Below are positions 1 through 64,000 of a DNA stretch of 64,000 nucleotides, piece after piece. The notes under the pieces were generated by a model. The model was not told where the DNA came from, did not search any database, and was given only the letters and a program-made list of their open reading frames with translations. Each line of letters begins with the position of its first letter. Positions within the stretch are counted from its first letter, which is position 1. The position numbers and the translations under genes are program-made. The stretch is from Owenia fusiformis (lineage: Eukaryota > Annelida > Polychaeta > Sabellida > Oweniidae): contig CAIIXF020000008.1 of assembly GCA_903813345.2 (NCBI GenBank), positions 2,179,341 through 2,243,340 on the forward strand. The letters are read 5' to 3'.

Positions 1-716
1 GAAAGTTGATATTGATAATATTACATCTCAGAACATTCCCAAAACTAAGGGGCTCACTGTGACCTTGAAAAAAAATCTGCTGAAGATACAATTAACATGC
101 AAAATATCACCACCTGTCATTTGTTACAGACATTGAGTACCAAATGCTAAACAACGTCCACAAAAAAAGTTGGCGCGGAAAAGTTGGAGACTATAACAAT
201 ATGTTGGTGACATAATAACCTAAAATAGAAAATTACAATTTCAGTATAAAATATACTATTTTTGAATGAAACATCCATGTGGAAAAAAGCAAGTAAGATA
301 GTTAAATTAGAACTACAGTATTTAATTTTTGTCTGATTACAAACTTGCCAGAAGACTTTTATGTTACCTGACATGAACATTTGTTTTCTTCAAATAAATA
401 TCAAGAATTAAAAAAATATTAAAAACTGACACTAAAAGCTAAAAGCTATTAATAAATGTTAGAAATGTGGTTGGAAGTTTGGTTGATCACAGATTCACAA
501 TTATTAAGGGTTCTTCTGAATTAAATTCTTAAAAAGCTGAAGTACAAATCTTATGTGTACTGATGAACATCCGGTTAGTTTCTACAAAGAATATCATTTT
601 CCATATTAGACTTTCAAGTATTTCTTTGAACACTCCTCCTACCCGCACCCGGAGCAAATTTCTCCCAAATGGATAACGTTGAGATGTTATCAAAAATATT
701 GCTTTGAGACTATATT
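1..716. other. AT-rich sequence, no gene seen
   Basis: No convincing coding exon, RNA gene or repeat boundary was found. Short open frames here have no family-like composition and no good splice borders. Downstream exons of the minus-strand gene at 1747-3421 could lie here or beyond the window edge, but I could not identify one. Confidence 0.5.
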
Positions 717-857
717 GGTTCCGGTTACTTTGATGCAAACACCATTGTGATTGATACCACTGGTATGTACATACATGCTCCTTTCATCTATGACGATTAT
801 ATTCATCATGCTCCATACCGAGATAGACTCCGGAGATGGATTCTATTCGGAAAGTAG
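717..857 (+). other. Possible coding fragment, unrecognised
   Basis: An open stretch of about 47 codons ends in TAG at 855-857. Its composition looks protein-like, rich in Tyr, Asp, His and Arg, with a C-terminal peptide DRLRRWILFGK. A weak acceptor-like TTGCTTTGAG lies just upstream. I do not recognise a family. It could be the last exon of a plus-strand gene starting outside the window, a transposon remnant or chance. Confidence 0.2.
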
Positions 858-1746
858 TTTTTCATCTAACTTATGAGCTCAGTCTATTGGATAAGACAAA
901 TATATGCTGAAACAAATTTGATCAATTTGAGGGAATAAGTTGTTCCTATAGACATAATGTAATAAGTTTGAAAGGGAAGTAGATCATGTCTTTTACTTAC
1001 CACATTCTATTGATCAGAGGGATTATAGATCAAAGATATCGACAAAGGTTTAAAAATGATCATGATTTTTATCTTGATATTTTAACTGACAAGAAAAACT
1101 GTATGACAATATACATGACAAGAAACTGTATGACAATATGCATTATCATGACTCAGATATATACCATTTTTACAATATTTTTTTGCCTTAACTTAAAGTG
1201 CTTTATTTTGATGCAACTGGCATCTGACTTAGAAACATCTCCCTCAGGAGACAATGGGACAAACCAGTCTAATTCCAAACATAAAACAAAATGCTCATTC
1301 CTGCAAGAACAACAAGACTGATCAACTTAAAAACACTGGTGCTCATTTGTAAATCTATTCTACCAGTAATTAGAAAGTTGTAGCTGGTAAGTGACATGGC
1401 TTTGGCTATTGGAGACTGTGGGTGATATATAGCCCTGCTAATATGGACAGAGTGACTAACCCTAAACAAATGGAACAGAAAGTGGATGAGACAGTATTGG
1501 AATCTCTAATGCAGTCACCTTGTTATATGGAATCATTTGGATCATGTTTCAATTAAACATACATCTCCTCATGTTGGTTTCACTCATTTTCTCTCTTGAT
1601 TTTGAATAATTGTTTGATTTTTTTACAATTCCAGACAATTTAATATGTAAACTTTATATAAACCTCCTCTTCTAGACCATACACCTGTTCTGCCTTAACG
1701 TCTGCATGGAATGTAATTCTTTTAGATTCCAATGTAAATCACTTAC
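858..1746. other. Non-coding, AT-rich
   Basis: Nothing supportable was seen apart from short repeats of an ACATGACAAGAAACTGTATG-like sequence near 1085-1140. If the unknown minus-strand gene is real, this is intron following its donor site at 1746. Confidence 0.4.
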
Positions 1747-3421
1747 CTTGACAACAATGACATTGCTCTTGATGGTGCCCCTGCATTACTTGATTGTGCA
1801 TATGATGCCTGTTGATTGTGCTGCATTGCTTGAATGTTGTGCTGCCCTGCTTGAATGTTGTGCTGTGCTACTTGAATGTTGTGCTGTGCTACTTGAATGT
1901 TGTGCTGCTCTACTTCGATGTTACGTTGTCCTGTTTTGGGATTGAATTGACCTACTTCAATTATTTGCTGGCGAGATTGTAAGTTGTACTGTCCAGATTG
2001 TATGTTACGCTGTTCAGTCATGGGATTCATCTTAGGTGTATACTCCAAACCCCGCCTGGTGCTACCCGGGCTCTTCGGGGTAACACCACCAATCGGGTTC
2101 ACCATTTCTGCCACACCTCTTTCCTACAGCTGGACAATGATAAATAAAAAGAACAGAATCAATCAAGGTCATAAATAAGTGTTTCGTTGAAAATTACTTT
2201 AATATGGTATACACATGCTCTGAAATTGCCTTTCATAAGGGACTATCATTATATTATATTATCTGATGTACTTATCCTTGTAATTTATTTGTGATCTATA
2301 TTATTCATAATTTTCCCTTAATACAATGAGAAAGATAACTTTTAGGATTAACTTACAAACATTAATACTGCTATTGTTCAAGATGAGTTTTCAGTTTTGC
2401 TTAATTGTTGAGCCATATGCTCATATATGTTCTTCAGCATATTTTCAGTTATATTAAACTAATTAATCAAGTCTGGTGCAGTAAGTGACCAATAGTGGTC
2501 ATCTTCATAATAAATTCACAACACCAGACTCTAAAATTTACAATTAGATTGCGACTTTTTGACCTGCCCATATAAAATGTCATAACACAGAAAATGACTT
2601 TTTCATAATATAAATACCCACATCAAAACGCTTAGAGAGTTCAACAGAGTCAATTTTTCAATTTGTCTATTTAGAATTCAAAATAAATCTAAATGGTCAT
2701 ATTGGTTTGGGTTAATGATTTGGTTTTGGTGCAGTGGTTCAACAATAATACGTTGATGTGTCTGCGGTGTTATAAAGACCTACTTACCCAGACTTAACTG
2801 GTCAATAAAGTTAAAATGGACAAACCTCCAAGAAAATACCCAGGGGCCACTTTTCTAAATTGAAATTTTGCGAAATGGGGAGAAAAAAACAATGATAAAT
2901 TTGGCAAAGTCAAAGTGCATACTCTAAATTGTACAAAAATGCAAGAAAGTGTAGGACTTCATTCAAATTTTAAAGAAATAAAAAGTGTAAAATCAATAGA
3001 ACAAATGAATATTTTTAAATGGGCTAAAAGATAAATAAGCTATAATATATGGAGGATCTGCCCCAGTTCCTGCCACAAAAATGTAATTCCAACCCTAAAT
3101 ACAAACACATTAAAAGTAAAATCATTCGACACTTTTAGATTCATGCCATTTGTAGCAAAATGCATACCACTACAATAGAGTATACCCTAAACCAACCATA
3201 AAACAATCTATCCTATTAAAGATGCAGAGTCACCCTACTAGCAAGAGAGACAGAGCTGGTCTGCACCCTTAAAGAGATCGAGTCTCTTAAAAACACAATT
3301 AAAGTAACCCCTTGATTTTTTCATGTTATTTCATGTAAAACAAGTTTGTTTATCAACTTACCAATGCTGAGGCTTGAATTAATTTGTTAACAGTATCAAT
3401 TTGATGATTGTTCCTAGCCAT
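1747..3421 (-). CDS. Unrecognised gene, first two coding exons (partial)
   Basis: Two minus-strand exons fit together in phase. Exon A (3421-3362) opens with ATG in MARNNHQIDTVNKLIQASAL and ends at a consensus donor GTAAGT. Exon B (2123-1747) follows an acceptor CAGCTGTAG, reads open from Glu, and ends CAAG|GTAAGT. The joined N-terminus is about 145 residues and continues into an exon I could not find. Residues from about 75 on are Gln/Asn-rich, with five copies of a seven-residue repeat (QHNIQ plus two small residues) encoded by a 21-bp minisatellite at about 1828-1925. Before it lies a basic, Pro-containing segment with TPKSPGSTRRG. A 5' UTR exon may end at 5043, where another GTAAGT donor sits on this strand. 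I do not recognise the family; low-complexity Gln/Asn repeats occur in many transcription and RNA regulators, but that is only a hint. Confidence 0.5.
1828..1925 (-). repeat. 21-bp coding minisatellite
   Basis: About five copies of a 21-bp unit (plus-strand core TTGAATGTTGTGCTG) lie inside exon B of the unknown gene. Unit length is a multiple of three, so copy-number change keeps frame and yields QHNIQxx heptads. Confidence 0.7.
2124..3361 (-). other. Intron of the unrecognised gene
   Basis: This lies between donor GTAAGT (3361-3356) and acceptor CAGCTGTAG. It is AT-rich and I saw no further exon or mobile element. Confidence 0.4.
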
Positions 3422-6400
3422 GGATTTCCACTCACATCAATAGAAATTTAATTTAATTTAAAGCCCGCTCAAATTTCTTCCAGTCTGATTGACTTTTTTC
3501 TTCAGTTTGAACAGATTGTTTTGGTTCAGAGGAGCCATATTTATTACTTCTAAAGGGTTAAAATATAGATAGATCCCCAAAAAACATTTTTTATTGTTTT
3601 CAACTTATTGTGTTCTATTCTGACAGTTGGTTGTTCTGTTGGTTGTCCTGTTGATTTTCTCAATATATTGGTGAAATTGTGCTTATGATTTGGTCTCAAG
3701 ATATATCTAAGGTATATATGATGTTTTATGAGCAATTATATTGGGACATTACTGGTTGTCCAGAATAGGAATCTGGATGACTGGATCTCTTTAACAGTTT
3801 TACTCAATGAAATGACAGTGTCAATATGAGATGCATATGGTCATAAAGTCTAATCTGTAGACAATCAAATTTATTAATCAACATTTTCTGATGCCAATTT
3901 CTAACAGTTTTGTATCTACTCCCCAGAATGATCCGCCGTCCATCTACTTCCCCTCCAGTTAAGTGAAATATATGAATGGGGGAGGGGGTCCCAAGGACTT
4001 GATGGAAAACGTAAAGCCCCATGAAAAGTTTATACTGTATAGTCTCGCACAATGTTATAAAAAATGTGATATGTCAAAAGGTTATATTTGTAAAACTATC
4101 GTTCAAAAAATTCTGGATTTTTAATACAAGATTTTAGATGTCACAAACATCTTTCAATAAGCATTAGTTTATCTAAAACTTGAATAAAAAAAAAAGCATT
4201 AGTTTAAACCAATGTACAGCAAACATCATAATCTATTTTGTGAGCCTAAGACAAGTTAGCATAATGATCTATTGATCAATGTAAACTCACAAAAGATCCT
4301 TATATTACATCACCAGTTTGGGAAAACAATTATCCTTTCACCAATTCTCAATTATCTACCAATTAGGAATGATAAATAAGATACTAGACATTTACAATAA
4401 CATTAATTTAAGACTATATTTAGTTGCATTCATCATTCATTCTATACGTCAACTAAACGTCATATCAGTTCATTGACAAAATTAAGTTTCTTCAGCTGTT
4501 AAATATGATTTGACCCACTTTAGTGCTTTTCATATATTAGCTTGAACTATCATGGCTTGCTTGACAGACCTTTTAATAAACAATAAAGTGTTTACTGACA
4601 ATAAATGTCAAATTCACATATTTTGCTTGTTGAAATGGTAATATAGAAATAAATACATATATTTAAGTCATTAGAGTGATTTAATCACAAATACAACAAG
4701 CAAACAAAAACCTAATATATAACATGTCATCGCATGAAATCAAAAGTTTTAATGTTTGTTTATTTCATGAGGCCATTTTATTATTCTTATAGAATTTATA
4801 AATTCAGCTCAGATGAATCAGAATCTATACATGACCGATAGAAGATTTGATGCACTTCCTTTAGAGATCGTGGTTTTTATCCCCAAATATGACTTTAGCT
4901 CAGATATGCTCATAATCCACTAGATGATCTAAATTTCAAAATCATTCTAGGTGAACATGCCCAAAGACCCCCCCCCCCTATCTTGCTGCACTCTGCGATG
5001 CTTTTGGTTAGCACACGTTCCACGGGCCTGATGTGTACTTACTCGAGTCTCTAGCTTACAGCTAGACGAAACTTCATTGATTTCGTATGTACTGTGCTAC
5101 ACGCACCTACACGTACCTAGAACTCATTTTTAATAAATTTTATAAATATTTTTAAGAATATTAATCATATTTAGGATGAAGCGTTGCTTGTCTGGATTTA
5201 GATATTTCAAAATTTCATGGCACATGGTGAAATTTTCTCGCTGTAGCTAAAAATGGCTTCCGGTTCTGGACGTGAATAACATTTGAAATTATTCTCGCTT
5301 AAAGAAATCAAATATAACAATAGATTCAGACGGGGATGTGAGCTGATGTTCTTCAAATCTATACATAAAGGTATATTTCATATTATTATGCCATATTTAC
5401 TGTGCGTGTGACACAATGATTTACAATATTTATAATACTAAGGCAGCTCAATCTTCCTCCTCAAAGCCGGAATATAGAGAAGGCTTTGGACCGAAGTAAA
5501 TGTGTACAACCCATCCATATGCAAAAGTCACATCCCCCTTAGGAAATATTTCGGACAGGCCATTGCTCTACCCACATAAATGGGATTCACTTTTTTCATA
5601 TTTTTCGAATTCTACGAAAAAGTTCAGAAATTCAGATAAAAATGAATTCACCCGACATAAGAGTCTGCCGCCAGTGAATTTCAGACCATGAAGTCAAATT
5701 CTGCAGATTCTGATGACAAATCTTGACAAAAGTGGCTCCTTCATCACTCAGAGCCATACAGAAGCATATTATCAGAAGTTTCTACAATGTTTCAATTCAA
5801 TCTGTAGCTTGACAGAGCCATTGCAAGAAAATTGTCATAATCAATGAGATTATTGATGAATTTCAATTTGTCACTTTTAGTTCTACTTCTTATTTAGTGA
5901 TTTAGACTATAATATGAGTTTACAATCTACAATCTAACTTAAAGTATAGTACAACTACAAACTTGTATGCTTACCAACTTTAAACCTCCTGATCGACTGT
6001 TATGTGAAGAAATGAAACATTCTGTCAAGTGATGTGCAATATTCCTACTGCTAGATCTTCAATCTCCAAAGCACATTGCATGAAAGATGGCAGCACACTA
6101 CAGTGATTGACAAGTGAGTAGCAAATAACCTTTTAGTCGCACTGTACTCCATGAGGATGATAACAGTTCACATCTAAAAAACAAAACTAGGGTATCAATT
6201 AAAACAGAATGGCAGCATATTAGTAGACAAAAAGTGCTTTTTGATGTTTGGTTTAAAACATTTGAATTCAAGAGAATGCTCATAGATCCCAACAACTGTA
6301 GATAAATTTATGGTAAAATGGGGATAAAAATCAGTGGATTAAGATAATAAATGCAATGCTTGTGTACCCTGCGCGTAGAGTCTAGATATACTTAACCCTA

Positions 6401-6648
6401 CCTTCTGCCTAGTATCGGCCATATTTCAGTTTAGTAGCCCCACCCCCGACCTATGCCCATGAAAGTATTGGTCATAAATCATTCCAAACCTACCACGCTG
6501 ATCTTTTCACAACCAGTGAGCTGGAATGAATACATGCTGAATGTGTTCTCATTACTATGCGATGATGTCAGAGGAAATGACCATACATGTATATAGAAAG
6601 TCATCCATATTTCTATGCCGAACTCTGATTGGCTTTGTGAGCAGTGTA
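3422..6648. other. Non-coding; possible 5' UTR exon near 5.05-5.3 kb
   Basis: Mostly featureless AT-rich DNA. The stretch 4980-5330 is richer in CpG, and the minus strand carries a consensus donor GTAAGTAC at 5042, fitting an untranslated first exon and promoter for the gene whose ATG is at 3421. No TATA box or open frame supports this, so it is a guess. Confidence 0.25.
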
Positions 6649-6788
6649 TGCCTTAAGGATCTGAGAGCTGCTGGTCAAAATGGCATCATTGACCAGTTGC
6701 AATGTTATTTTCCTATACCTTGTGAAAAAATCAACTGGTCAGTATTAAAAGTAACCTGGTAATGACCAGCTGACCAGCCCTTAAGGCG
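6649..6788. repeat. Small inverted-repeat element (MITE), probable TA target
   Basis: The ends mirror each other: TGCCTTAAGG at the left and CCTTAAGGCG at the right, each flanked by TA. CTGGTCA/TGACCAG words recur inside, in both orientations. Length is 140 bp with no coding potential. The family is unknown. Confidence 0.5.
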
Positions 6789-8652
6789 TACCCTGTTTGT
6801 GAGTTCAGAGCTTTATTGTAAACTGAGAGTGTAGACAAATCTCTCTTTTAAGAACCAAAGTCAAACAAATGCAGAGTAAAACTTCTGTGTAACTTTTGAG
6901 AATGCATAAATGATGACGATGATGCTGACATCTTAATGAAATAAGATAAAACTAATAATGTTGTCAACAGCAATTGATTTAAAGATGTCGCTACACTGAA
7001 CGAACAAAGTGTTTAGAATGGCAAATGTGGATTCAAAAATAAAAGGAATAGGGAATACAGGGAATTCTGACACTCCTGTCAATTTGATAAATATACAAAT
7101 GAATAACAAATTGGTGTAATCATATTGTGTTATCATATTTTATTATCATATATTTTAGATATAAGCTTGTGTATAACAATAACCCCTGTTTTAGTAAACC
7201 AGGGTGTTAAAACTTAAGCTGAAGCAGATTATTGGAAGACATACTAACATTCAAACCAGCTCTACTTTCTCAGAACCACATGGACAAATTCATAGAATTG
7301 ATAAATCCATTCAGAAATACTCTGACATTCAATACAAACCAGCACAAATGTGCTGATACATTTGAAATCAAATGAAGTACATAAAGCATGTCAAACAACA
7401 TGAATATTTTCAAAAATCAGCTCCCAGAAGTAAAAATGAATTATGGTATAAAATACCAAGTGCTTGCAAGTCCCTGAACCCCGCCCCCCTCTTCCCACTA
7501 TTTAATTACCTTCAGAGAAGTTGGTGTTTAGATGGGAGGGGGGATTCACAAGGGCCTGAAAATAACCATACAAATACTTTAGAATAAAATTTAAGCTACC
7601 TTGATAGTTGTCATAGAAACAGAAATAACCCACACTTTAGAGTAGGGTGGGGTTGGCAAGGTTGAATGACAGATCAAATAAATATATTATTACAATATTA
7701 CATCATAGTGCATCACACAAAAGCAGCAAAATATATAAGTTAGTATACCTACTAAATCTAGAAAACATAACAATATTATAATTCATATAGTAACATTCCA
7801 TTGATTCCTGAATAAAAACAAAACCTACATCACTCAAGGACCTCAAGATGGTAAAAGGGACCATGGGATTATAATGCAAACACACTATACCACATATAAG
7901 CCCATGGTCTTACAGCAGATGAGATGGTTAGACAGGGGGGTCACAAACTTTGATTATGAATGTAATAGGTATGGTTTTCTTTCAGGAAACTACATCGATC
8001 ATAGATCATAAATCAGTGCTGCTAATTTCTACATTCATTTCATTTCATTATACAGCCGCATGCATAAAAATATGAAAGTAAAATTCTACCAATCAAAAAT
8101 ATAAATAAGTCTAAATAAATTCAAGAAATATACTAGCCCTGTGTATCTTTTACACATGATGTTGAAGTAATAGATCACCAGTATAAATGGGATGATTTAG
8201 AGCAATACACCTAAACAATCATTCTTTAGCAAGAGTGTACATTGCATCACAAAACTTTTACAGAAAAATATTACTTTGGGTGGTTTTAATTGAAATATGT
8301 GAAGCAACTGGCTTGTAAAAAAGAGGTATGAACTTGATTCAACTTCTAGTAATATTAGACATTCATAGTAACTGAATGAAATACTGCCTGTTGCAAAATA
8401 CATAAGAATCCCCAAAACTCCACACTCGATTATATAATAGCATGCCATTTTCAGGACAACATGAACAACAAGTCTTTGTTTGTATATGCGAGCAAATAAA
8501 ACATATTTTGCAGAGCATCAATGTTTAAGGTCAAGGACATGTTTGGTAGTTTTAATTTTTGTATATTGTACACAGTGGTGACTAATGGCATTGTAATGAC
8601 ATCAGAGAGCCAATAAAATGTACATGATCTATAATAATAATAAAAAGATATA
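6789..8652. other. Non-coding, nothing identified
   Basis: AT-rich. Short open frames show no recognisable composition or splice context, and no repeat boundaries were noticed. Confidence 0.4.
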
Positions 8653-8839
8653 CGAGGGTTGATCCAAAAGTTCTGAACCATTTGGTTACCACACCTATGT
8701 TGCTGGTCAGATTTATTGTTTATTTTTACACAAAATGAAATTACTATATATGGGGTGGTTTTGGCCAAATATGAACATTTATTCATAAAATATTAAGATT
8801 TTTAGAGCAAACGGTTTGGAACTTTTGAATCAACCCTTG
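8653..8839. mobile_element. Mariner-like MITE, 187 bp
   Basis: Terminal inverted repeats begin CGAGGGTTGATCCAAAAGTT on the left and CAAGGGTTGATTCAAAAGTT on the right (reverse complement), and stay similar for about 30 bp. TA flanks both ends (8651-8652 and 8840-8841), as expected for Tc1/mariner target duplication. No transposase sequence is inside, so it is non-autonomous. Confidence 0.75.
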
Positions 8840-8841
8840 TA

Positions 8842-9618
8842 TGAGATTTACAAGCATCAACAGACAGTGATTGTTTTTGGCAATCTCTTAACATCAATCT
8901 TTCAAATTTGTGACTCATTTTTATATACTTATCCACACAAAAATATCTAAGCTGCATGAAAACTGTTATCTTTTTATAAAGACATCAAACACGTCCTGGA
9001 CCTTTGTAAATGTTATACATCATTATATTAAATTATTAAATCTTGTAATAAATTGTGTCTGATCTAATAAACAGAAAGATAAAAAGATATAACATTTTGC
9101 TCTAATGATCAATGCACTCATATATTAACATTCACAAAGCTTCTATGTCAATACATGCATAAAGCCAACCTTACCAGCTCATAAACAAATAATTCATTTT
9201 TATGCTACCAGTAATTGCCTGTATATGTGAAGAACATGTAAATCTATTGTTCTCACATGACAGTGTATATATACCTGACATAATATATTGCCTCATTTCA
9301 TTTCAAGGATACTGATGAGTAATAAATGTAGCAAAGGCCTATTATAATCTGAGATCTCTTACAGTGCACTCAACACATGCTTTGTGATATTACAATTTAT
9401 AAGCATTTTCATAAATTCTGCTTTTAAATCATTTGCATATTCTATACATGTATCAAACCATGTTCATATCTTAATATGAATCTAAAATCTAAATGAAAGA
9501 GAAAACATTATGCCTCTAGCTATTTCATGATTTCAGGTTACGCTGCACTGATGTAGTTGCATACAATAAATCATTTGAGTAAGTAAAGGTTAGACTACCT
9601 TGTAATAAACCTACATGT
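8842..9618. other. Non-coding, nothing identified
   Basis: AT-rich spacer downstream of the SMYD4-like gene. No exon, RNA gene or repeat boundary was seen. Confidence 0.4.
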
Positions 9619-9619
9619 A

Positions 9620-9810
9620 CAGTAAAACCTGTAAATATGGACATATGGGGTATCAAACACCTCAGTTAAACAAAAAATGTTATAACATTATGATCTATTG
9701 GCCAAAAGTTAAATATAGCTGCAGATCCATAATAAGGTTAAATACGTAGATTCATAAAGTTAATATCTTGAAAGCTGAACACAGATTTTCATGTCCTACA
9801 GGTTTTACTG
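9620..9810. mobile_element. Small TA-flanked element with CAGTAAAACCTGTA ends
   Basis: The left end reads CAGTAAAACCTGTAAATATG, and the right end is CAGTAAAACCTGTAGGACAT on the other strand. TA is present on both sides. The sequence type resembles pogo/Tigger-class ends, by inference. Just outside, 9798-9847 holds two copies of a 25-bp sequence containing ACAGGTTTTACTGTACATTG, so the right tip was tandemly duplicated. Confidence 0.6.
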
Positions 9811-9867
9811 TACATTGTACATACAGGTTTTACTGTACATTGTACATTGTTGCATTACACATTTGAC

Positions 9868-11946
9868 CTACAGTCCATTATTAACAGCTTGACATTTTGA
9901 TTCCAGTCTATGACAATTTCCCATAATGCTGTAGCATTGCTTGATCGCCTCTTGGCAGTTGTTAATTTCCCGCCACGGACGACATATCAGCTTATCCAAT
10001 AGAAAGAGGTGATTCTCCAGAGTCGGAAGTGCAGATTCAACCTCTCCTTTCAGCATCTTATCCATAGCAACGCTGAATAATTCAGTGGCACGTTTGAGGA
10101 TCTTCGACTTTGCCGTTAGGTTTTGGGGGTGGTGGCACTCGGAACAATGCACTGGTTTCGTGTTTGGGTTATTAATACATCCAGTGGGTAAAGGGATGGG
10201 GGTGGAGCATTTATCACACTTAAAAGTAGGCACTTTGTTTTCAATGTCAAAATACAAGGGCCAGTCGAAAATGCAAGCCTCACATTCACACGAGAAAAAA
10301 TATTGCGGTTGTAATTTTTCATGTCTCTCTGCCTTGTTATGGACAGCATAAACAGCACCATAATTATCTGAGATCTCTTCCCCTTTCGGCACATTTCTTA
10401 TAGCTCTCACGACACAAACATCACCATAGTAGTTACGATTGACGGCAGGATCGCAGGAGTGATTGAGCAGACTTAGGTGGCTGTAAATGCCAGCACCAAT
10501 CTCAACGGGGTGTGAAGTTGCGATATCATCGGTTAGACCAAGCTCTGTAATTTCATGTGCATTACACGGAAGTAGCTGAATATGGCTCAACAGAAGACCA
10601 CCAACATAGGCAAGGTCATCAGGGGTTGGCGTGACAGAATCCTTGCATGTAGAATCTGTAACCCCCAAAGAGAAGAATCCCCCTGATTGCAATACTTTCA
10701 GAAGAAAAATGGCCATGACTCCACGACGGAAGAGATCACTTGGCTCCCGATCCTCGGCATGTGTGACTAGATTGATGATTGCATTGTAGTCGTTAGCATA
10801 GAAACCATATTCATCAAAGCCTAGCATACTTGGGTCAAGCTCTTCTCCGGAGTGATAAACAGACTTGTATTCCTTCAAAAATTTCCATCCTGCTTTAAGG
10901 ATTGTTCGTAATGCCAACAGTCCAAATTTCCCAACCCCACTCTCAAGTAGAAATTTTAAAAACTTGCATTCAACTTGATGGTATGACCAGGCTTCCTTCC
11001 TACAACTGAAGGTGCAGAATTTTACAGCGCTACATTGCGTACAAGGGATGGCTGCAACTACTCGCTTCATACAATGATAGCAGTGGGTCCTATATACAGT
11101 GGGAAGAAGGACAGATGCAAACGGTTTATCCACGATCATCACATCACCGACTCTGATATCTTCACTTGCTGTGGCAAACCTTCCACAATCTGGTCTATAG
11201 GAGACATCGAATGCTTTAGATGCTGCCGGGAAAATGTCGTTCTGACCGTAAGACACTGTAGGCAGTGGTTTTTCAGACATGTCTGGGTACGAATGCAAAG
11301 GTCCCTTTTGCTTCTTTTTTATCACAACCATGTGTTGGTCGATATCACGTTTCCACGCTACTTTTTTCTTTTCATCAATGTTGGCATTGGCGAGGAACTC
11401 AACTGCCATATCAAAGCTATCCAGGGCACTATTATGCTTGTAGAGGGATTCAAAACACTTGGCTTTTCGGTCAAATAGCTTGTACTTAAGTTCAATGGGG
11501 TACTCACTTTCAAGGGCCTCTTCTATATCAATGATGCAAAGATGATACCTTTTTGTATGGTATAGAACAGCAGATCTATTGGCGAGGGCAAGTGAAAGCT
11601 CACTATTACATTCACCATCAGCTGCAACCGGGGAGGGGGCATATAAGACGCTCATGTTATAATGCTCCAGGGCAGCGCCATACAACTGCTTTTGATATAA
11701 CTTGTTACCTTCACTTCGGAACTTGAGCGATTTTTCAACATCCTTCCCACTATATCTTTCTTTGGCCTGCAGTTTTTCTATTATGACATCACAGTCCAAA
11801 ATGAATTTTGCACGTTCCTCATCTGATTCCAAAGAAGCGAATGAACATGAAAGTTGCTCTTGCAGGCCTTTACCAGTTATCGTCTTGCATACATCTGCGA
11901 ACAATGCTTCAAAAAAGCCACCAGACTCATGCGCTATAGTCGCCAT
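9868..11946 (-). CDS. SMYD4: SMYD4-like SET and MYND domain lysine methyltransferase
   Basis: One open frame of 692 residues from ATG at 11946. Order of parts: an N-terminal TPR-like helical region (about residues 65-200, including the EGNKLYQKQLYGAALEHYN type of motif), the first half of the SET domain (about 235-285), a MYND zinc finger (about 289-327, CYHC...C..C...FC...C...H...C pattern), then the second SET half with NHSC at about 495-498 and a DNYG segment, and post-SET cysteines (CECEAC). TPR plus split SET/MYND is the SMYD4 arrangement; vertebrate SMYD4 is somewhat longer (about 800). These enzymes use S-adenosylmethionine to methylate lysines. An acceptor TTATTTCAG ends at 11956, nine bases before the ATG, implying an upstream untranslated exon. 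No nonsense codon or missing MYND/SET motif was seen. A coding part without introns is unusual for this family and could mean an old retrocopy, but the acceptor argues for an ordinary gene. Confidence 0.9.
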   Translation of the reverse strand: MATIAHESGGFFEALFADVCKTITGKGLQEQLSCSFASLESDEERAKFILDCDVIIEKLQAKERYSGKDVEKSLKFRSEGNKLYQKQLYGAALEHYNMSVLYAPSPVAADGECNSELSLALANRSAVLYHTKRYHLCIIDIEEALESEYPIELKYKLFDRKAKCFESLYKHNSALDSFDMAVEFLANANIDEKKKVAWKRDIDQHMVVIKKKQKGPLHSYPDMSEKPLPTVSYGQNDIFPAASKAFDVSYRPDCGRFATASEDIRVGDVMIVDKPFASVLLPTVYRTHCYHCMKRVVAAIPCTQCSAVKFCTFSCRKEAWSYHQVECKFLKFLLESGVGKFGLLALRTILKAGWKFLKEYKSVYHSGEELDPSMLGFDEYGFYANDYNAIINLVTHAEDREPSDLFRRGVMAIFLLKVLQSGGFFSLGVTDSTCKDSVTPTPDDLAYVGGLLLSHIQLLPCNAHEITELGLTDDIATSHPVEIGAGIYSHLSLLNHSCDPAVNRNYYGDVCVVRAIRNVPKGEEISDNYGAVYAVHNKAERHEKLQPQYFFSCECEACIFDWPLYFDIENKVPTFKCDKCSTPIPLPTGCINNPNTKPVHCSECHHPQNLTAKSKILKRATELFSVAMDKMLKGEVESALPTLENHLFLLDKLICRPWREINNCQEAIKQCYSIMGNCHRLESKCQAVNNGL

Positions 11947-11955
11947 TTCAACCAA

Positions 11956-12755
11956 CTGAAATAAGCAAGCAAAATTTTAAACCAGATACATAGTTTATGA
12001 AAATAAAGTGTTCATCATACGAGGAGCAGGGCTAGCTAGCTTTGTCTGCATCATGCTTTGGCATGTTGCTGAAACTGAAAAATTGACAAGTTTTGAAACA
12101 AAAAATGAAAGTGTCAAAGTTCCATAAAACTTGACCAAACTGTGTTTTATTAACATTCCAGATATCCCCAAATGTTCCTACCAATGTTAAAAGTCACTAC
12201 AAACAATATAAATTAGAGTATTTACCTATAATATAAAGTGTGATAAATTCATGCACAATGATGAAAATGTTGACCTAGATTTATGAGTAAGGAGCATAAA
12301 ATATTTAATTTTCATTATAGAATAAAAAGTCAATTTGTATGAATTCTTGACACATGTATTATGACTTGAAGTTTCTAATATATACGATTATTTGTGTTGA
12401 TTGACTTGATTGATTATCCTAGTCTAATTTACTGCAGTAAAACATATGGAAGAAAATAATATAAGAGTTGCTCCATTAAATTAGTGCATTAGTACCGGAA
12501 GTAAAATTTTGCCAGAAACAAAAAAGTTCCTCTTGGACTTACTTCAATATTGTAATATATTTACTTCAATTGATGTAAGTATGTTATACAATTATTTGAT
12601 TGCATATATTTTATAAGGTTTTATAGAAGTGTGGTTTGTTGCCAAAAATGGTTATATGTCAAACTGGAGGCTAAAAATTGAGTTTGATTTGTTCATGACA
12701 ATTTGAATTTCAGCAAAGTTTTTCTCCATCAATCAAATTAAAAAATACGTAAAGG
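11956..12755. other. Upstream of SMYD4-like gene, nothing defined
   Basis: It should hold an intron and the untranslated first exon of the SMYD4-like gene (minus strand). I could not place the exon or the promoter. Confidence 0.3.
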
Positions 12756-12785
12756 CTAGAGTACCGACAATTGTCGGTACTCTAG
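12756..12785. repeat. Perfect 30-bp palindrome
   Basis: CTAGAGTACCGACAA followed directly by its exact reverse complement. It is the longest of the ACCGACAATTGTCGGT family in the window. Confidence 0.9.
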
Positions 12786-13141
12786 ACTCTGATGTGGTGG
12801 CACGCTAGAGGACCGACAAATAAATTGTCGGTACGGGAGATATGCTGTGTTTACACGCTAGAGGACCGACAAATATTGATTTTCGAATTTTCTGGCGCAT
12901 GCGCAATGCGCGGGGGGGATATTTCAGATATCATACGGATATTTTGGGAACAAGTGCAAAACCCGGGGAGGGCATTAGCCAGGGAATTGTAGTAAACGTT
13001 GAAAACCCAATAAAAAACATGAACAAGTAAGACGTTAGAGAGCTATTAATGCAGAGTAAACGGCTATATATATTCTAAACAGACAGGATATTTCTCCTGA
13101 GTCGATCAGGCGTAGAAAGGGGCGTTTGCTACCCATTAGAT

Positions 13142-14130
13142 GGCTTTGTATAAAAAACCTCCTACCCACGTACCCTCGTACCCACGTACGTGGGTCCTGA
13201 CCCAGTCTTTAAAGAGTTAAATTTTTAAATGTTTAAAACATTATTCAATCTCAGTTTATCCTGAATTATAGATGAATTTATGCATCCATATGCCTTTATT
13301 TATAGGTCTGACATCTCTCTCAGTAAAATAAAATAAAGCCGGAATTGCATAAATGTTCATTATTTTTGAGCTATTTGATTTATGTTTTTGATATGTCGAA
13401 ATGTTTTTTGTTGATCGGGCAGTCTTACCTGTATAACACATTCTTTGACATTTACATCTACTGCAGACCTAACTCAAATTACATCTAAATTACATATGGA
13501 CTTACCTTAGGCATGGACCTATATCCTGTTCAATATAACGTATATAAAGGCAATCTAGGAGTATAACAAATTTCCAATGTGAATATTCAGACTTCTTCCG
13601 GGAAGTTTAGGCGGCTAATAACTACACGTGCATGACGCGTGAGATTCAAACTCAATAAAACGTGGATCTGCGCATCGATCTTTGTAACGTTATTTAGATT
13701 GTCATAGATATAATTACACTTCATTTATACAAAATTCTATATACATTATGGTAAATTTAAAGGTATAGGACTATTAAAAGTATGACTGACAAAAATACTA
13801 AATATATGCGCTTGGTCGAATTTGCGCCAAGCAATAGATTGGTTGTACACTGTAAGACTGCCGATCAACAAAAAATCGCTTCGATATATCAAAAACAACA
13901 CTCAAATAGCTCCAATGAACATTATGCAATGCCGGCTTTATTTTATGACGAGACAGATGTCCGATCTAGAAATAAAGGCATATGGGTATATAAATTCATC
14001 CATAATTAAGCATACATTAAGATAGAATAATGTTTAAAAAATGTTAAAGATTTAACTCTTTAAAGACTGGGTCAGGACCCACGTACGTGGGTACGAGGGT
14101 ACGTGGGTAGGAGGTTTTTTATACAAAGCC
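13142..14130. mobile_element. Foldback MITE with 9-bp target-site duplication
   Basis: Inverted arms of about 300 bp (13142-13443 and about 13830-14130); the outer 70 bp are essentially identical, starting GGCTTTGTATAAAAAACC. The arms contain the palindrome ACCCACGTACGTGGGT. Direct repeats CCATTAGAT flank the element at 13133-13141 and 14131-14139. A related sequence at 14757-14890 has one CCATTAGAT and no insert, so it acts as an empty site. A 9-bp duplication is typical of Mutator-like elements; this assignment is inferred. The centre (about 13444-13830) is not recognisably coding; short frames in the arms are mirror images of each other. Confidence 0.85.
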
Positions 14131-14699
14131 CCATTAGATAGAAGAAAATAGCTAGAATGTTTTTTATTTGAAGCTTATCGTATGGTATGAGGTTCCATAT
14201 CCATCCGCCATCCGCTATATAGTCCAATATAAAAACCTGTGGTATCGTTCTAAATAACCCATAGTTGGCTTCTAGGGTACCTAGTATGCCACTATTTGGT
14301 ATCAAAATAAAGAGGAGGTTCAACTTTCATTTGAATTACGAAAATAGCGATGTAGGTCAAAATAGTTCCGAACGTGAGCATGTTTACTACGCGTTTGCCC
14401 GTCATATCAGAATTGAGGAAGTGGTAGCAAACGCGAGTTACAATAAACGGACGCTGATATCTCAAAAAGTAACCTGACTCCCTATAATTTGATGTAGGTC
14501 AATCGAACCCCTATATGGACATGTGCATTTTGATATATAACACTATGGGGGTAAGCGTTTCATAGTTGGTCACGAACGCCATATGTGCAAAGTATTGTTA
14601 TGAATTTTCGAATTTGGTGTTGGATTACGGTACTCATACCTTATAGCACAATTTTTGATGAAATTGCATTTGGCTCCCTTAGTTAATGGCCACGATTCC

Positions 14700-14940
14700 A
14701 TCTCGCATGAGAGAGCTACCAAACGCAAAGTAAACAGTGATATATTCCAAATGAGATATTTCTCCTGTGCCATGGCGTAGTAAAGGTAGAGGTCGACGGG
14801 GGCGAAAGCATCCCCTCCCCTAACTGTATATATCGACCCATTAGATAGAACAAGAAAAGAGCTTTAAAATGTTTTAATTGAAGCTTGTAGGACAATTTTG
14901 ATGGAAGTTGAATCAATTTTTGTCGAAATAAATTATGGCT
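14700..14940. repeat. Second copy of the repeat that hosts the foldback
   Basis: Sequence from GAGAGCTACCAAACGC through ATATTTCTCCTG and CCCATTAGATAGAA to TTGAAGCTTG aligns with 13036-13141 plus 14131-14180, skipping the foldback. A third weaker match lies at about 14410-14470 (GTAGCAAACGCGAG onward). Confidence 0.7.
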
Positions 14941-15020
14941 CACTACAAGTTAATGCCTGTACGATTCCATACTGCAAAAGAAGCACTATGCCCCCCCCCC
15001 CCCTCAAAAGAAAAAAGTAA

Positions 15021-15090
15021 GTCCTGCCGGGATTCGAACTCGGGACCGAGTGTGTTCGAGCCGAACTCGCTAACCACTAGACTACCAGTG
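15021..15090 (-). repeat. tRNA-like sequence (pseudo-tRNA or SINE head)
   Basis: On the minus strand an A box TAGTCTAGTGG and a B box AGTTCGAATCC have tRNA spacing, and the 3' part reads CCCGGCAGGAC. The 5' and 3' ends do not form a seven-pair acceptor stem, the T stem has a mismatch, and no clear anticodon arm folds. I therefore call a tRNA-derived repeat or decayed tRNA rather than a working tRNA. A T-rich then G-rich tract follows on that strand. Confidence 0.55.
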
Positions 15091-15470
15091 ATGAGGTTAT
15101 CCCAGAAAGTAAAAGTAGTGGATTTATTTATGAAATTGTCGGCTCTCTAGCAAAAACACGTAGCAGCCACTTGCGTACCGACAATTGTCGGTTCTCTATC
15201 TGACACTACTAGGTGACGATAGAGTGCCGACAATTGTCGGTACCCCAGCAAATACCCCTGGACAGTCTCCAGTACCGACAATTGTCGGTCCTGGAGCCAC
15301 TCCGTAAAAAATAAGATTTTGCCAATGAACGCTGGTGTTGTCACAATTAATTAATACGCGGAAATGGAGATCGCCAAAACTGATGTGGCGATGCATCAAA
15401 ACATCAATGTTTTAAAAAAAAACAAATCTGTAAAAATCAAATTTTCAAGTTTTCATGTTTGATTTCTGGA

Positions 15471-15709
15471 AAATCTCGCGAGATCTCAATCCATGTGAGG
15501 AAAAAACATGGCTTCCCCTTAGATCGGAAATTAGAGCAAATAAACAATGATATGTCGAAATTACAAAATGGTGTCCATGTTTTACCCCTCCCTCCTATAA
15601 CGTAGACACCATTTCAATTTGGGGTAACACCTGGTTTTTATTTGCTCTTATTTCTAATCTTATGGGAAGCCATTTTTTCTCTCGCATGAATCAAGATCTC
15701 GCGAGATTT
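15471..15709. repeat. Foldback element with TCTCGCGAGA ends
   Basis: Arms of about 75 bp start AAATCTCGCGAGATCT and are mirrored at the right end. They include GAGCAAATAAA near the loop side and ATGGTGTCCA/GACACCAT further in. No coding sequence. Target duplication is not obvious. Confidence 0.7.
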
Positions 15710-15999
15710 CTCATGTCAACCCCACCCATTTTCTTGCAATTGTTTTACTTTTCTAATTTCTTTATACATTTTCCAATGATTTCTGATATCCTTTCTCTAA
15801 AATATGTTCTAGCTTGTCAAAATAACATCGTAAACTTGCTATTTGTTTTCTCAAAATAGTTTGCAAGCTTTTTCGCCAACTTTTACCTGATGAACATTGC
15901 AATGCGCATCGATGTTACTCTTGAAAATTGCTGATGCATTGCAATGTACAACTCCGCGGAGTAGCAAATCCCAACGAACAAAATATCAATTAGAGAATT

Positions 16000-16340
16000 C
16001 CAATCAATTATACTCATTACATTGGTTAAAATTGAAAAAATTAGATTTTAGAATTGCGAATTCCTGCAAAGCAGCCATTTTGAATTTTCTGAGATACAAA
16101 TCTGAAAAATAATACCATAATTGTGATCTACTCCAAAATTCCTTCAATTTGAGTATAATATAGCCATATTTTGAAGGGATCAAAAAATTATTGCGAAATC
16201 GTACATTAGATGGCCATTTTGAATTTTACGAGGCTCGAATCAAAAAAAAGATACAATATTTGCAATCTACTCTTAATTGCCTTTCATCTGAGTATAATAA
16301 AGCTATACTTTAGAAAGATCTAAAAATTAGCGAAAATTTC
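16000..16340. repeat. Diverged tandem repeat, about 160-bp unit
   Basis: Two related blocks each contain GCCATTTTGAATTTT, a run of A-rich sequence, TCTACTC and GAGTATAATA. This points to an old tandem duplication. No coding role was seen. Confidence 0.5.
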
Positions 16341-16554
16341 TGTTTTCCTGTCCCCCCATACACGGCCCCTGGGGGTCAGGATGAAAAACACAGAATATAT
16401 GTGAAATAGATAAATGTTGTGAATATACTACCAAAATTTCAAATAATAATATTAATTACTTTGGTTCAGAATGAAAAATTTATGATTTTTGCGAAAAAGT
16501 CCCTTCATTTTTAAAGCGGCGGCCATCTTGAAAAAACTACTAGTATTTGAGTTA

Positions 16555-16612
16555 TCTTCCGGACAGACGGACGGACTGACTGACTGACAGACAGACGGAC
16601 GGACGGAGGGCT
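16555..16612 (+). repeat. Microsatellite (GACA/GACG)n
   Basis: Imperfect tetranucleotide tract of GACG, GACT and GACA units, followed by GGAGGGCTTCACTATATCCC. Confidence 0.85.
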
Positions 16613-17799
16613 TCACTATATCCCTACCGAACTTCGTTCGTTGGGATAATTATGGCACATCCCAACAACACTAATGAATTTTCATTTTCCTTACACAAAA
16701 TATTCTTTCTTTCTTCAGAAATTATAGTGCCAAAAAATGTTTGTTTACATGTCAACCAACCATGTCTGGCAATAAAATTATTAAAATATTGACATTAATT
16801 AAAGAATAAAATGCTCTCAAATGACACCAGGGTGACAGGATATTAAAACCTATGGTTTTTATTTGTATTAGAAACATAGAAGAATATACTCAATGAAAAA
16901 AAAGGAAATTGAAGGTTATGAAATAAAGTGAACTTATATCTTAAGTTTATAAATATTTTCATTACATGTTAAGTAAATTGAGTAAAAATTCAAACATAAA
17001 AAGGCTTTAACATGTAATCTAATAAGGAACTAAGTTGCCAAATTTTGGAAGGAACCCTTATAAAAAATTCAACCTTGAAAGTCTGAATTTAAACCGTTGC
17101 ACAATCATTGTACAATCATTGATCCGATCATTTATGCAACCATGCCAACCGTTACAATGCAACCATTACAATTTTGGTTGTAAACTCATTGAAAATGTTT
17201 CAATCATATGGAAGCATTGTAAACGCTTGACAATTTTGATTGAATTTCTTGCAACCGTTTCAATCGAATGCAACCCTTTAAACCTATGGCAATATTATCT
17301 CAATACAACATAAAATAATTATATTGCTCTTTAAAATATATATTTCAAATGTATGTATTTCATGCATACATGTCAGAATTTTTTTTGATCAAAAAGATAT
17401 TTAAAGTATTGAAATAGTTTAGTAAACTTGTCTTGTGAATGAAAATATATTGAACCAATTTCCATCTAACTTTGAAGGATGGTGATTGTCCCACTCACAT
17501 GTATATTATCTAGATAACAGCAATGCTAAGGCATAGCAAATCCCCTCGCTGTCATGACAATCATTTTTACAAAATCCCTTCACTACTTTTTAAGTTATTG
17601 CAAAAACATTTGAAATAATTTTGATTTTACAAATTCAGACACTTATACTTCACCTTCACCTGAGTAATTATCAGAAAATAATCTGTTTATTGATTTGATA
17701 TTTTTGATTTGATAGAGAAAATGCAATCAGACATTACAGGATGTGTTTTAAATAATTAAGTCAATAAGCATAACTTAAAAAATTCTGATTACAGAAAGA

Positions 17800-18020
17800 C
17801 TCAGTCTCTTTAGTTTGATTAGAGTCTGCTTTGAAGGATGTGTCTTAAGAAACGTTATTAATCCATTAATCCATAAACAAAACAAAAATAATTTGGCAAG
17901 GCAAAACAAACCTTATAACAGAGAGACTCTCAGTTTGATTAGAGTCTGCTATAAAGGAAGCATCCTATGTAATTTAATTATTCCATACACAGAACATGAT
18001 AAATAATTTGCCAAAGAAAA
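17800..18020 (+). repeat. Tandem duplication, about 120-bp period
   Basis: AGTTTGATTAGAGTCTGCT occurs at about 17812 and 17932, with similar sequence following each (AATTTGGCAAGG/AATTTGCCAAAG). It lies inside the 2.3-kb inverted-end element. Confidence 0.65.
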
Positions 18021-18449
18021 TTTCCCATATTTTCCTCCAGATTTTTTCAAGTTGAGAGTTTTGAAAAATAAGCCCTGTTTTTAATCATTGACACATATTA
18101 TTTAAACTGTTTAAAACAAGTTTCAAGTACAAATGCTATGCCCTAGTGAATACAGTAAAGCCATGAACTTTCAATTTATTGAATGTCCATGGTAAAAAAA
18201 ACTAAATAAAAATGAAATAAAAAATTCTGAAAATAGTATTTGCAGTTTCACATACTTGCTATTTGAGATTTCTCAGCACTTATTAAAGTAATTGAATAAA
18301 GAAATAAACCCTCAAAAGTCTGAAAACACTTTTCAAATTTTTACCCCCCCCCCTCCTCTGCATGAAATAGAGAATAAAAAATATATATATAGTATAACAC
18401 AATATGAAAATAAATATAACAGAAACTAGGAATATGAACCCTATTTCTG

Positions 18450-18575
18450 GTCAAGCATTTTAATTAGCTGTTCAACCGTTTTAATTAGCTGTTCAACCGT
18501 TTTAATTAGCTGTTCAACCATTTTAATTAGCTGTTCAACCGTTTTAGTTGGCTGTTCAAGCATTCTGATTTGCCT
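18450..18575 (+). repeat. 21-bp satellite, about five copies
   Basis: Unit GTTCAACCGTTTTAATTAGCT repeated about five times with small changes at the edges (CAAGCATTTT variants). It contains the AACCGTT word found in the inverted arms of the surrounding element. Confidence 0.85.
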
Positions 18576-19372
18576 AAACCCATGAGAATATCAATATGTA
18601 GTAGGTATTGTTTGATCATCAGTCTGATCATGAACAAAAACCATTGTGTCTCATCTTGTGATTTTGTTGAGTTTAAAGGAAATCTTAAGATGTTCCTTGG
18701 TAAATTTCTTAACCAAATTGGAATTTTGCTCAATTCTTTTCATAATTAACATCATTTTGGCAATATCTGATAAAGGGAAAAAAACACTAAATATGGTACT
18801 TTTAATTTGTGTAAATAATGTAAATGACAGAGAACATAAATTATCATATGCCATTGAGTGGAAAACTAGTCTGGTATCGCATTCCTAAATTCGTACTGGA
18901 GAAAGAAACATATTAACATGAATTAAGTTATTTACTATAATAAACATGCATGTATGCTTGCAGAAAAAATATCCTAATATACTATTGTTTAATAGAGGTA
19001 GATTCAAATCCTTACTTAAAGATAATTTTAATTCAGGTAAAATGATAATTTTTTGGAACGATACTAATTCAGGATGGTTGCAGGGGTTGAACTATGTAAT
19101 CATTGAACAAAACATATTGCAACCATTTACATTTCAATGTGAAATGGTTGCAGTTAACAATGGTTTCAGATTACAATGATTGTATAGAAACAGTTGCGCA
19201 TTCGTTGAAAAAGAGTTGACTTCGCTTGGTTAAACACAATGGTTGAACAATGATTGCGTATCATCGTACAATGGTTTTTCCTTTGATCTTGGTAGTTGAA
19301 ACAATCATTATTCAATGATTGGTGGAAACGGTTTAAATTCGGACTTTCAAGGTTGAATTTTTTATAAGGGTT

Positions 19373-22300
19373 AAAGTGAATACAGTACTTCCTGTCTGTT
19401 TTATTGAACATGTCCATAGGTTCATCACGGTGATCAAATATAGGGAGTACATAACTCTACTGGCGGGTCCTGGCAGGGGGGGGGGGCATGTGGCCCCAAT
19501 AATATTTTGGCCTAAAAATTTTGTAGGGTTTCAAAAAATGGACCTTTTTGGGCATAACTTGGCATTACTTTTGGGGCCCAATTTTTTTATGATATTGTTG
19601 GTGTGTTATATCATAAATAAGCTAAAACAGAATACAAGCAATTTTTTAGTAAACTAGTTACAGGAAAACATGACAAACCAGGAATATTTTCCACTCTACT
19701 CAGAGACTATCTGTATTTTAGTTAATAAGATGAACATTTTTAGTATCAAAGAGTACTCAACTCATCATTATGCAATAGAAAACGGTGTACAGTATCCATT
19801 ACATATATGTCATTTTAAAGAGTCAGAAAAACATTTGTAATGACATAATAGATCTATAGCAATATATTTTTTAATTGTATTCATACTACAAGAGCCGTTT
19901 GGGCAAAAGTAAACAGTAATCTTAAAGTAAAAGATGTAGTTTTTAGTGTTGAAAATGATAATCAATTAGATTTAAGAATCTCATGACATTCTCAGTGTTC
20001 ATGAATCTCTTTTTTAAATTTTATTTCTTCCTCTAGTATATTGATTAAAAAACAAAACAAAAATACATGACAAACCAGAATTTATTAAAACATCCTGATT
20101 TTGTATTTATTTATAAATACTACATATCTTGATCTAACTGGATTGAATTGGTTTCCTCTCATTCAGTTACAGTCAGTTTTGTCTAAAAGTGCAATAATTA
20201 TGTGTACAAATGTGACATTTAATGTCATTTATAGTGACATGTTGTCAATATGAGAAGAAAACCTTCAGATTTACATTCATTGATAATAAACAAGTTTGTT
20301 TACAGTTGATATTTTTCTATTTCATTCTATAAAATATCAGCAAATTGATCATGATCTTGTATTTGATTGAATGTTAAGTATAATTAAACTTTTTCACATT
20401 CTTGATCCAAATTTCTTATGTAACTGAGATATTGGGAATTTCCATTCCTCTTTAGATCGTTTATATATCAAAGCCAAGGAGGTGGGGGCTTTCATGTTCA
20501 GAATAGAGTGGTTTTTACATAGAAATGACATTTTGAATGTTAACCACCAGGGTTTACCACTTCCATTTAATATTTAGGATATTTTGAAGGTTTACCACTC
20601 GTACTTCAATTAAATATTTAGGAAAATGACAATCATATATAACCCCCTATATGTCACACTGCCCTAGTTTTTACCCTATCTGACCAACTTTCTGACATTA
20701 ATGTGCATATATTTTCACTCATAGAGCTTTTTGCGCAACCCTTTCAATATTACCACTGATTATAATATCCCACTGAAAGTTTGAAATTCGTGGAGGGGTA
20801 AGCTTATTTTGCAAATAGCTTTGATATTCATTAAAAAGAAAATTCATATCAAGTCAATAGTTGACATTAGCATTGTGATATTTATCACATCTTCCCAATT
20901 GCAACTAGTTACAACTAGTATAGGTTGCACCGATTTTATTTTTATAGAGTTGTTTAGATGTTGAGTCACATTTAAATTATTTAATACAATTTAAACTCTG
21001 AATCACTATATTTCCCAGTTTTGACAACACCTAGATATAATAAAAATTAGCTAGACAATGTCATTGAGCAGCTGTCCTCACGCACGTAAGATAAGTATCG
21101 TCATAAAATTATCAATACTCACGGCTGTAAGATGGAATTAACAATGTTGGATGGAGCAAAAACCAATAAACATTTTAAGGTAGGACTGCAATACTTTCTG
21201 ATTATTTTAAGATATCAGTTTAATATTTTGGACCAAAATATGCCAAACATTTTTCTATTTTTCAAGGAGGCACAAATAGATTTTCAGATGGGCGCAATCC
21301 TACTTCCAAATTGCGTATTAAATTATATCATATTAATTTAGATAGAAATGGATAAAATGCAAATAATTATGAGTTTTTGGTAAGTCTGAATGACTAATCA
21401 ATGTCAGGCGTTTTACACACAAGGGAAAAATCGAGATGCTAATAAAATTCTTGTTTTTAATATCTTCAGAATTAATCATTCGCTCTTCAGCTCTGTATTG
21501 ATGTGTTTGCGTGTATCATATAGTTTAGTAGATAGAGAGCACAACTGTGATAGATCTACTGGCATTTAAGAACCAAAGATGTTCTGAGAGGGCTTTTAAG
21601 AACTCCTGGATACAGAACTCTTAAACATGTTAAAGATTTGTGTTAAAAATACTCGTTAGTTTCTATTTTGAAAAAATTGTATTATAATGGTATTATTTTT
21701 AAAAGTTTTAGACAACTGTATTACGGTATTAGGCAATTGTTACTTATAGATGGTAAAATCTCTTGTAAAAAGTATATTGACATCAAGTCAGTCTTATGCA
21801 AAGTACAATAAAAGGCTCATGTTGAAGATGCTCCTTTATTTGTATAGACCTGATTGGCTATGTTTTTGTAGCTGTGTGTAACACTGAGTGAAGTATACAT
21901 AAAGCTGTATTTCATGAAATATGATTTACTGTATACAGGACATTGGCTTTGAATAGACCTTAAACTTAAGGATTCGTTGAAGCATCGTGTCTGGATTTAA
22001 AAAAGCAATTAATCATTAAAATCAGGTAAATGTACAATTTTAAAACATTTTATTTTGACTTACACGTACCAGCTTTAGAAGATATAGGATTCGAGATGGA
22101 AGTAATTTCACTGGTAAGTATTTTACTGATTGTTAATAAACTGAATACATTCTCCCTGTAGACCACTGTAGCTGGTTGATATGTAATCATTGCTTTAGAA
22201 TTCTTATCATTCATTGGTAATTATCAGAGAACCTAGTCTTGCTACTTGCAACCAACCAGGAACTATTTCTCTCTTCATACCTGCTCAAAGTCATGAACAG

Positions 22301-23439
22301 AAAGGTAGGTGTTGTATTAAGTATTAGGTAATATATATTAGGTAGTAGGTAATATATTAGGGATGTGAGGTGATATATCCTTCATTTAGTTGGATCACAA
22401 TAACAGGAGTTTCATAGCAGTAGCAGTAGGCAATTTTTACCAGTTGTTTTCACAAAATCGCCTGTTGATTTTAGGGACTTTTTAGCTTTTCCATGTTAAA
22501 TATGATTTGCATTAATTTTGCCCGTTGTTTTCATTTATTTTGCCTGTTGTGAGAAATTCTAGTGAAACACCTGCAATAGCCATTAATCATAAGAGTCTGT
22601 GAGATATTAGTATACTCAGAATTCAGAAAACAATGCAAGGGAAATTGTATGTACCCTGAGACCCAGGGGCTAGTAGTAATAACTGCCCTCTTACTATGAG
22701 AGATAATTGTGATGCTTATGAGATTTTTAAGACCCCAAATGTAGATTGCCTTTGATGGGAGATTGAATATGAGACAAATGCCAGCTTACTTAAAAAGGCT
22801 TAAAGTTGGGTAGCTCAATTACAATCAATCTAATCTGATTGGGTCTAAGTCTAGATCAAGCGGTTATCTCTTATTGAAAGAGTGCAGATGAAGCTCTCTT
22901 TTACTGTAATTTTGATGCATCATTTAATCAATTCATTGAACATTGAATTTATTTTCAATCAATATATATTCAGAAATATTCCAAAACATATCGTTTTTAT
23001 TAATACTGTACATACAACCAAAATGGCCACTTGGAGCATGTTATGTAAATGATGATAGCTGTTGAACCAGTAGCTGGTTGACTGGTTGTATTGGAACTTT
23101 CAGGAACACATTTCCACATAACTGTCCCGGAGTGTACAAAATTTCATTGATGTCACTTATTACTATTTTAGGAGATTCATGGTCTCCTTTTTCCAGTCAC
23201 CCTGTACTTCACTCATTTTTGAAATACAAAAAGACTTTAGAAAAATAGCTATGATGATAACGAACATCGGCAGTTATGCTTGCTATACTTTAAGTGATGA
23301 AATCATTATTTATCTATAAAAAAATATTTCAAAATTAGTTTTGCTTTGCATAAATATAATTCTCACTTTTGCCCTATGATTTGTCATAGACGTTTATGGA
23401 TATTTATTTATATACTGAATAAATCTGTATTTCCAGAAA
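19373..23439. other. Non-coding; possible USP upstream exon
   Basis: No confident exon. A candidate is 22096-22113: ATG plus five codons ending at consensus donor GTAAGTATT, in phase with the USP exon, which would add MEVISLK before its Met. Local short repeats occur near 22318-22362 (TTAGGTAATATATTAGG type) and 20540-20620 (GGTTTACCACT twice). Otherwise nothing was recognised. Confidence 0.3.
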
Positions 23440-23946
23440 ATGGCTGATGGCAATGCTGTTGGACGGAAAATTCTCATTCCAATCGACAACAGCACCTATT
23501 GTGAAGATGCGTTCAACTGGTACGCACAAAACATGCATAAAGGTGATAATGAGCTGATCTTAGTCCATTGCCACGAAATGTCAGCCCCCGCAATGCCCTC
23601 CAGGGATACTAATGATTACAAAACCGCTCTTGATGAACATTCCAAAAAGGTCATCGGTTTAATGGAAAAATATAAAGCTAAATTAGAGGAGGCGAAAATC
23701 GGTGGCAGAATTAAAGCCGAGCATGGGAAACCAGGAGAGGTTCTTGTACGCGTTGCTGATGATGAAAACGTTGATGCAGTTATTATGGGCAGCAGAGGTC
23801 TTGGTGCAATTCGTAGGACTGTACTTGGGAGTGTCTCTGATTATGTCCTCAAACACGCTAACTGCCCTGTAATGATCTGTCCAAAGCGTAAAGGTGGCCG
23901 CAAAGACAGTATGGTTACCGACCGTAAAGGCAGTGTAGCTTTCTAG
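23440..23946 (+). CDS. Universal stress protein (UspA-type) family
   Basis: Complete 168-residue frame in one exon. The N-terminus has the first beta strand of the fold (KILIPIDNS) with the conserved Asp, followed by a helix. The C-terminal half carries the ATP-binding signature G-2X-G-9X-G(S/T) at residues 117-131 (GSRGLGAIRRTVLGS), then NCPVMICPK, the usual final strand. Length matches the 140-170 residues of single-domain USPs. Such proteins are small cytosolic nucleotide-binding homodimers linked to stress tolerance; they occur in several invertebrate lineages and are missing in vertebrates. The basic tail (KRKGGRKDSMVTDRKG) is an extra. An acceptor TATTTCCAG ends at 23436, three bases before the ATG, so at least one exon lies upstream, perhaps coding. 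AATAAA at 24604 is a plausible polyadenylation signal. No defects seen. Confidence 0.93.
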   Translation: MADGNAVGRKILIPIDNSTYCEDAFNWYAQNMHKGDNELILVHCHEMSAPAMPSRDTNDYKTALDEHSKKVIGLMEKYKAKLEEAKIGGRIKAEHGKPGEVLVRVADDENVDAVIMGSRGLGAIRRTVLGSVSDYVLKHANCPVMICPKRKGGRKDSMVTDRKGSVAF

Positions 23947-25389
23947 CAGAGGTATCATGACATGAGTCTCGTAAATATATGGATTGTGTTAACTCGGAAC
24001 ATGTATATCGTGTTAATCTGAGTTATTTTTCGGAACAATTCGTATCACTCAGGAGTTTCAGAGAGCTGTTTGACTTCAAAGTACTTCAGTAACATTAAAC
24101 ATTTACACAATACAATACCATCTGTGTTTAGGTGGCAGGGTGTGCGTAAGTGCTGGTTTGGAACCTTTTAGTTTTGATCTGAACCATAGTCTACCAGTTA
24201 ATTTTTTCAGCTTGCGAAGGCAGTAAGGCGACTGGTTTTAAGTTTTGCCAATAAGCTCTGAAATCCTGTTTGACAGGGTATAAAAATCTAGAATTTACAT
24301 ATTTACACATGTTATGTGGTTAGCAGGTATCATTTTGATCAACAATTTCTACATTCATCTTGGATCTGTTTTTATATTTTAATGTTTGTATTTAAATATA
24401 ACATTTTCTTACCACTGCCGATATGGATATGATAGCAATTAGGTGCAATAAGTGATATTGCAGCATACAACGAAAACACATCTGATGAATGTGATGGCTC
24501 AGTATATGTAACACAATGTCATTATATGAGAAAATCTGCTTGGCTGTGCTTAAAACATATAAAAATGTACAAAGTATACATTTATTAAAAAATGTTTACT
24601 AGCAATAAACGATAGGATGAAAATCCACTGCCTTTGAAAATCTTCCTAGATAATGCGTTTGCTGTGCAGTCTATAATAACCAGAAATGTCAAGGGAAATG
24701 TGGCAAATGTAGTAACAAACATAAATGCATGAACTATCGAATTAATTTGGACCATATATGGAGACTATGCATGAGACTGCGTCATCGACAATTGCTATAA
24801 TTAACATGTAGTAAAGAAATATCCTGTCAACATTATGTTTACCAGATGAATCTTTATCTTCATTATATGGCTATTCCAGGACAATAACGATTGCAATATA
24901 TCATCTCACAAAGCCAACGGGAGAATCTCAAACAGTCCTCCAAATCGAGAAAATTGGATTTGGGAATATAGCTTGTCAACAAGTATTAATAGTCTATGGA
25001 TAAAAAGTCACAGGGGTTAACTTTTAAAATGCAAAACATCACAAAAAAGGAGAATTATCATTGAATGAACTAAATCTGCTTGTAGCACACTAAATTGTAT
25101 AAAAATGGTGAGAAAATCTTAAAGAAATGGTGTACATTTTTTGCCAAATGGCGTGAAATAAGCAAGATCAGATTGCCAGTTTAAGCATGTGTTATTAGAC
25201 ACAGCAAGCTTTAATATGGAAATTTTCTGTGTTAAAGTAATTGAATCAAAGATGCAATTTCAGAATTAGATTTAGAAATCTTAGTGTAAATGTCAATTAC
25301 ATTACAAGACTGAGTCCAAATGCCTTCATAAAAGCAGATTCGTGTCTGGTTATAAAATATCATAATAATTAATATCTGCTCTTTTCAAG
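23947..25389. other. USP 3' UTR and spacer
   Basis: The first 650 or so bases are probably 3' UTR up to the AATAAA at 24604. Beyond that I see nothing defined. Confidence 0.4.
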
Positions 25390-25578
25390 TTAAGGTAGTT
25401 CTGCATGATCAGAATTTTCATTTAATTTACTTGATAGAATTAATCGATTATCAATGAAATTGATAGTATTTTCAAAATTTTATGTGATGGTACAATGCAT
25501 CATTTCAAAATTAGAATATTTTTTATTTATATTGGAATAACATTTCCTAAAAAATCTGAAAGTGCAGAATCACCTTAA
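25390..25578. mobile_element. TTAA-flanked MITE (piggyBac-like), 189 bp
   Basis: TTAA stands at both ends (25390-25393 and 25575-25578). Inside are inverted GGTAGTTCTGCA on the left and GGTGATTCTGCA on the right (reverse complement), with similarity continuing as TCAGAATTTT/TCAGATTTTT. TTAA duplication is the mark of piggyBac-type transposition. No coding sequence. Confidence 0.7.
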
Positions 25579-25929
25579 GGTAGGAAGGGTATGTTGAGTA
25601 ATTTAGTTTTTTAATGTGTGTATTGGCATCTACTTTGCCCACCTTAATGCCATTGTAAAACATTGAAAGCAATCTTTCCAAAATATGCCAATGTTAAATC
25701 TGGAAAATGAATAAAATATATTGTAAAGTAGGAAATATTTTGGAAGGTTGCTCTCAATTTGTCTTTAATTCTTGGTTTTCCCTTTTTAACATATATGGTC
25801 TCAGTGATCTGTCTACAATAAGATCTGTCCAATCTGAACACTCATGTAACCTCCCAAAAGTGTTTGGAGTAGAAGGTGTTTATATGTTAGGTGTTCTCTT
25901 TGAGATGTGTTTGGTGTTCTTATACATGT

Positions 25930-26325
25930 ATATGTGTACACCCCCAATCCGCAATCAAATTATCAGTGTGGAGTTAGTACTAATTTAGTGTGGAATTAGC
26001 GCTAAACTGTCAGTACTGATTTAGTACCAATCGAGCTGTACAAAATTCAGAAAATGCCGGTGCAAAATTTGCACTAACTCAGCGCTAACTCAGCACTAAC
26101 CTTAGTGATGACTTTGCACCGAATTAGCGTGGAATTAGTGCTAAATTTGTATGAATTTTGTACCAACTTTTAAAAATAATCGGGGATGAATTTTTTGTAT
26201 ATTGAATCGATAAAAATGTATTAAATTGACATTATTTGTACCAATTCCGTACCAAATCGGCGCTAAATTAGCGCAAAAAAAGATTAGCGCTGATTTAGCA
26301 TGGAGTTATTTTGGCAGTGTACCAG
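25930..26325. repeat. Self-similar element built of TTAGCGCTAA-type words
   Basis: Many short related words (TTAGCGCTAA, GGAATTAGCGC, GATTTAGTACCAA, CTAACTCAGC) occur in both orientations over about 390 bp. The borders are TACACCCCCAA and, inverted, TACACTGCCAAAA, which may be imperfect terminal repeats at TA. No open frame. Probably a MITE with subterminal repeats; boundaries are uncertain. Confidence 0.5.
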
Positions 26326-26329
26326 TGAT

Positions 26330-29300
26330 CTCTCTAGCAATAGAGGAATCAGAACACAGCACTCTGTTAAGAATCTGAAAATTACATGCCACCATGTTGA
26401 AAATCTGTTTTCATTCTGCCAAGAAGGTGAAATATTGAGATATTTTTATCAAAACAGGTGAATAGGATTTAACGTTGTGTTAAGAAAACATCCTGGAAAG
26501 ATCACTGTATACTAATGACTGTACTTTAATCTAGATGACAATGACCAGGTTTAAAGTAGTGCCAATATATATTGTCATTCCAGATAGAATTTAAAAAGAT
26601 GCTTCCTGGGATCAAGCTGACGATGATGAACGATTGTAAATAATAATCAATATCTCATTTGTGTCAAGTTTCCCGCTTCCTGAATCTCAATGTTACTGTA
26701 CTAGCTCTGTATTTACATATATTTAATACTAAGGATCCATTTATAGATCTAAAACATATACTTTTTGATTTAGCTTCTTAAAAGAGAGCTTCATCTACAT
26801 GAACTAAGCACTGGCACTCAGAGTCTGCAAAATACTATGTAATCTCAAGACTAGATCAATAATGTCATTAGGAATATGATGTTTATACATTCGTACTTTC
26901 TGTAATAAAACAGATCAATCAATATACCAATACGCGATAACGTTTAATTTCGTTCAGTTTAGCAACCTCTCGTTTGAAGAGCTCTCATGTATGGTACAAC
27001 TTCATCTACATCCGGGTTCTTTCCCATTGGATTACACAGGGGTGCTATTTTCAATGCCGCACTGCGGCTCTATTAAACATTTATGTAGAGTTTCATTTGC
27101 ACAAACGATAGGTATGTATGTAATTAAGATATATGACAAAGCAATTTGAGCTATAATCCCCAAATCCGAAGTAATGTGTAGTTAAAAATGCCGTCCAATT
27201 CCAGTGACGTCACTGATATCCCAGAAATTGCTCAGACGCCATCGATTATCGAAAAATATAAATAATGTTACTTTGAATCTCCGATTATCTTTCTGATTAT
27301 TGAATAGATTGGATTATATAACTATGCTTGAGGGCTGATGGAAGATCAGAAGCTGAGAAACGTTCAGAGTAATCGACTCGTTCGGCGGGCCAATGAAAAT
27401 TTGTCCCTTCCAAAGCGATGCATCATGGGAGATATTTATGTAAATTACCACCTGAACTCTTATCGCGAATAGGAGTATTGCTCATAGTGTTAGCTTGAAA
27501 GCCCATGCTATAACTTAGGCCTGAGAAAAAATTCGATTAAAGCCAAGGATTCAATCCATGCATTATTCCTATATATTATTTCAAACCTGTTAAAAATAGA
27601 ACCCATAGTAGATATTCTCAATATTAACTCAAAATAAGGGGATTTTGATCAAAAAAGTCATATAACTCCTGCTTTTAACACCTCTTGAGCTGTGCAAAGA
27701 GTCTAAACAGTGAAAGTATTTTATCGTTATTTTATCATTTTATGCACGCTCTGTGTATATGATGTTTTTCATTTGATAAACTAAGCCAATCCCCCATTGT
27801 CCCTCCTTCAAAATTGTTTATGATCTGAAAAATATTTTTATTTCATTATATTGCCACTTTGATGGCGTTGACCTCATACAAAACAAAACTCCAAAACATT
27901 TGTCCATCAAAACTCTTGATGCATTAAAAACATGTGAATTTATGAAGAGGCATTTGTACTGAGATGGGATTCTGTGTTGCACCTTTATATTGACCTTGTA
28001 GTTGTACATAGTAAAGCTGACTGGAGTAAAAGGTTACCTCCTTTAACCTTGAATACCTTGCAAAGGAACTATTCTCCCAACTCATAATATCATATAAGAT
28101 ATCACATTCATTCCTATCACATTTACGTTCATAATGGCTCATAGAAAATTGTAGGAAGGTTTTTTACCATAGAAGGTTCAGCTACATGGAAATCAAATAG
28201 ATAAATGTGATTTGTGTCTGAGAAAATGTGTTGAGTTGCGAAATATGCTCACTGGAGTATTTTGCACTTAACCTGTTTTTCAAAAGCATGCAATTATTTT
28301 AATTGAGCTTAGACAACATCTTACCAATACATTTGGCTCCTCAAAAGAGAGCTTCCAATTTTCAGACTCTGCTCAGGATTACCATATTTTTATTTCTTTA
28401 ATTGAATGGCATGTTGTCAGTTACTCAGACCCAAAGTCTAAATTTAGGCGATTAAGATATTTTTTTACATACCTTCAATTCCTACATACAGTTGTATTAT
28501 TGCTTAGGTACAGATGTAAATGTACCATAAAAACACATGGTAACTTTTCCTTCTCATGAATAAACCATGACATCAAAATATAAAACAACTTGGGATGTAA
28601 TCAAAGATTGCTTTATTTGGACCATTTTAGCATATATTCCTTGCTTTATAAAATCTAAGATTAAATCTTCATAGTTGAATTTGGTATGAACTAAATATGT
28701 TGTTGTATCATGATCACGGGGAATATTTATTTAATCATTAACTTAATAAATCATTGCTTAATAAGACATTGCTAAATTACAAGATCTACTTGATCAAACA
28801 AGTTATGCACAGACCAATCAAACCAGTTATTGCTTGAAAAAATGAGCTACTCACGTTCCTAGAACAAATAAAGATTTGAGCATGGTTAAATGAGATGTTT
28901 CCATGGCAACTCCCTATGGTAGATATCAGTTCAATTGTTTTGTCTTTTCTAGATTGTTATTGTATGGTTCTATAAACATTCGACCTGGTACTATCTAGTT
29001 AACACATATTATGTTCCTTAAAGCTTTTTGAAGTATGGAGGATTTGTGTAACAGAGGATAAGATTTCCAAAACAATTTGAATGATACCATTTTGTACAAG
29101 GTCGACTTAAACTACCAAGGGTAAAGCAAATATAAAGATTAAGCAATGCAGGTTGAGGCCTAATGAGGTACATTAAAAACATCTGAAAAATATATTTGTG
29201 TCAAAATATTGTGAGAAAATTGCCTAGCCTGCCCCGTGTTCCCTTCTACATGATACTACAATTGATCATTATAGGATGAGTTTGTCATACTTATTCTACA

Positions 29301-31605
29301 ATCTGTTCATACTAATTTTACATTCTTTTTCCTCGAATCTCTCTTTTAAGTAAACCAGCTTCTGAGTTGAGTGTTTTACACATTAAGTCTACCAGTTAGG
29401 CCATTCAAAGTTAAAAATGTAATTAACATTCCTTAAAGCACTTGGCTGAGTTAAATCTTCTGAAAACAAACTTCTTAAGTGCCTAAATATGAGTTGAAAT
29501 GAATCCAAATGACAACTGAAACTTGAAAATTGTGATCTCAGATCATATTATGCAATAAACAAAAAATAGTGAACAGGTGAAAGGTGATTGAGGTGAACAG
29601 GTGAGTTCTTGGATTTAAGATTGAGTCCCTCAATGGGACGTTAAACATAACTTTGGATGTGAACGGCCTTAGGTAGTTTCAATGAACAGTTGCTCCTTAG
29701 GAATCCTAACAAATATTTATTTTAACTGGTCAATTTTTGTGTGGGCCAGAAAGCATGTAGAATCTATCCCAGAATCTAAAGTACAAGAGAACATATTTAG
29801 AATTGAAATTGATCCGATAGTTACTTAAAGATGCCAGATGCCATCAGGTGGCTAAACAGTACTATCTAGTACCTCTAATGAGATAACAAACCAGAACATA
29901 AAGAAAGTAATTCCCCTAATCCTGAATAGAAAGAGATACAGAGGATCAATTTTTCTACATTCTGTTTTATCAGTCTCTCATTATCTAAAGCTTTTTAGGT
30001 AGCAGAGGAACCTACACTTAGTGTTTCATGGTTTTGTAACATGGGCTACAACTTGGCAATTGATTATTTTTGATTTGTGGAAAACCTTTTCCTATATTTT
30101 GATTCTTTAAAAAAGAGCTTCATCTGTATGTGCTAGACTGACACTCAGGATTGATTTATTGAATAAATTTGATAAAGAGAAATCGATGGGATTGGCATTT
30201 ATACCTCCCCCTAATATACATCAATAACAGCTTTTTATTGGCTGGCCTTAGCACATTGTTCATGTACCTAGTCCTATGTAGTCTTTCACCAAATTTCTGC
30301 ATCCACATTTTCCTTGATTGCTTGCGATAATGATATTCTCTTAAATTCGATGTGTTCATTTATAATTGTTAATGAACTTGTATGTGTGTAGAGTATGTGC
30401 CATATTTGGAGAACACTGTATTTATTAACCTTGGGGATTTCATTGATGTACACTTTTATTGATTATGAGGAATAAATTGGAAATTATAAATAATATATTA
30501 ATGAAAATTGTGCTTTAAGCGATGTATCATTTATTGTAAAAATGGTTGTATATGTATAGACTAGAATTACATTTATTGTTAGCGAGCTAAAGACCATTTT
30601 CATGTTGTATTCTCAGTTTAAAAAGCTATTTATGTGTACTTTATGTGTATCCATTTAGTATATTAGAACATGGATCTGATAAAAGGTTAAAGTTAGGGGT
30701 GTAGCCAGGATTTTGAAATAGTTGAGGCATACTGAAATATGTTAGGTGAATATGCCTCTTTTTGCCTCATGCTTGGTTACCACCTTTGGGGAATTTAACT
30801 CATGCATGGTGTTGATCTTCATCATTTAAATATGATGGTTTTGTAGCTTTTAAAAGGAACTTGGTGTCTTCTTGTTAATAATTATATATCACCATATTAC
30901 ACTGTGTATTGTTTGTCCTTGTACATGCATATGTTTTGACATTCTCATGTATTAATAGTTCACAGAGAGAAACATTTATTTTATTTTCTGCAAATGTTAT
31001 CATATAATGTTGCACTGATTTGGTGTAAAATATGTCTAAGAATAAGAGATGTATCTCTAGAAACATTCTTATATTGGATTTTGAAATTGCCAAACATAAC
31101 AGGATACTTCCAGTTGCCAAACTTATGGAGGGGAGTGTATAAAAAAAATCAGTGAAAATGTAATTTGCCTCTCTTAATTTTTCTAAGATGAAAATTTCAT
31201 GTATTTTCATGCTTGAATATTTAAAAAGTCATCGAATTTTGTGGCAGTTATATTCTCCAAATATGACAATATCAACTTTATGACATTTCTGACAACATTC
31301 TCCAAGTAATTTCCTAAGGTCATAAATATAACATCATTATTTTCATGGTGACAGCAATTAATTTAGTATTTCTCAGCTAAGAATGTTTCAGGAAATAGAC
31401 AACCTGATTAATAATTTGCCAAATCACATAAAATCATCTGTTATTTAATGCATTTATATATTGGAAGTAAATGATTTGTAACATGTAAATTTCTTGTAGA
31501 TGTAGATTACTGAATTAAAATAAAATTGTTATGCATAAAACTAACTACTTGTACAATTCTGTTGATTTGTTATTAGATTGCGAAGATTTGTATTGTAATA
31601 TGAAC
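26330..31605. other. Gene-poor stretch; possible promoter-like patch near 27.0-27.4 kb
   Basis: No coding exon was recognised. The patch 26930-27430 is richer in CpG, with a full CRE palindrome TGACGTCA at 27205-27212, an ATTGG box near 27029 and a donor-like TAG|GTATGT at 27112. It could be an untranslated first exon of a plus-strand gene, such as the EF-hand gene 7 kb on, but no link can be shown. The rest is AT-rich with no defined element. Confidence 0.3.
27205..27212. promoter_or_regulatory. CRE-type palindrome TGACGTCA
   Basis: Exact CREB/ATF consensus in a CpG-richer patch. A single 8-mer in 64 kb can occur by chance, and no start site is defined. Confidence 0.25.
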
Positions 31606-31967
31606 CAGTAAAAGACCTCTATATAAGTGGAACACCTTTGTAAGAGGAAAACCTCTGATAGTGGAACACTTCAAAGCCTAAATCGTGTCTACTATAAAAT
31701 GAACCTCTTCAAGTAAACAACCCAAGTGGAACAATTTTTCAATTGATGTTACCCATTAATTTGATATAACATGAATCTCTGTAATTGCAAAACTTCCTTA
31801 GCCTAAGTGGAACACTTTATGCAGTGCCAATACTCATTAATTGAACCTCTGTTCGTGAAACTCCCGTTACCCATTTATTTAACGGCATAATGACCTCTGT
31901 AAGTGGAAAACCACCAAACTGCAACACTATGATATACTAAGGTGTTCCACTTAAACAGGCTTTACTG
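31606..31967. mobile_element. Inverted-end element with AAGTGGAACACC repeats
   Basis: The left end is CAGTAAAAGACCTC then ATATAAGTGGAACACC; the right end gives CAGTAAAGCCTG then TTTAAGTGGAACACC on the other strand, with TA on the right flank. The interior repeats AAGTGGAAC and CCTCTGTAA words several times. Length 362 bp, non-coding. It resembles the 9620-9810 element at its tips and may belong to the same pogo-like superfamily. Confidence 0.6.
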
Positions 31968-32753
31968 TACCATAGTACCATAAGATATATATTTTTGGGA
32001 TTGCCCAAATGACTAATAAAGTGCAATTCAACAAAGCTGCAGATGGGTTACCCTTTTAGCATCACACAAAAACAACTTAATGGTGTTTGGTTGATGCTTT
32101 GATGTGATTCCTAACAAAACAAAATGACTTGTTCATCAGTTTTCCATATTGTATTGTTTTATATTTGGTATTTACAATCCTGTATTACATACCAAGCGAA
32201 ACATTTGTATGGGGAGTCAATTGGAAAGTTAGCGGGTTATATCCACCGATATACTGCCCGATTACCCCGATATAGTCCCCTCACCTCGTTTTGATAATAA
32301 CATGATGTATATTTCATTTCGATCAATTTTTTTTATTATTCTTTATTCAATTTTAGTACATACAAAATACACATGTAGTGACTGCCAAAGTTGAAAAACA
32401 TTGGTGGCAGTTCAAATTCGATCAAATTCTATTCACACAGTGATGTATGACATCAGTTCAGGCATATTTCACGACATAGTGATATAACCTTTAAATATTG
32501 TTTTGGGATACTTAATTATAAATATATATAACATACTGGAATACAAGCCCTTTTCTATGTCTATGTCTGAATATTTAATATAAACAAATATACAGTATAA
32601 AGACTTGTTTATTGTAAGATATGAAATTCCCACTGCATTGTGAACTAATTTGACTAATTCAAATCTGATTCACTACAGTAGAATTTCCTATCTCCTCAAT
32701 CAAATTCAAGAGAATTATAACTTAAAATGTGTCACAGTTTTAACCTATATAAC
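31968..32753. other. Non-coding, nothing identified
   Basis: AT-rich with no recognisable exon or repeat. Confidence 0.4.
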
Positions 32754-33575
32754 ACACCCTATGCAGACAGAGCCTGTGGGAAATATTGGGTGCGGCGCAA
32801 ATGAGCGGAGGGTGCGGAGCTAACAGTCATTTTTGAATTTAAAATTGGGATATTTCTGAAACTAAGCCGTTTTGGGACTTCAAATATACCAAGATATGTG
32901 TATTTGACACCAAATATAAATAAAATTGTGAAAATAGTAGTGCAATTCATTTTATAGCGACGCAGTATGCCTTAAACATTTCCCAGACCTATATATTTTG
33001 AGACTATCCTTTTAATACTGCGTCTCCAGCATTCATAAAAAATGGTGTTCAAGATACACTACCCATGCAAATTATTTTTGCATCTTGGAAGCCAGGCAGT
33101 ATCTGTGTGATTTTATAAAAATTCGGAAATGTTCTTCAGATATGAGGTGCGGAGGTACGTTTATGGAGCTCCTCCGCACCCAATATTTAGAGGGGGCTCA
33201 TATCTGAAAAACATTTCTGAATTTTTATAAAATCACACAGATACTGCCTGGCTTCCAAGATGCAAAAATAATTTGTATAGATAGTGTACCTTGACCTTTT
33301 TTATGAATGCTGGGGACTCAGTATTAAAAGGATAATTTCAAAATATATAGGTCTGGGAAAGGTTTAAGGCACACTGCGTCGCTATAGAATGAATTGCGCT
33401 ACTATTTTCACAATTGTAGTGATATTTGGTGTCAAATACACATATTTGAAGTCCCAAAACGGCTTAGTTTCATAAATATCCCAAATTTAAATTCAAAAAT
33501 GACCGTTAGCTCCGCACCCTCCACTCATTTGCTCCGCACCCAATATTTCCCACAGGCTCTGTCTGCATAGGGTGT
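32754..33575. mobile_element. 822-bp foldback element, arms about 410 bp
   Basis: Reading inward from ACACCCTATGCAGACAGAGC at 32754 and, reversed, from 33575, the two halves stay nearly identical almost to the centre at about 33165, where GGTGCGGAGG meets CCTCCGCACC. The GGGTGCGGAG/CTCCGCACCC words of the tips reappear at the centre with the same CAATATTT neighbour. No transposase frame; apparent frames in either arm are mirror copies. No clear target duplication was found. This is a foldback transposon or an inverted duplication of a shorter unit. Confidence 0.8.
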
Positions 33576-34087
33576 AAAACAAAAATGCAAGATCATACTT
33601 TATGCAAATTGTATGTGAACAATTCCATATGACAGAACTGATTAAAAATATAACAGCTCTTATCAGATCATGGTTAGCATTTTGTTTAATTGAAACATCA
33701 ACTTAACGAATTTGATTTAGCCTTATTCTGTAGAGATGATGTATTTTATTACATACATTTCTAGTATTTACAATCCTGGGGAGTCACATCGTGAGAGATC
33801 TTATTTATTGATGTCTTTGCTCCTATAATAATTTTCTTCTCAAATCAACAAAATACTTTGAATTTGATATATGCTTATGAGAATATATTTACAAATCAGC
33901 TAAATATTATATTTTATTGCCAATTATTAATGATTAACTAAGTGTGTGAACTTCCTCAAATGCAGCAGAACTTTCACAAATTATTTCAACTCTTATCTCG
34001 ACATATGATTTAATTTTCTATTCATGGAGAGGATTGGCAGTATTCAATTTTAACACAAAATAGACACAAATTATACATAAAATAAAG
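33576..34087. other. Upstream of the MCFD2-like gene
   Basis: Spacer or 5' UTR with no clear promoter. A CAAAATAG acceptor-like site about 30 bases before the ATG is weak. Confidence 0.3.
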
Positions 34088-36558
34088 ATGAGTGTATCAG
34101 TTGCTATGGTAATATGTATGGTTGCTATGGCAACAGCAGAAAATGTACGGGTGGAAGTGGATGTAAATGGAGAAATACATTATCACCATGAAATTGATCC
34201 AGATGATGAAGATACTCTTAACAAAGCATCTGAAGACGCAGAGTAATTTCATTTATAATATCTGATTTTAATATTTTTTGATTTAGGCTATTTCAAATAT
34301 GAATAATAGGGACAATCATTTGTTTGGAATTGGTTATGTTGCTTTTTGAGCGAGCAATTGTTTCAGCTTTGATATTTTTTAGAAACAAGGTTTGTACCAA
34401 GTAACTAGTGCCAAGTCTATTGATGTTAAAAGTTACATATCACATTTTAGACTTAGAGCTACAGACTATGCCCTTTTACAACATTGAGACATAACATTTT
34501 AGTTGTAATTGCCTTATGTTATATTGTGGAAAATATTGGCCTGGAAGACTGGAAATTCAGGAGCAGAGTGTGGATCCAACTTTAGATGAGGCAAATTTTA
34601 GATTAGGCAAATTTTAGAAGGCTATTCAGTCAAAGTGGACATTTAACTGTGAAATCCATGAGACATAATTTTTAGTTTTAGTTAAAAAATTGTCTTATAT
34701 ATTTATCTGTACTACTTTGATGAAACTGCCTCGTGCTATGTTCATGTATTTGGACGACCTCAAAAATATAGAGTTCGCCTTTTCTTGCTAGGTTACAATA
34801 CAACGTTTGGTCATTTCCCTTTGGCACTTATGCTTACATATTCCTACTTTTTCTCTTCACAGGCATATACAAGATCACTACAAGGGTCAAGTAAAGTTGG
34901 ATTTTAACTCCATGCCGAAGGAAGAAAAAGAGTTCCATTTCTTTAAGTAAGTGAATTACACATCAGGCATGGGGCATTATAAATCTCATGACGATAATTT
35001 TTCTACCATTGTGTGAATTATCTGATTGTTTCGCTATTAGGGTACAGGGTGACCCAAAAATGCAACCATCTAATTTCATAATTAATTGCTTGATTTTAGT
35101 GGAATTTCTTGAATTAACTCATGTTTACTGAAGCAAATATATATGATAGTATACGGTTTTGTAAGAGAAATTACATTTCTGCCAAGGCATGCAATTGTGC
35201 CTAATTGTTAACTGTAAAATTTTAAATGTTTGGAACTACTTTGAATCTAAAAAATAAGCAATTAAAGGACCATATTGAAACAGAATATGTAAAAATAGAA
35301 ACATTTATGCATGTCCTTACTTTTGTATATTTTAGATTGTTTTGTAGTTTAGCTATCATATCTGTGGCCTCTTATATTTTGATGCTTCTCTTCCATGTTA
35401 TTTTCAAAAAACTTAACATGGCTGAAAGTCCCTAAATTACAAAAGGCCACAGCTTTGCTGCACATTAAACATAACTATCTGAAATATACAAAAGTTAGGA
35501 CTTGTACATAAGTTTCCATTTTTTCATATACTGTTGCAATATAGTCATTTTTTGCTTATTTTTTAAATTCAAAATAGTTCCAAACATTTAAAATTTTACA
35601 TTTAAAATCAGCAATACTAATATCCGTATTTGTCTGTATTTACCAAATAAGTCAAGTCATCATTAAGTAGTGCAGATATATTATATCATTGATAATATGT
35701 ATAAAATTTGAAGGTGATATCTGATATATGTGATGTGGACATAAAAAGCTAAATGCCAAATCTGGTCTACTAGTATGTAAACATTATAGTTGTGTGTCAC
35801 TTTTGTTTTCCTTGCATTGCCCCATGTGGTATGTATCTGACCATTATTTTTTAACTGCTATTTAGGCAACATGACTTCAATCATGACGGTCAACTGGATG
35901 GCATCGAGATATACCATGCATTTGGCGAGAGAGTGAGACATCCACAATACCCAACTGAAGGATCATACGAGGAGAGAGAAAAAGAATACCTAGAAAAAGT
36001 AGACAGATTAACTTTAAGACTAACAAGTATGTTTTTTATGGATTGATTTTGACTTTTCATTGGTGTTCTGCAAAATCTGTAAATATGTACATGGCCTCAT
36101 ACATGTATACAGTAAAACTTCTCAATAGGGTTCTTATAGATTTTTACCAATGAAGATTTCAGATTCCTTAAATCTTGGGTTTTCTGCCCGAAAACAATGG
36201 CAAGGATTCATTGTCATTTTTATGATGAATTTTATTTTGAAATGTGCCTGAAGTGTGTTTTAATTGCTTATGTTTGCTTGTTACCTTAATGGTAATGAAA
36301 CTGCACCAAATTAGAAAATAGAGCAACTCCACTGATTACTCATCTGAAGGTTAACCCATGTGCCTCTTTGAATATTGATATCATTAGCTTTTTTGTGTGT
36401 CAAATTCATAATCAACTGCTTATTGGTTTGTTTCAGAGGGTATAGACCGAATGCTAAACAAAATAGATAGCAATGACGATGGATACGTTACTTATGTTGA
36501 ATTTGCAGCAGCTAGAAAAAACAGATTTAAGAATCCCATGTTCAGCAGCCTGACATAA
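34088..36558 (+). CDS. MCFD2: MCFD2-like secreted EF-hand protein, four exons
   Basis: Exons 34088-34242, 34863-34946, 35866-36026 and 36437-36558 join in frame with GT-AG borders to give 173 residues. Residues 1-17 form a signal peptide. A short His/Asp-rich stretch is followed by a helix with PKEEKEFHFFK, the segment that precedes the first EF-hand in MCFD2. The two calcium loops are canonical: residues 83-94 (DFNHDGQLDGIE) and 144-155 (DSNDDGYVTYVE). In vertebrates MCFD2 binds the lectin LMAN1/ERGIC-53 and helps export glycoprotein cargo from the ER. The protein is longer than human MCFD2 (146) because of the linker between the EF-hands (PTEGSYEEREKEYLEK). No KDEL-type tail. The relative CGREF1 is an alternative. 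Intron 2 hosts a 400-bp hairpin element. A possible AATAAA lies at 37149. It converges on zw10, with 1.2 kb between stops. Confidence 0.85.
35044..35090 (+). repeat. Solo end of the Tc1/mariner-like family
   Basis: CAGGGTGACCCAAAAATGCA preceded by TA matches the tips of the element at 43871-44847. No partner end was found nearby, so it is a broken remnant in intron 2 of the MCFD2-like gene. Confidence 0.6.
35212..35611. mobile_element. Intronic foldback element, arms about 195 bp
   Basis: TGTAAAATTTTAAATGTTTG at 35212 is mirrored at 35600, and the two arms stay alignable almost to the centre near 35406 (for example TGTGGCC on both sides). It lies within intron 2 of the MCFD2-like gene, so the transcript could form a long hairpin. 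Arms differ by scattered substitutions, so it is not recent. The open frame within it is a by-product. Confidence 0.75.
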
Positions 36559-37783
36559 TTGAATATTAAAGACATAAAACATTAGACCTTTGACAAAATA
36601 TCAGAACTACATTCAACTACAATAGACAAGAGAGGAGGCATACGTACAAGTTTCAAAAGTCGAATTTAAAGCATTATTGATAAATCAACCTCTGAAATGT
36701 TCAGTTTACTAGTCATAGACAAAATCTAGTTTACAAGATTATTTAATTATAATGTAAACAATAACATTAAAACACCTAAAGAAATCAAAGATCTAAATTC
36801 TTAAGTAATTTCCTTTATTGATGTTTAGCTTGAGAACTTAATTGGTGCAAAAGAACTTGCTCAAAAATTTGTTTTTGAAGATGAGATCAAATGAAGATTA
36901 TATTTCCGATCTGTGTCAGCTCTACTTCTGAGATCTTTTAAAATACATGTACAGTAAAACATGTTTATACAAGCAATTTTCATGATTCTGAATTTATAAG
37001 TATTTTATGTCCCCAATTTACCATTTTAGAATTTTATAAGCAAAATCAGAATGCTTTACAGTACATGCACATGTAAACTGTAAAGATTGCAACAGTATAT
37101 TTTCTGAATATACATATCTGTAGAAGTTAACATTTTTATGTACCTCACAATAAAAAACAATCAAATATATGTATAATGCTATTTGTTTATTTGTAACGAT
37201 TTCAGTTAACAACCATAATATAATACATGTATGTGTACATCTTGTTTCTCTATTCTCATGAAAAACAGGGCAAATGCTTGAACTTGTGGAAAAGAGAAAA
37301 CTGGGTTAATTGAGAAAATGTGAAAATTGGAAAATATAAGGCAACTTGGTCAACATAATGGCAAATCAAAATATGAAAAAATGGAGTATGAGAAAATCTC
37401 TTTACAGATATATTTGAAGTCTGATGATCATGATTCTACATAAAAAAACTTGAATAATTATATTTTTAAATATTGTAGTAATAATTTACATTTTTACATG
37501 TACAATATTCATTAAAATTGCATTTCGCTCATGCTGAATCATGAATCCATATAACTTTAATCATGCAAATATCCCAACTGATTTCTAAATACGACGTACA
37601 TAACATCTACGAAACATTATTATCATAATTATGTGAACTGATATATCAATCAAAATAATCCCAAAAAATCTAGTACAATCTAGAACCATTTTCTTCTGGA
37701 TGTATCTATGAACAATAGCATATCCCCAAACCAGGCCAGAATTATATTCAAATCATATCTGTATATAGTGACGGTCAAACTGT
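36559..37783. other. Convergent 3' region between the MCFD2-like gene and zw10
   Basis: Should contain the 3' UTR of the plus-strand gene and perhaps that of zw10. AATAAA at 37149 (plus) and the reverse TTTATT at 37783-37788, overlapping the zw10 stop, are candidate poly(A) signals. No other feature. Confidence 0.4.
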
Positions 37784-40700
37784 TTATTTAATCTTAGCCA
37801 AAATGGCTGATCTCCTATCTGTATTCTGAAACAACGCCCTGATTAATTGTTTAATTTCTCCAGCAGAGAACTCATGTGCCAAAGGACCCTTCCCATCAGT
37901 CCAACGATCAGCAATATCATGTAAACTGGCGTTCAGCACTAACATCAACTCCATGAATTTCTGCCACTTTTGAACACTTTTATTCAAGTTCATTCTCGCA
38001 TGCTCTTCTTCACCGGTGAATTTGAAGAGCTCCAATCCGCGATCTCCAATCATTGTGAGGAGCATATGAAGCTGTGTAGCATCCTCTGCTGATATATCTT
38101 CAAGTTGTGTAACGGAGCCGATGATTTCTGATATCACTGTGTTAAGTAGGGTACCTGAAAATGAATCAAAGATTCTTGTAAAGCTTCTACACAAGGCATA
38201 ACAACAATATATCACAACTTGTAAATGGCTACAAAAGTGTAACAAATTATAACAGAAGTCAAGCACCTGAGCACTGATGGCCAATACCAAACCCTCTTTA
38301 TTATTAAACCCTGATTTATACATTCAACAGAAATCACCATGTTAGGAATATCATGTCAGAAAGATTTGCTCAACAATTCTACTGTTTAATCATAATTCAA
38401 CAAGAAAATATGAGTCAGGTGATACTGTTCTAAATGGTAGATCACCACTTGTGGTGACATAAAAAGGCAGAATGTGTACCCATGCTCTTTGAATAGATGT
38501 TCACGGGCAGAACTTCATTCCAGACTTTGCTGACGTGTTGCAACTGATGCAGACATTGTTTAATTGCACGTTCAGCTGCCATGAAGTTCTGTTCATCAGC
38601 GACTCCATCAAATCCTGAAAAAATGAAATATACATAAATTCATTTGATTATTTTTCAACAAGTTACAATTTATTTTTTAACAGGCTGATTGAACACTGAA
38701 AGGGTATATGCTCAATGTATTTTATTTACATGAAAACTACATTTAAATAAGCACTTATAACATGTTCAATTTTCAAGAATGGAGAGTGCGGAATTAGGCT
38801 TTAAAATTTCTATATGTATATGCAACAGGCATGTACCTTTAGCACCTTGTATGTACTCTAGGAGAACTGTTCTCTGTGCTGACATCTGTTCCATAAAACA
38901 CTCAGCCCCGAGACGTCTCAACTTTGGTACCATATCAACAAACGTAGATGCACCACTGTTCAATGGTTTAGGCAGCCTCAGTTTGAACTGGAACCCTAGT
39001 GTCATCAGGTGGTGCGCTATATATAAGCAGTTATTGTGATGGAGAGCTGAAACGTATAAAAGAAATAATGAAATATGTATAATCATGTTTTAAGTATTAA
39101 TGACCTAGTTTGGTTCTGAGGAACAGTGTTTCCTGTCTCTGTCGGGACATTTCCTAATGTACAACATTAAGGACAAGGCTAGAACGAGGCAGACAGGCAT
39201 GCCACATATTGACAGCATTCAAAATCATATTTCTGCATTGATTCCATGTAAATTACTTTACTGCACACATGCAGATAATTTATCTTACCAGCGATTTGGG
39301 GCAGCTTGACCAGGCTATCTTTATGATAAGTTGGTACAACGCAGCAGTAGAGTTCAAACATGTTCCTGATGGAGTAGAACAACTGGACTGCACACTCTGG
39401 GGAACTAACACTGGCCTCTTGTAGAGTCTCATATGCCAGAATCATGATCTTCTGTACAGACTGGCTGGAATCAGAATATAAATATGCAATTTGAAGTCTG
39501 ATGTGGCACTTTGTTTGGATATTAACTGCAGGTCTTTTATTAAATCTTTGTGTACAATCATAACCAAATTTTGAGATGGAATTTTGGTATGAATCAATAC
39601 AGGGATCTGTTCTTCTTTAATAATATTACAATTTTTACACTGTGAAAACTGAAAATTAGGAATTTCCATTTATATTTTGAAGAGGTCTAGTTTCTGAGAA
39701 CCTACACATCATATAATATGCAAGTAATAAAGTAGGAAATTATGATTACATAAGCACTTCAAAAAAACTTGGGAGAATATTTTCAACAATTCAATTTACA
39801 TGGGGCAATATATTTATGTATGTAAATAAAATTAACCGAATAGTATCAAAGAAGAATTCATGAATGTATTTATTTCCTGTTCATTGGAAAACAACCATCG
39901 ATTCAGTGGTCATTGAGCAACAGAACAGCCCCAATTTATGCAGTGACTGAGGTCAATTTAATAATTTACATGTACATACCTTATATAACACTTAGGCATC
40001 TTGAATGTGTTCGTGCTAAGCTGGGCCTCCTTGGGAAGGTTAATTTCTGTCTTCGTTTTTCCATCCACCAGGACATTAGAGGGTGGTGGAAGAGCCCCCA
40101 GTGGGTCATCAGGAGATATTGGGACCATATTATGAATCTCTAGCTTCATCAACTCACGGGCTTGATCGAGAATTTCTTGGCATTTCTTGTTGGCAAAAAG
40201 AACATTGATTTCATTTACGTATTCACTGAGGGTTTTATTGGATGCATCTATAAAATTAATTGCGATTAATTTACCCTGGAAGCATTCAGTTGTGTCGATC
40301 ACAGAGCTAAAACTGTCTAAATCCTTTCGATTTGTTGGGATGGCATTTGCTAGGCACTGTTTTATGACTTTTTCTATGAGCTCATCAGCCATTATCTGTC
40401 CCAGGATACGTATAGATGTACATTTTGCATCTTGTCCTTCTACATTTTCTATAGGAATACCAAGAGGACCTTCACTGATGAAACTGAAGAGTGCGTCAAG
40501 CTTTTTGGCAACATCTTCTGGAGAAGCTATTGTTAAATCCTTGGGGTCTTGGATTTGTAAGCTAATAGAGTGGTCAGATTTTTCAATTTTAATGTCAGCA
40601 TTTTTGTACTTAATGACAGGGTCGATGACGTGTTCCATCAACTTACTAGCGAATGATTTCAATTTCATTTTCAAAATGTTTACGTCATTCATTGCTTGAA

Positions 40701-42479
40701 CAACATTTTTTAAATCATTTTTACTAGTGTTTGTCGTTAAGAACTTCAGAAATATTCCTGCTTTCTTCACAGATTCTGAATCATGATCAAGTGGTATGGT
40801 CCAAACAACATTATCCTGCCAAGCCTCGCCAAGTGCCAATTTCAATTTTTCACTTTGAACCCGATGTTCAGTATGCAAACTTTTAATTATCTTGATTTCA
40901 TTTTCACGGTCAAATGTTGATGTTTCCAGAATCTGGTCGATTTTGTTGAGATTTGTTACCGCCAAGATGAATTCCTTCTTCTGTAAGGCTATATCGACAG
41001 CATGAAGAGCATCGTGGACTACAACAAGTTTGTCAAGGATTGCTACGATTCCATTTGTTTCTTCAAGCTGGGTTGACAGATCGTGAAACTCACTTGTTGA
41101 GAGATTCAGTTGGGCTTGTAGCTGTAAATATATGAAATAAATGATTAACTCAAGATACATAAACAATTTTTCACTCTTCCCAGAAATCCCATGGAAAAAG
41201 ATCAAAATTCTAGAATGCAAATCCATGGGGCAATGCGATTTTTAAGTGGCTCAATTTCCCTCCAAATATAGTTAAGTACTACAACAAAATGTGACTTACA
41301 ATACATGTACTGTAGGGCTATATTAAAAACCATTCTTTTCTAAAATATTGAAAAAATGCTACTTATTAATCAGCAAGAGGAGTGTATCTTATAGAATCTT
41401 TTAATGTGATAACAACAATTGAGGCAAGAAATGTTGATTTCAAACATCGATTGCTGCATAAAAAAACAATGTATAAAATCATATCAATAGTAGGGATGTC
41501 ACGGGACAAACTTACTATGGGACAGGACGGGAATAATCCATTTCAGGACAGGACTTTCGGGACGAGACAGGACGGGACATAACCAATAAAATAGTTAATC
41601 ACAGTCATACAGTCAGTACATGGGGGTTGTACCGTCCCGTCCCGAGACCAAAATCCCGGGGGACGGGACAATACTGGGAAACTGTGACTTCCCTAATCAA
41701 TAGTGTTATTTACATGTGGTGATGAATAAGGAAATCTAGTTTTTAGAAGTTTTAGGTTGAGGCATTAAGTATACAAATAATATGAAGGGTATATTCAAAA
41801 CTTACTTCTCGTTCTATCTTCCCAGTGACAGTCTGCATATCATTAGAGACAGCATTCACCTTGCTACTCAGCTCAATGGTAGCATCAAGATTTGGGTAAA
41901 AATCACCATAGTGTTTCTGTAGACTATCATACACTTCCGCTTTCACCTCTTCTATTCTCTTTGAGAGACGTCCTAGCTTTGACGTTATGTCTTGTTTTTC
42001 AAGCTGGCCTGAAAATTGTGTTATAGATCATTTAAAAATTGTGTTGATGTAGATAAGAAGAATTTTACAATTAAATCTGAATACGAAATTAAAACATGTT
42101 AACACATACATACTAGCTTTTTCTAGGTCTTGGGCATATCTCCCTATTATGAACCATTAGAATTTCGTGGTAATTGTAATTTGCAAATTTTCCGAAACTC
42201 ACAAAAAACACTGCGTGCGAAAAATTACCTTGAGTACAGTTATAATTTTAAGTTATTTTGTTTACATTGAGATCTCCCCAGCATTTAATCAAGTGGGTGC
42301 TACACCCTACTGAAAATCAGTTTGCACCCTGTCAAAAGGGTGAAATATAGTACATCACTGTTGGGACTAAGCAGCTTTAGAAAGAACCCTGAAATAAATT
42401 CACTTATTTGTTCACTGGGACAGCAATAAGTGACACATTTACCTGCTGTGGCCAAAACCTCCGTCACAAATGATGCCAT
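37784..42479 (-). CDS. zw10: Centromere/kinetochore protein ZW10, complete, seven exons
   Basis: Minus-strand coding exons 42479-42443, 42008-41806, 41121-39980, 39464-39289, 39046-38837, 38614-38480 and 38154-37784 join in phase at GT-AG borders into 757 residues; human ZW10 has 779. The N-terminus [10 protein letters not shown] is the same as in vertebrate ZW10. It is followed by the helical, coiled-coil-like N-terminal region and a helical C-terminal tail ending in [11 protein letters not shown]. In animals ZW10 works with ROD and Zwilch at kinetochores (RZZ complex, which recruits dynein and checkpoint proteins), and with NAG and RINT1 in the ER tether for Golgi-to-ER vesicles. Exon 3 is large (1,142 bp), carrying half of the protein. 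An acceptor TCATTTCAG ending at 42543 shows an untranslated upstream exon. A hAT-type MITE sits in intron 2. The stop codon overlaps AATAAA. No lesions seen. Confidence 0.95.
41491..41695. mobile_element. hAT-type MITE in zw10 intron 2
   Basis: Ends are TAGGGATGTCAC and, inverted, TAGGGAAGTCAC. Perfect 8-bp direct repeats ATCAATAG lie at 41483-41490 and 41696-41703. The interior is rich in GGGACGGGAC/CCGTCCCG words. The 8-bp duplication and TAGGG ends fit hAT elements. Non-coding, 205 bp. Confidence 0.88.
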
Positions 42480-42543
42480 GGTGATAATGATGTCATGCGC
42501 AGCTCGTCATCATTCTCAGTTGATTTGTAGGTGCTTCGGAACC

Positions 42544-43870
42544 TGAAATGACAAGTAAAACTTCTTATTGTAATGCTATGCATAACATAAGAAATTCACT
42601 GTCAATTTCAGCATGCAGTTTCTGTTGACAATGAAGTCTGGTTACATGTAATAGTGATGTAAAATGAACATGTTTCACCTCTGGATGACAATTGAGATTT
42701 CAACATGAGAAAATGTCACCTCCTGAAATGGTTCTAAAAGTAGAACTAGAAGAGATTATTTCTTGTTTGTGCAAATGACTTGTGTATTCAGACCACTTTC
42801 AATCCACTTAGCTGACTGAGTTATACTTAATAAGCACAAGCGAAACCACTGCACTGACGATGCTAACACAAAAGCACAACACATCAACAATATTATAACA
42901 TAAAATATATTGTTCTTGATATATCAACTGATATGTGTCATATGCTCATCTCAGTTCTTAGTAACTTCCCAAAAACATGTACAATTCCAAGTTCATTCAT
43001 GTCGAGCATATATATATTATGTGTAAGACATAAACTTGGTTTAACATAAACAGGATCTATGTTGATCTTGTCTTTATACAGAAATAACAAAGATAACCGC
43101 AGAGATTCAAATTCCCTCATCACATGTTCTCGTATAAAACATTTACAAGATGGCCATGCATAGATTTATGCTCTAAGGCCCCTTGCTACTTGACAGAACA
43201 AGTGTTTATGGGGTGTGCAAAACAGGACAGAGTAGCAAACTAAGATATTGTGGTAAATAAAAAGGAAACTGTTACAGGACTTGATCTAACAGAAAAAAAA
43301 CACTAGGTCCAAGCCAAGTTATGACGTTTGTGGGTTTGGAATTAGATGCCAAGAAGCGAGACGCTCGACTACCAATTAAAAAAGTCAAGACCACACCATC
43401 CTCATATAAGAAAATACAAAAAAATAAAATAACAATAGAAACCATATAACTGTCTTCACCTTATTTCTACTTTTAGTAACTTACATTAAAAGGTCCAATT
43501 GTGGTCTATATCGCATACTTTTACTCTTATTTACAAAATACACTTTTAAAACTTTTCATATTGCCTGCCATTTTAGGGGTCCTCCCTTGACCTCTGGTCA
43601 AGAATATAGTTCCCGGGGTTTTCTTATGGTTTTGCTGGGACTGTTGCTTTTAGACACATTTCATTCCCGCAAAGGTTTAAATAACCTGTTTTGGGGAATT
43701 GTTAGTGTGTTTCGAGCGGCAGGTTGGGCAAGGATTGGGAAATAATCCGGCGGACTAATTCTGTTAAGCGGAGTCCAAGTGAGCAAGTGAGGAGGAAAGT
43801 GACAGTAATACGGTCGCGATCTGAATGCTGGAAGTCGCAAAGTTTTATGCTCTCGTTCTACATGAATATA
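42544..43870. other. zw10 5' region
   Basis: Contains the 5' intron and, presumably, the untranslated first exon and promoter of zw10. I could not place them. The patch 43560-43860 is richer in GC and could hold the start site. Confidence 0.3.
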
Positions 43871-44847
43871 CAGGGTGACCCAAAAAAAATGCAACCCTCC
43901 ATTTCTTCAATATTTTTCTCGAATGGAGGTTAATTGCTCTGAAAGTTGGCACACAAAAACTTCATTCAATGTGGGATCCCCTGGCAAAGTTTCAATAATC
44001 ATAGTCTTATATTGATAGAGTTATGGTCGTTCCAAAATATGCTCCAAATGTCGTCCATTTCCAATGTTAGGTTTTCGGATGAATAACATTTCCTTCTTTC
44101 TGAACATGTAAACTCAAGAAATAATGTGTTCTGGGATCACAAATTCCAGATGAAGTGCTTCAAAGGTCCCTTCATTCTGCTAAATGCACAGCTTGGGCTG
44201 CCAATTTCCAAACGTGAAATCACCAGCCCCTTTTGGTTTGAGGTTGATAATGGCAACACTGTTACTGTTAACACACAGCGCAATATCGATGTTCCCAGGA
44301 AGTTCTAGGCAGTTCTAGAATGACATACAGGCTTCAATAGACAAGAACAGTGGTTCTAGAAGTATGGAGCTACTCCTCACACTTCTTATGATAGCATAGC
44401 CTGGCTCACTAGTCATTTCTATGAGAAGATTATCTCTCATAGGATAGAGAACCCATGGTCATCCCAACGTCTTGATCTCAATGCCACTGACTTCTATATA
44501 TGGGGTTATTTAAAGGATAATGTGTATGAAAATAACCCTACCACAATTGCAGAACTCCAACAAGCAATTGCTGCAAAAATTTGAGCCATACTCATGGGGA
44601 AAAATGCATCCGTGTTATGAACAGTTTTCCTTGAACATTGCAAGTTTGTTTTCAGCAAAATTGACGATATCTGGTGCATATTTTGAAACAACCATAACTC
44701 TATCAATATAAGACTATGATTATTAAAACTTTGCCAGAGGATCCCACATTGAATAAAGTCCTTGTGTGCCAAATCTCAAAGCAATTAATCTCCATTTAAG
44801 AAAAATATTGAAGAAATTGAGGGTTGCATTTTTTTTGGGTCACCCTG
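43871..44847 (+). mobile_element. Internally deleted Tc1/mariner-like transposon
   Basis: Inverted ends of about 170 bp (43871-44044 and 44677-44847) begin CAGGGTGACCCAAAAAAAAT and are flanked by TA. Between them, plus-strand pieces match the C-terminal half of a DDE transposase. A segment near 44200-44280 has the FWFEVDNGNTVTVN type of motif. A broken stretch follows with ATPH. Then 44415-44583 encodes the SQRLDLNATDFYIWGYLK motif that holds the last acidic residues, ending in TGA. The helix-turn-helix part and a full catalytic core are missing, and frames are broken. It is dead, but its ends could still be mobilised by an intact relative. Confidence 0.8.
44126..44583 (+). pseudogene. Tc1/mariner-family transposase remnant
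   Basis: Two open pieces in different frames inside the 977-bp element. The later one carries the conserved D-x-x-x-x-D-F-x-x-W-G-Y-L-K block of IS630/Tc1/mariner-type DDE enzymes and a following helix (TTIAELQQAIAAKI). The N-terminal DNA-binding region is absent. Confidence 0.7.
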
Positions 44848-45617
44848 TACATCTGGATTATTACATTTCGTAAAACAATTATTTGGATATAGACTACAAC
44901 ATTGATAGAACCTTCTCAAATGGAGACAGATCAGCTAAACTATTCGTTGGCAAAGTATCTTAGTAAATTAACCCTTTATGTTCCGAGTCAGTTTCACTTT
45001 ACTATTCACAAAACTCATTTGAACAGCCAGTAACCTTGCCAAATTCTTTCATAATTATTAGGGGGAGATAATTGAACTGATCTTTTACTTGTGCATGGTT
45101 ATTTTCGTGCAATTTTACTGGAAAACTTGGATATATGCTTCTTGAAACGCACTTATAGGGTCAAGGTCATTGTTAGTACATTTTAAGTACTTAGGCTCAT
45201 TTTAAGTAAGTGTCTAGACACTGAGAAGCTCCATTTAAGTAATCTTTCAAGCATGATTTAAGCATCGGTGTTAAGATTCTACACTTTGCCATCAAAGTTT
45301 TTTCAAGTTACTTAACTGTATAACATAACTTGATACAAGTATAACTTAACTTGATAACTTTATAAACTGGAACCACACTGATCAGCTGTTTGCAAGTTTG
45401 AAAGGAATAGAATTGTTTTTATAAATATTTTATAAAAACTCACTGAATTTACTTCTTGCGTTTGACTGTTTATACTATAGGTTATAAAATTCTGCCCTCA
45501 TTTGATATAAAGTAGATTCTTGATTCAAAATAAACTTCTGACTACATGTAAATTCCAGATAACTTAAGTGAAACTAACATTCAAGCAACAAGCTTTATCT
45601 TAGCTCATATTTGCTAA
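44848..45617. other. Non-coding, nothing identified
   Basis: AT-rich spacer between two mobile elements. Repeated words such as TTTAAGTA near 45180-45240 are noted but form no clear unit. Confidence 0.35.
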
Positions 45618-46289
45618 TAGTGGGGGGAATTTACCCCTATATTTGGCAGAATATTTCAGATGGTGATACAAGTATAAAATTTTGCTTTTCTGCTACTTCA
45701 AACCTTTTTAAAAAAATCTGTCCCTGTGATCAATGGATTTTTTTTACTTTTTCCCCCCAAAATCCAAGATGGCCGACATACTATAGCGCGGAAAATATAT
45801 TTAGCTCTGATTTGGCAAATACAGCTGTAATATAAAGTTTAAATTGTGTTTTCAGGACTAAATGCACTAATAGGGACATCACATAATACATGTTATGAGC
45901 TTAAGTCAAAATAAATAATTATATGGGAGTTAAGCAAGGTTCATTTCTGGCCCCCCTCTTATTTTGTTCATTTATAAGTTTGTATAACCCTACTCCTATG
46001 AATTAAACATAATTAGTAAGACTGTTCTTAAATTTTAGATTTTTATGCTCTGCTACATATCAAATTAGTTTGTATAAATGACTGTAGCCTAAAGAATTGA
46101 AGGATTTTCACAAATAAATGGTTTATCGAGTACAGACATTTACCATACATTCACAATTACAGACTATTACAGCGACATCAGGACAACTAAAAGCAAATTC
46201 AATTATTCATTAAATTTTGGTTGAGGTTAAAAACATTAATACAGTCCATCAATGTATTCTATGCATTATTGAGTATGAATATGAAATAT

Positions 46290-47480
46290 GTGGTTTTCCG
46301 TGACTCGTCAGTAAGGAGGAATGAAATACCAAGCAGGAAGGTGATGTGAAATTTGAGTAAAATTTGCAAAATTTAATCTAACAAAAATCTACCATTATTT
46401 GTAGAATTTTGATTAAATGTAAAATATTAATTCATCCCATAAATATATCTTATGCATTCTTTCACGGTGTCCAACCCAAACGCTCTTACATGCACAATGG
46501 AATGTTTCATCCACGCGGAAACGGGGCTAATGAAGATCCCACTTTGACTGTAAGTATTGTTTCATTAGTTTCTCTTACATATCACGCGTTATGGTGACAT
46601 ATTATGTACCATTCGATGAACAATACCCTGATCAAAGCTCCATAGTGTAGATCAAACAAATCTGAAGTTGACGAATTGACCACAAATTACGAATTAAATT
46701 AGTATTTATATGAAATTTGCTCTAAAACATAAAACTATTGACAAATAAACAAAAAGTTTATATGTGAATTAATCTTTCTTCTTTTGATGCCAAGGGATAC
46801 AATAGACCTTTTCTTTCTCTCCTTGAAAAGGAAAGTTGAGCCTAGTACCGCAGTGTTTCCAGTTCACTGTGTTAACCAGATCGCAGCATTTCTTGAATAT
46901 GAGAATGTTATCATTTTTAAGACTTGATTTTTTGTTATCAAATCACGATTACGATAATGTATGGTTTGATCAAGGTTTGGAATTTGACCAAAATATACTC
47001 GGATGCTCAACTCAACTAGTCGCATGTCTCGACAAACAGGGTTTTGACCGGAAGAATGACAAATACGTTTATGAATTTTGATAACTATACTGCTTAAGAC
47101 AGCTCTTCCTAATTGCTTCAAACGTCGACAGCCATCCAAGTACAATATATCACACCTATCAAATGGTATACTTGAAATAAGTAACACATACTTCTTATTC
47201 CCATCATTGGGGAAATTGTCAGATGACTCATCATTTCAATTCGCCATACTCCAGAGCGTTTCTTTGTTTAGGTTCAGTAATGAAACCCTCAATCTTGCAT
47301 GTAAGAGCGTTTGGGTTGGACACCGTGTCCTTTAATTGTGAAAATCAAATATGTGGGATGTCATGACTCCTCAGTAAAGAGGAAGGAAACGATTGGAGGG
47401 AAGATAATTTAAAATTTGGGTAGGAATTTGCTAATGAGAAATTAAATCTTCCAAAATTTTACAATTATTTTGAATTTTTA
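46290..47480. repeat. Pair of 130-bp direct repeats around an inverted-end insert
   Basis: Sequence from TGACTCGTCAGTAAGGAGG (about 46305) recurs as TGACTCCTCAGTAAAGAGG (about 47356) with matching downstream bases. Between them lies the 46463-47327 unit. This could be a host duplication or the remnants of long terminal repeats; no retroelement genes were seen. Confidence 0.4.
46463..47327. mobile_element. 865-bp unit with CACGGTGTCCAACCC inverted ends
   Basis: CACGGTGTCCAACCCAAACG and a further 11 bases at the left are mirrored exactly at the right end. The interior has a 60-codon open stretch after Met near 46899 with protein-like composition (NVWFDQGLEFDQN), unrecognised, and overlapping frames on the other strand. 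The 8-9 bp flanks do not match. Confidence 0.45.
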
Positions 47481-48192
47481 AATTATCACAATTTCTAAAT
47501 AATATTTAATGAACATTTAATTTTGTAATGTGTGGGGCTAAGGCCATGGATGGTTTTTTAAGAATAAACAAAAATGAATATAAAATATGGTAAAAAAATC
47601 TATTCTAACATTTTGCAAACATGACATATCTGCAACAACTGCATATACTAGGGCAACAGCCCAACTCATATGTGGGTGTTTTCCATATACAGAACAAGTG
47701 AAACAATTGATATAAATACACCCAGAAAGTGCTTATTTTGCAAAAAAAGAAAGACCAATCGAGAGAATTCCACCTACTCACATGCCTTGGAATAGCACAT
47801 TAAAGGAACAGCTTACCAGGCTGGTGTAGTTTGGGGACAAATGCTAAATGCTTCACCACCTGGCCTTTACAACTACATCAACTGGGGATGGGACAATAAT
47901 GAAACTGTTACCCCACTGTGGACAACCCAGACACAGTCCTCCAAAGCCTGCCAAGCTCTTGTACAATGTTCATATAAAAAGCTATGTTCTGTATTCACTT
48001 GTAAAAAGCCAGGACTTACATTTTGTGACAGTTTTTATGAAATTGAAATTATAACAGAGTAAAAAAGATCCATGTGGAACTCCTTCAAAGGCTATTTTGT
48101 ATTTGGAAGACAATAATTTAATTTGAACCTGAAATATAAGATAAAATGATGTTTGAAATATTATCTTTATTCAAGAAAACAGGTTCATTTAC

Positions 48193-48802
48193 TTAAAGGA
48201 ATATTCCTTGCCAGACCCTTTCTCTCTTGATATGGTAGCTATAGTCATATATATAGTTTCCATATTTAGCAAAACATGGGAAAATGTTTTAATATGGTCA
48301 ATATTGATAATTTAAAAATCTCGTGCTTATTTCCAGTGAGCTGCCATCTTTTAAGATTTCTTGCAGGAAGTGATGTCATCAACACTCAACTTCTATAACC
48401 CTGCCCATAACAGTATAAGAAAGTAGCACAAAATCACTTCTAGACAAATGATCATTACTTTCTGTGCAAAAATATTTTCAGGGCTTGTCAACTTAGAATA
48501 AAAGAAGAGATTTTCAGAAGGATTAAATAAGATACAAAGTTGAAAAAGAATATTTAGCTGGTTTTGTAATTCTTAATAGCTCCTCACCTAATGCTATATG
48601 CAAAGTTGAGAGTCGATGACATCAATTCCTGTGTGAAATTTTAAAAGATGGCAGCTTACTGGAATTGAGCATCACATTTCTAAGTGATCAAATTTGACCA
48701 TATCAAAACATTTTTGCGTGTTTTGCTAAATATGGCAAGCATAAATATGGTTATGGCTACCATATGAGGAGAGAGATGGTTTGGCAAGGAATATTCCTTT
48801 AA
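48193..48802. mobile_element. TTAA-targeted foldback element, 610 bp
   Basis: TTAA borders both ends (48193-48196, 48799-48802). Inverted arms of about 270 bp start AAGGAATATTCCTTGCCA and share GCTGCCATCTTTTAA and GATGTCATC. A sister repeat at 49440-49490 (GGTTCATTCACTTCAATTGT) lacks the insert and pairs with the flanks GGTTCATTTACT and GTTGTTGCAAAATAAG, so it serves as an empty site. Fits piggyBac-type TTAA insertion. Confidence 0.8.
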
Positions 48803-49180
48803 GTTGTTGCAAAATAAGAGCCCTCTCAAAATACTAGATGTAAACAACATGCTTTACTGCTAAAACAGTATTATTTTTAAACCACATTTATCTCTATATA
48901 TGAATCTACAGTAGTGTTATTTGTACCAAATTATGCGTATATGGTGGCCATTTTGAATTTTTTTGGTTATGGCTACCATATGAGGAGAGAGATGGTTTGG
49001 CAAGGAATATTCCTTTAAGTTGTTGCAAAATAAGAGCCCTCTCAAAATACTAGATGTAAACAACATGCTTTACTGCTGAAACAGTATTATTTTTAAACCA
49101 CATTTATCTCTATATATGAATCTGCAGTAGTGTTATTTGTACCAAATTATGCGTATATGGTGGCCATTTTGAATTTTTTT
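48749..49180 (+). repeat. Recent 216-bp tandem duplication
   Basis: 48749-48964 and 48965-49180 are nearly identical. The unit includes the right tip of the TTAA foldback, so the duplication took place after that insertion. Confidence 0.85.
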
Positions 49181-50030
49181 GGAAATACTGTTCGGTTTTA
49201 TCGATCACAGGGATGAAATTTTTCCTAATAGCATAATAACAGATGTAAAAAGTCAGGACATACATGTACAGACTTGTGCAATTGCACATGCAATTCTGTA
49301 TAAGTCATTAACATTTTATGACAGTATATATGAGATTGTGATTATAACCATGTGGAACTCCTTTAAAGGCTATTTTATACTTGTAAGACAATAATTTAAC
49401 TTGAACTTGAAATATTAGATTGAAAAGATGTGTGAAATATTATCTTATTCAAGAAAACAGGTTCATTCACTTCAATTGTTGCAAAATAAGAGCCCTCCCA
49501 AAATAGAACCTTGTAGAATCCCTATATAAAGTCATTTTGTCCAAATTCAAATCATTAATGAATGTGACTGTATTTCTAGATGTAAACAACATGCTTTACT
49601 ACTGAAATAGTATTATCTTTAAACCACATTTATCTCTATATATGAATCTATAGTGTTATTTGTACCAAATTATGCATATATGGCGGCCATTTTGGATTTA
49701 TTTTGAAATGGTGTTCGGTTTTATCGACCACAGGGATGGAATTTTTCCTAATAGCATAATAAGAGATGTAAAAAGTCAGGACTTACAAATACAGACTTCA
49801 GTTGTTGCAAAATAAGAGCCCTCCCAAAATAGAACCTTGTAGAATTCCTATATAAAATCATTTTGTCCAAATTCAAATCATTAATGAATGCGACTGTATT
49901 TCTAGATGTAAACAACATGCTTTACTCCTGTTCCAATATTATTTTTAAACCATATTTATCTCTATATATGAATCTAGAGTGTTATTTGTACCAAATTATG
50001 CCTATATGGCGGCCATCTTGAATTTTTCTT
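48804..50030 (+). repeat. Four subterminal repeat units of the 4.5-kb element
   Basis: Each unit starts GTTGCAAAATAAGAGCCCTC (48804, 49020, 49480, 49803), passes through GTAAACAACATGCTTTACT and TCTCTATATATGAATCT, and ends near GGCCATTTTGAATTT. Two later units carry an extra AATAGAACCTTGTAGAAT block. No coding role. Confidence 0.8.
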
Positions 50031-50153
50031 GAAATAGTGATCGGTTTTATTGATCACAGGGATGGAATTTTTCCTAATAACATAAATAACAGATTAAGCC
50101 ATTAAATTTGCTTGTATCACCAATTGAAATATTTTCCAGCAAATTCCCCCCAC

Positions 50154-50897
50154 TATAAGGGCTTCTTTGAATAATAATCACTCGCAATAAGTCATACATA
50201 TATTTTCCCAGAATTACTCAATAGGTACAGATAAAGTACAATCAAGGATCTTACTTTCTGATTTAACCCTTGTCTTATTGATTATATTAATAAGAATTTC
50301 ATTCACCCTGGTTCCTAGTCGTTACGCCAAACATCATTTACTTCCACTGTTTTGTTACTTGTGTGTTTAAATGGTGAACTAGTAAAATTATACTCTGGTG
50401 AGTTTGACCATGGGCTTTCAACTAGTCTAGTTGAAAGCCCATGGTTTGACAGACTCTTGATTTGAATAGCCTACTTTAATTCTTACAAAATTGCCCACTT
50501 TAAGTGTGAACAGTAAGCTTTATATACAGCTCGAAGTCCATCGTAGCCCTCTATTGGCTAAGACTTCCACCTGGTTATACTCACACCCAGACTTGATACT
50601 TATTTGGTACAACTTAATACTGGGCCCATTTAGAATCTGGAGTCTGTTGCTATTTGCCTTTATGAGATATACAACTTACATTGAAAACTGACAAATCTTA
50701 CTTAGTCTATATTCAGATATTGGTATCCTGTAACTGTCATCCCGAAATTATCCAGGAGACACGAAAATATGTATCCCACAATGCAACAAAAAAGGACAAA
50801 TTTTGATTGGTCGATTATATCCCAAAATGCATTTTGCATCCTTATTGCAAATGGCCGACAATAAATCTAAAAAAAATGTGAAAATACGACTAAAATC
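50154..50897. other. Spacer upstream of the SAP-SWIM-YqaJ remnant
   Basis: Contains the perfect 37-nt hairpin at 50408-50444 and otherwise nothing recognisable. A promoter cannot be placed. Confidence 0.4.
50408..50444. repeat. Perfect 37-nt hairpin
   Basis: CCATGGGCTTTCAACTAG, one T, then its exact reverse complement. The stem is 18 bp with a one-base centre. It is not a terminator (no T run); it may be a cruciform-prone palindrome or a small inverted duplication. Confidence 0.9.
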
Positions 50898-52676
50898 ATG
50901 GATAATCCCGATAAAGCTACAGTTTCGCAACTCAAATCATATCTGAAGGACTAAGGAGTAACAAATTCAGGGTATCGTCGTTCGGAATTGATTAACCTCG
51001 TAAAAACAAGTGCAGAAACCAGACTTGAACAACTTCAAAAACTCACGGAAAACAGCTTTTCAACTGTAAATTTGAGAACGGTTGGAGATGTCGTGTATTT
51101 TGACCCAGAACAAGGTGGTCAGTGGTCAGACAATCTAAATAAAAAAATGCCGCCTGTTGATCTCTCTCACTGCTTAACATATGCCAAGACTAAGTGTTGC
51201 TGGGGTGTGAAAAGACTGATAAACTTTCAAAAAGATGATGGCTTTAGACTTTTCCAGACAGGATTTATAAATGATGTCAAAATAGCAAATGCAGGAAACA
51301 ACCATGTATTCATCAAATCAACATGTACACGAGAGACCTCTCTAAATGAGGCACCATACAAAGTATGAGTGCAACTGAACACCAATGGAAATTGTCTCTG
51401 TACATTGCTATTGCCCAGCGTAAGTTATGCTTACAGAAAACATTTGTTGTTGTAAACTTTGAATCCTATCACAATAATCCTAATGACAGTTTACTTTATT
51501 TTGACATGTTAAATTGTTTATATTTTACATGACATGGTTCGTTGTCGCTGTTTAATATGATTCTTTATAAATTCTGAATAAAAAAGCCTAACTTGATAAA
51601 AACTGTCTCAGTTGAAGTTTACCTTCCCATGGTGAAAAAACATGTAGTTTAATCATATTAATTATTTTTGCTTCCAGGGGAACAAGCGATACATGTAAAC
51701 ATGTCATGGCCCTTTTGTTTTCTTTGAATGCTTTCCATGAGAGACATCTCGATTGTAGTCTTGAGACCTGCACCGACAAAGCTTGTAAATGGGACAAACC
51801 TCTCAAAGTTTCGAAGCCACAACTTTGGAATGATATTGATTTATGTCTCGACGACTCAACACCTCATCCCAAAAAAACCAAGATTGATACATACACACCA
51901 TATTCTGAACATATGATAAGAGACAAGGAAAATGAAAAAAACTATTATCGGTAATCAAAGATTCATCAATAGATGAAAATGATTGCATGGCATAGCATAT
52001 CTTGGGCTCTGATTCCGAGTAGGATTGTGATGATGACAAACGCCATGTTGATATATTATCTGTCCCGGATTTAGTTAGAGGCATCAACCACAGTGATTTT
52101 GTGGTAACTCTGAAAGATTATTACACTAAGGACAGGTGTGATGAAATAGAGGTGTTGACGCGTGGTCAATCTGACAATGAGTATTGGAGGAAATATCGCA
52201 CCGGCCGTATTACATCTTCAATAGTTCATGCCATCAGTCATGCTACTGACACTACCATGGCAAAGAAAGACAATTATTTGCTAAAGAAAATCCATAGTCA
52301 AGAACACTTTACCCCAGCTGCAACTGATTTTGGTATTAAGCACGACGATGAAGCCAGGATCCTTTATCAGTCTTCCATGAAAGAGAAACACAAGAAATTT
52401 CAGTGTAAACAATCTGATTTTGTGAAAAACCACTCCCTTCCTATTTTGAGTGGAAGTCCAGATGGTGTCATCTCTTGTGAATGTTGTGGAAGGGGACTTT
52501 TAGAAATCAAGTGTAGTTATAAGTACATGTATAGGAATGAATTTACGGAGAAACAATCTGGTTATAAGTGCTACTTTGATGAAGGTAAATTAATTTTAAA
52601 AAAGAATACTAACTGGTATAGTTTTGGGAGTGGTGACTTATACCATGTCTTGAGACATCACCCGTTGTGAACACGC
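50898..52676 (+). pseudogene. Decayed SAP-SWIM-YqaJ exonuclease-type gene
   Basis: Three parts lie in order. First, ATG at 50898 opens a SAP-like DNA-binding motif (VSQLKSYLKD, then GYRRSELINLV) broken by TAA at 50952. Second, a SWIM zinc finger is split by a 258-bp intron: HCYCPA (51403-51419), donor GTAAGT, acceptor TTGCTTCCAG, then CKH (51694-51702). The join is in phase. Third, 52101-52670 encodes a YqaJ/lambda-exonuclease-type nuclease core: RTGRITSS, GIKHDDEARILY, SGSPDG near 52452 and LLEIKC near 52500, the G-E-D-ExK series. Lesions: TGA at 51366, a frameshift near 51387, a frame change near 51952, stops at 51993 and 52020, and a shifted C-terminus after about 52610, where the last Gln-containing helix would be. 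A CxxxxCxW segment (51770-51795) lies between SWIM and nuclease. YqaJ nucleases resect DNA ends in phages; animal SWIM-YqaJ proteins are of unknown role and may be transposon-related. Confidence 0.75.
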
Positions 52677-52830
52677 ATCAAGTCATGCAATCTGTGTCAA
52701 AAGGTGAACGGTCTCGTTTAGGGGACCTGGGAGATATAGTCTAGTGTCTAAGCTTCCCCGAACCACCGTCAGTGATTATGTGACAGGTAGAGTATATTTA
52801 GTTGATCCTAGGATGATGACATTGGTTGCT

Positions 52831-52888
52831 ATTGTATTTTTACAGGAAAATCATATTAGATTGTATTTTTACAGGAAAATCATATTAG
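52831..52888 (+). repeat. 29-bp tandem duplication
   Basis: Two exact copies of a unit beginning ATTGTATTTTTACAGGAAAA, just downstream of the YqaJ remnant. Confidence 0.85.
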
Positions 52889-53045
52889 ATTGTATGCACT
52901 GAAAAAATCGGTTTGGTGAATCATATTGTCCCTTCTTATCGCTATGTATAATAATAATCATATATTATAATATATTTCAAAACAACTGCTATGTCTTTTG
53001 ATGCACTGTTCATATCAAGGAATAAAATGATATAACACCAAATTT

Positions 53046-53811
53046 TAGTCGGTGGTAGTACTAGTATGTCTCATTCATAAAAATATTAAGATAACACTCT
53101 ATAACATATGTTTTAGATTCCCAGTTTGACTAACTGCAAATATAGGAATCTAAGTTATAGGTTTTGAAATGTATTTTCAGCATAGAACTCAAGGTAGAAT
53201 GGGCAAGTTGGCCGATGAAACCCAATTTGTGGCTGTTCATCAAGAAATTGAAGTTGACACCCCTATTTATGGCTGTTAAAGAAATTGAACATTGGGTGTC
53301 TCCCAACCACACCATCCCTTCTTCAGGTTTTGCCAAGTGCATGCAAATCCCACTATGGACGTTTTGAGAAATGTGGAAATTGTAGAAATGGTCATGCTAA
53401 ACTGTCAAGTGCCAATGCCACAAAGCTCATCGTAATATGAAAACTTCAACGAAAGGAATGTCCATGCACTTCTAACTAGACCAACTAACTTGGGGATGTA
53501 CTTTTTGGGAGCTTAATATAAATTGTTTTCTATACAAATATATTTAGCAAAGAATTCTATGGCCATTGAATTAGAACAGCAGCTATAGAAGATGTAGACA
53601 TCAGTGTTTGACCCTTAGAAAAGATGGAACCGGGAGAGATCTGGGTCAGTTCTATATTATGCACATATCACTGGTGAAAAAGGATAAGATTTCCTTATAT
53701 CCTCCAGCAAAAAAAACTTCTTCAATTTCTGATTATTGAGTAAAAGATTAAAAGTTATTCCTCTTCTACAAAGATATATGGCAGAAAATACAAACTGTTG
53801 AAAGATTTTAA
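53046..53811 (+). repeat. Left edge of the NHL/SGNH array, copy of 58245-58795
   Basis: From AGTATGTCTCATTCATAAA on, this aligns with 58250 onward, which directly follows an SGNH fragment. The copy therefore begins inside the tail of that fragment, giving the array a sharp left border at about 53046. It also holds a Cys-rich open piece (53323-53439, CGNCRNGHAKL) that I do not recognise. Confidence 0.65.
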
Positions 53812-54048
53812 AAACCAGGCAGTTGTCGGGGTGAGTTAGATTACCCCTATGGTGTCTGCACAGATGGATCCATTCACATCCTGGTTGCAGACATGGACAA
53901 CAACAGGGTACATCTGAAACTTGATGGAAAATTCCAATGTATCTGTTGACCAAGGAAGATGGTACGATCTGTTGCCTTCAACCAGGAGGGGCAGCTGGTA
54001 GTGGGAGACAGGAATGGTAACATCTTCACTGTTACAAACAGGAAGTGA
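53812..54048 (+). pseudogene. NHL-repeat fragment 1 (TRIM-like C-terminus)
   Basis: One reading frame with a single TGA (about 53947) encodes the typical tail: YGVCTDGS, HILVADMDNNRVHL, then SVAFNQEGQLVVGDRNGN, NIFTVT and a final RK stop at 54048. NHL repeats form a beta-propeller used for protein or RNA binding in TRIM-NHL proteins. The upstream head (AAACTGTTGAAAGATTTTAA) joins straight to this tail, so the middle is deleted. Confidence 0.7.
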
Positions 54049-54939
54049 AGTAAATTATAGGAAACAAAACATTTAGAAATTAGTAAATATCATCTAAAAC
54101 TGCATTATTATAAAATTAGAAAATATCATCTAAAACTGCATTATTACAGACTTTATTATACTTCCAGTGCTAAATAATGAGCCAAGCCATTTAACCTTTT
54201 GCATGCTAACTTAATTCAGCAAATATATCCCACGCGACTGACTTATTTTTCAAAGAGTGCAAAAAATGATATGCCTGGACTAAATAATTAATATCTCAAT
54301 AACTACTGAATGAATCTCGATAAAATTTTCACAAAGAGAAGATACATTGGCCTGGCTCATGAAAAAAATGTTCTAATGAATTTTTTACATAAATAAACAG
54401 GACTGGGCATAAATATACCATGAATACTCCTCCGGAATCCGCCGCTTCGCCCCTGTGGAGATTCAACGTCTGGTCAGAATCCAAAACTGAATTTGCAGCG
54501 ATCAAATGTTCATTTTTCAGTTCAGAAAATATTCTAGTTTCTATTTACGATGACCATTATCGGCTTCCAAGAGCCTAAAGAGCTCGAAATCGCGATCCAT
54601 TTCCTCCACATGTTCGTTGTGATCGTATTTGGCCGCCATTTTGTACGATTTGTTCACTAAAAACGACTTAAACACTGTTTAAATCGTTGAATTAAGAAAT
54701 ATTTTTCGAAACATCGCCATTTCTAGGTCAACAGGAAGTCCCAACGTAAGGACTAAATAAATCGGGCAATCTGATTGGATCATAAGTCCGGCGGGAAAAA
54801 GTTAAGTTTTTGAAAGTTTAAATTCGACTGGAGTCGCCGGCAGTTGCCGGGGATTGTTAAGCACGGGCGACTACGCTCGCCGGTAGCATGCTAAAGGTTA
54901 ATGTGTACACTGGAATGTTCAATATCTAAGAAAAAGAGA
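54049..54939. other. Spacer inside the array
   Basis: Includes a short tandem copy (TTAGTAAATATCATCTAAAA-like, near 54080-54140). A more GC-rich, non-array insert follows at about 54190-54900, with a CpG-rich 3' part (GGAGTCGCCGGCAGTTGCCG) and a GCATGCTAA(A)GG-like inverted edge: CCTTTTGCATGCTAA near 54197 against TAGCATGCTAAAGG near 54884. This looks like an independent small inserted element. Confidence 0.4.
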
Positions 54940-55428
54940 ACCTGCAGCTGAGCTAAAGCTAAAGGGTATTACATCAACCCCTGCAGGTGAGCTGCTGGTG
55001 TGGGATGCAGCCACCAAGACAGTGTACCGTGTGAATCCATCCAATGAAGACATGACTTCTCTGTAGAAGCCAGATACATTCAAGGACCCTTACTATGTGG
55101 AATCAACCACAAACAATGTCATCAAAGTTAATAACTACAATACTCATTGTATTAAAAGATTGGATAGAGATGGAAGTGTTGCTTTTACGTATGGGAAGCC
55201 AGGCAGTTGTCATATGGTGTCTGTACAGATGGATCTGACCACATCCTGGTTGCAGACATGGACAACAACAGAGTAAATCTCCTTAACCATTATGGTAAAT
55301 TCATTCCTTATCTGCTGACCAAGGAAGATGGTTTGTACAACCCACAATCTGTTGCCATCAAGCAGGAGGGGCAGAAGGTAGTGGGAGACAGGAATGGCAA
55401 CATATTCACTGTCACATACAGGAAGTGA
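54940..55428 (+). pseudogene. NHL-repeat fragment 2
   Basis: Begins PAAELKLKGITSTPAGELLV, continues through TKTVYRVNPS, an in-frame TAG near 55063, YYVESTTNNVI, HCIKRLDRDG and a frame change at about 55203. It then reads VCTDGSDHILVADMDNNRVN to NIFTVTYRK and a stop at 55428. About 160 residues of propeller are recognisable. Compared with later units it uses VESTTNN in place of VASTTSD, so at least two subfamilies exist. Confidence 0.75.
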
Positions 55429-55609
55429 GGTAAATAGAAAACAAAACATTTGAAAAAAAATGATTACATACCATCTAATACTGGTTTATTACATGCATAT
55501 AATGTTTAGAAATACATTATTTATTATACTAAATGATTTCAAATTAAGAAAATTATATATTCAGTGATTTTACATCAAAAGAGATCAAAAGTAAGACTGC
55601 CTGTGCTAA

Positions 55610-55978
55610 ATGTACCAAGCCACTCCTAGGTCACTCTTTTGTAAACCATTTGTCCAATGCCCACCTGCCCTTCCAGGTTTTGAGTTTACTTTGCATGTAT
55701 TGCCATGTGCGAAAGTACCACGGGTTAGGAGCAAGATAGCGAGAACGCACGATAGACTCAATATAGACGCTAGCCTGGTGCTACTCCAAATAGGGGAAAA
55801 CGACATTCCAACCCCTTCCAGGAACATTCTTACATCCCCTCCCTCCCCTTCCCTTTCACCCTTTTCCTCCCCGAACCAGCTGGCTGAGGATATTACCAGA
55901 CATATTGGCTTTCAATCCCATTGTGGACACTGTCATCATTGGGTCTCTGTTTCCCAGGGGGTGGTCTAAGTCAGACAA
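55610..55978 (+). pseudogene. SGNH-hydrolase-like fragment A
   Basis: Encodes an N-terminal SGNH/GDSL-like half: the GHSFVNHL block (in another frame at its start), PALPGFEFTLH, AKVPRVRSKIARTHDRLNI and LVLLQIGENDI, the G-x-N-D block. No His/Asp catalytic tail is seen. A Pro/Ser-rich stretch and LAEDITRHI follow. Similar domains occur in invertebrate retroelement-linked and orphan proteins; the role here is unknown. Confidence 0.6.
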
Positions 55979-55989
55979 ATTTCTCAATA

Positions 55990-56358
55990 GATTGCAACAT
56001 TCCAGTGGACTCGCTATGTGGCATCAACAACATCTGATGTCATCATAGTCAGCAACATGGAGGCTCATTGTATAAAGGCTTGGATAAAGATGGCTGGGAA
56101 GTTTTTAAATACGGGAAGGACGGCAGTGGTCCGGATGACTTATACAACCCCTTTGGTCTCTGTACAGATGGATCAAACCACATCATAGTTGCAGACAACA
56201 CCAACCTCAGGGTACATCTCTTGACCCCTGATGCTAAATTCATTCGCTATCTGTTGACAAAGGAAGATTGTACGATCTGTTGCAATCAAGCAGGAGGGGC
56301 AGCTGGTAGTGGGAGACAGGAATGGCAACATATTCACTATCACATACAGGAAGTGAGG
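55990..56358 (+). pseudogene. NHL-repeat fragment 3
   Basis: Covers TRYVASTTSDVIIVSN, a small frame change at about 56066, KGLDKDGWEVFKYGKDGSG, LCTDGSNHIIVADNTNLRVH and RYLLTKED. A frameshift (about 56270) then scrambles the last strands. The upstream part of the propeller is missing; it joins SGNH-type sequence directly. Confidence 0.7.
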
Positions 56359-56689
56359 TAAATAGAAAAAAAACATTTGAAAAATGAGTATATACCATCT
56401 AATACTGGTTTATTACATGGATATAATGTTCAAAAATATATTATTTATTATACTAAATGATTTCAAATTAAGAAAATTATATATTCAGTGATTTTTCAAT
56501 CAAAAGAGATGAAAAGTAAGACAGCCTGTGCTAAATGTACCAAGCCATTTAATGTGTGTATTGGAAGGCTCAAGATCTTCCTAATTCCCAAGAGGTGGAC
56601 AGGACTAAGGACTTGAGGGTCTGCAGCTGAGCTAAAGCTAAAGGATTTGAGTATCCCATTCCCCATCCCACCCCCTCATTCATCTGACC

Positions 56690-56950
56690 CTGTAACTAAA
56701 GTGGCCATCTTAGGTCACTCCCTTGTAAACCATTTGTCCAATGCCTCACCTTCCCATTCCGGGTTTTGAGTTTACTTTGCACGGATTGCCAGGTGCGAAA
56801 GTACCACGGCTTAGGACACATGATAGACTCAATATAGACGTTAGCCTGGTGCTACTCCAAATAGGGGAAAACGACATCCCAACCCCTTCCAGGAACAATC
56901 TTACATCTGCTCCGGGGTCCACACAAGCAAGACCCCCACTTTATACATAA
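56690..56950 (+). pseudogene. SGNH-hydrolase-like fragment B
   Basis: Copy of fragment A: VAILGHSLVNHLSNA, a frame change near 56757, GFEFTLHGLPGAKVPRLRTHD and VLLQIGENDI, ending after a Pro-rich tail in TAA. It lacks a 15-bp piece (SKIAR region) present in the other copies. Confidence 0.6.
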
Positions 56951-57026
56951 AGAAAAAAACATCATTTATTCAATTTATTAATTATTATTCTGAAAATAAA
57001 AGATTTAAAGTTATGAATCTTCTACA

Positions 57027-57600
57027 ATGATCTATTACAGAAAATACAAACTGTTGAAAGATCTTAAAAAGAACAACTCTCATATAACATCAACTTCACA
57101 TGGCCAACTTGCATTTACCAACGTGACCAACATCATAAGTGTCTATGGTTTAGACAGGACCCCCAAATTGAACCTCATGTGTAGAAAACCTGCAGCTGAG
57201 CTACAGCTAAAAGGTATAACATCAACCCCTGCAGGTGGGATGCTTGTATGTGATCAACCCACCAAGACAGTGTACCGTGTGAATCCATCTACTGGAGATA
57301 CGACTCCTCTCATCAAGCCTGGTACATTCCAGTAGCCTCGCTATGTGGCATCAACAACATCTGATGTCATCATAGTCAGCAACTTCAGTGCTCATTGTAT
57401 TAAAGGCTTGGATAAAGATGGCCAGGAAGTTTTTAAATACGGGAAGGAAGGCAGTGGTCAGGGTGAGTGGCAGTATCCTAATGGTGTCTGCACAGATGGA
57501 TCAAACCACATCATAGTTGCAGACAACACCAACCACAGGGTACATCTCCTGACCCCTGGCACTTTCTTTCATTCGCTAATTCAAACAATATATTTAACAA
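57027..57600 (+). pseudogene. NHL-repeat fragment 4 (longest unit)
   Basis: Carries the leader YKLLKDLKKNNSHITSTSHG, a GQLAFTNVTNIISVYG segment, ITSTPAGGMLVCD and TVYRVNPSTGDTTPL. After a TAG at 57333-57335 it continues with RYVASTTSDVIIVSNFSAHC through EVFKYGKEGSGQGEW, VCTDGSNHIIVADNTNHRVH and LLTP, then breaks into non-homologous sequence. A single stop separates two otherwise clean frames, so this is the best-kept copy. Confidence 0.75.
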
Positions 57601-57894
57601 AGAATTCTATGACGATTGAATTCGAATAGCAGTGTTTGACCCTTAGATAAGATGGAACCAAGTTTATCTGGTCGGTCAGTTTTAATATTATCTATGTATC
57701 ACTGGTGAAAAAGGATAAGATTTGTTAATATTCTCTATCAAAGCTACCTTTTCTTGTGAAATTTTATTATTATATATCATAGGCTTCATATGCAGCATTG
57801 GCTTTATTATGGCTAGCATGAACCGGTGACTTAGAGTATGGGCCTAAGTTGCATTTCTCTCAGCTGTAGATTATGAAATGTTTTTTGTAGTGAG

Positions 57895-58194
57895 ATGAGG
57901 GTACCCAGAGTACTTCTTTTCGGGCACAGCCTTATAAAACAGATGGAAAAACCAGGAAAGAATTTATCCAAAGAGACCAAACAGAAATGTCTTTCATCGC
58001 TGGATCTTAAAGAAGATGAATACCTCTTACACTACGAGGGTGTGCCAGGTGGCAATTTGAAAAAACTTGATGACAGACCGATATGGGACTCTATGACTTA
58101 CTTTGATACCATAGTTGCTCAAATTGCCGGGAATGATGTACAAAACTATGAAATGTCCCAGACAGAGTTAAATGATTTATTAAAGAGAGTTTAG
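57895..58194 (+). pseudogene. SGNH-hydrolase-like fragment C, distinct type
   Basis: A clean 99-codon frame: VPRVLLFGHSLIKQM (GHS serine block), GVPGGNLKKL (Gly block) and IVAQIAGNDVQNY (G-N-D block). The frame is closed by TAG at 58192. Beyond the stop the same frame reads KKMRMVLLEILVSS, the next strand of an SGNH fold, so the TAG looks like a nonsense change. Differs from type A/B. Catalytic Asp/His are not seen. Confidence 0.6.
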
Positions 58195-58739
58195 GCGATG
58201 GTGAAGAAGATGCGCATGGTTTTACTTGAAATTCTTGTCAGTAGTAGTATGTCCCCTTCATTAAAGAATATTAAGATAACAATCTATAACATACATTTTA
58301 GATTTCCAGTTTGACTGCAAATATAGGAATTTAAGTTGTAGGTTTTGAACTGTATTTTCACCATGAAACTCAAGGTAAAATGGGCAAGTTGGCCAATGAC
58401 ACCCCAATTTGTACAATTTGTAATAGGAAAACTTCAACGAAAGGAATTTCCAGACCATTCCAACTAGACAAACTAACTTGGGGATGTGCTTTTTGGGAGC
58501 TTAATATAAATTGTTTTCTATACAAATATATTTAACAAAGAATTCTATGGCCATTGAATTAACACAGCAGCCATAGAAGATGTAGACATCAGTGTTTGAC
58601 CCCTAGAAAAGATGGAACTGGGAGAGATCTTGGTTGGTTTTTATATTATGCAGGTATCACTGGTGAAAAAGGATAAGATTTCCTGATATCTTGCAGCAAA
58701 AAAAAAACTTCAATTTCTGATTGTTGAGTAAAATATTAA

Positions 58740-58990
58740 AAGTTATTCCTCTTCTACAAAGATATATGGCCGAAAATACAAACTGTTGAAAGATTTTAAA
58801 AATCCATTCACATTCACATCCTGGTTGCAGACAGTGACAACAACAGGGTACATGTCCTGACACCTGATGGTAAATTCGAACGTTATCTGCTGACCAAGGA
58901 AGATGGTATGTACAATCCTCCACATTCTGTTGCCATCATTCAGGAGGAGCAAATGGCAACATGTTAACTGTTACATACAGGAAGTGAGGT
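58740..58990 (+). pseudogene. NHL-repeat fragment 5
   Basis: Short remnant with HILVADSDNNRVHVLTPDGK and RYLLTKEDG followed by SVAIIQEEQ, frame broken near the end. The surrounding sequence from 58245 matches the array's left edge at 53046. Confidence 0.6.
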
Positions 58991-59129
58991 AAATTATAGA
59001 AAACAAAACATTTAGAAATTAGTAAATATCATCTAAAACTGCATTATTACAGAGTTTATTATACTTCCAGTGCTAAATAATGAGTCGAGCCATTTAATGT
59101 GTATACTGGAATGTTCAAAATCTTCCAAA

Positions 59130-59660
59130 TTCCCAAGAGGTAGACAGGACTAAGAAATAAAGAGCATGCAGCTGAGCTAAAGCTAAAGGGTATAACATCA
59201 ACCCCAGCAGGTGAGCTGATGGTGTGATTACACCACCAGTAAAGTGTATCGTGTGAATCCATCAAATGGAGACATGACTTATCTGAAGAAGCCAGATACA
59301 TTCAAGGACCCTTACTATGTGGAATCAACCACAAACAATGTCATCATAGTAAGTATCTACAAAGACTCGTTGTATTAAAAGATTGGATAGAGATGGGAGT
59401 GTTGCATTTACGTATGGGAAGCCAGGCAGTTGTCAGGGTGACTTAGATTAGTCTGCACAGATGGATCCAACCAATTCCTGGTTGCAGACAATGACAACTA
59501 CAGGGTACATCTCCTGACCCCTGATGCTAAATGCATTCGCTGTCTGCTGACCATGGAAGATGGTGTGTACAATCCACGATCTGTTACCATCAACCAGGAG
59601 AAACAACTGTTAGTGCGAGGCAAGAATGACAACATCTTCACTGTTACATACAGGAAGTGA
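59130..59660 (+). pseudogene. NHL-repeat fragment 6, strongly decayed
   Basis: Close nucleotide relative of fragment 2 (GAGCTAAAGCTAAAGGGTAT; GGAATCAACCACAAACAATG) but with several stops and frameshifts. The end still reads as an NIFTVTYRK-like tail before TGA near 59660. Confidence 0.6.
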
Positions 59661-60001
59661 CGTAAAATATAGAAAACAAAACAATTGAAAAATGATTATA
59701 TACTATCTAATACTGGTTTATTAAATGCATATAATGTTCAAAAATACATTATTTATTATACTCAATGATTTCAAATTAAGAAAATTATATATTCAGTGAT
59801 TTTTCCATCAAGAGAGATCAAAAGTAAGACTGCCTGTGCTAAATGCAACATGTGCCAAGCCATTTAATGTGTGTATTGGAAGGCTCAAGTCTTCCTAATT
59901 CCCAAGAGGTGGACAGGACTAAGGACTTGAGGATCTGCAGCTGAACTAAAGGAGTTGAGTATCCCATTCCCCATCTCACCCCCTCATTCATCTGACCCTA
60001 T

Positions 60002-60345
60002 AACTAAAGTGGCCATTCTAGGTCACTCCTTTGTAAACCAGTGACTTCAGTGCTCATTGTATTAAAGGCTTGGATAAAGATGGCTGGGAAGTTTTTAAAT
60101 ACGGGAAGGACAGCAGTGGTCCAGATGACTTATAGAACCCCTTTGGTCTCTGTACAGATGGATCAAACCACATCATAGTTGCAGACAACACCAACCTCAG
60201 GGTACATCTCTTGACCCCTGATGCTAAATTCATTCGCTATCTGTTGACAAAGGAAGATGGTACGATCTGTTGCCATCAAGCAAGAGGGGCAGCTGGTAGT
60301 GGGAGATGGGAATGGGAACATATTCACTGTCACATACAGGAAGTG
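60002..60345 (+). pseudogene. Fused SGNH start and NHL fragment 7
   Basis: GTGGCCATTCTAGGTCACTC, the start of an SGNH A-type copy, runs for about 40 bp and changes at about 60040 into GACTTCAGTGCTCATTGTAT, the middle of an NHL unit. That is a sharp deletion or recombination joint. The NHL part has a TAG near 60133 and a frameshift near 60260. Confidence 0.65.
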
Positions 60346-60639
60346 AGGTAAATTATAGAAAACAAAACATTTGAAAAATGATTATATACCATCTAATACT
60401 GGTTTATTACATGCATATAATGTTCAAAAATACATTGTTTATTATACTAAATGATTTCAAATTTAGAAAATTATACATTCAGTGATTTTTCAATCAAAAG
60501 AGATGAAAAGTAGGAGTGCCTGTGCTAAATGTACCAAGTCATTTAATGTGTGTATTGGAAGGCTCAAAATCTTCCTAATTCCCAAGAGGTGGACAGGACT
60601 AAGGACTTGAGGATCTGCAGCTGAGCTTAAGGATTTGAG

Positions 60640-60915
60640 TATCCCATTCCCCATCCCACCCCCTCATTCATCTGACCCTGTAACTAAATTGGCCATCCTA
60701 GGTCACTCCTTTGTAAACCATTTGTCTAATGCCCCACCTGCCCTTCCGGGTTTTGAGTTTACTTTGCATGGATTGCCAGGTGCGAAAGTACCATGGGTTA
60801 GGAGCAAGATAGCGAGAACACAGACTCAATATAGACGCTAGCCTCCAAATAGGGGAAAACGACAACCCCACCCCTTCCAGGAACATTCTTACACCCCCTC
60901 CGGGTGTCCACACAA
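60640..60915 (+). pseudogene. SGNH-hydrolase-like fragment D
   Basis: A-type copy with LAILGHSFVNHLSNA, PALPGFEFTLHGLPGAKVP and RSKIART. The frame is then lost where part of the sequence before the G-x-N-D block (CTAGCCTCCAAATAGGGG) is deleted. Confidence 0.6.
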
Positions 60916-61039
60916 ACAGGACCCCCACTTTACTTTGTTTACATGTCAGCTCTGGCATACATAAAAGAAAAAAACTTCATTATTCAATTTATTAATTATT
61001 GTTATGAAAATAAAAGATTTAAAGTTATGGATCATCTAC

Positions 61040-61545
61040 AATGATCTAGGACAGAAAATACAATCTGTTGAAAGATCTTAAAAAGAACATCTCTCATGTA
61101 ACATTAACTTCAGATGGCCATCTAGCATTTACCAACGTCACCAACATCATAAGTGTCTATGGTGTAGATGGGACGCCTGCATGGGGCATCACCTGTAGAA
61201 GAGCTGCTTGTATGTGATCCCACCACCAAGACAGTGTACCGTGTGAATCCATCTACTGGAGATACGACTCCTCTCGCCAAGCCTGGTACATGCCAGTCAG
61301 TGGCCTCGTTATGTGGCATCAACAACATCTGATGTCATCATAGTCAGCGACTTAGTGCTCATTGGATAGAGATGGCCTGGAAGTTTTTAAATACAGGAAT
61401 AAGGCAGTGATCAGGGTGAGTGACAGTATCCCCATGGTGTCTGCACAAATGGATCAAATCACATCATAGTTGCAGACAATACCAACCTAAGGGTACATCT
61501 CCTGACCCCTGATGCTAAATTTTTATATTCTTATGCTCTTTCTTC
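61040..61545 (+). pseudogene. NHL-repeat fragment 8
   Basis: Starts the regular 0.8-kb tandem section. Leader, LAFTNVTNIISVYGVDG and TVYRVNPSTGDTTPLAKPG are recognisable. Frame changes occur near 61205 and 61290, and pieces of the HCIKGLDKDG block are missing. Confidence 0.65.
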
Positions 61546-61829
61546 TGAACCCTCTGCTGTTCCGGCTAACTCAAACAATATATTTCACAAAGAATTCTAT
61601 GACGATTGAATTTGAACAGCAGCTATAGAAGATGTGGACATCAGTGTTTGAACCTTAGAAAAGATGGAACAAGGAGATCTGGTTGGTCAGTTTTAATATT
61701 ATCTACGTATCACTGGTGAAAAAGGATAAGATTTGTTAATATTTTCTAGCAAAAAGAAAAAAAAAAAAAAACTTCATTATTAATTTCTGATTATAAAAAT
61801 AAAAGATTTAAAGTTATGGATCTTCTACA

Positions 61830-62365
61830 ACGATCTAGGACAGAAAATACAATCTGTTGAAAGATCTTAAAAAGAACATCTCTCATGTAACATTAACTTC
61901 AGATGGCCAACTTGCATTTACAAACGTCACCAACATCATAAGTGTCTCTGGTGTAGATGGAACCCCTGCAAGTGGCATCACTTGTAGAAGACCTGCTTGT
62001 ATGTGATCCAACCACCAAAATAGTGTACCGTGTGAATCCATCTACTGGAGATACGACTCCTCTTGCCAAGCCTGGTACATTCGAGAACCCTTGCTATGTG
62101 GCATCAACAACATCTGATGTCATCATAGTCAGCGACTTCAGTGCTCATTGTATCAAAGGCTTGGATAAAGATGGTCGGGAAGTTTTTAAATACGGGAAGG
62201 ACAGCAGTGGTCCGGATGAGTTATAGAACCCCTGTGTTGTCTGCACAGATGGATCAAAGCACATCATAGTTGCAGACAACACCAACCTCCTGACCCTGAT
62301 GCTAAATTCATTCGCTATCTACTGACCAAGGAAGATGGTGTGTTCAATCCATGATCTGTTGTCAT
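61830..62365 (+). pseudogene. NHL-repeat fragment 9
   Basis: Open from about 61957 to 62223: VYRVNPSTGDTTPLAKPGTF, YVASTTSDVIIVSDFSAHC and KGLDKDGREVFKYGKD, ending at a TAG. Downstream pieces of the VADNTN and LLTKEDG blocks follow in broken frames. Confidence 0.7.
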
Positions 62366-62664
62366 TTTGATATTCTTATGCCCTTTCTTCTTGACCCTCT
62401 GATGTTCCTGCTAATTCAAACAATATATTTCACAAAGAATTCTATGACGATTGAATTTGAAAAGCAGCTATAGAAGGTGTGAACATCAGTGTTTGACCAT
62501 AAGAAAAGATGGAACCAGGGAGATCTTGTTGGTCAGTTTTTATATTATCTACGTATCACTGGTGAAAAAGAATAAGATTTGTTAATATTCTCTAGGAAAA
62601 AGAAAAAACTTCATTATTCAATTTCTGATTATTGAAATAAAAGATATAAAGTTATGAATCTTCT

Positions 62665-63190
62665 ACAATGATCTATGACAGAAAATACAAATTGTTGAAA
62701 GATCTTAAAAAGAACATCTCTCATGTAACATTAACTTCAGATGGCCAACTAGCATTTACAAACGTCACCAACACTATGGTGTAGATGGGACCCCCGATTG
62801 GGGCATCACCTGTAGAAGAGCTGCTTGTATCGTATCACCAAAACAGTGTACCGTGTGAATCCATCTACTGGAGATACGACTCCTCTCGCCAAGCCTGGCA
62901 CATTCCAGTGGCCTCGCTATGTGGCATCAACAACATCTGATGTCATCATAGTCAGCAACTTCAGTGCTCATTGTATCAAAGGCTTGGATAAAGATGGTCG
63001 GGAAGTTTTTAAATACGGGAAGGAAGGCAGTGGTCAGGGTGAGTTATGTGACCCTTTGGTGTCTGCACTGATAGTTCCAACAACATTATAGTTGCAGACA
63101 AGTTCCACAAAAGAGTATATCTCCTGATCCCTGAAGGTGAATTCAATGGCTACCTGCTGACTGAGGAAGAATGTGTGTTCAACCCATGAT
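62665..63190 (+). pseudogene. NHL-repeat fragment 10
   Basis: About 839 bp after fragment 9. Open from about 62825 to 63091 with the same blocks, FSAHCIKGLDKDGREVF and GSGQGEL; then a frameshift in the VCTDGS region and a diverged tail (DKFHKRVYLLIPEG type). Confidence 0.7.
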
Positions 63191-63499
63191 CTGTTGTCAT
63201 TTTGATATTCTTATGCCCTTTCTTCTTGACCCTCTGCTGTTCCCGCTAATTCAAACAATATATTTAACAAAGAATTCTATGATGATTGAATTGGAACAGC
63301 AGCTATAGAAGATGTGGACATCAGTGTTTGACTCTTAGAAAAGATGGAACCAGGAGATATGGTTGATCAGTTTTAATATTATCCATGTATCACTGGTGAA
63401 AAAGGATAAGATTTGTTAATATTCTCGAGCAAAAAAAGACTTCATTATTAAATTTATTAAATATTGTTCAAATAAAAGATTTAAAGTTATGAATCTTCT

Positions 63500-64000
63500 A
63501 CAATGATCTATGACAGAAAATACCAACTGTTGAAAGATCTTAAAAAGAACATCTCTCACTAACGACAACTTCAGATAGCCAACTTGCATTTACCAACGTC
63601 ACCAACATCATAAGTGACTATGGTGTTGATGGGACCCCGCATGGGGCATCACCTGTAGAGTAGCTGCTTGTATGTGATCCAACCACCAAAACAGTGTACC
63701 GTGTGAATCCATCTACTGGAGATACGACTCCTCTCGCCAAGCCTGGTACATTCCAGTGGCCTCGCTATGTTACATCAACAACATCTGATGTCATCATAGT
63801 CAGCAACTTCAGTGCTCATTGTATTAAAGGCTTGGATAAAGATGGTCGGGAAGTTTTTAAATATGGGAAGGAAGGCAGTGGTCAGGGTGAGTTATGTGAC
63901 CCTTTGGTGTCTGCACTGATAGTTCCAACAACATTATAGTATATCTCCTGATCCCTGAGGGTGAATTCCTGCGCTTCATGCTGACTGAAAATGAAGTATA
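63500..64000 (+). pseudogene. NHL-repeat fragment 11, cut by window edge
   Basis: About 835 bp after fragment 10 and its closest relative. Open from 63694 to 63939 with identical block order and the same frameshift after GQGELCDPL, so the two copies were duplicated after that lesion arose. Continues past the window. Confidence 0.7.

Follow-up and report, generated by a model that had tools for sequence, protein, structure and literature searches.

A decayed, intron-containing gene remnant with a YqaJ nuclease core in the annelid Owenia fusiformis

Structure and decay of the gene

What did the decayed gene at positions 50898-52670 once encode, and from what kind of gene does it descend? The locus lies on the plus strand of a 64,000-nucleotide stretch of the Owenia fusiformis genome, the whole of which is referred to here as the window. 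It holds a single decayed gene that begins with a SAP-like motif, continues with a SWIM zinc finger and ends in a YqaJ/alkaline-exonuclease core (Table 1). We regard it as the intron-containing remnant of a gene for a DNA-cutting enzyme, most likely ordinary genome debris. The coordinates given in an earlier note on this DNA proved correct: an ATG lies at 50898 and the last in-frame stop at 52668-52670. Stops lie just upstream of that Met in the same frame.

The earlier note had also described decay by several stops and frameshifts, and this was borne out: the gene is disabled by two frame changes and no fewer than four stops. In exon 1, stops at 50952 (inside the SAP-like motif) and 51366 are separated by 137 open codons, and a frame change falls between 51369 and 51406. 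In exon 2, a frame change near 51950 precedes two stops in the linker (Table 1). The YqaJ part then stays open for 215 codons up to the stop at 52668; the expected number of open runs of at least 215 codons in the 64-kb window is approximately 0.007. A perfect 29-base tandem duplication was seen at 52831-52888, just downstream of the gene.

Table 1. Features of the decayed nuclease gene, with positions numbered from the first base of the window
Feature	Position	Strand	Remarks
Exon 1 remnant	50898-51419	+	Start Met; SAP-like motif at about 50919-51005; spacer without Pfam match; CYCPA at 51406-51419
Inferred spliceosomal intron	51420-51677	+	258 nt, phase 2; donor GTAAGT at 51420, acceptor TTTTTGCTTCCAG ending at 51677
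Exon 2, first part	51678-51954	+	TCKH half of the SWIM finger, then linker; frame stops at 51952
Decayed linker	51955-52022	+	Stops at 51993 and 52020; frame change at or just before its start
Exon 2, YqaJ/alkaline-exonuclease core	52023-52670	+	PF09588, PF01771, PHROG 149; C-terminus of the domain lost or decayed
Motifs of the YqaJ core	GRITSS 52203; FGIKHDDEA 52329; SPDG 52455; CECCG 52476; EIK 52503	+	

Protein domains

The translated pieces were compared with Pfam by hmmscan. Over 52023-52667, YqaJ (PF09588) scored 44.3 bits against a cut-off of 22 (E 2.9e-11) and Viral_alk_exo (PF01771) scored 36 bits against a cut-off of 20. The YqaJ match covers profile positions 2-124 of 150 and contains SPDG and EIK, which we take to be catalytic motifs of the YqaJ/lambda-exonuclease core. 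Between these two motifs lies a CECCG cluster (52476-52490) that might mark an animal form of the domain; on this point the pattern scans described below brought up no relative. Phage profiles gave a further match to the same core, PHROG 149 exonuclease, at 36.8 bits (E 2.9e-9). The best matches among solved structures were two alkaline exonuclease chains, presumably herpesvirus proteins, at E values of 0.025 and 0.026 that are not significant alone; one unrelated chain also matched, at E 0.48. A structure model made from the single sequence, with no alignment, had a mean pLDDT of 32.5, too poor for the PD-(D/E)XK fold to be assessed.

The two accessory parts scored lower. SWIM (PF04434) reached 19.9 bits against a cut-off of 19.6, and did so only in a 50-residue peptide that joins both exon ends; when 50898-52700 was read unspliced in six frames, SWIM was not listed at E values up to 10 in any of them, SAP appeared in none, and YqaJ appeared in the coding frame only (41.8 bits). 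With one stop given as X, SAP (PF02037) scored 12.6 bits, below its cut-off of 23.9, and the SAP-related Ish1 model scored 20.4 bits (E 6.5e-4), below its cut-off of 26.6. In the long read-through frame Pfam did not list SAP, and Ish1 went down to 18.8 bits. A minus-strand match to PIRT within the gene was below the Pfam cut-off and was taken as chance. The YqaJ domain is thus firm, the SWIM finger is at the line and the SAP motif is suggestive only. The earlier note had named the gene as SAP-SWIM-YqaJ and proposed a profile search that would tell against it if two of the three domains fell below threshold. One of them, SAP, did so and the proposal survived; the order of the parts, a YqaJ score above its cut-off and a SWIM score just above (in the spliced form only) speak for the name, but its first element stays below the cut-off.

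A predicted intron within the zinc finger

The predicted splice joint interrupts the Ala codon of CYCPA behind its second base, and the joined reading, CYCPAGTSDTCKHVMALLFSL, gives CYCPA followed across the joint by GTSDTCKH. The GC content of the intron is approximately 28%, against 38-39% in the flanking exons. With strong splice pairs defined as a GTRAGT donor and a pyrimidine-rich acceptor 60-1000 nt apart, the 64-kb window holds 62 such pairs on the plus strand, where GTAAGT occurs 15 times, and 82 on the minus strand. Only one of these 144 pairs, that at 51420/51677, places the pattern CxC-x(4-16)-CxH across its joint, which supports the earlier note's claim that an intron divides the SWIM finger between CPA and the CKH half, in phase.

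When any GT was joined to any AG, the loose pattern CxC..CxH arose in 66 of 160,989 joins on the plus strand and 120 of 171,116 on the minus strand, and CxC..CKH arose in 2 and 13 joins, respectively. Both of the plus-strand CxC..CKH joins share the donor at 51420, the alternative acceptor at 51686 giving a shorter finger. On these counts the finger motif alone is weak evidence; the fuller pattern CxCPA..CxH was found once in the 332,105 joins, at 51420/51677. We consider the predicted intron at 51420-51677 within the SWIM finger to be well supported. Since the intron was retained, the gene was probably copied as DNA and not via mRNA.

Genomic surroundings

The neighbours of the remnant include zw10 (39961-41241, minus strand), a SET/MYND gene (9871-11976, minus strand), a universal stress protein gene (23419-23943, plus strand) and NHL-repeat genes, which together with introns fit an animal genome. 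An array of duplicated NHL-repeat gene units occupies 53057-64000, in which 53057-53230 is 86% identical to 58240-58412 and 53432-54194 is 77% identical to 58420-59097. The similarity of the nearer NHL unit to the other unit at 58240 begins at 53057, which leaves the nuclease gene beyond the edge of the duplication.

On the upstream side, a repeat block at 48191-50094 contains a unit of approximately 216 bases twice at 99% identity and related units of approximately 300 bases at 92%, and within it lies an inverted pair, 48191-48392 and 48603-48804, at 83%. An open frame of 88 codons at 47796-48059 has a cysteine-rich end and no Pfam match; it seems to resemble CXC-type proteins of invertebrates.

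Search for transposon partners and ends

The flanks were searched with Pfam in six frames with stops given as X, a method that recovers the decayed YqaJ domain and that a gene more decayed could escape. No DDE, THAP or HTH transposase domain was listed at E values up to 1 in 46000-50980 or 52600-57580, which reach about 4.9 kb to either side of the gene, and no transposase domain was found in the six frames of 50898-52700 either. Matches in the flanks to Nup98_GLEBS, DUF6283, p53-inducible11, Beta-prop_EML and Bradykinin were below the Pfam cut-offs and were taken as chance.

Inverted pairs flanked by AT and starting with GG, as the ends of ISL2EU transposons usually do, were sought among 35 candidate left ends (45000-50898) and 31 candidate right ends (52601-58600); five settings yielded 0, 0, 0, 1 and 0 pairs, not above shuffled sequence. 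Neither among 6 inverted pairs from one comparison nor among the 25 longest of 286 from another was there a convincing inverted repeat bracketing the gene. A near-perfect palindrome of 39 bases, with two 19-base arms 1 base apart, lies at 50407-50445, approximately 450 bases upstream of the gene. It was rejected as an element end, its sole partner beyond the gene among the 25 longest of the 286 pairs being a 20-base pair at 80%. No second copy of the gene was found in the 64-kb window, where the YqaJ piece matched elsewhere only over 15 residues (E 0.8).

Searches for relatives

Among 50,697 phage records searched by tblastn, eight matched, at E values of 0.2 to 0.8 and 27-31% identity. The description of the exonuclease as phage-type, made in the earlier note, thus stands at the level of profiles, where PHROG 149 matches, but not at the level of single phage records, none of which did better than E 0.2.

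In IMG/VR, a strict motif pattern had no match, and a looser pattern picked out two contigs, phage-like from their ORFs, neither of which held a relative. In one of these two contigs the YqaJ piece found a match of 17 residues (E 0.015) and three further matches at E 2.6-3.4, all taken as chance; the other gave none. In a protein scan of IMG/VR, two stretches fit a pattern and none was confirmed. GTDB contigs gave no match to the strict pattern, and in a protein scan of them 15 stretches fit a pattern, with none confirmed. The strict pattern was derived from the window itself, where its single match is uninformative. The null results from IMG/VR and GTDB say little about an animal gene.

Origin of the nuclease gene

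Animal ISL2EU transposons are described as carrying a DDE/THAP transposase together with a second ORF that has a YqaJ exonuclease domain (PMC4482050), and the same two ORFs are described in PMC9179366. According to the former paper, ISL2EU families occur in 14 host species, all animals; their target-site duplications are AT, they average approximately 4.8 kb in length, and what their additional ORFs do is called unknown. Other genome papers touch on YqaJ in several ways. In one scallop, the YqaJ, THAP and HTH_Tnp_4 families contracted together as transposition-related genes (PMC10225492); in a clam, YqaJ and herpesvirus alkaline exonuclease domains were among the most expanded and were termed endogenous viral elements (PMC7826175); in a weevil, YqaJ orthogroups were filtered out as transposon-related (PMC13289751); and a gene-family table gives YqaJ with "+ 6" (PMC8805230). 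PMC5718144 does not mention YqaJ.

The gene studied here belongs to this known kind, the YqaJ nuclease of the sort carried by ISL2EU transposons, with which it shares the YqaJ exonuclease domain at twice the cut-off (44.3 bits against 22). We do not claim membership of ISL2EU itself, because the transposase and the ends were sought in the flanks and not found. The remnant differs from such elements in that neither transposase, inverted ends nor target-site duplication was found and in that the copy is dead. Neither SAP nor SWIM is mentioned in the main text of PMC4482050 or PMC9179366, and introns are likewise unmentioned in PMC4482050 (0 occurrences); these papers therefore give no proof that the second ORF of ISL2EU is built in this way. 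The SAP-SWIM-YqaJ combination is not named in the titles and abstract openings that were found, a sample that leaves most subscription journals outside its coverage, and it may have been published nonetheless. Invertebrate proteins annotated with both SWIM and YqaJ are present in public protein databases.

We think it likely that the remnant descends from the second gene of a DNA transposon of ISL2EU type (PHIS/Harbinger-like superfamily) and is now a dead copy. In favor of this are the YqaJ and Viral_alk_exo matches above cut-off, neighboring genes that fit an animal, the retained intron and the disabling lesions, besides the papers cited; against it, in addition to the points above, are the lack of a second copy in the 64-kb window and the viral label given to such domains in the clam. 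Decay or truncation may account for the missing transposase and ends. The earlier note had left the role of the gene open between a transposon accessory and a captured recombinase; the accessory role is favored by the accounts in PMC4482050 and PMC9179366, but no transposase was found beside this copy. In an active element, cutting and joining would be the task of a THAP/HTH/DDE transposase, and the SAP-SWIM-YqaJ second protein would bind transposon-end or flanking DNA via its SAP motif and zinc finger. The YqaJ core, of the lambda-exonuclease type with a presumed PD-(D/E)XK fold, may then shorten DNA ends, by trimming or resection, as the element is excised or the DNA is repaired.

The chief rival to this reading is that the remnant is a degenerate copy from a host gene family, in which an old YqaJ recombinase of viral or transposon origin was captured long ago, retained for a role in repair and amplified through segmental duplications, with this copy now dead. 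The intron of spliceosomal type would suit such a history, as would the failure to find a transposase and terminal repeats nearby and the position of the locus next to the duplicated NHL-gene array. However, that duplication starts at 53057 and excludes the gene, the window has no second copy, and in the scallop YqaJ contracted together with THAP and HTH_Tnp_4 (PMC10225492). Neither the local layout nor the scallop record is a strong objection, and we hold the host-family origin to be unlikely. More doubtful again is that SAP-SWIM-YqaJ genes spread or were kept independently of a DDE transposase, in which case they would form an animal family of their own, with introns and a phage-like exonuclease, that is either a selfish element or a domesticated end-resection enzyme. 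The phage YqaJ/lambda-exonuclease family itself (PF09588, PHROG 149) shares the catalytic profile with the gene (44.3 and 36.8 bits), but differs from it in the intron, the SWIM and SAP-like parts and the absence of a phage record better than E 0.2.

A transposon of the KolobokE type could also be imagined as the source, since a PD-(D/E)XK lambda-exonuclease-like nuclease has been described in such an element (PMC9587614). In KolobokE the transposase domain precedes the nuclease, whereas here the nuclease comes after SAP-like and SWIM parts in a gene with its own Met, just upstream of which are in-frame stops, and no DDE domain was listed upstream in 46000-50980; we regard this source as very improbable. 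Equally improbable, in our judgment, is descent from a large DNA virus, a piece of which, with a herpes-like alkaline nuclease, would have become endogenous. This would accord with the Viral_alk_exo score of 36 bits and the weak matches to solved alkaline exonucleases (E 0.025 and 0.026), with the use of the term endogenous viral elements for such domains in the clam and with the presence of YqaJ in some herpesviruses, as reported in PMC7826175 and PMC7000910, respectively. Yet YqaJ outscores Viral_alk_exo, the gene has an intron and other accessory parts (SWIM and SAP-like), Pfam listed no viral gene in the flanks searched and the IMG/VR scans yielded no relative.

Implications

Should the ISL2EU-type origin be true, its main use would be in annotation. 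The YqaJ model and the viral alkaline exonuclease model are here matched by a single protein, and we infer that counts of such domains as endogenous viral elements, of the kind given in PMC7826175, may include transposon accessory genes. The order SAP-SWIM-YqaJ would also offer studies of the additional ISL2EU ORF a definite protein to work with, though only an intact copy would be usable.
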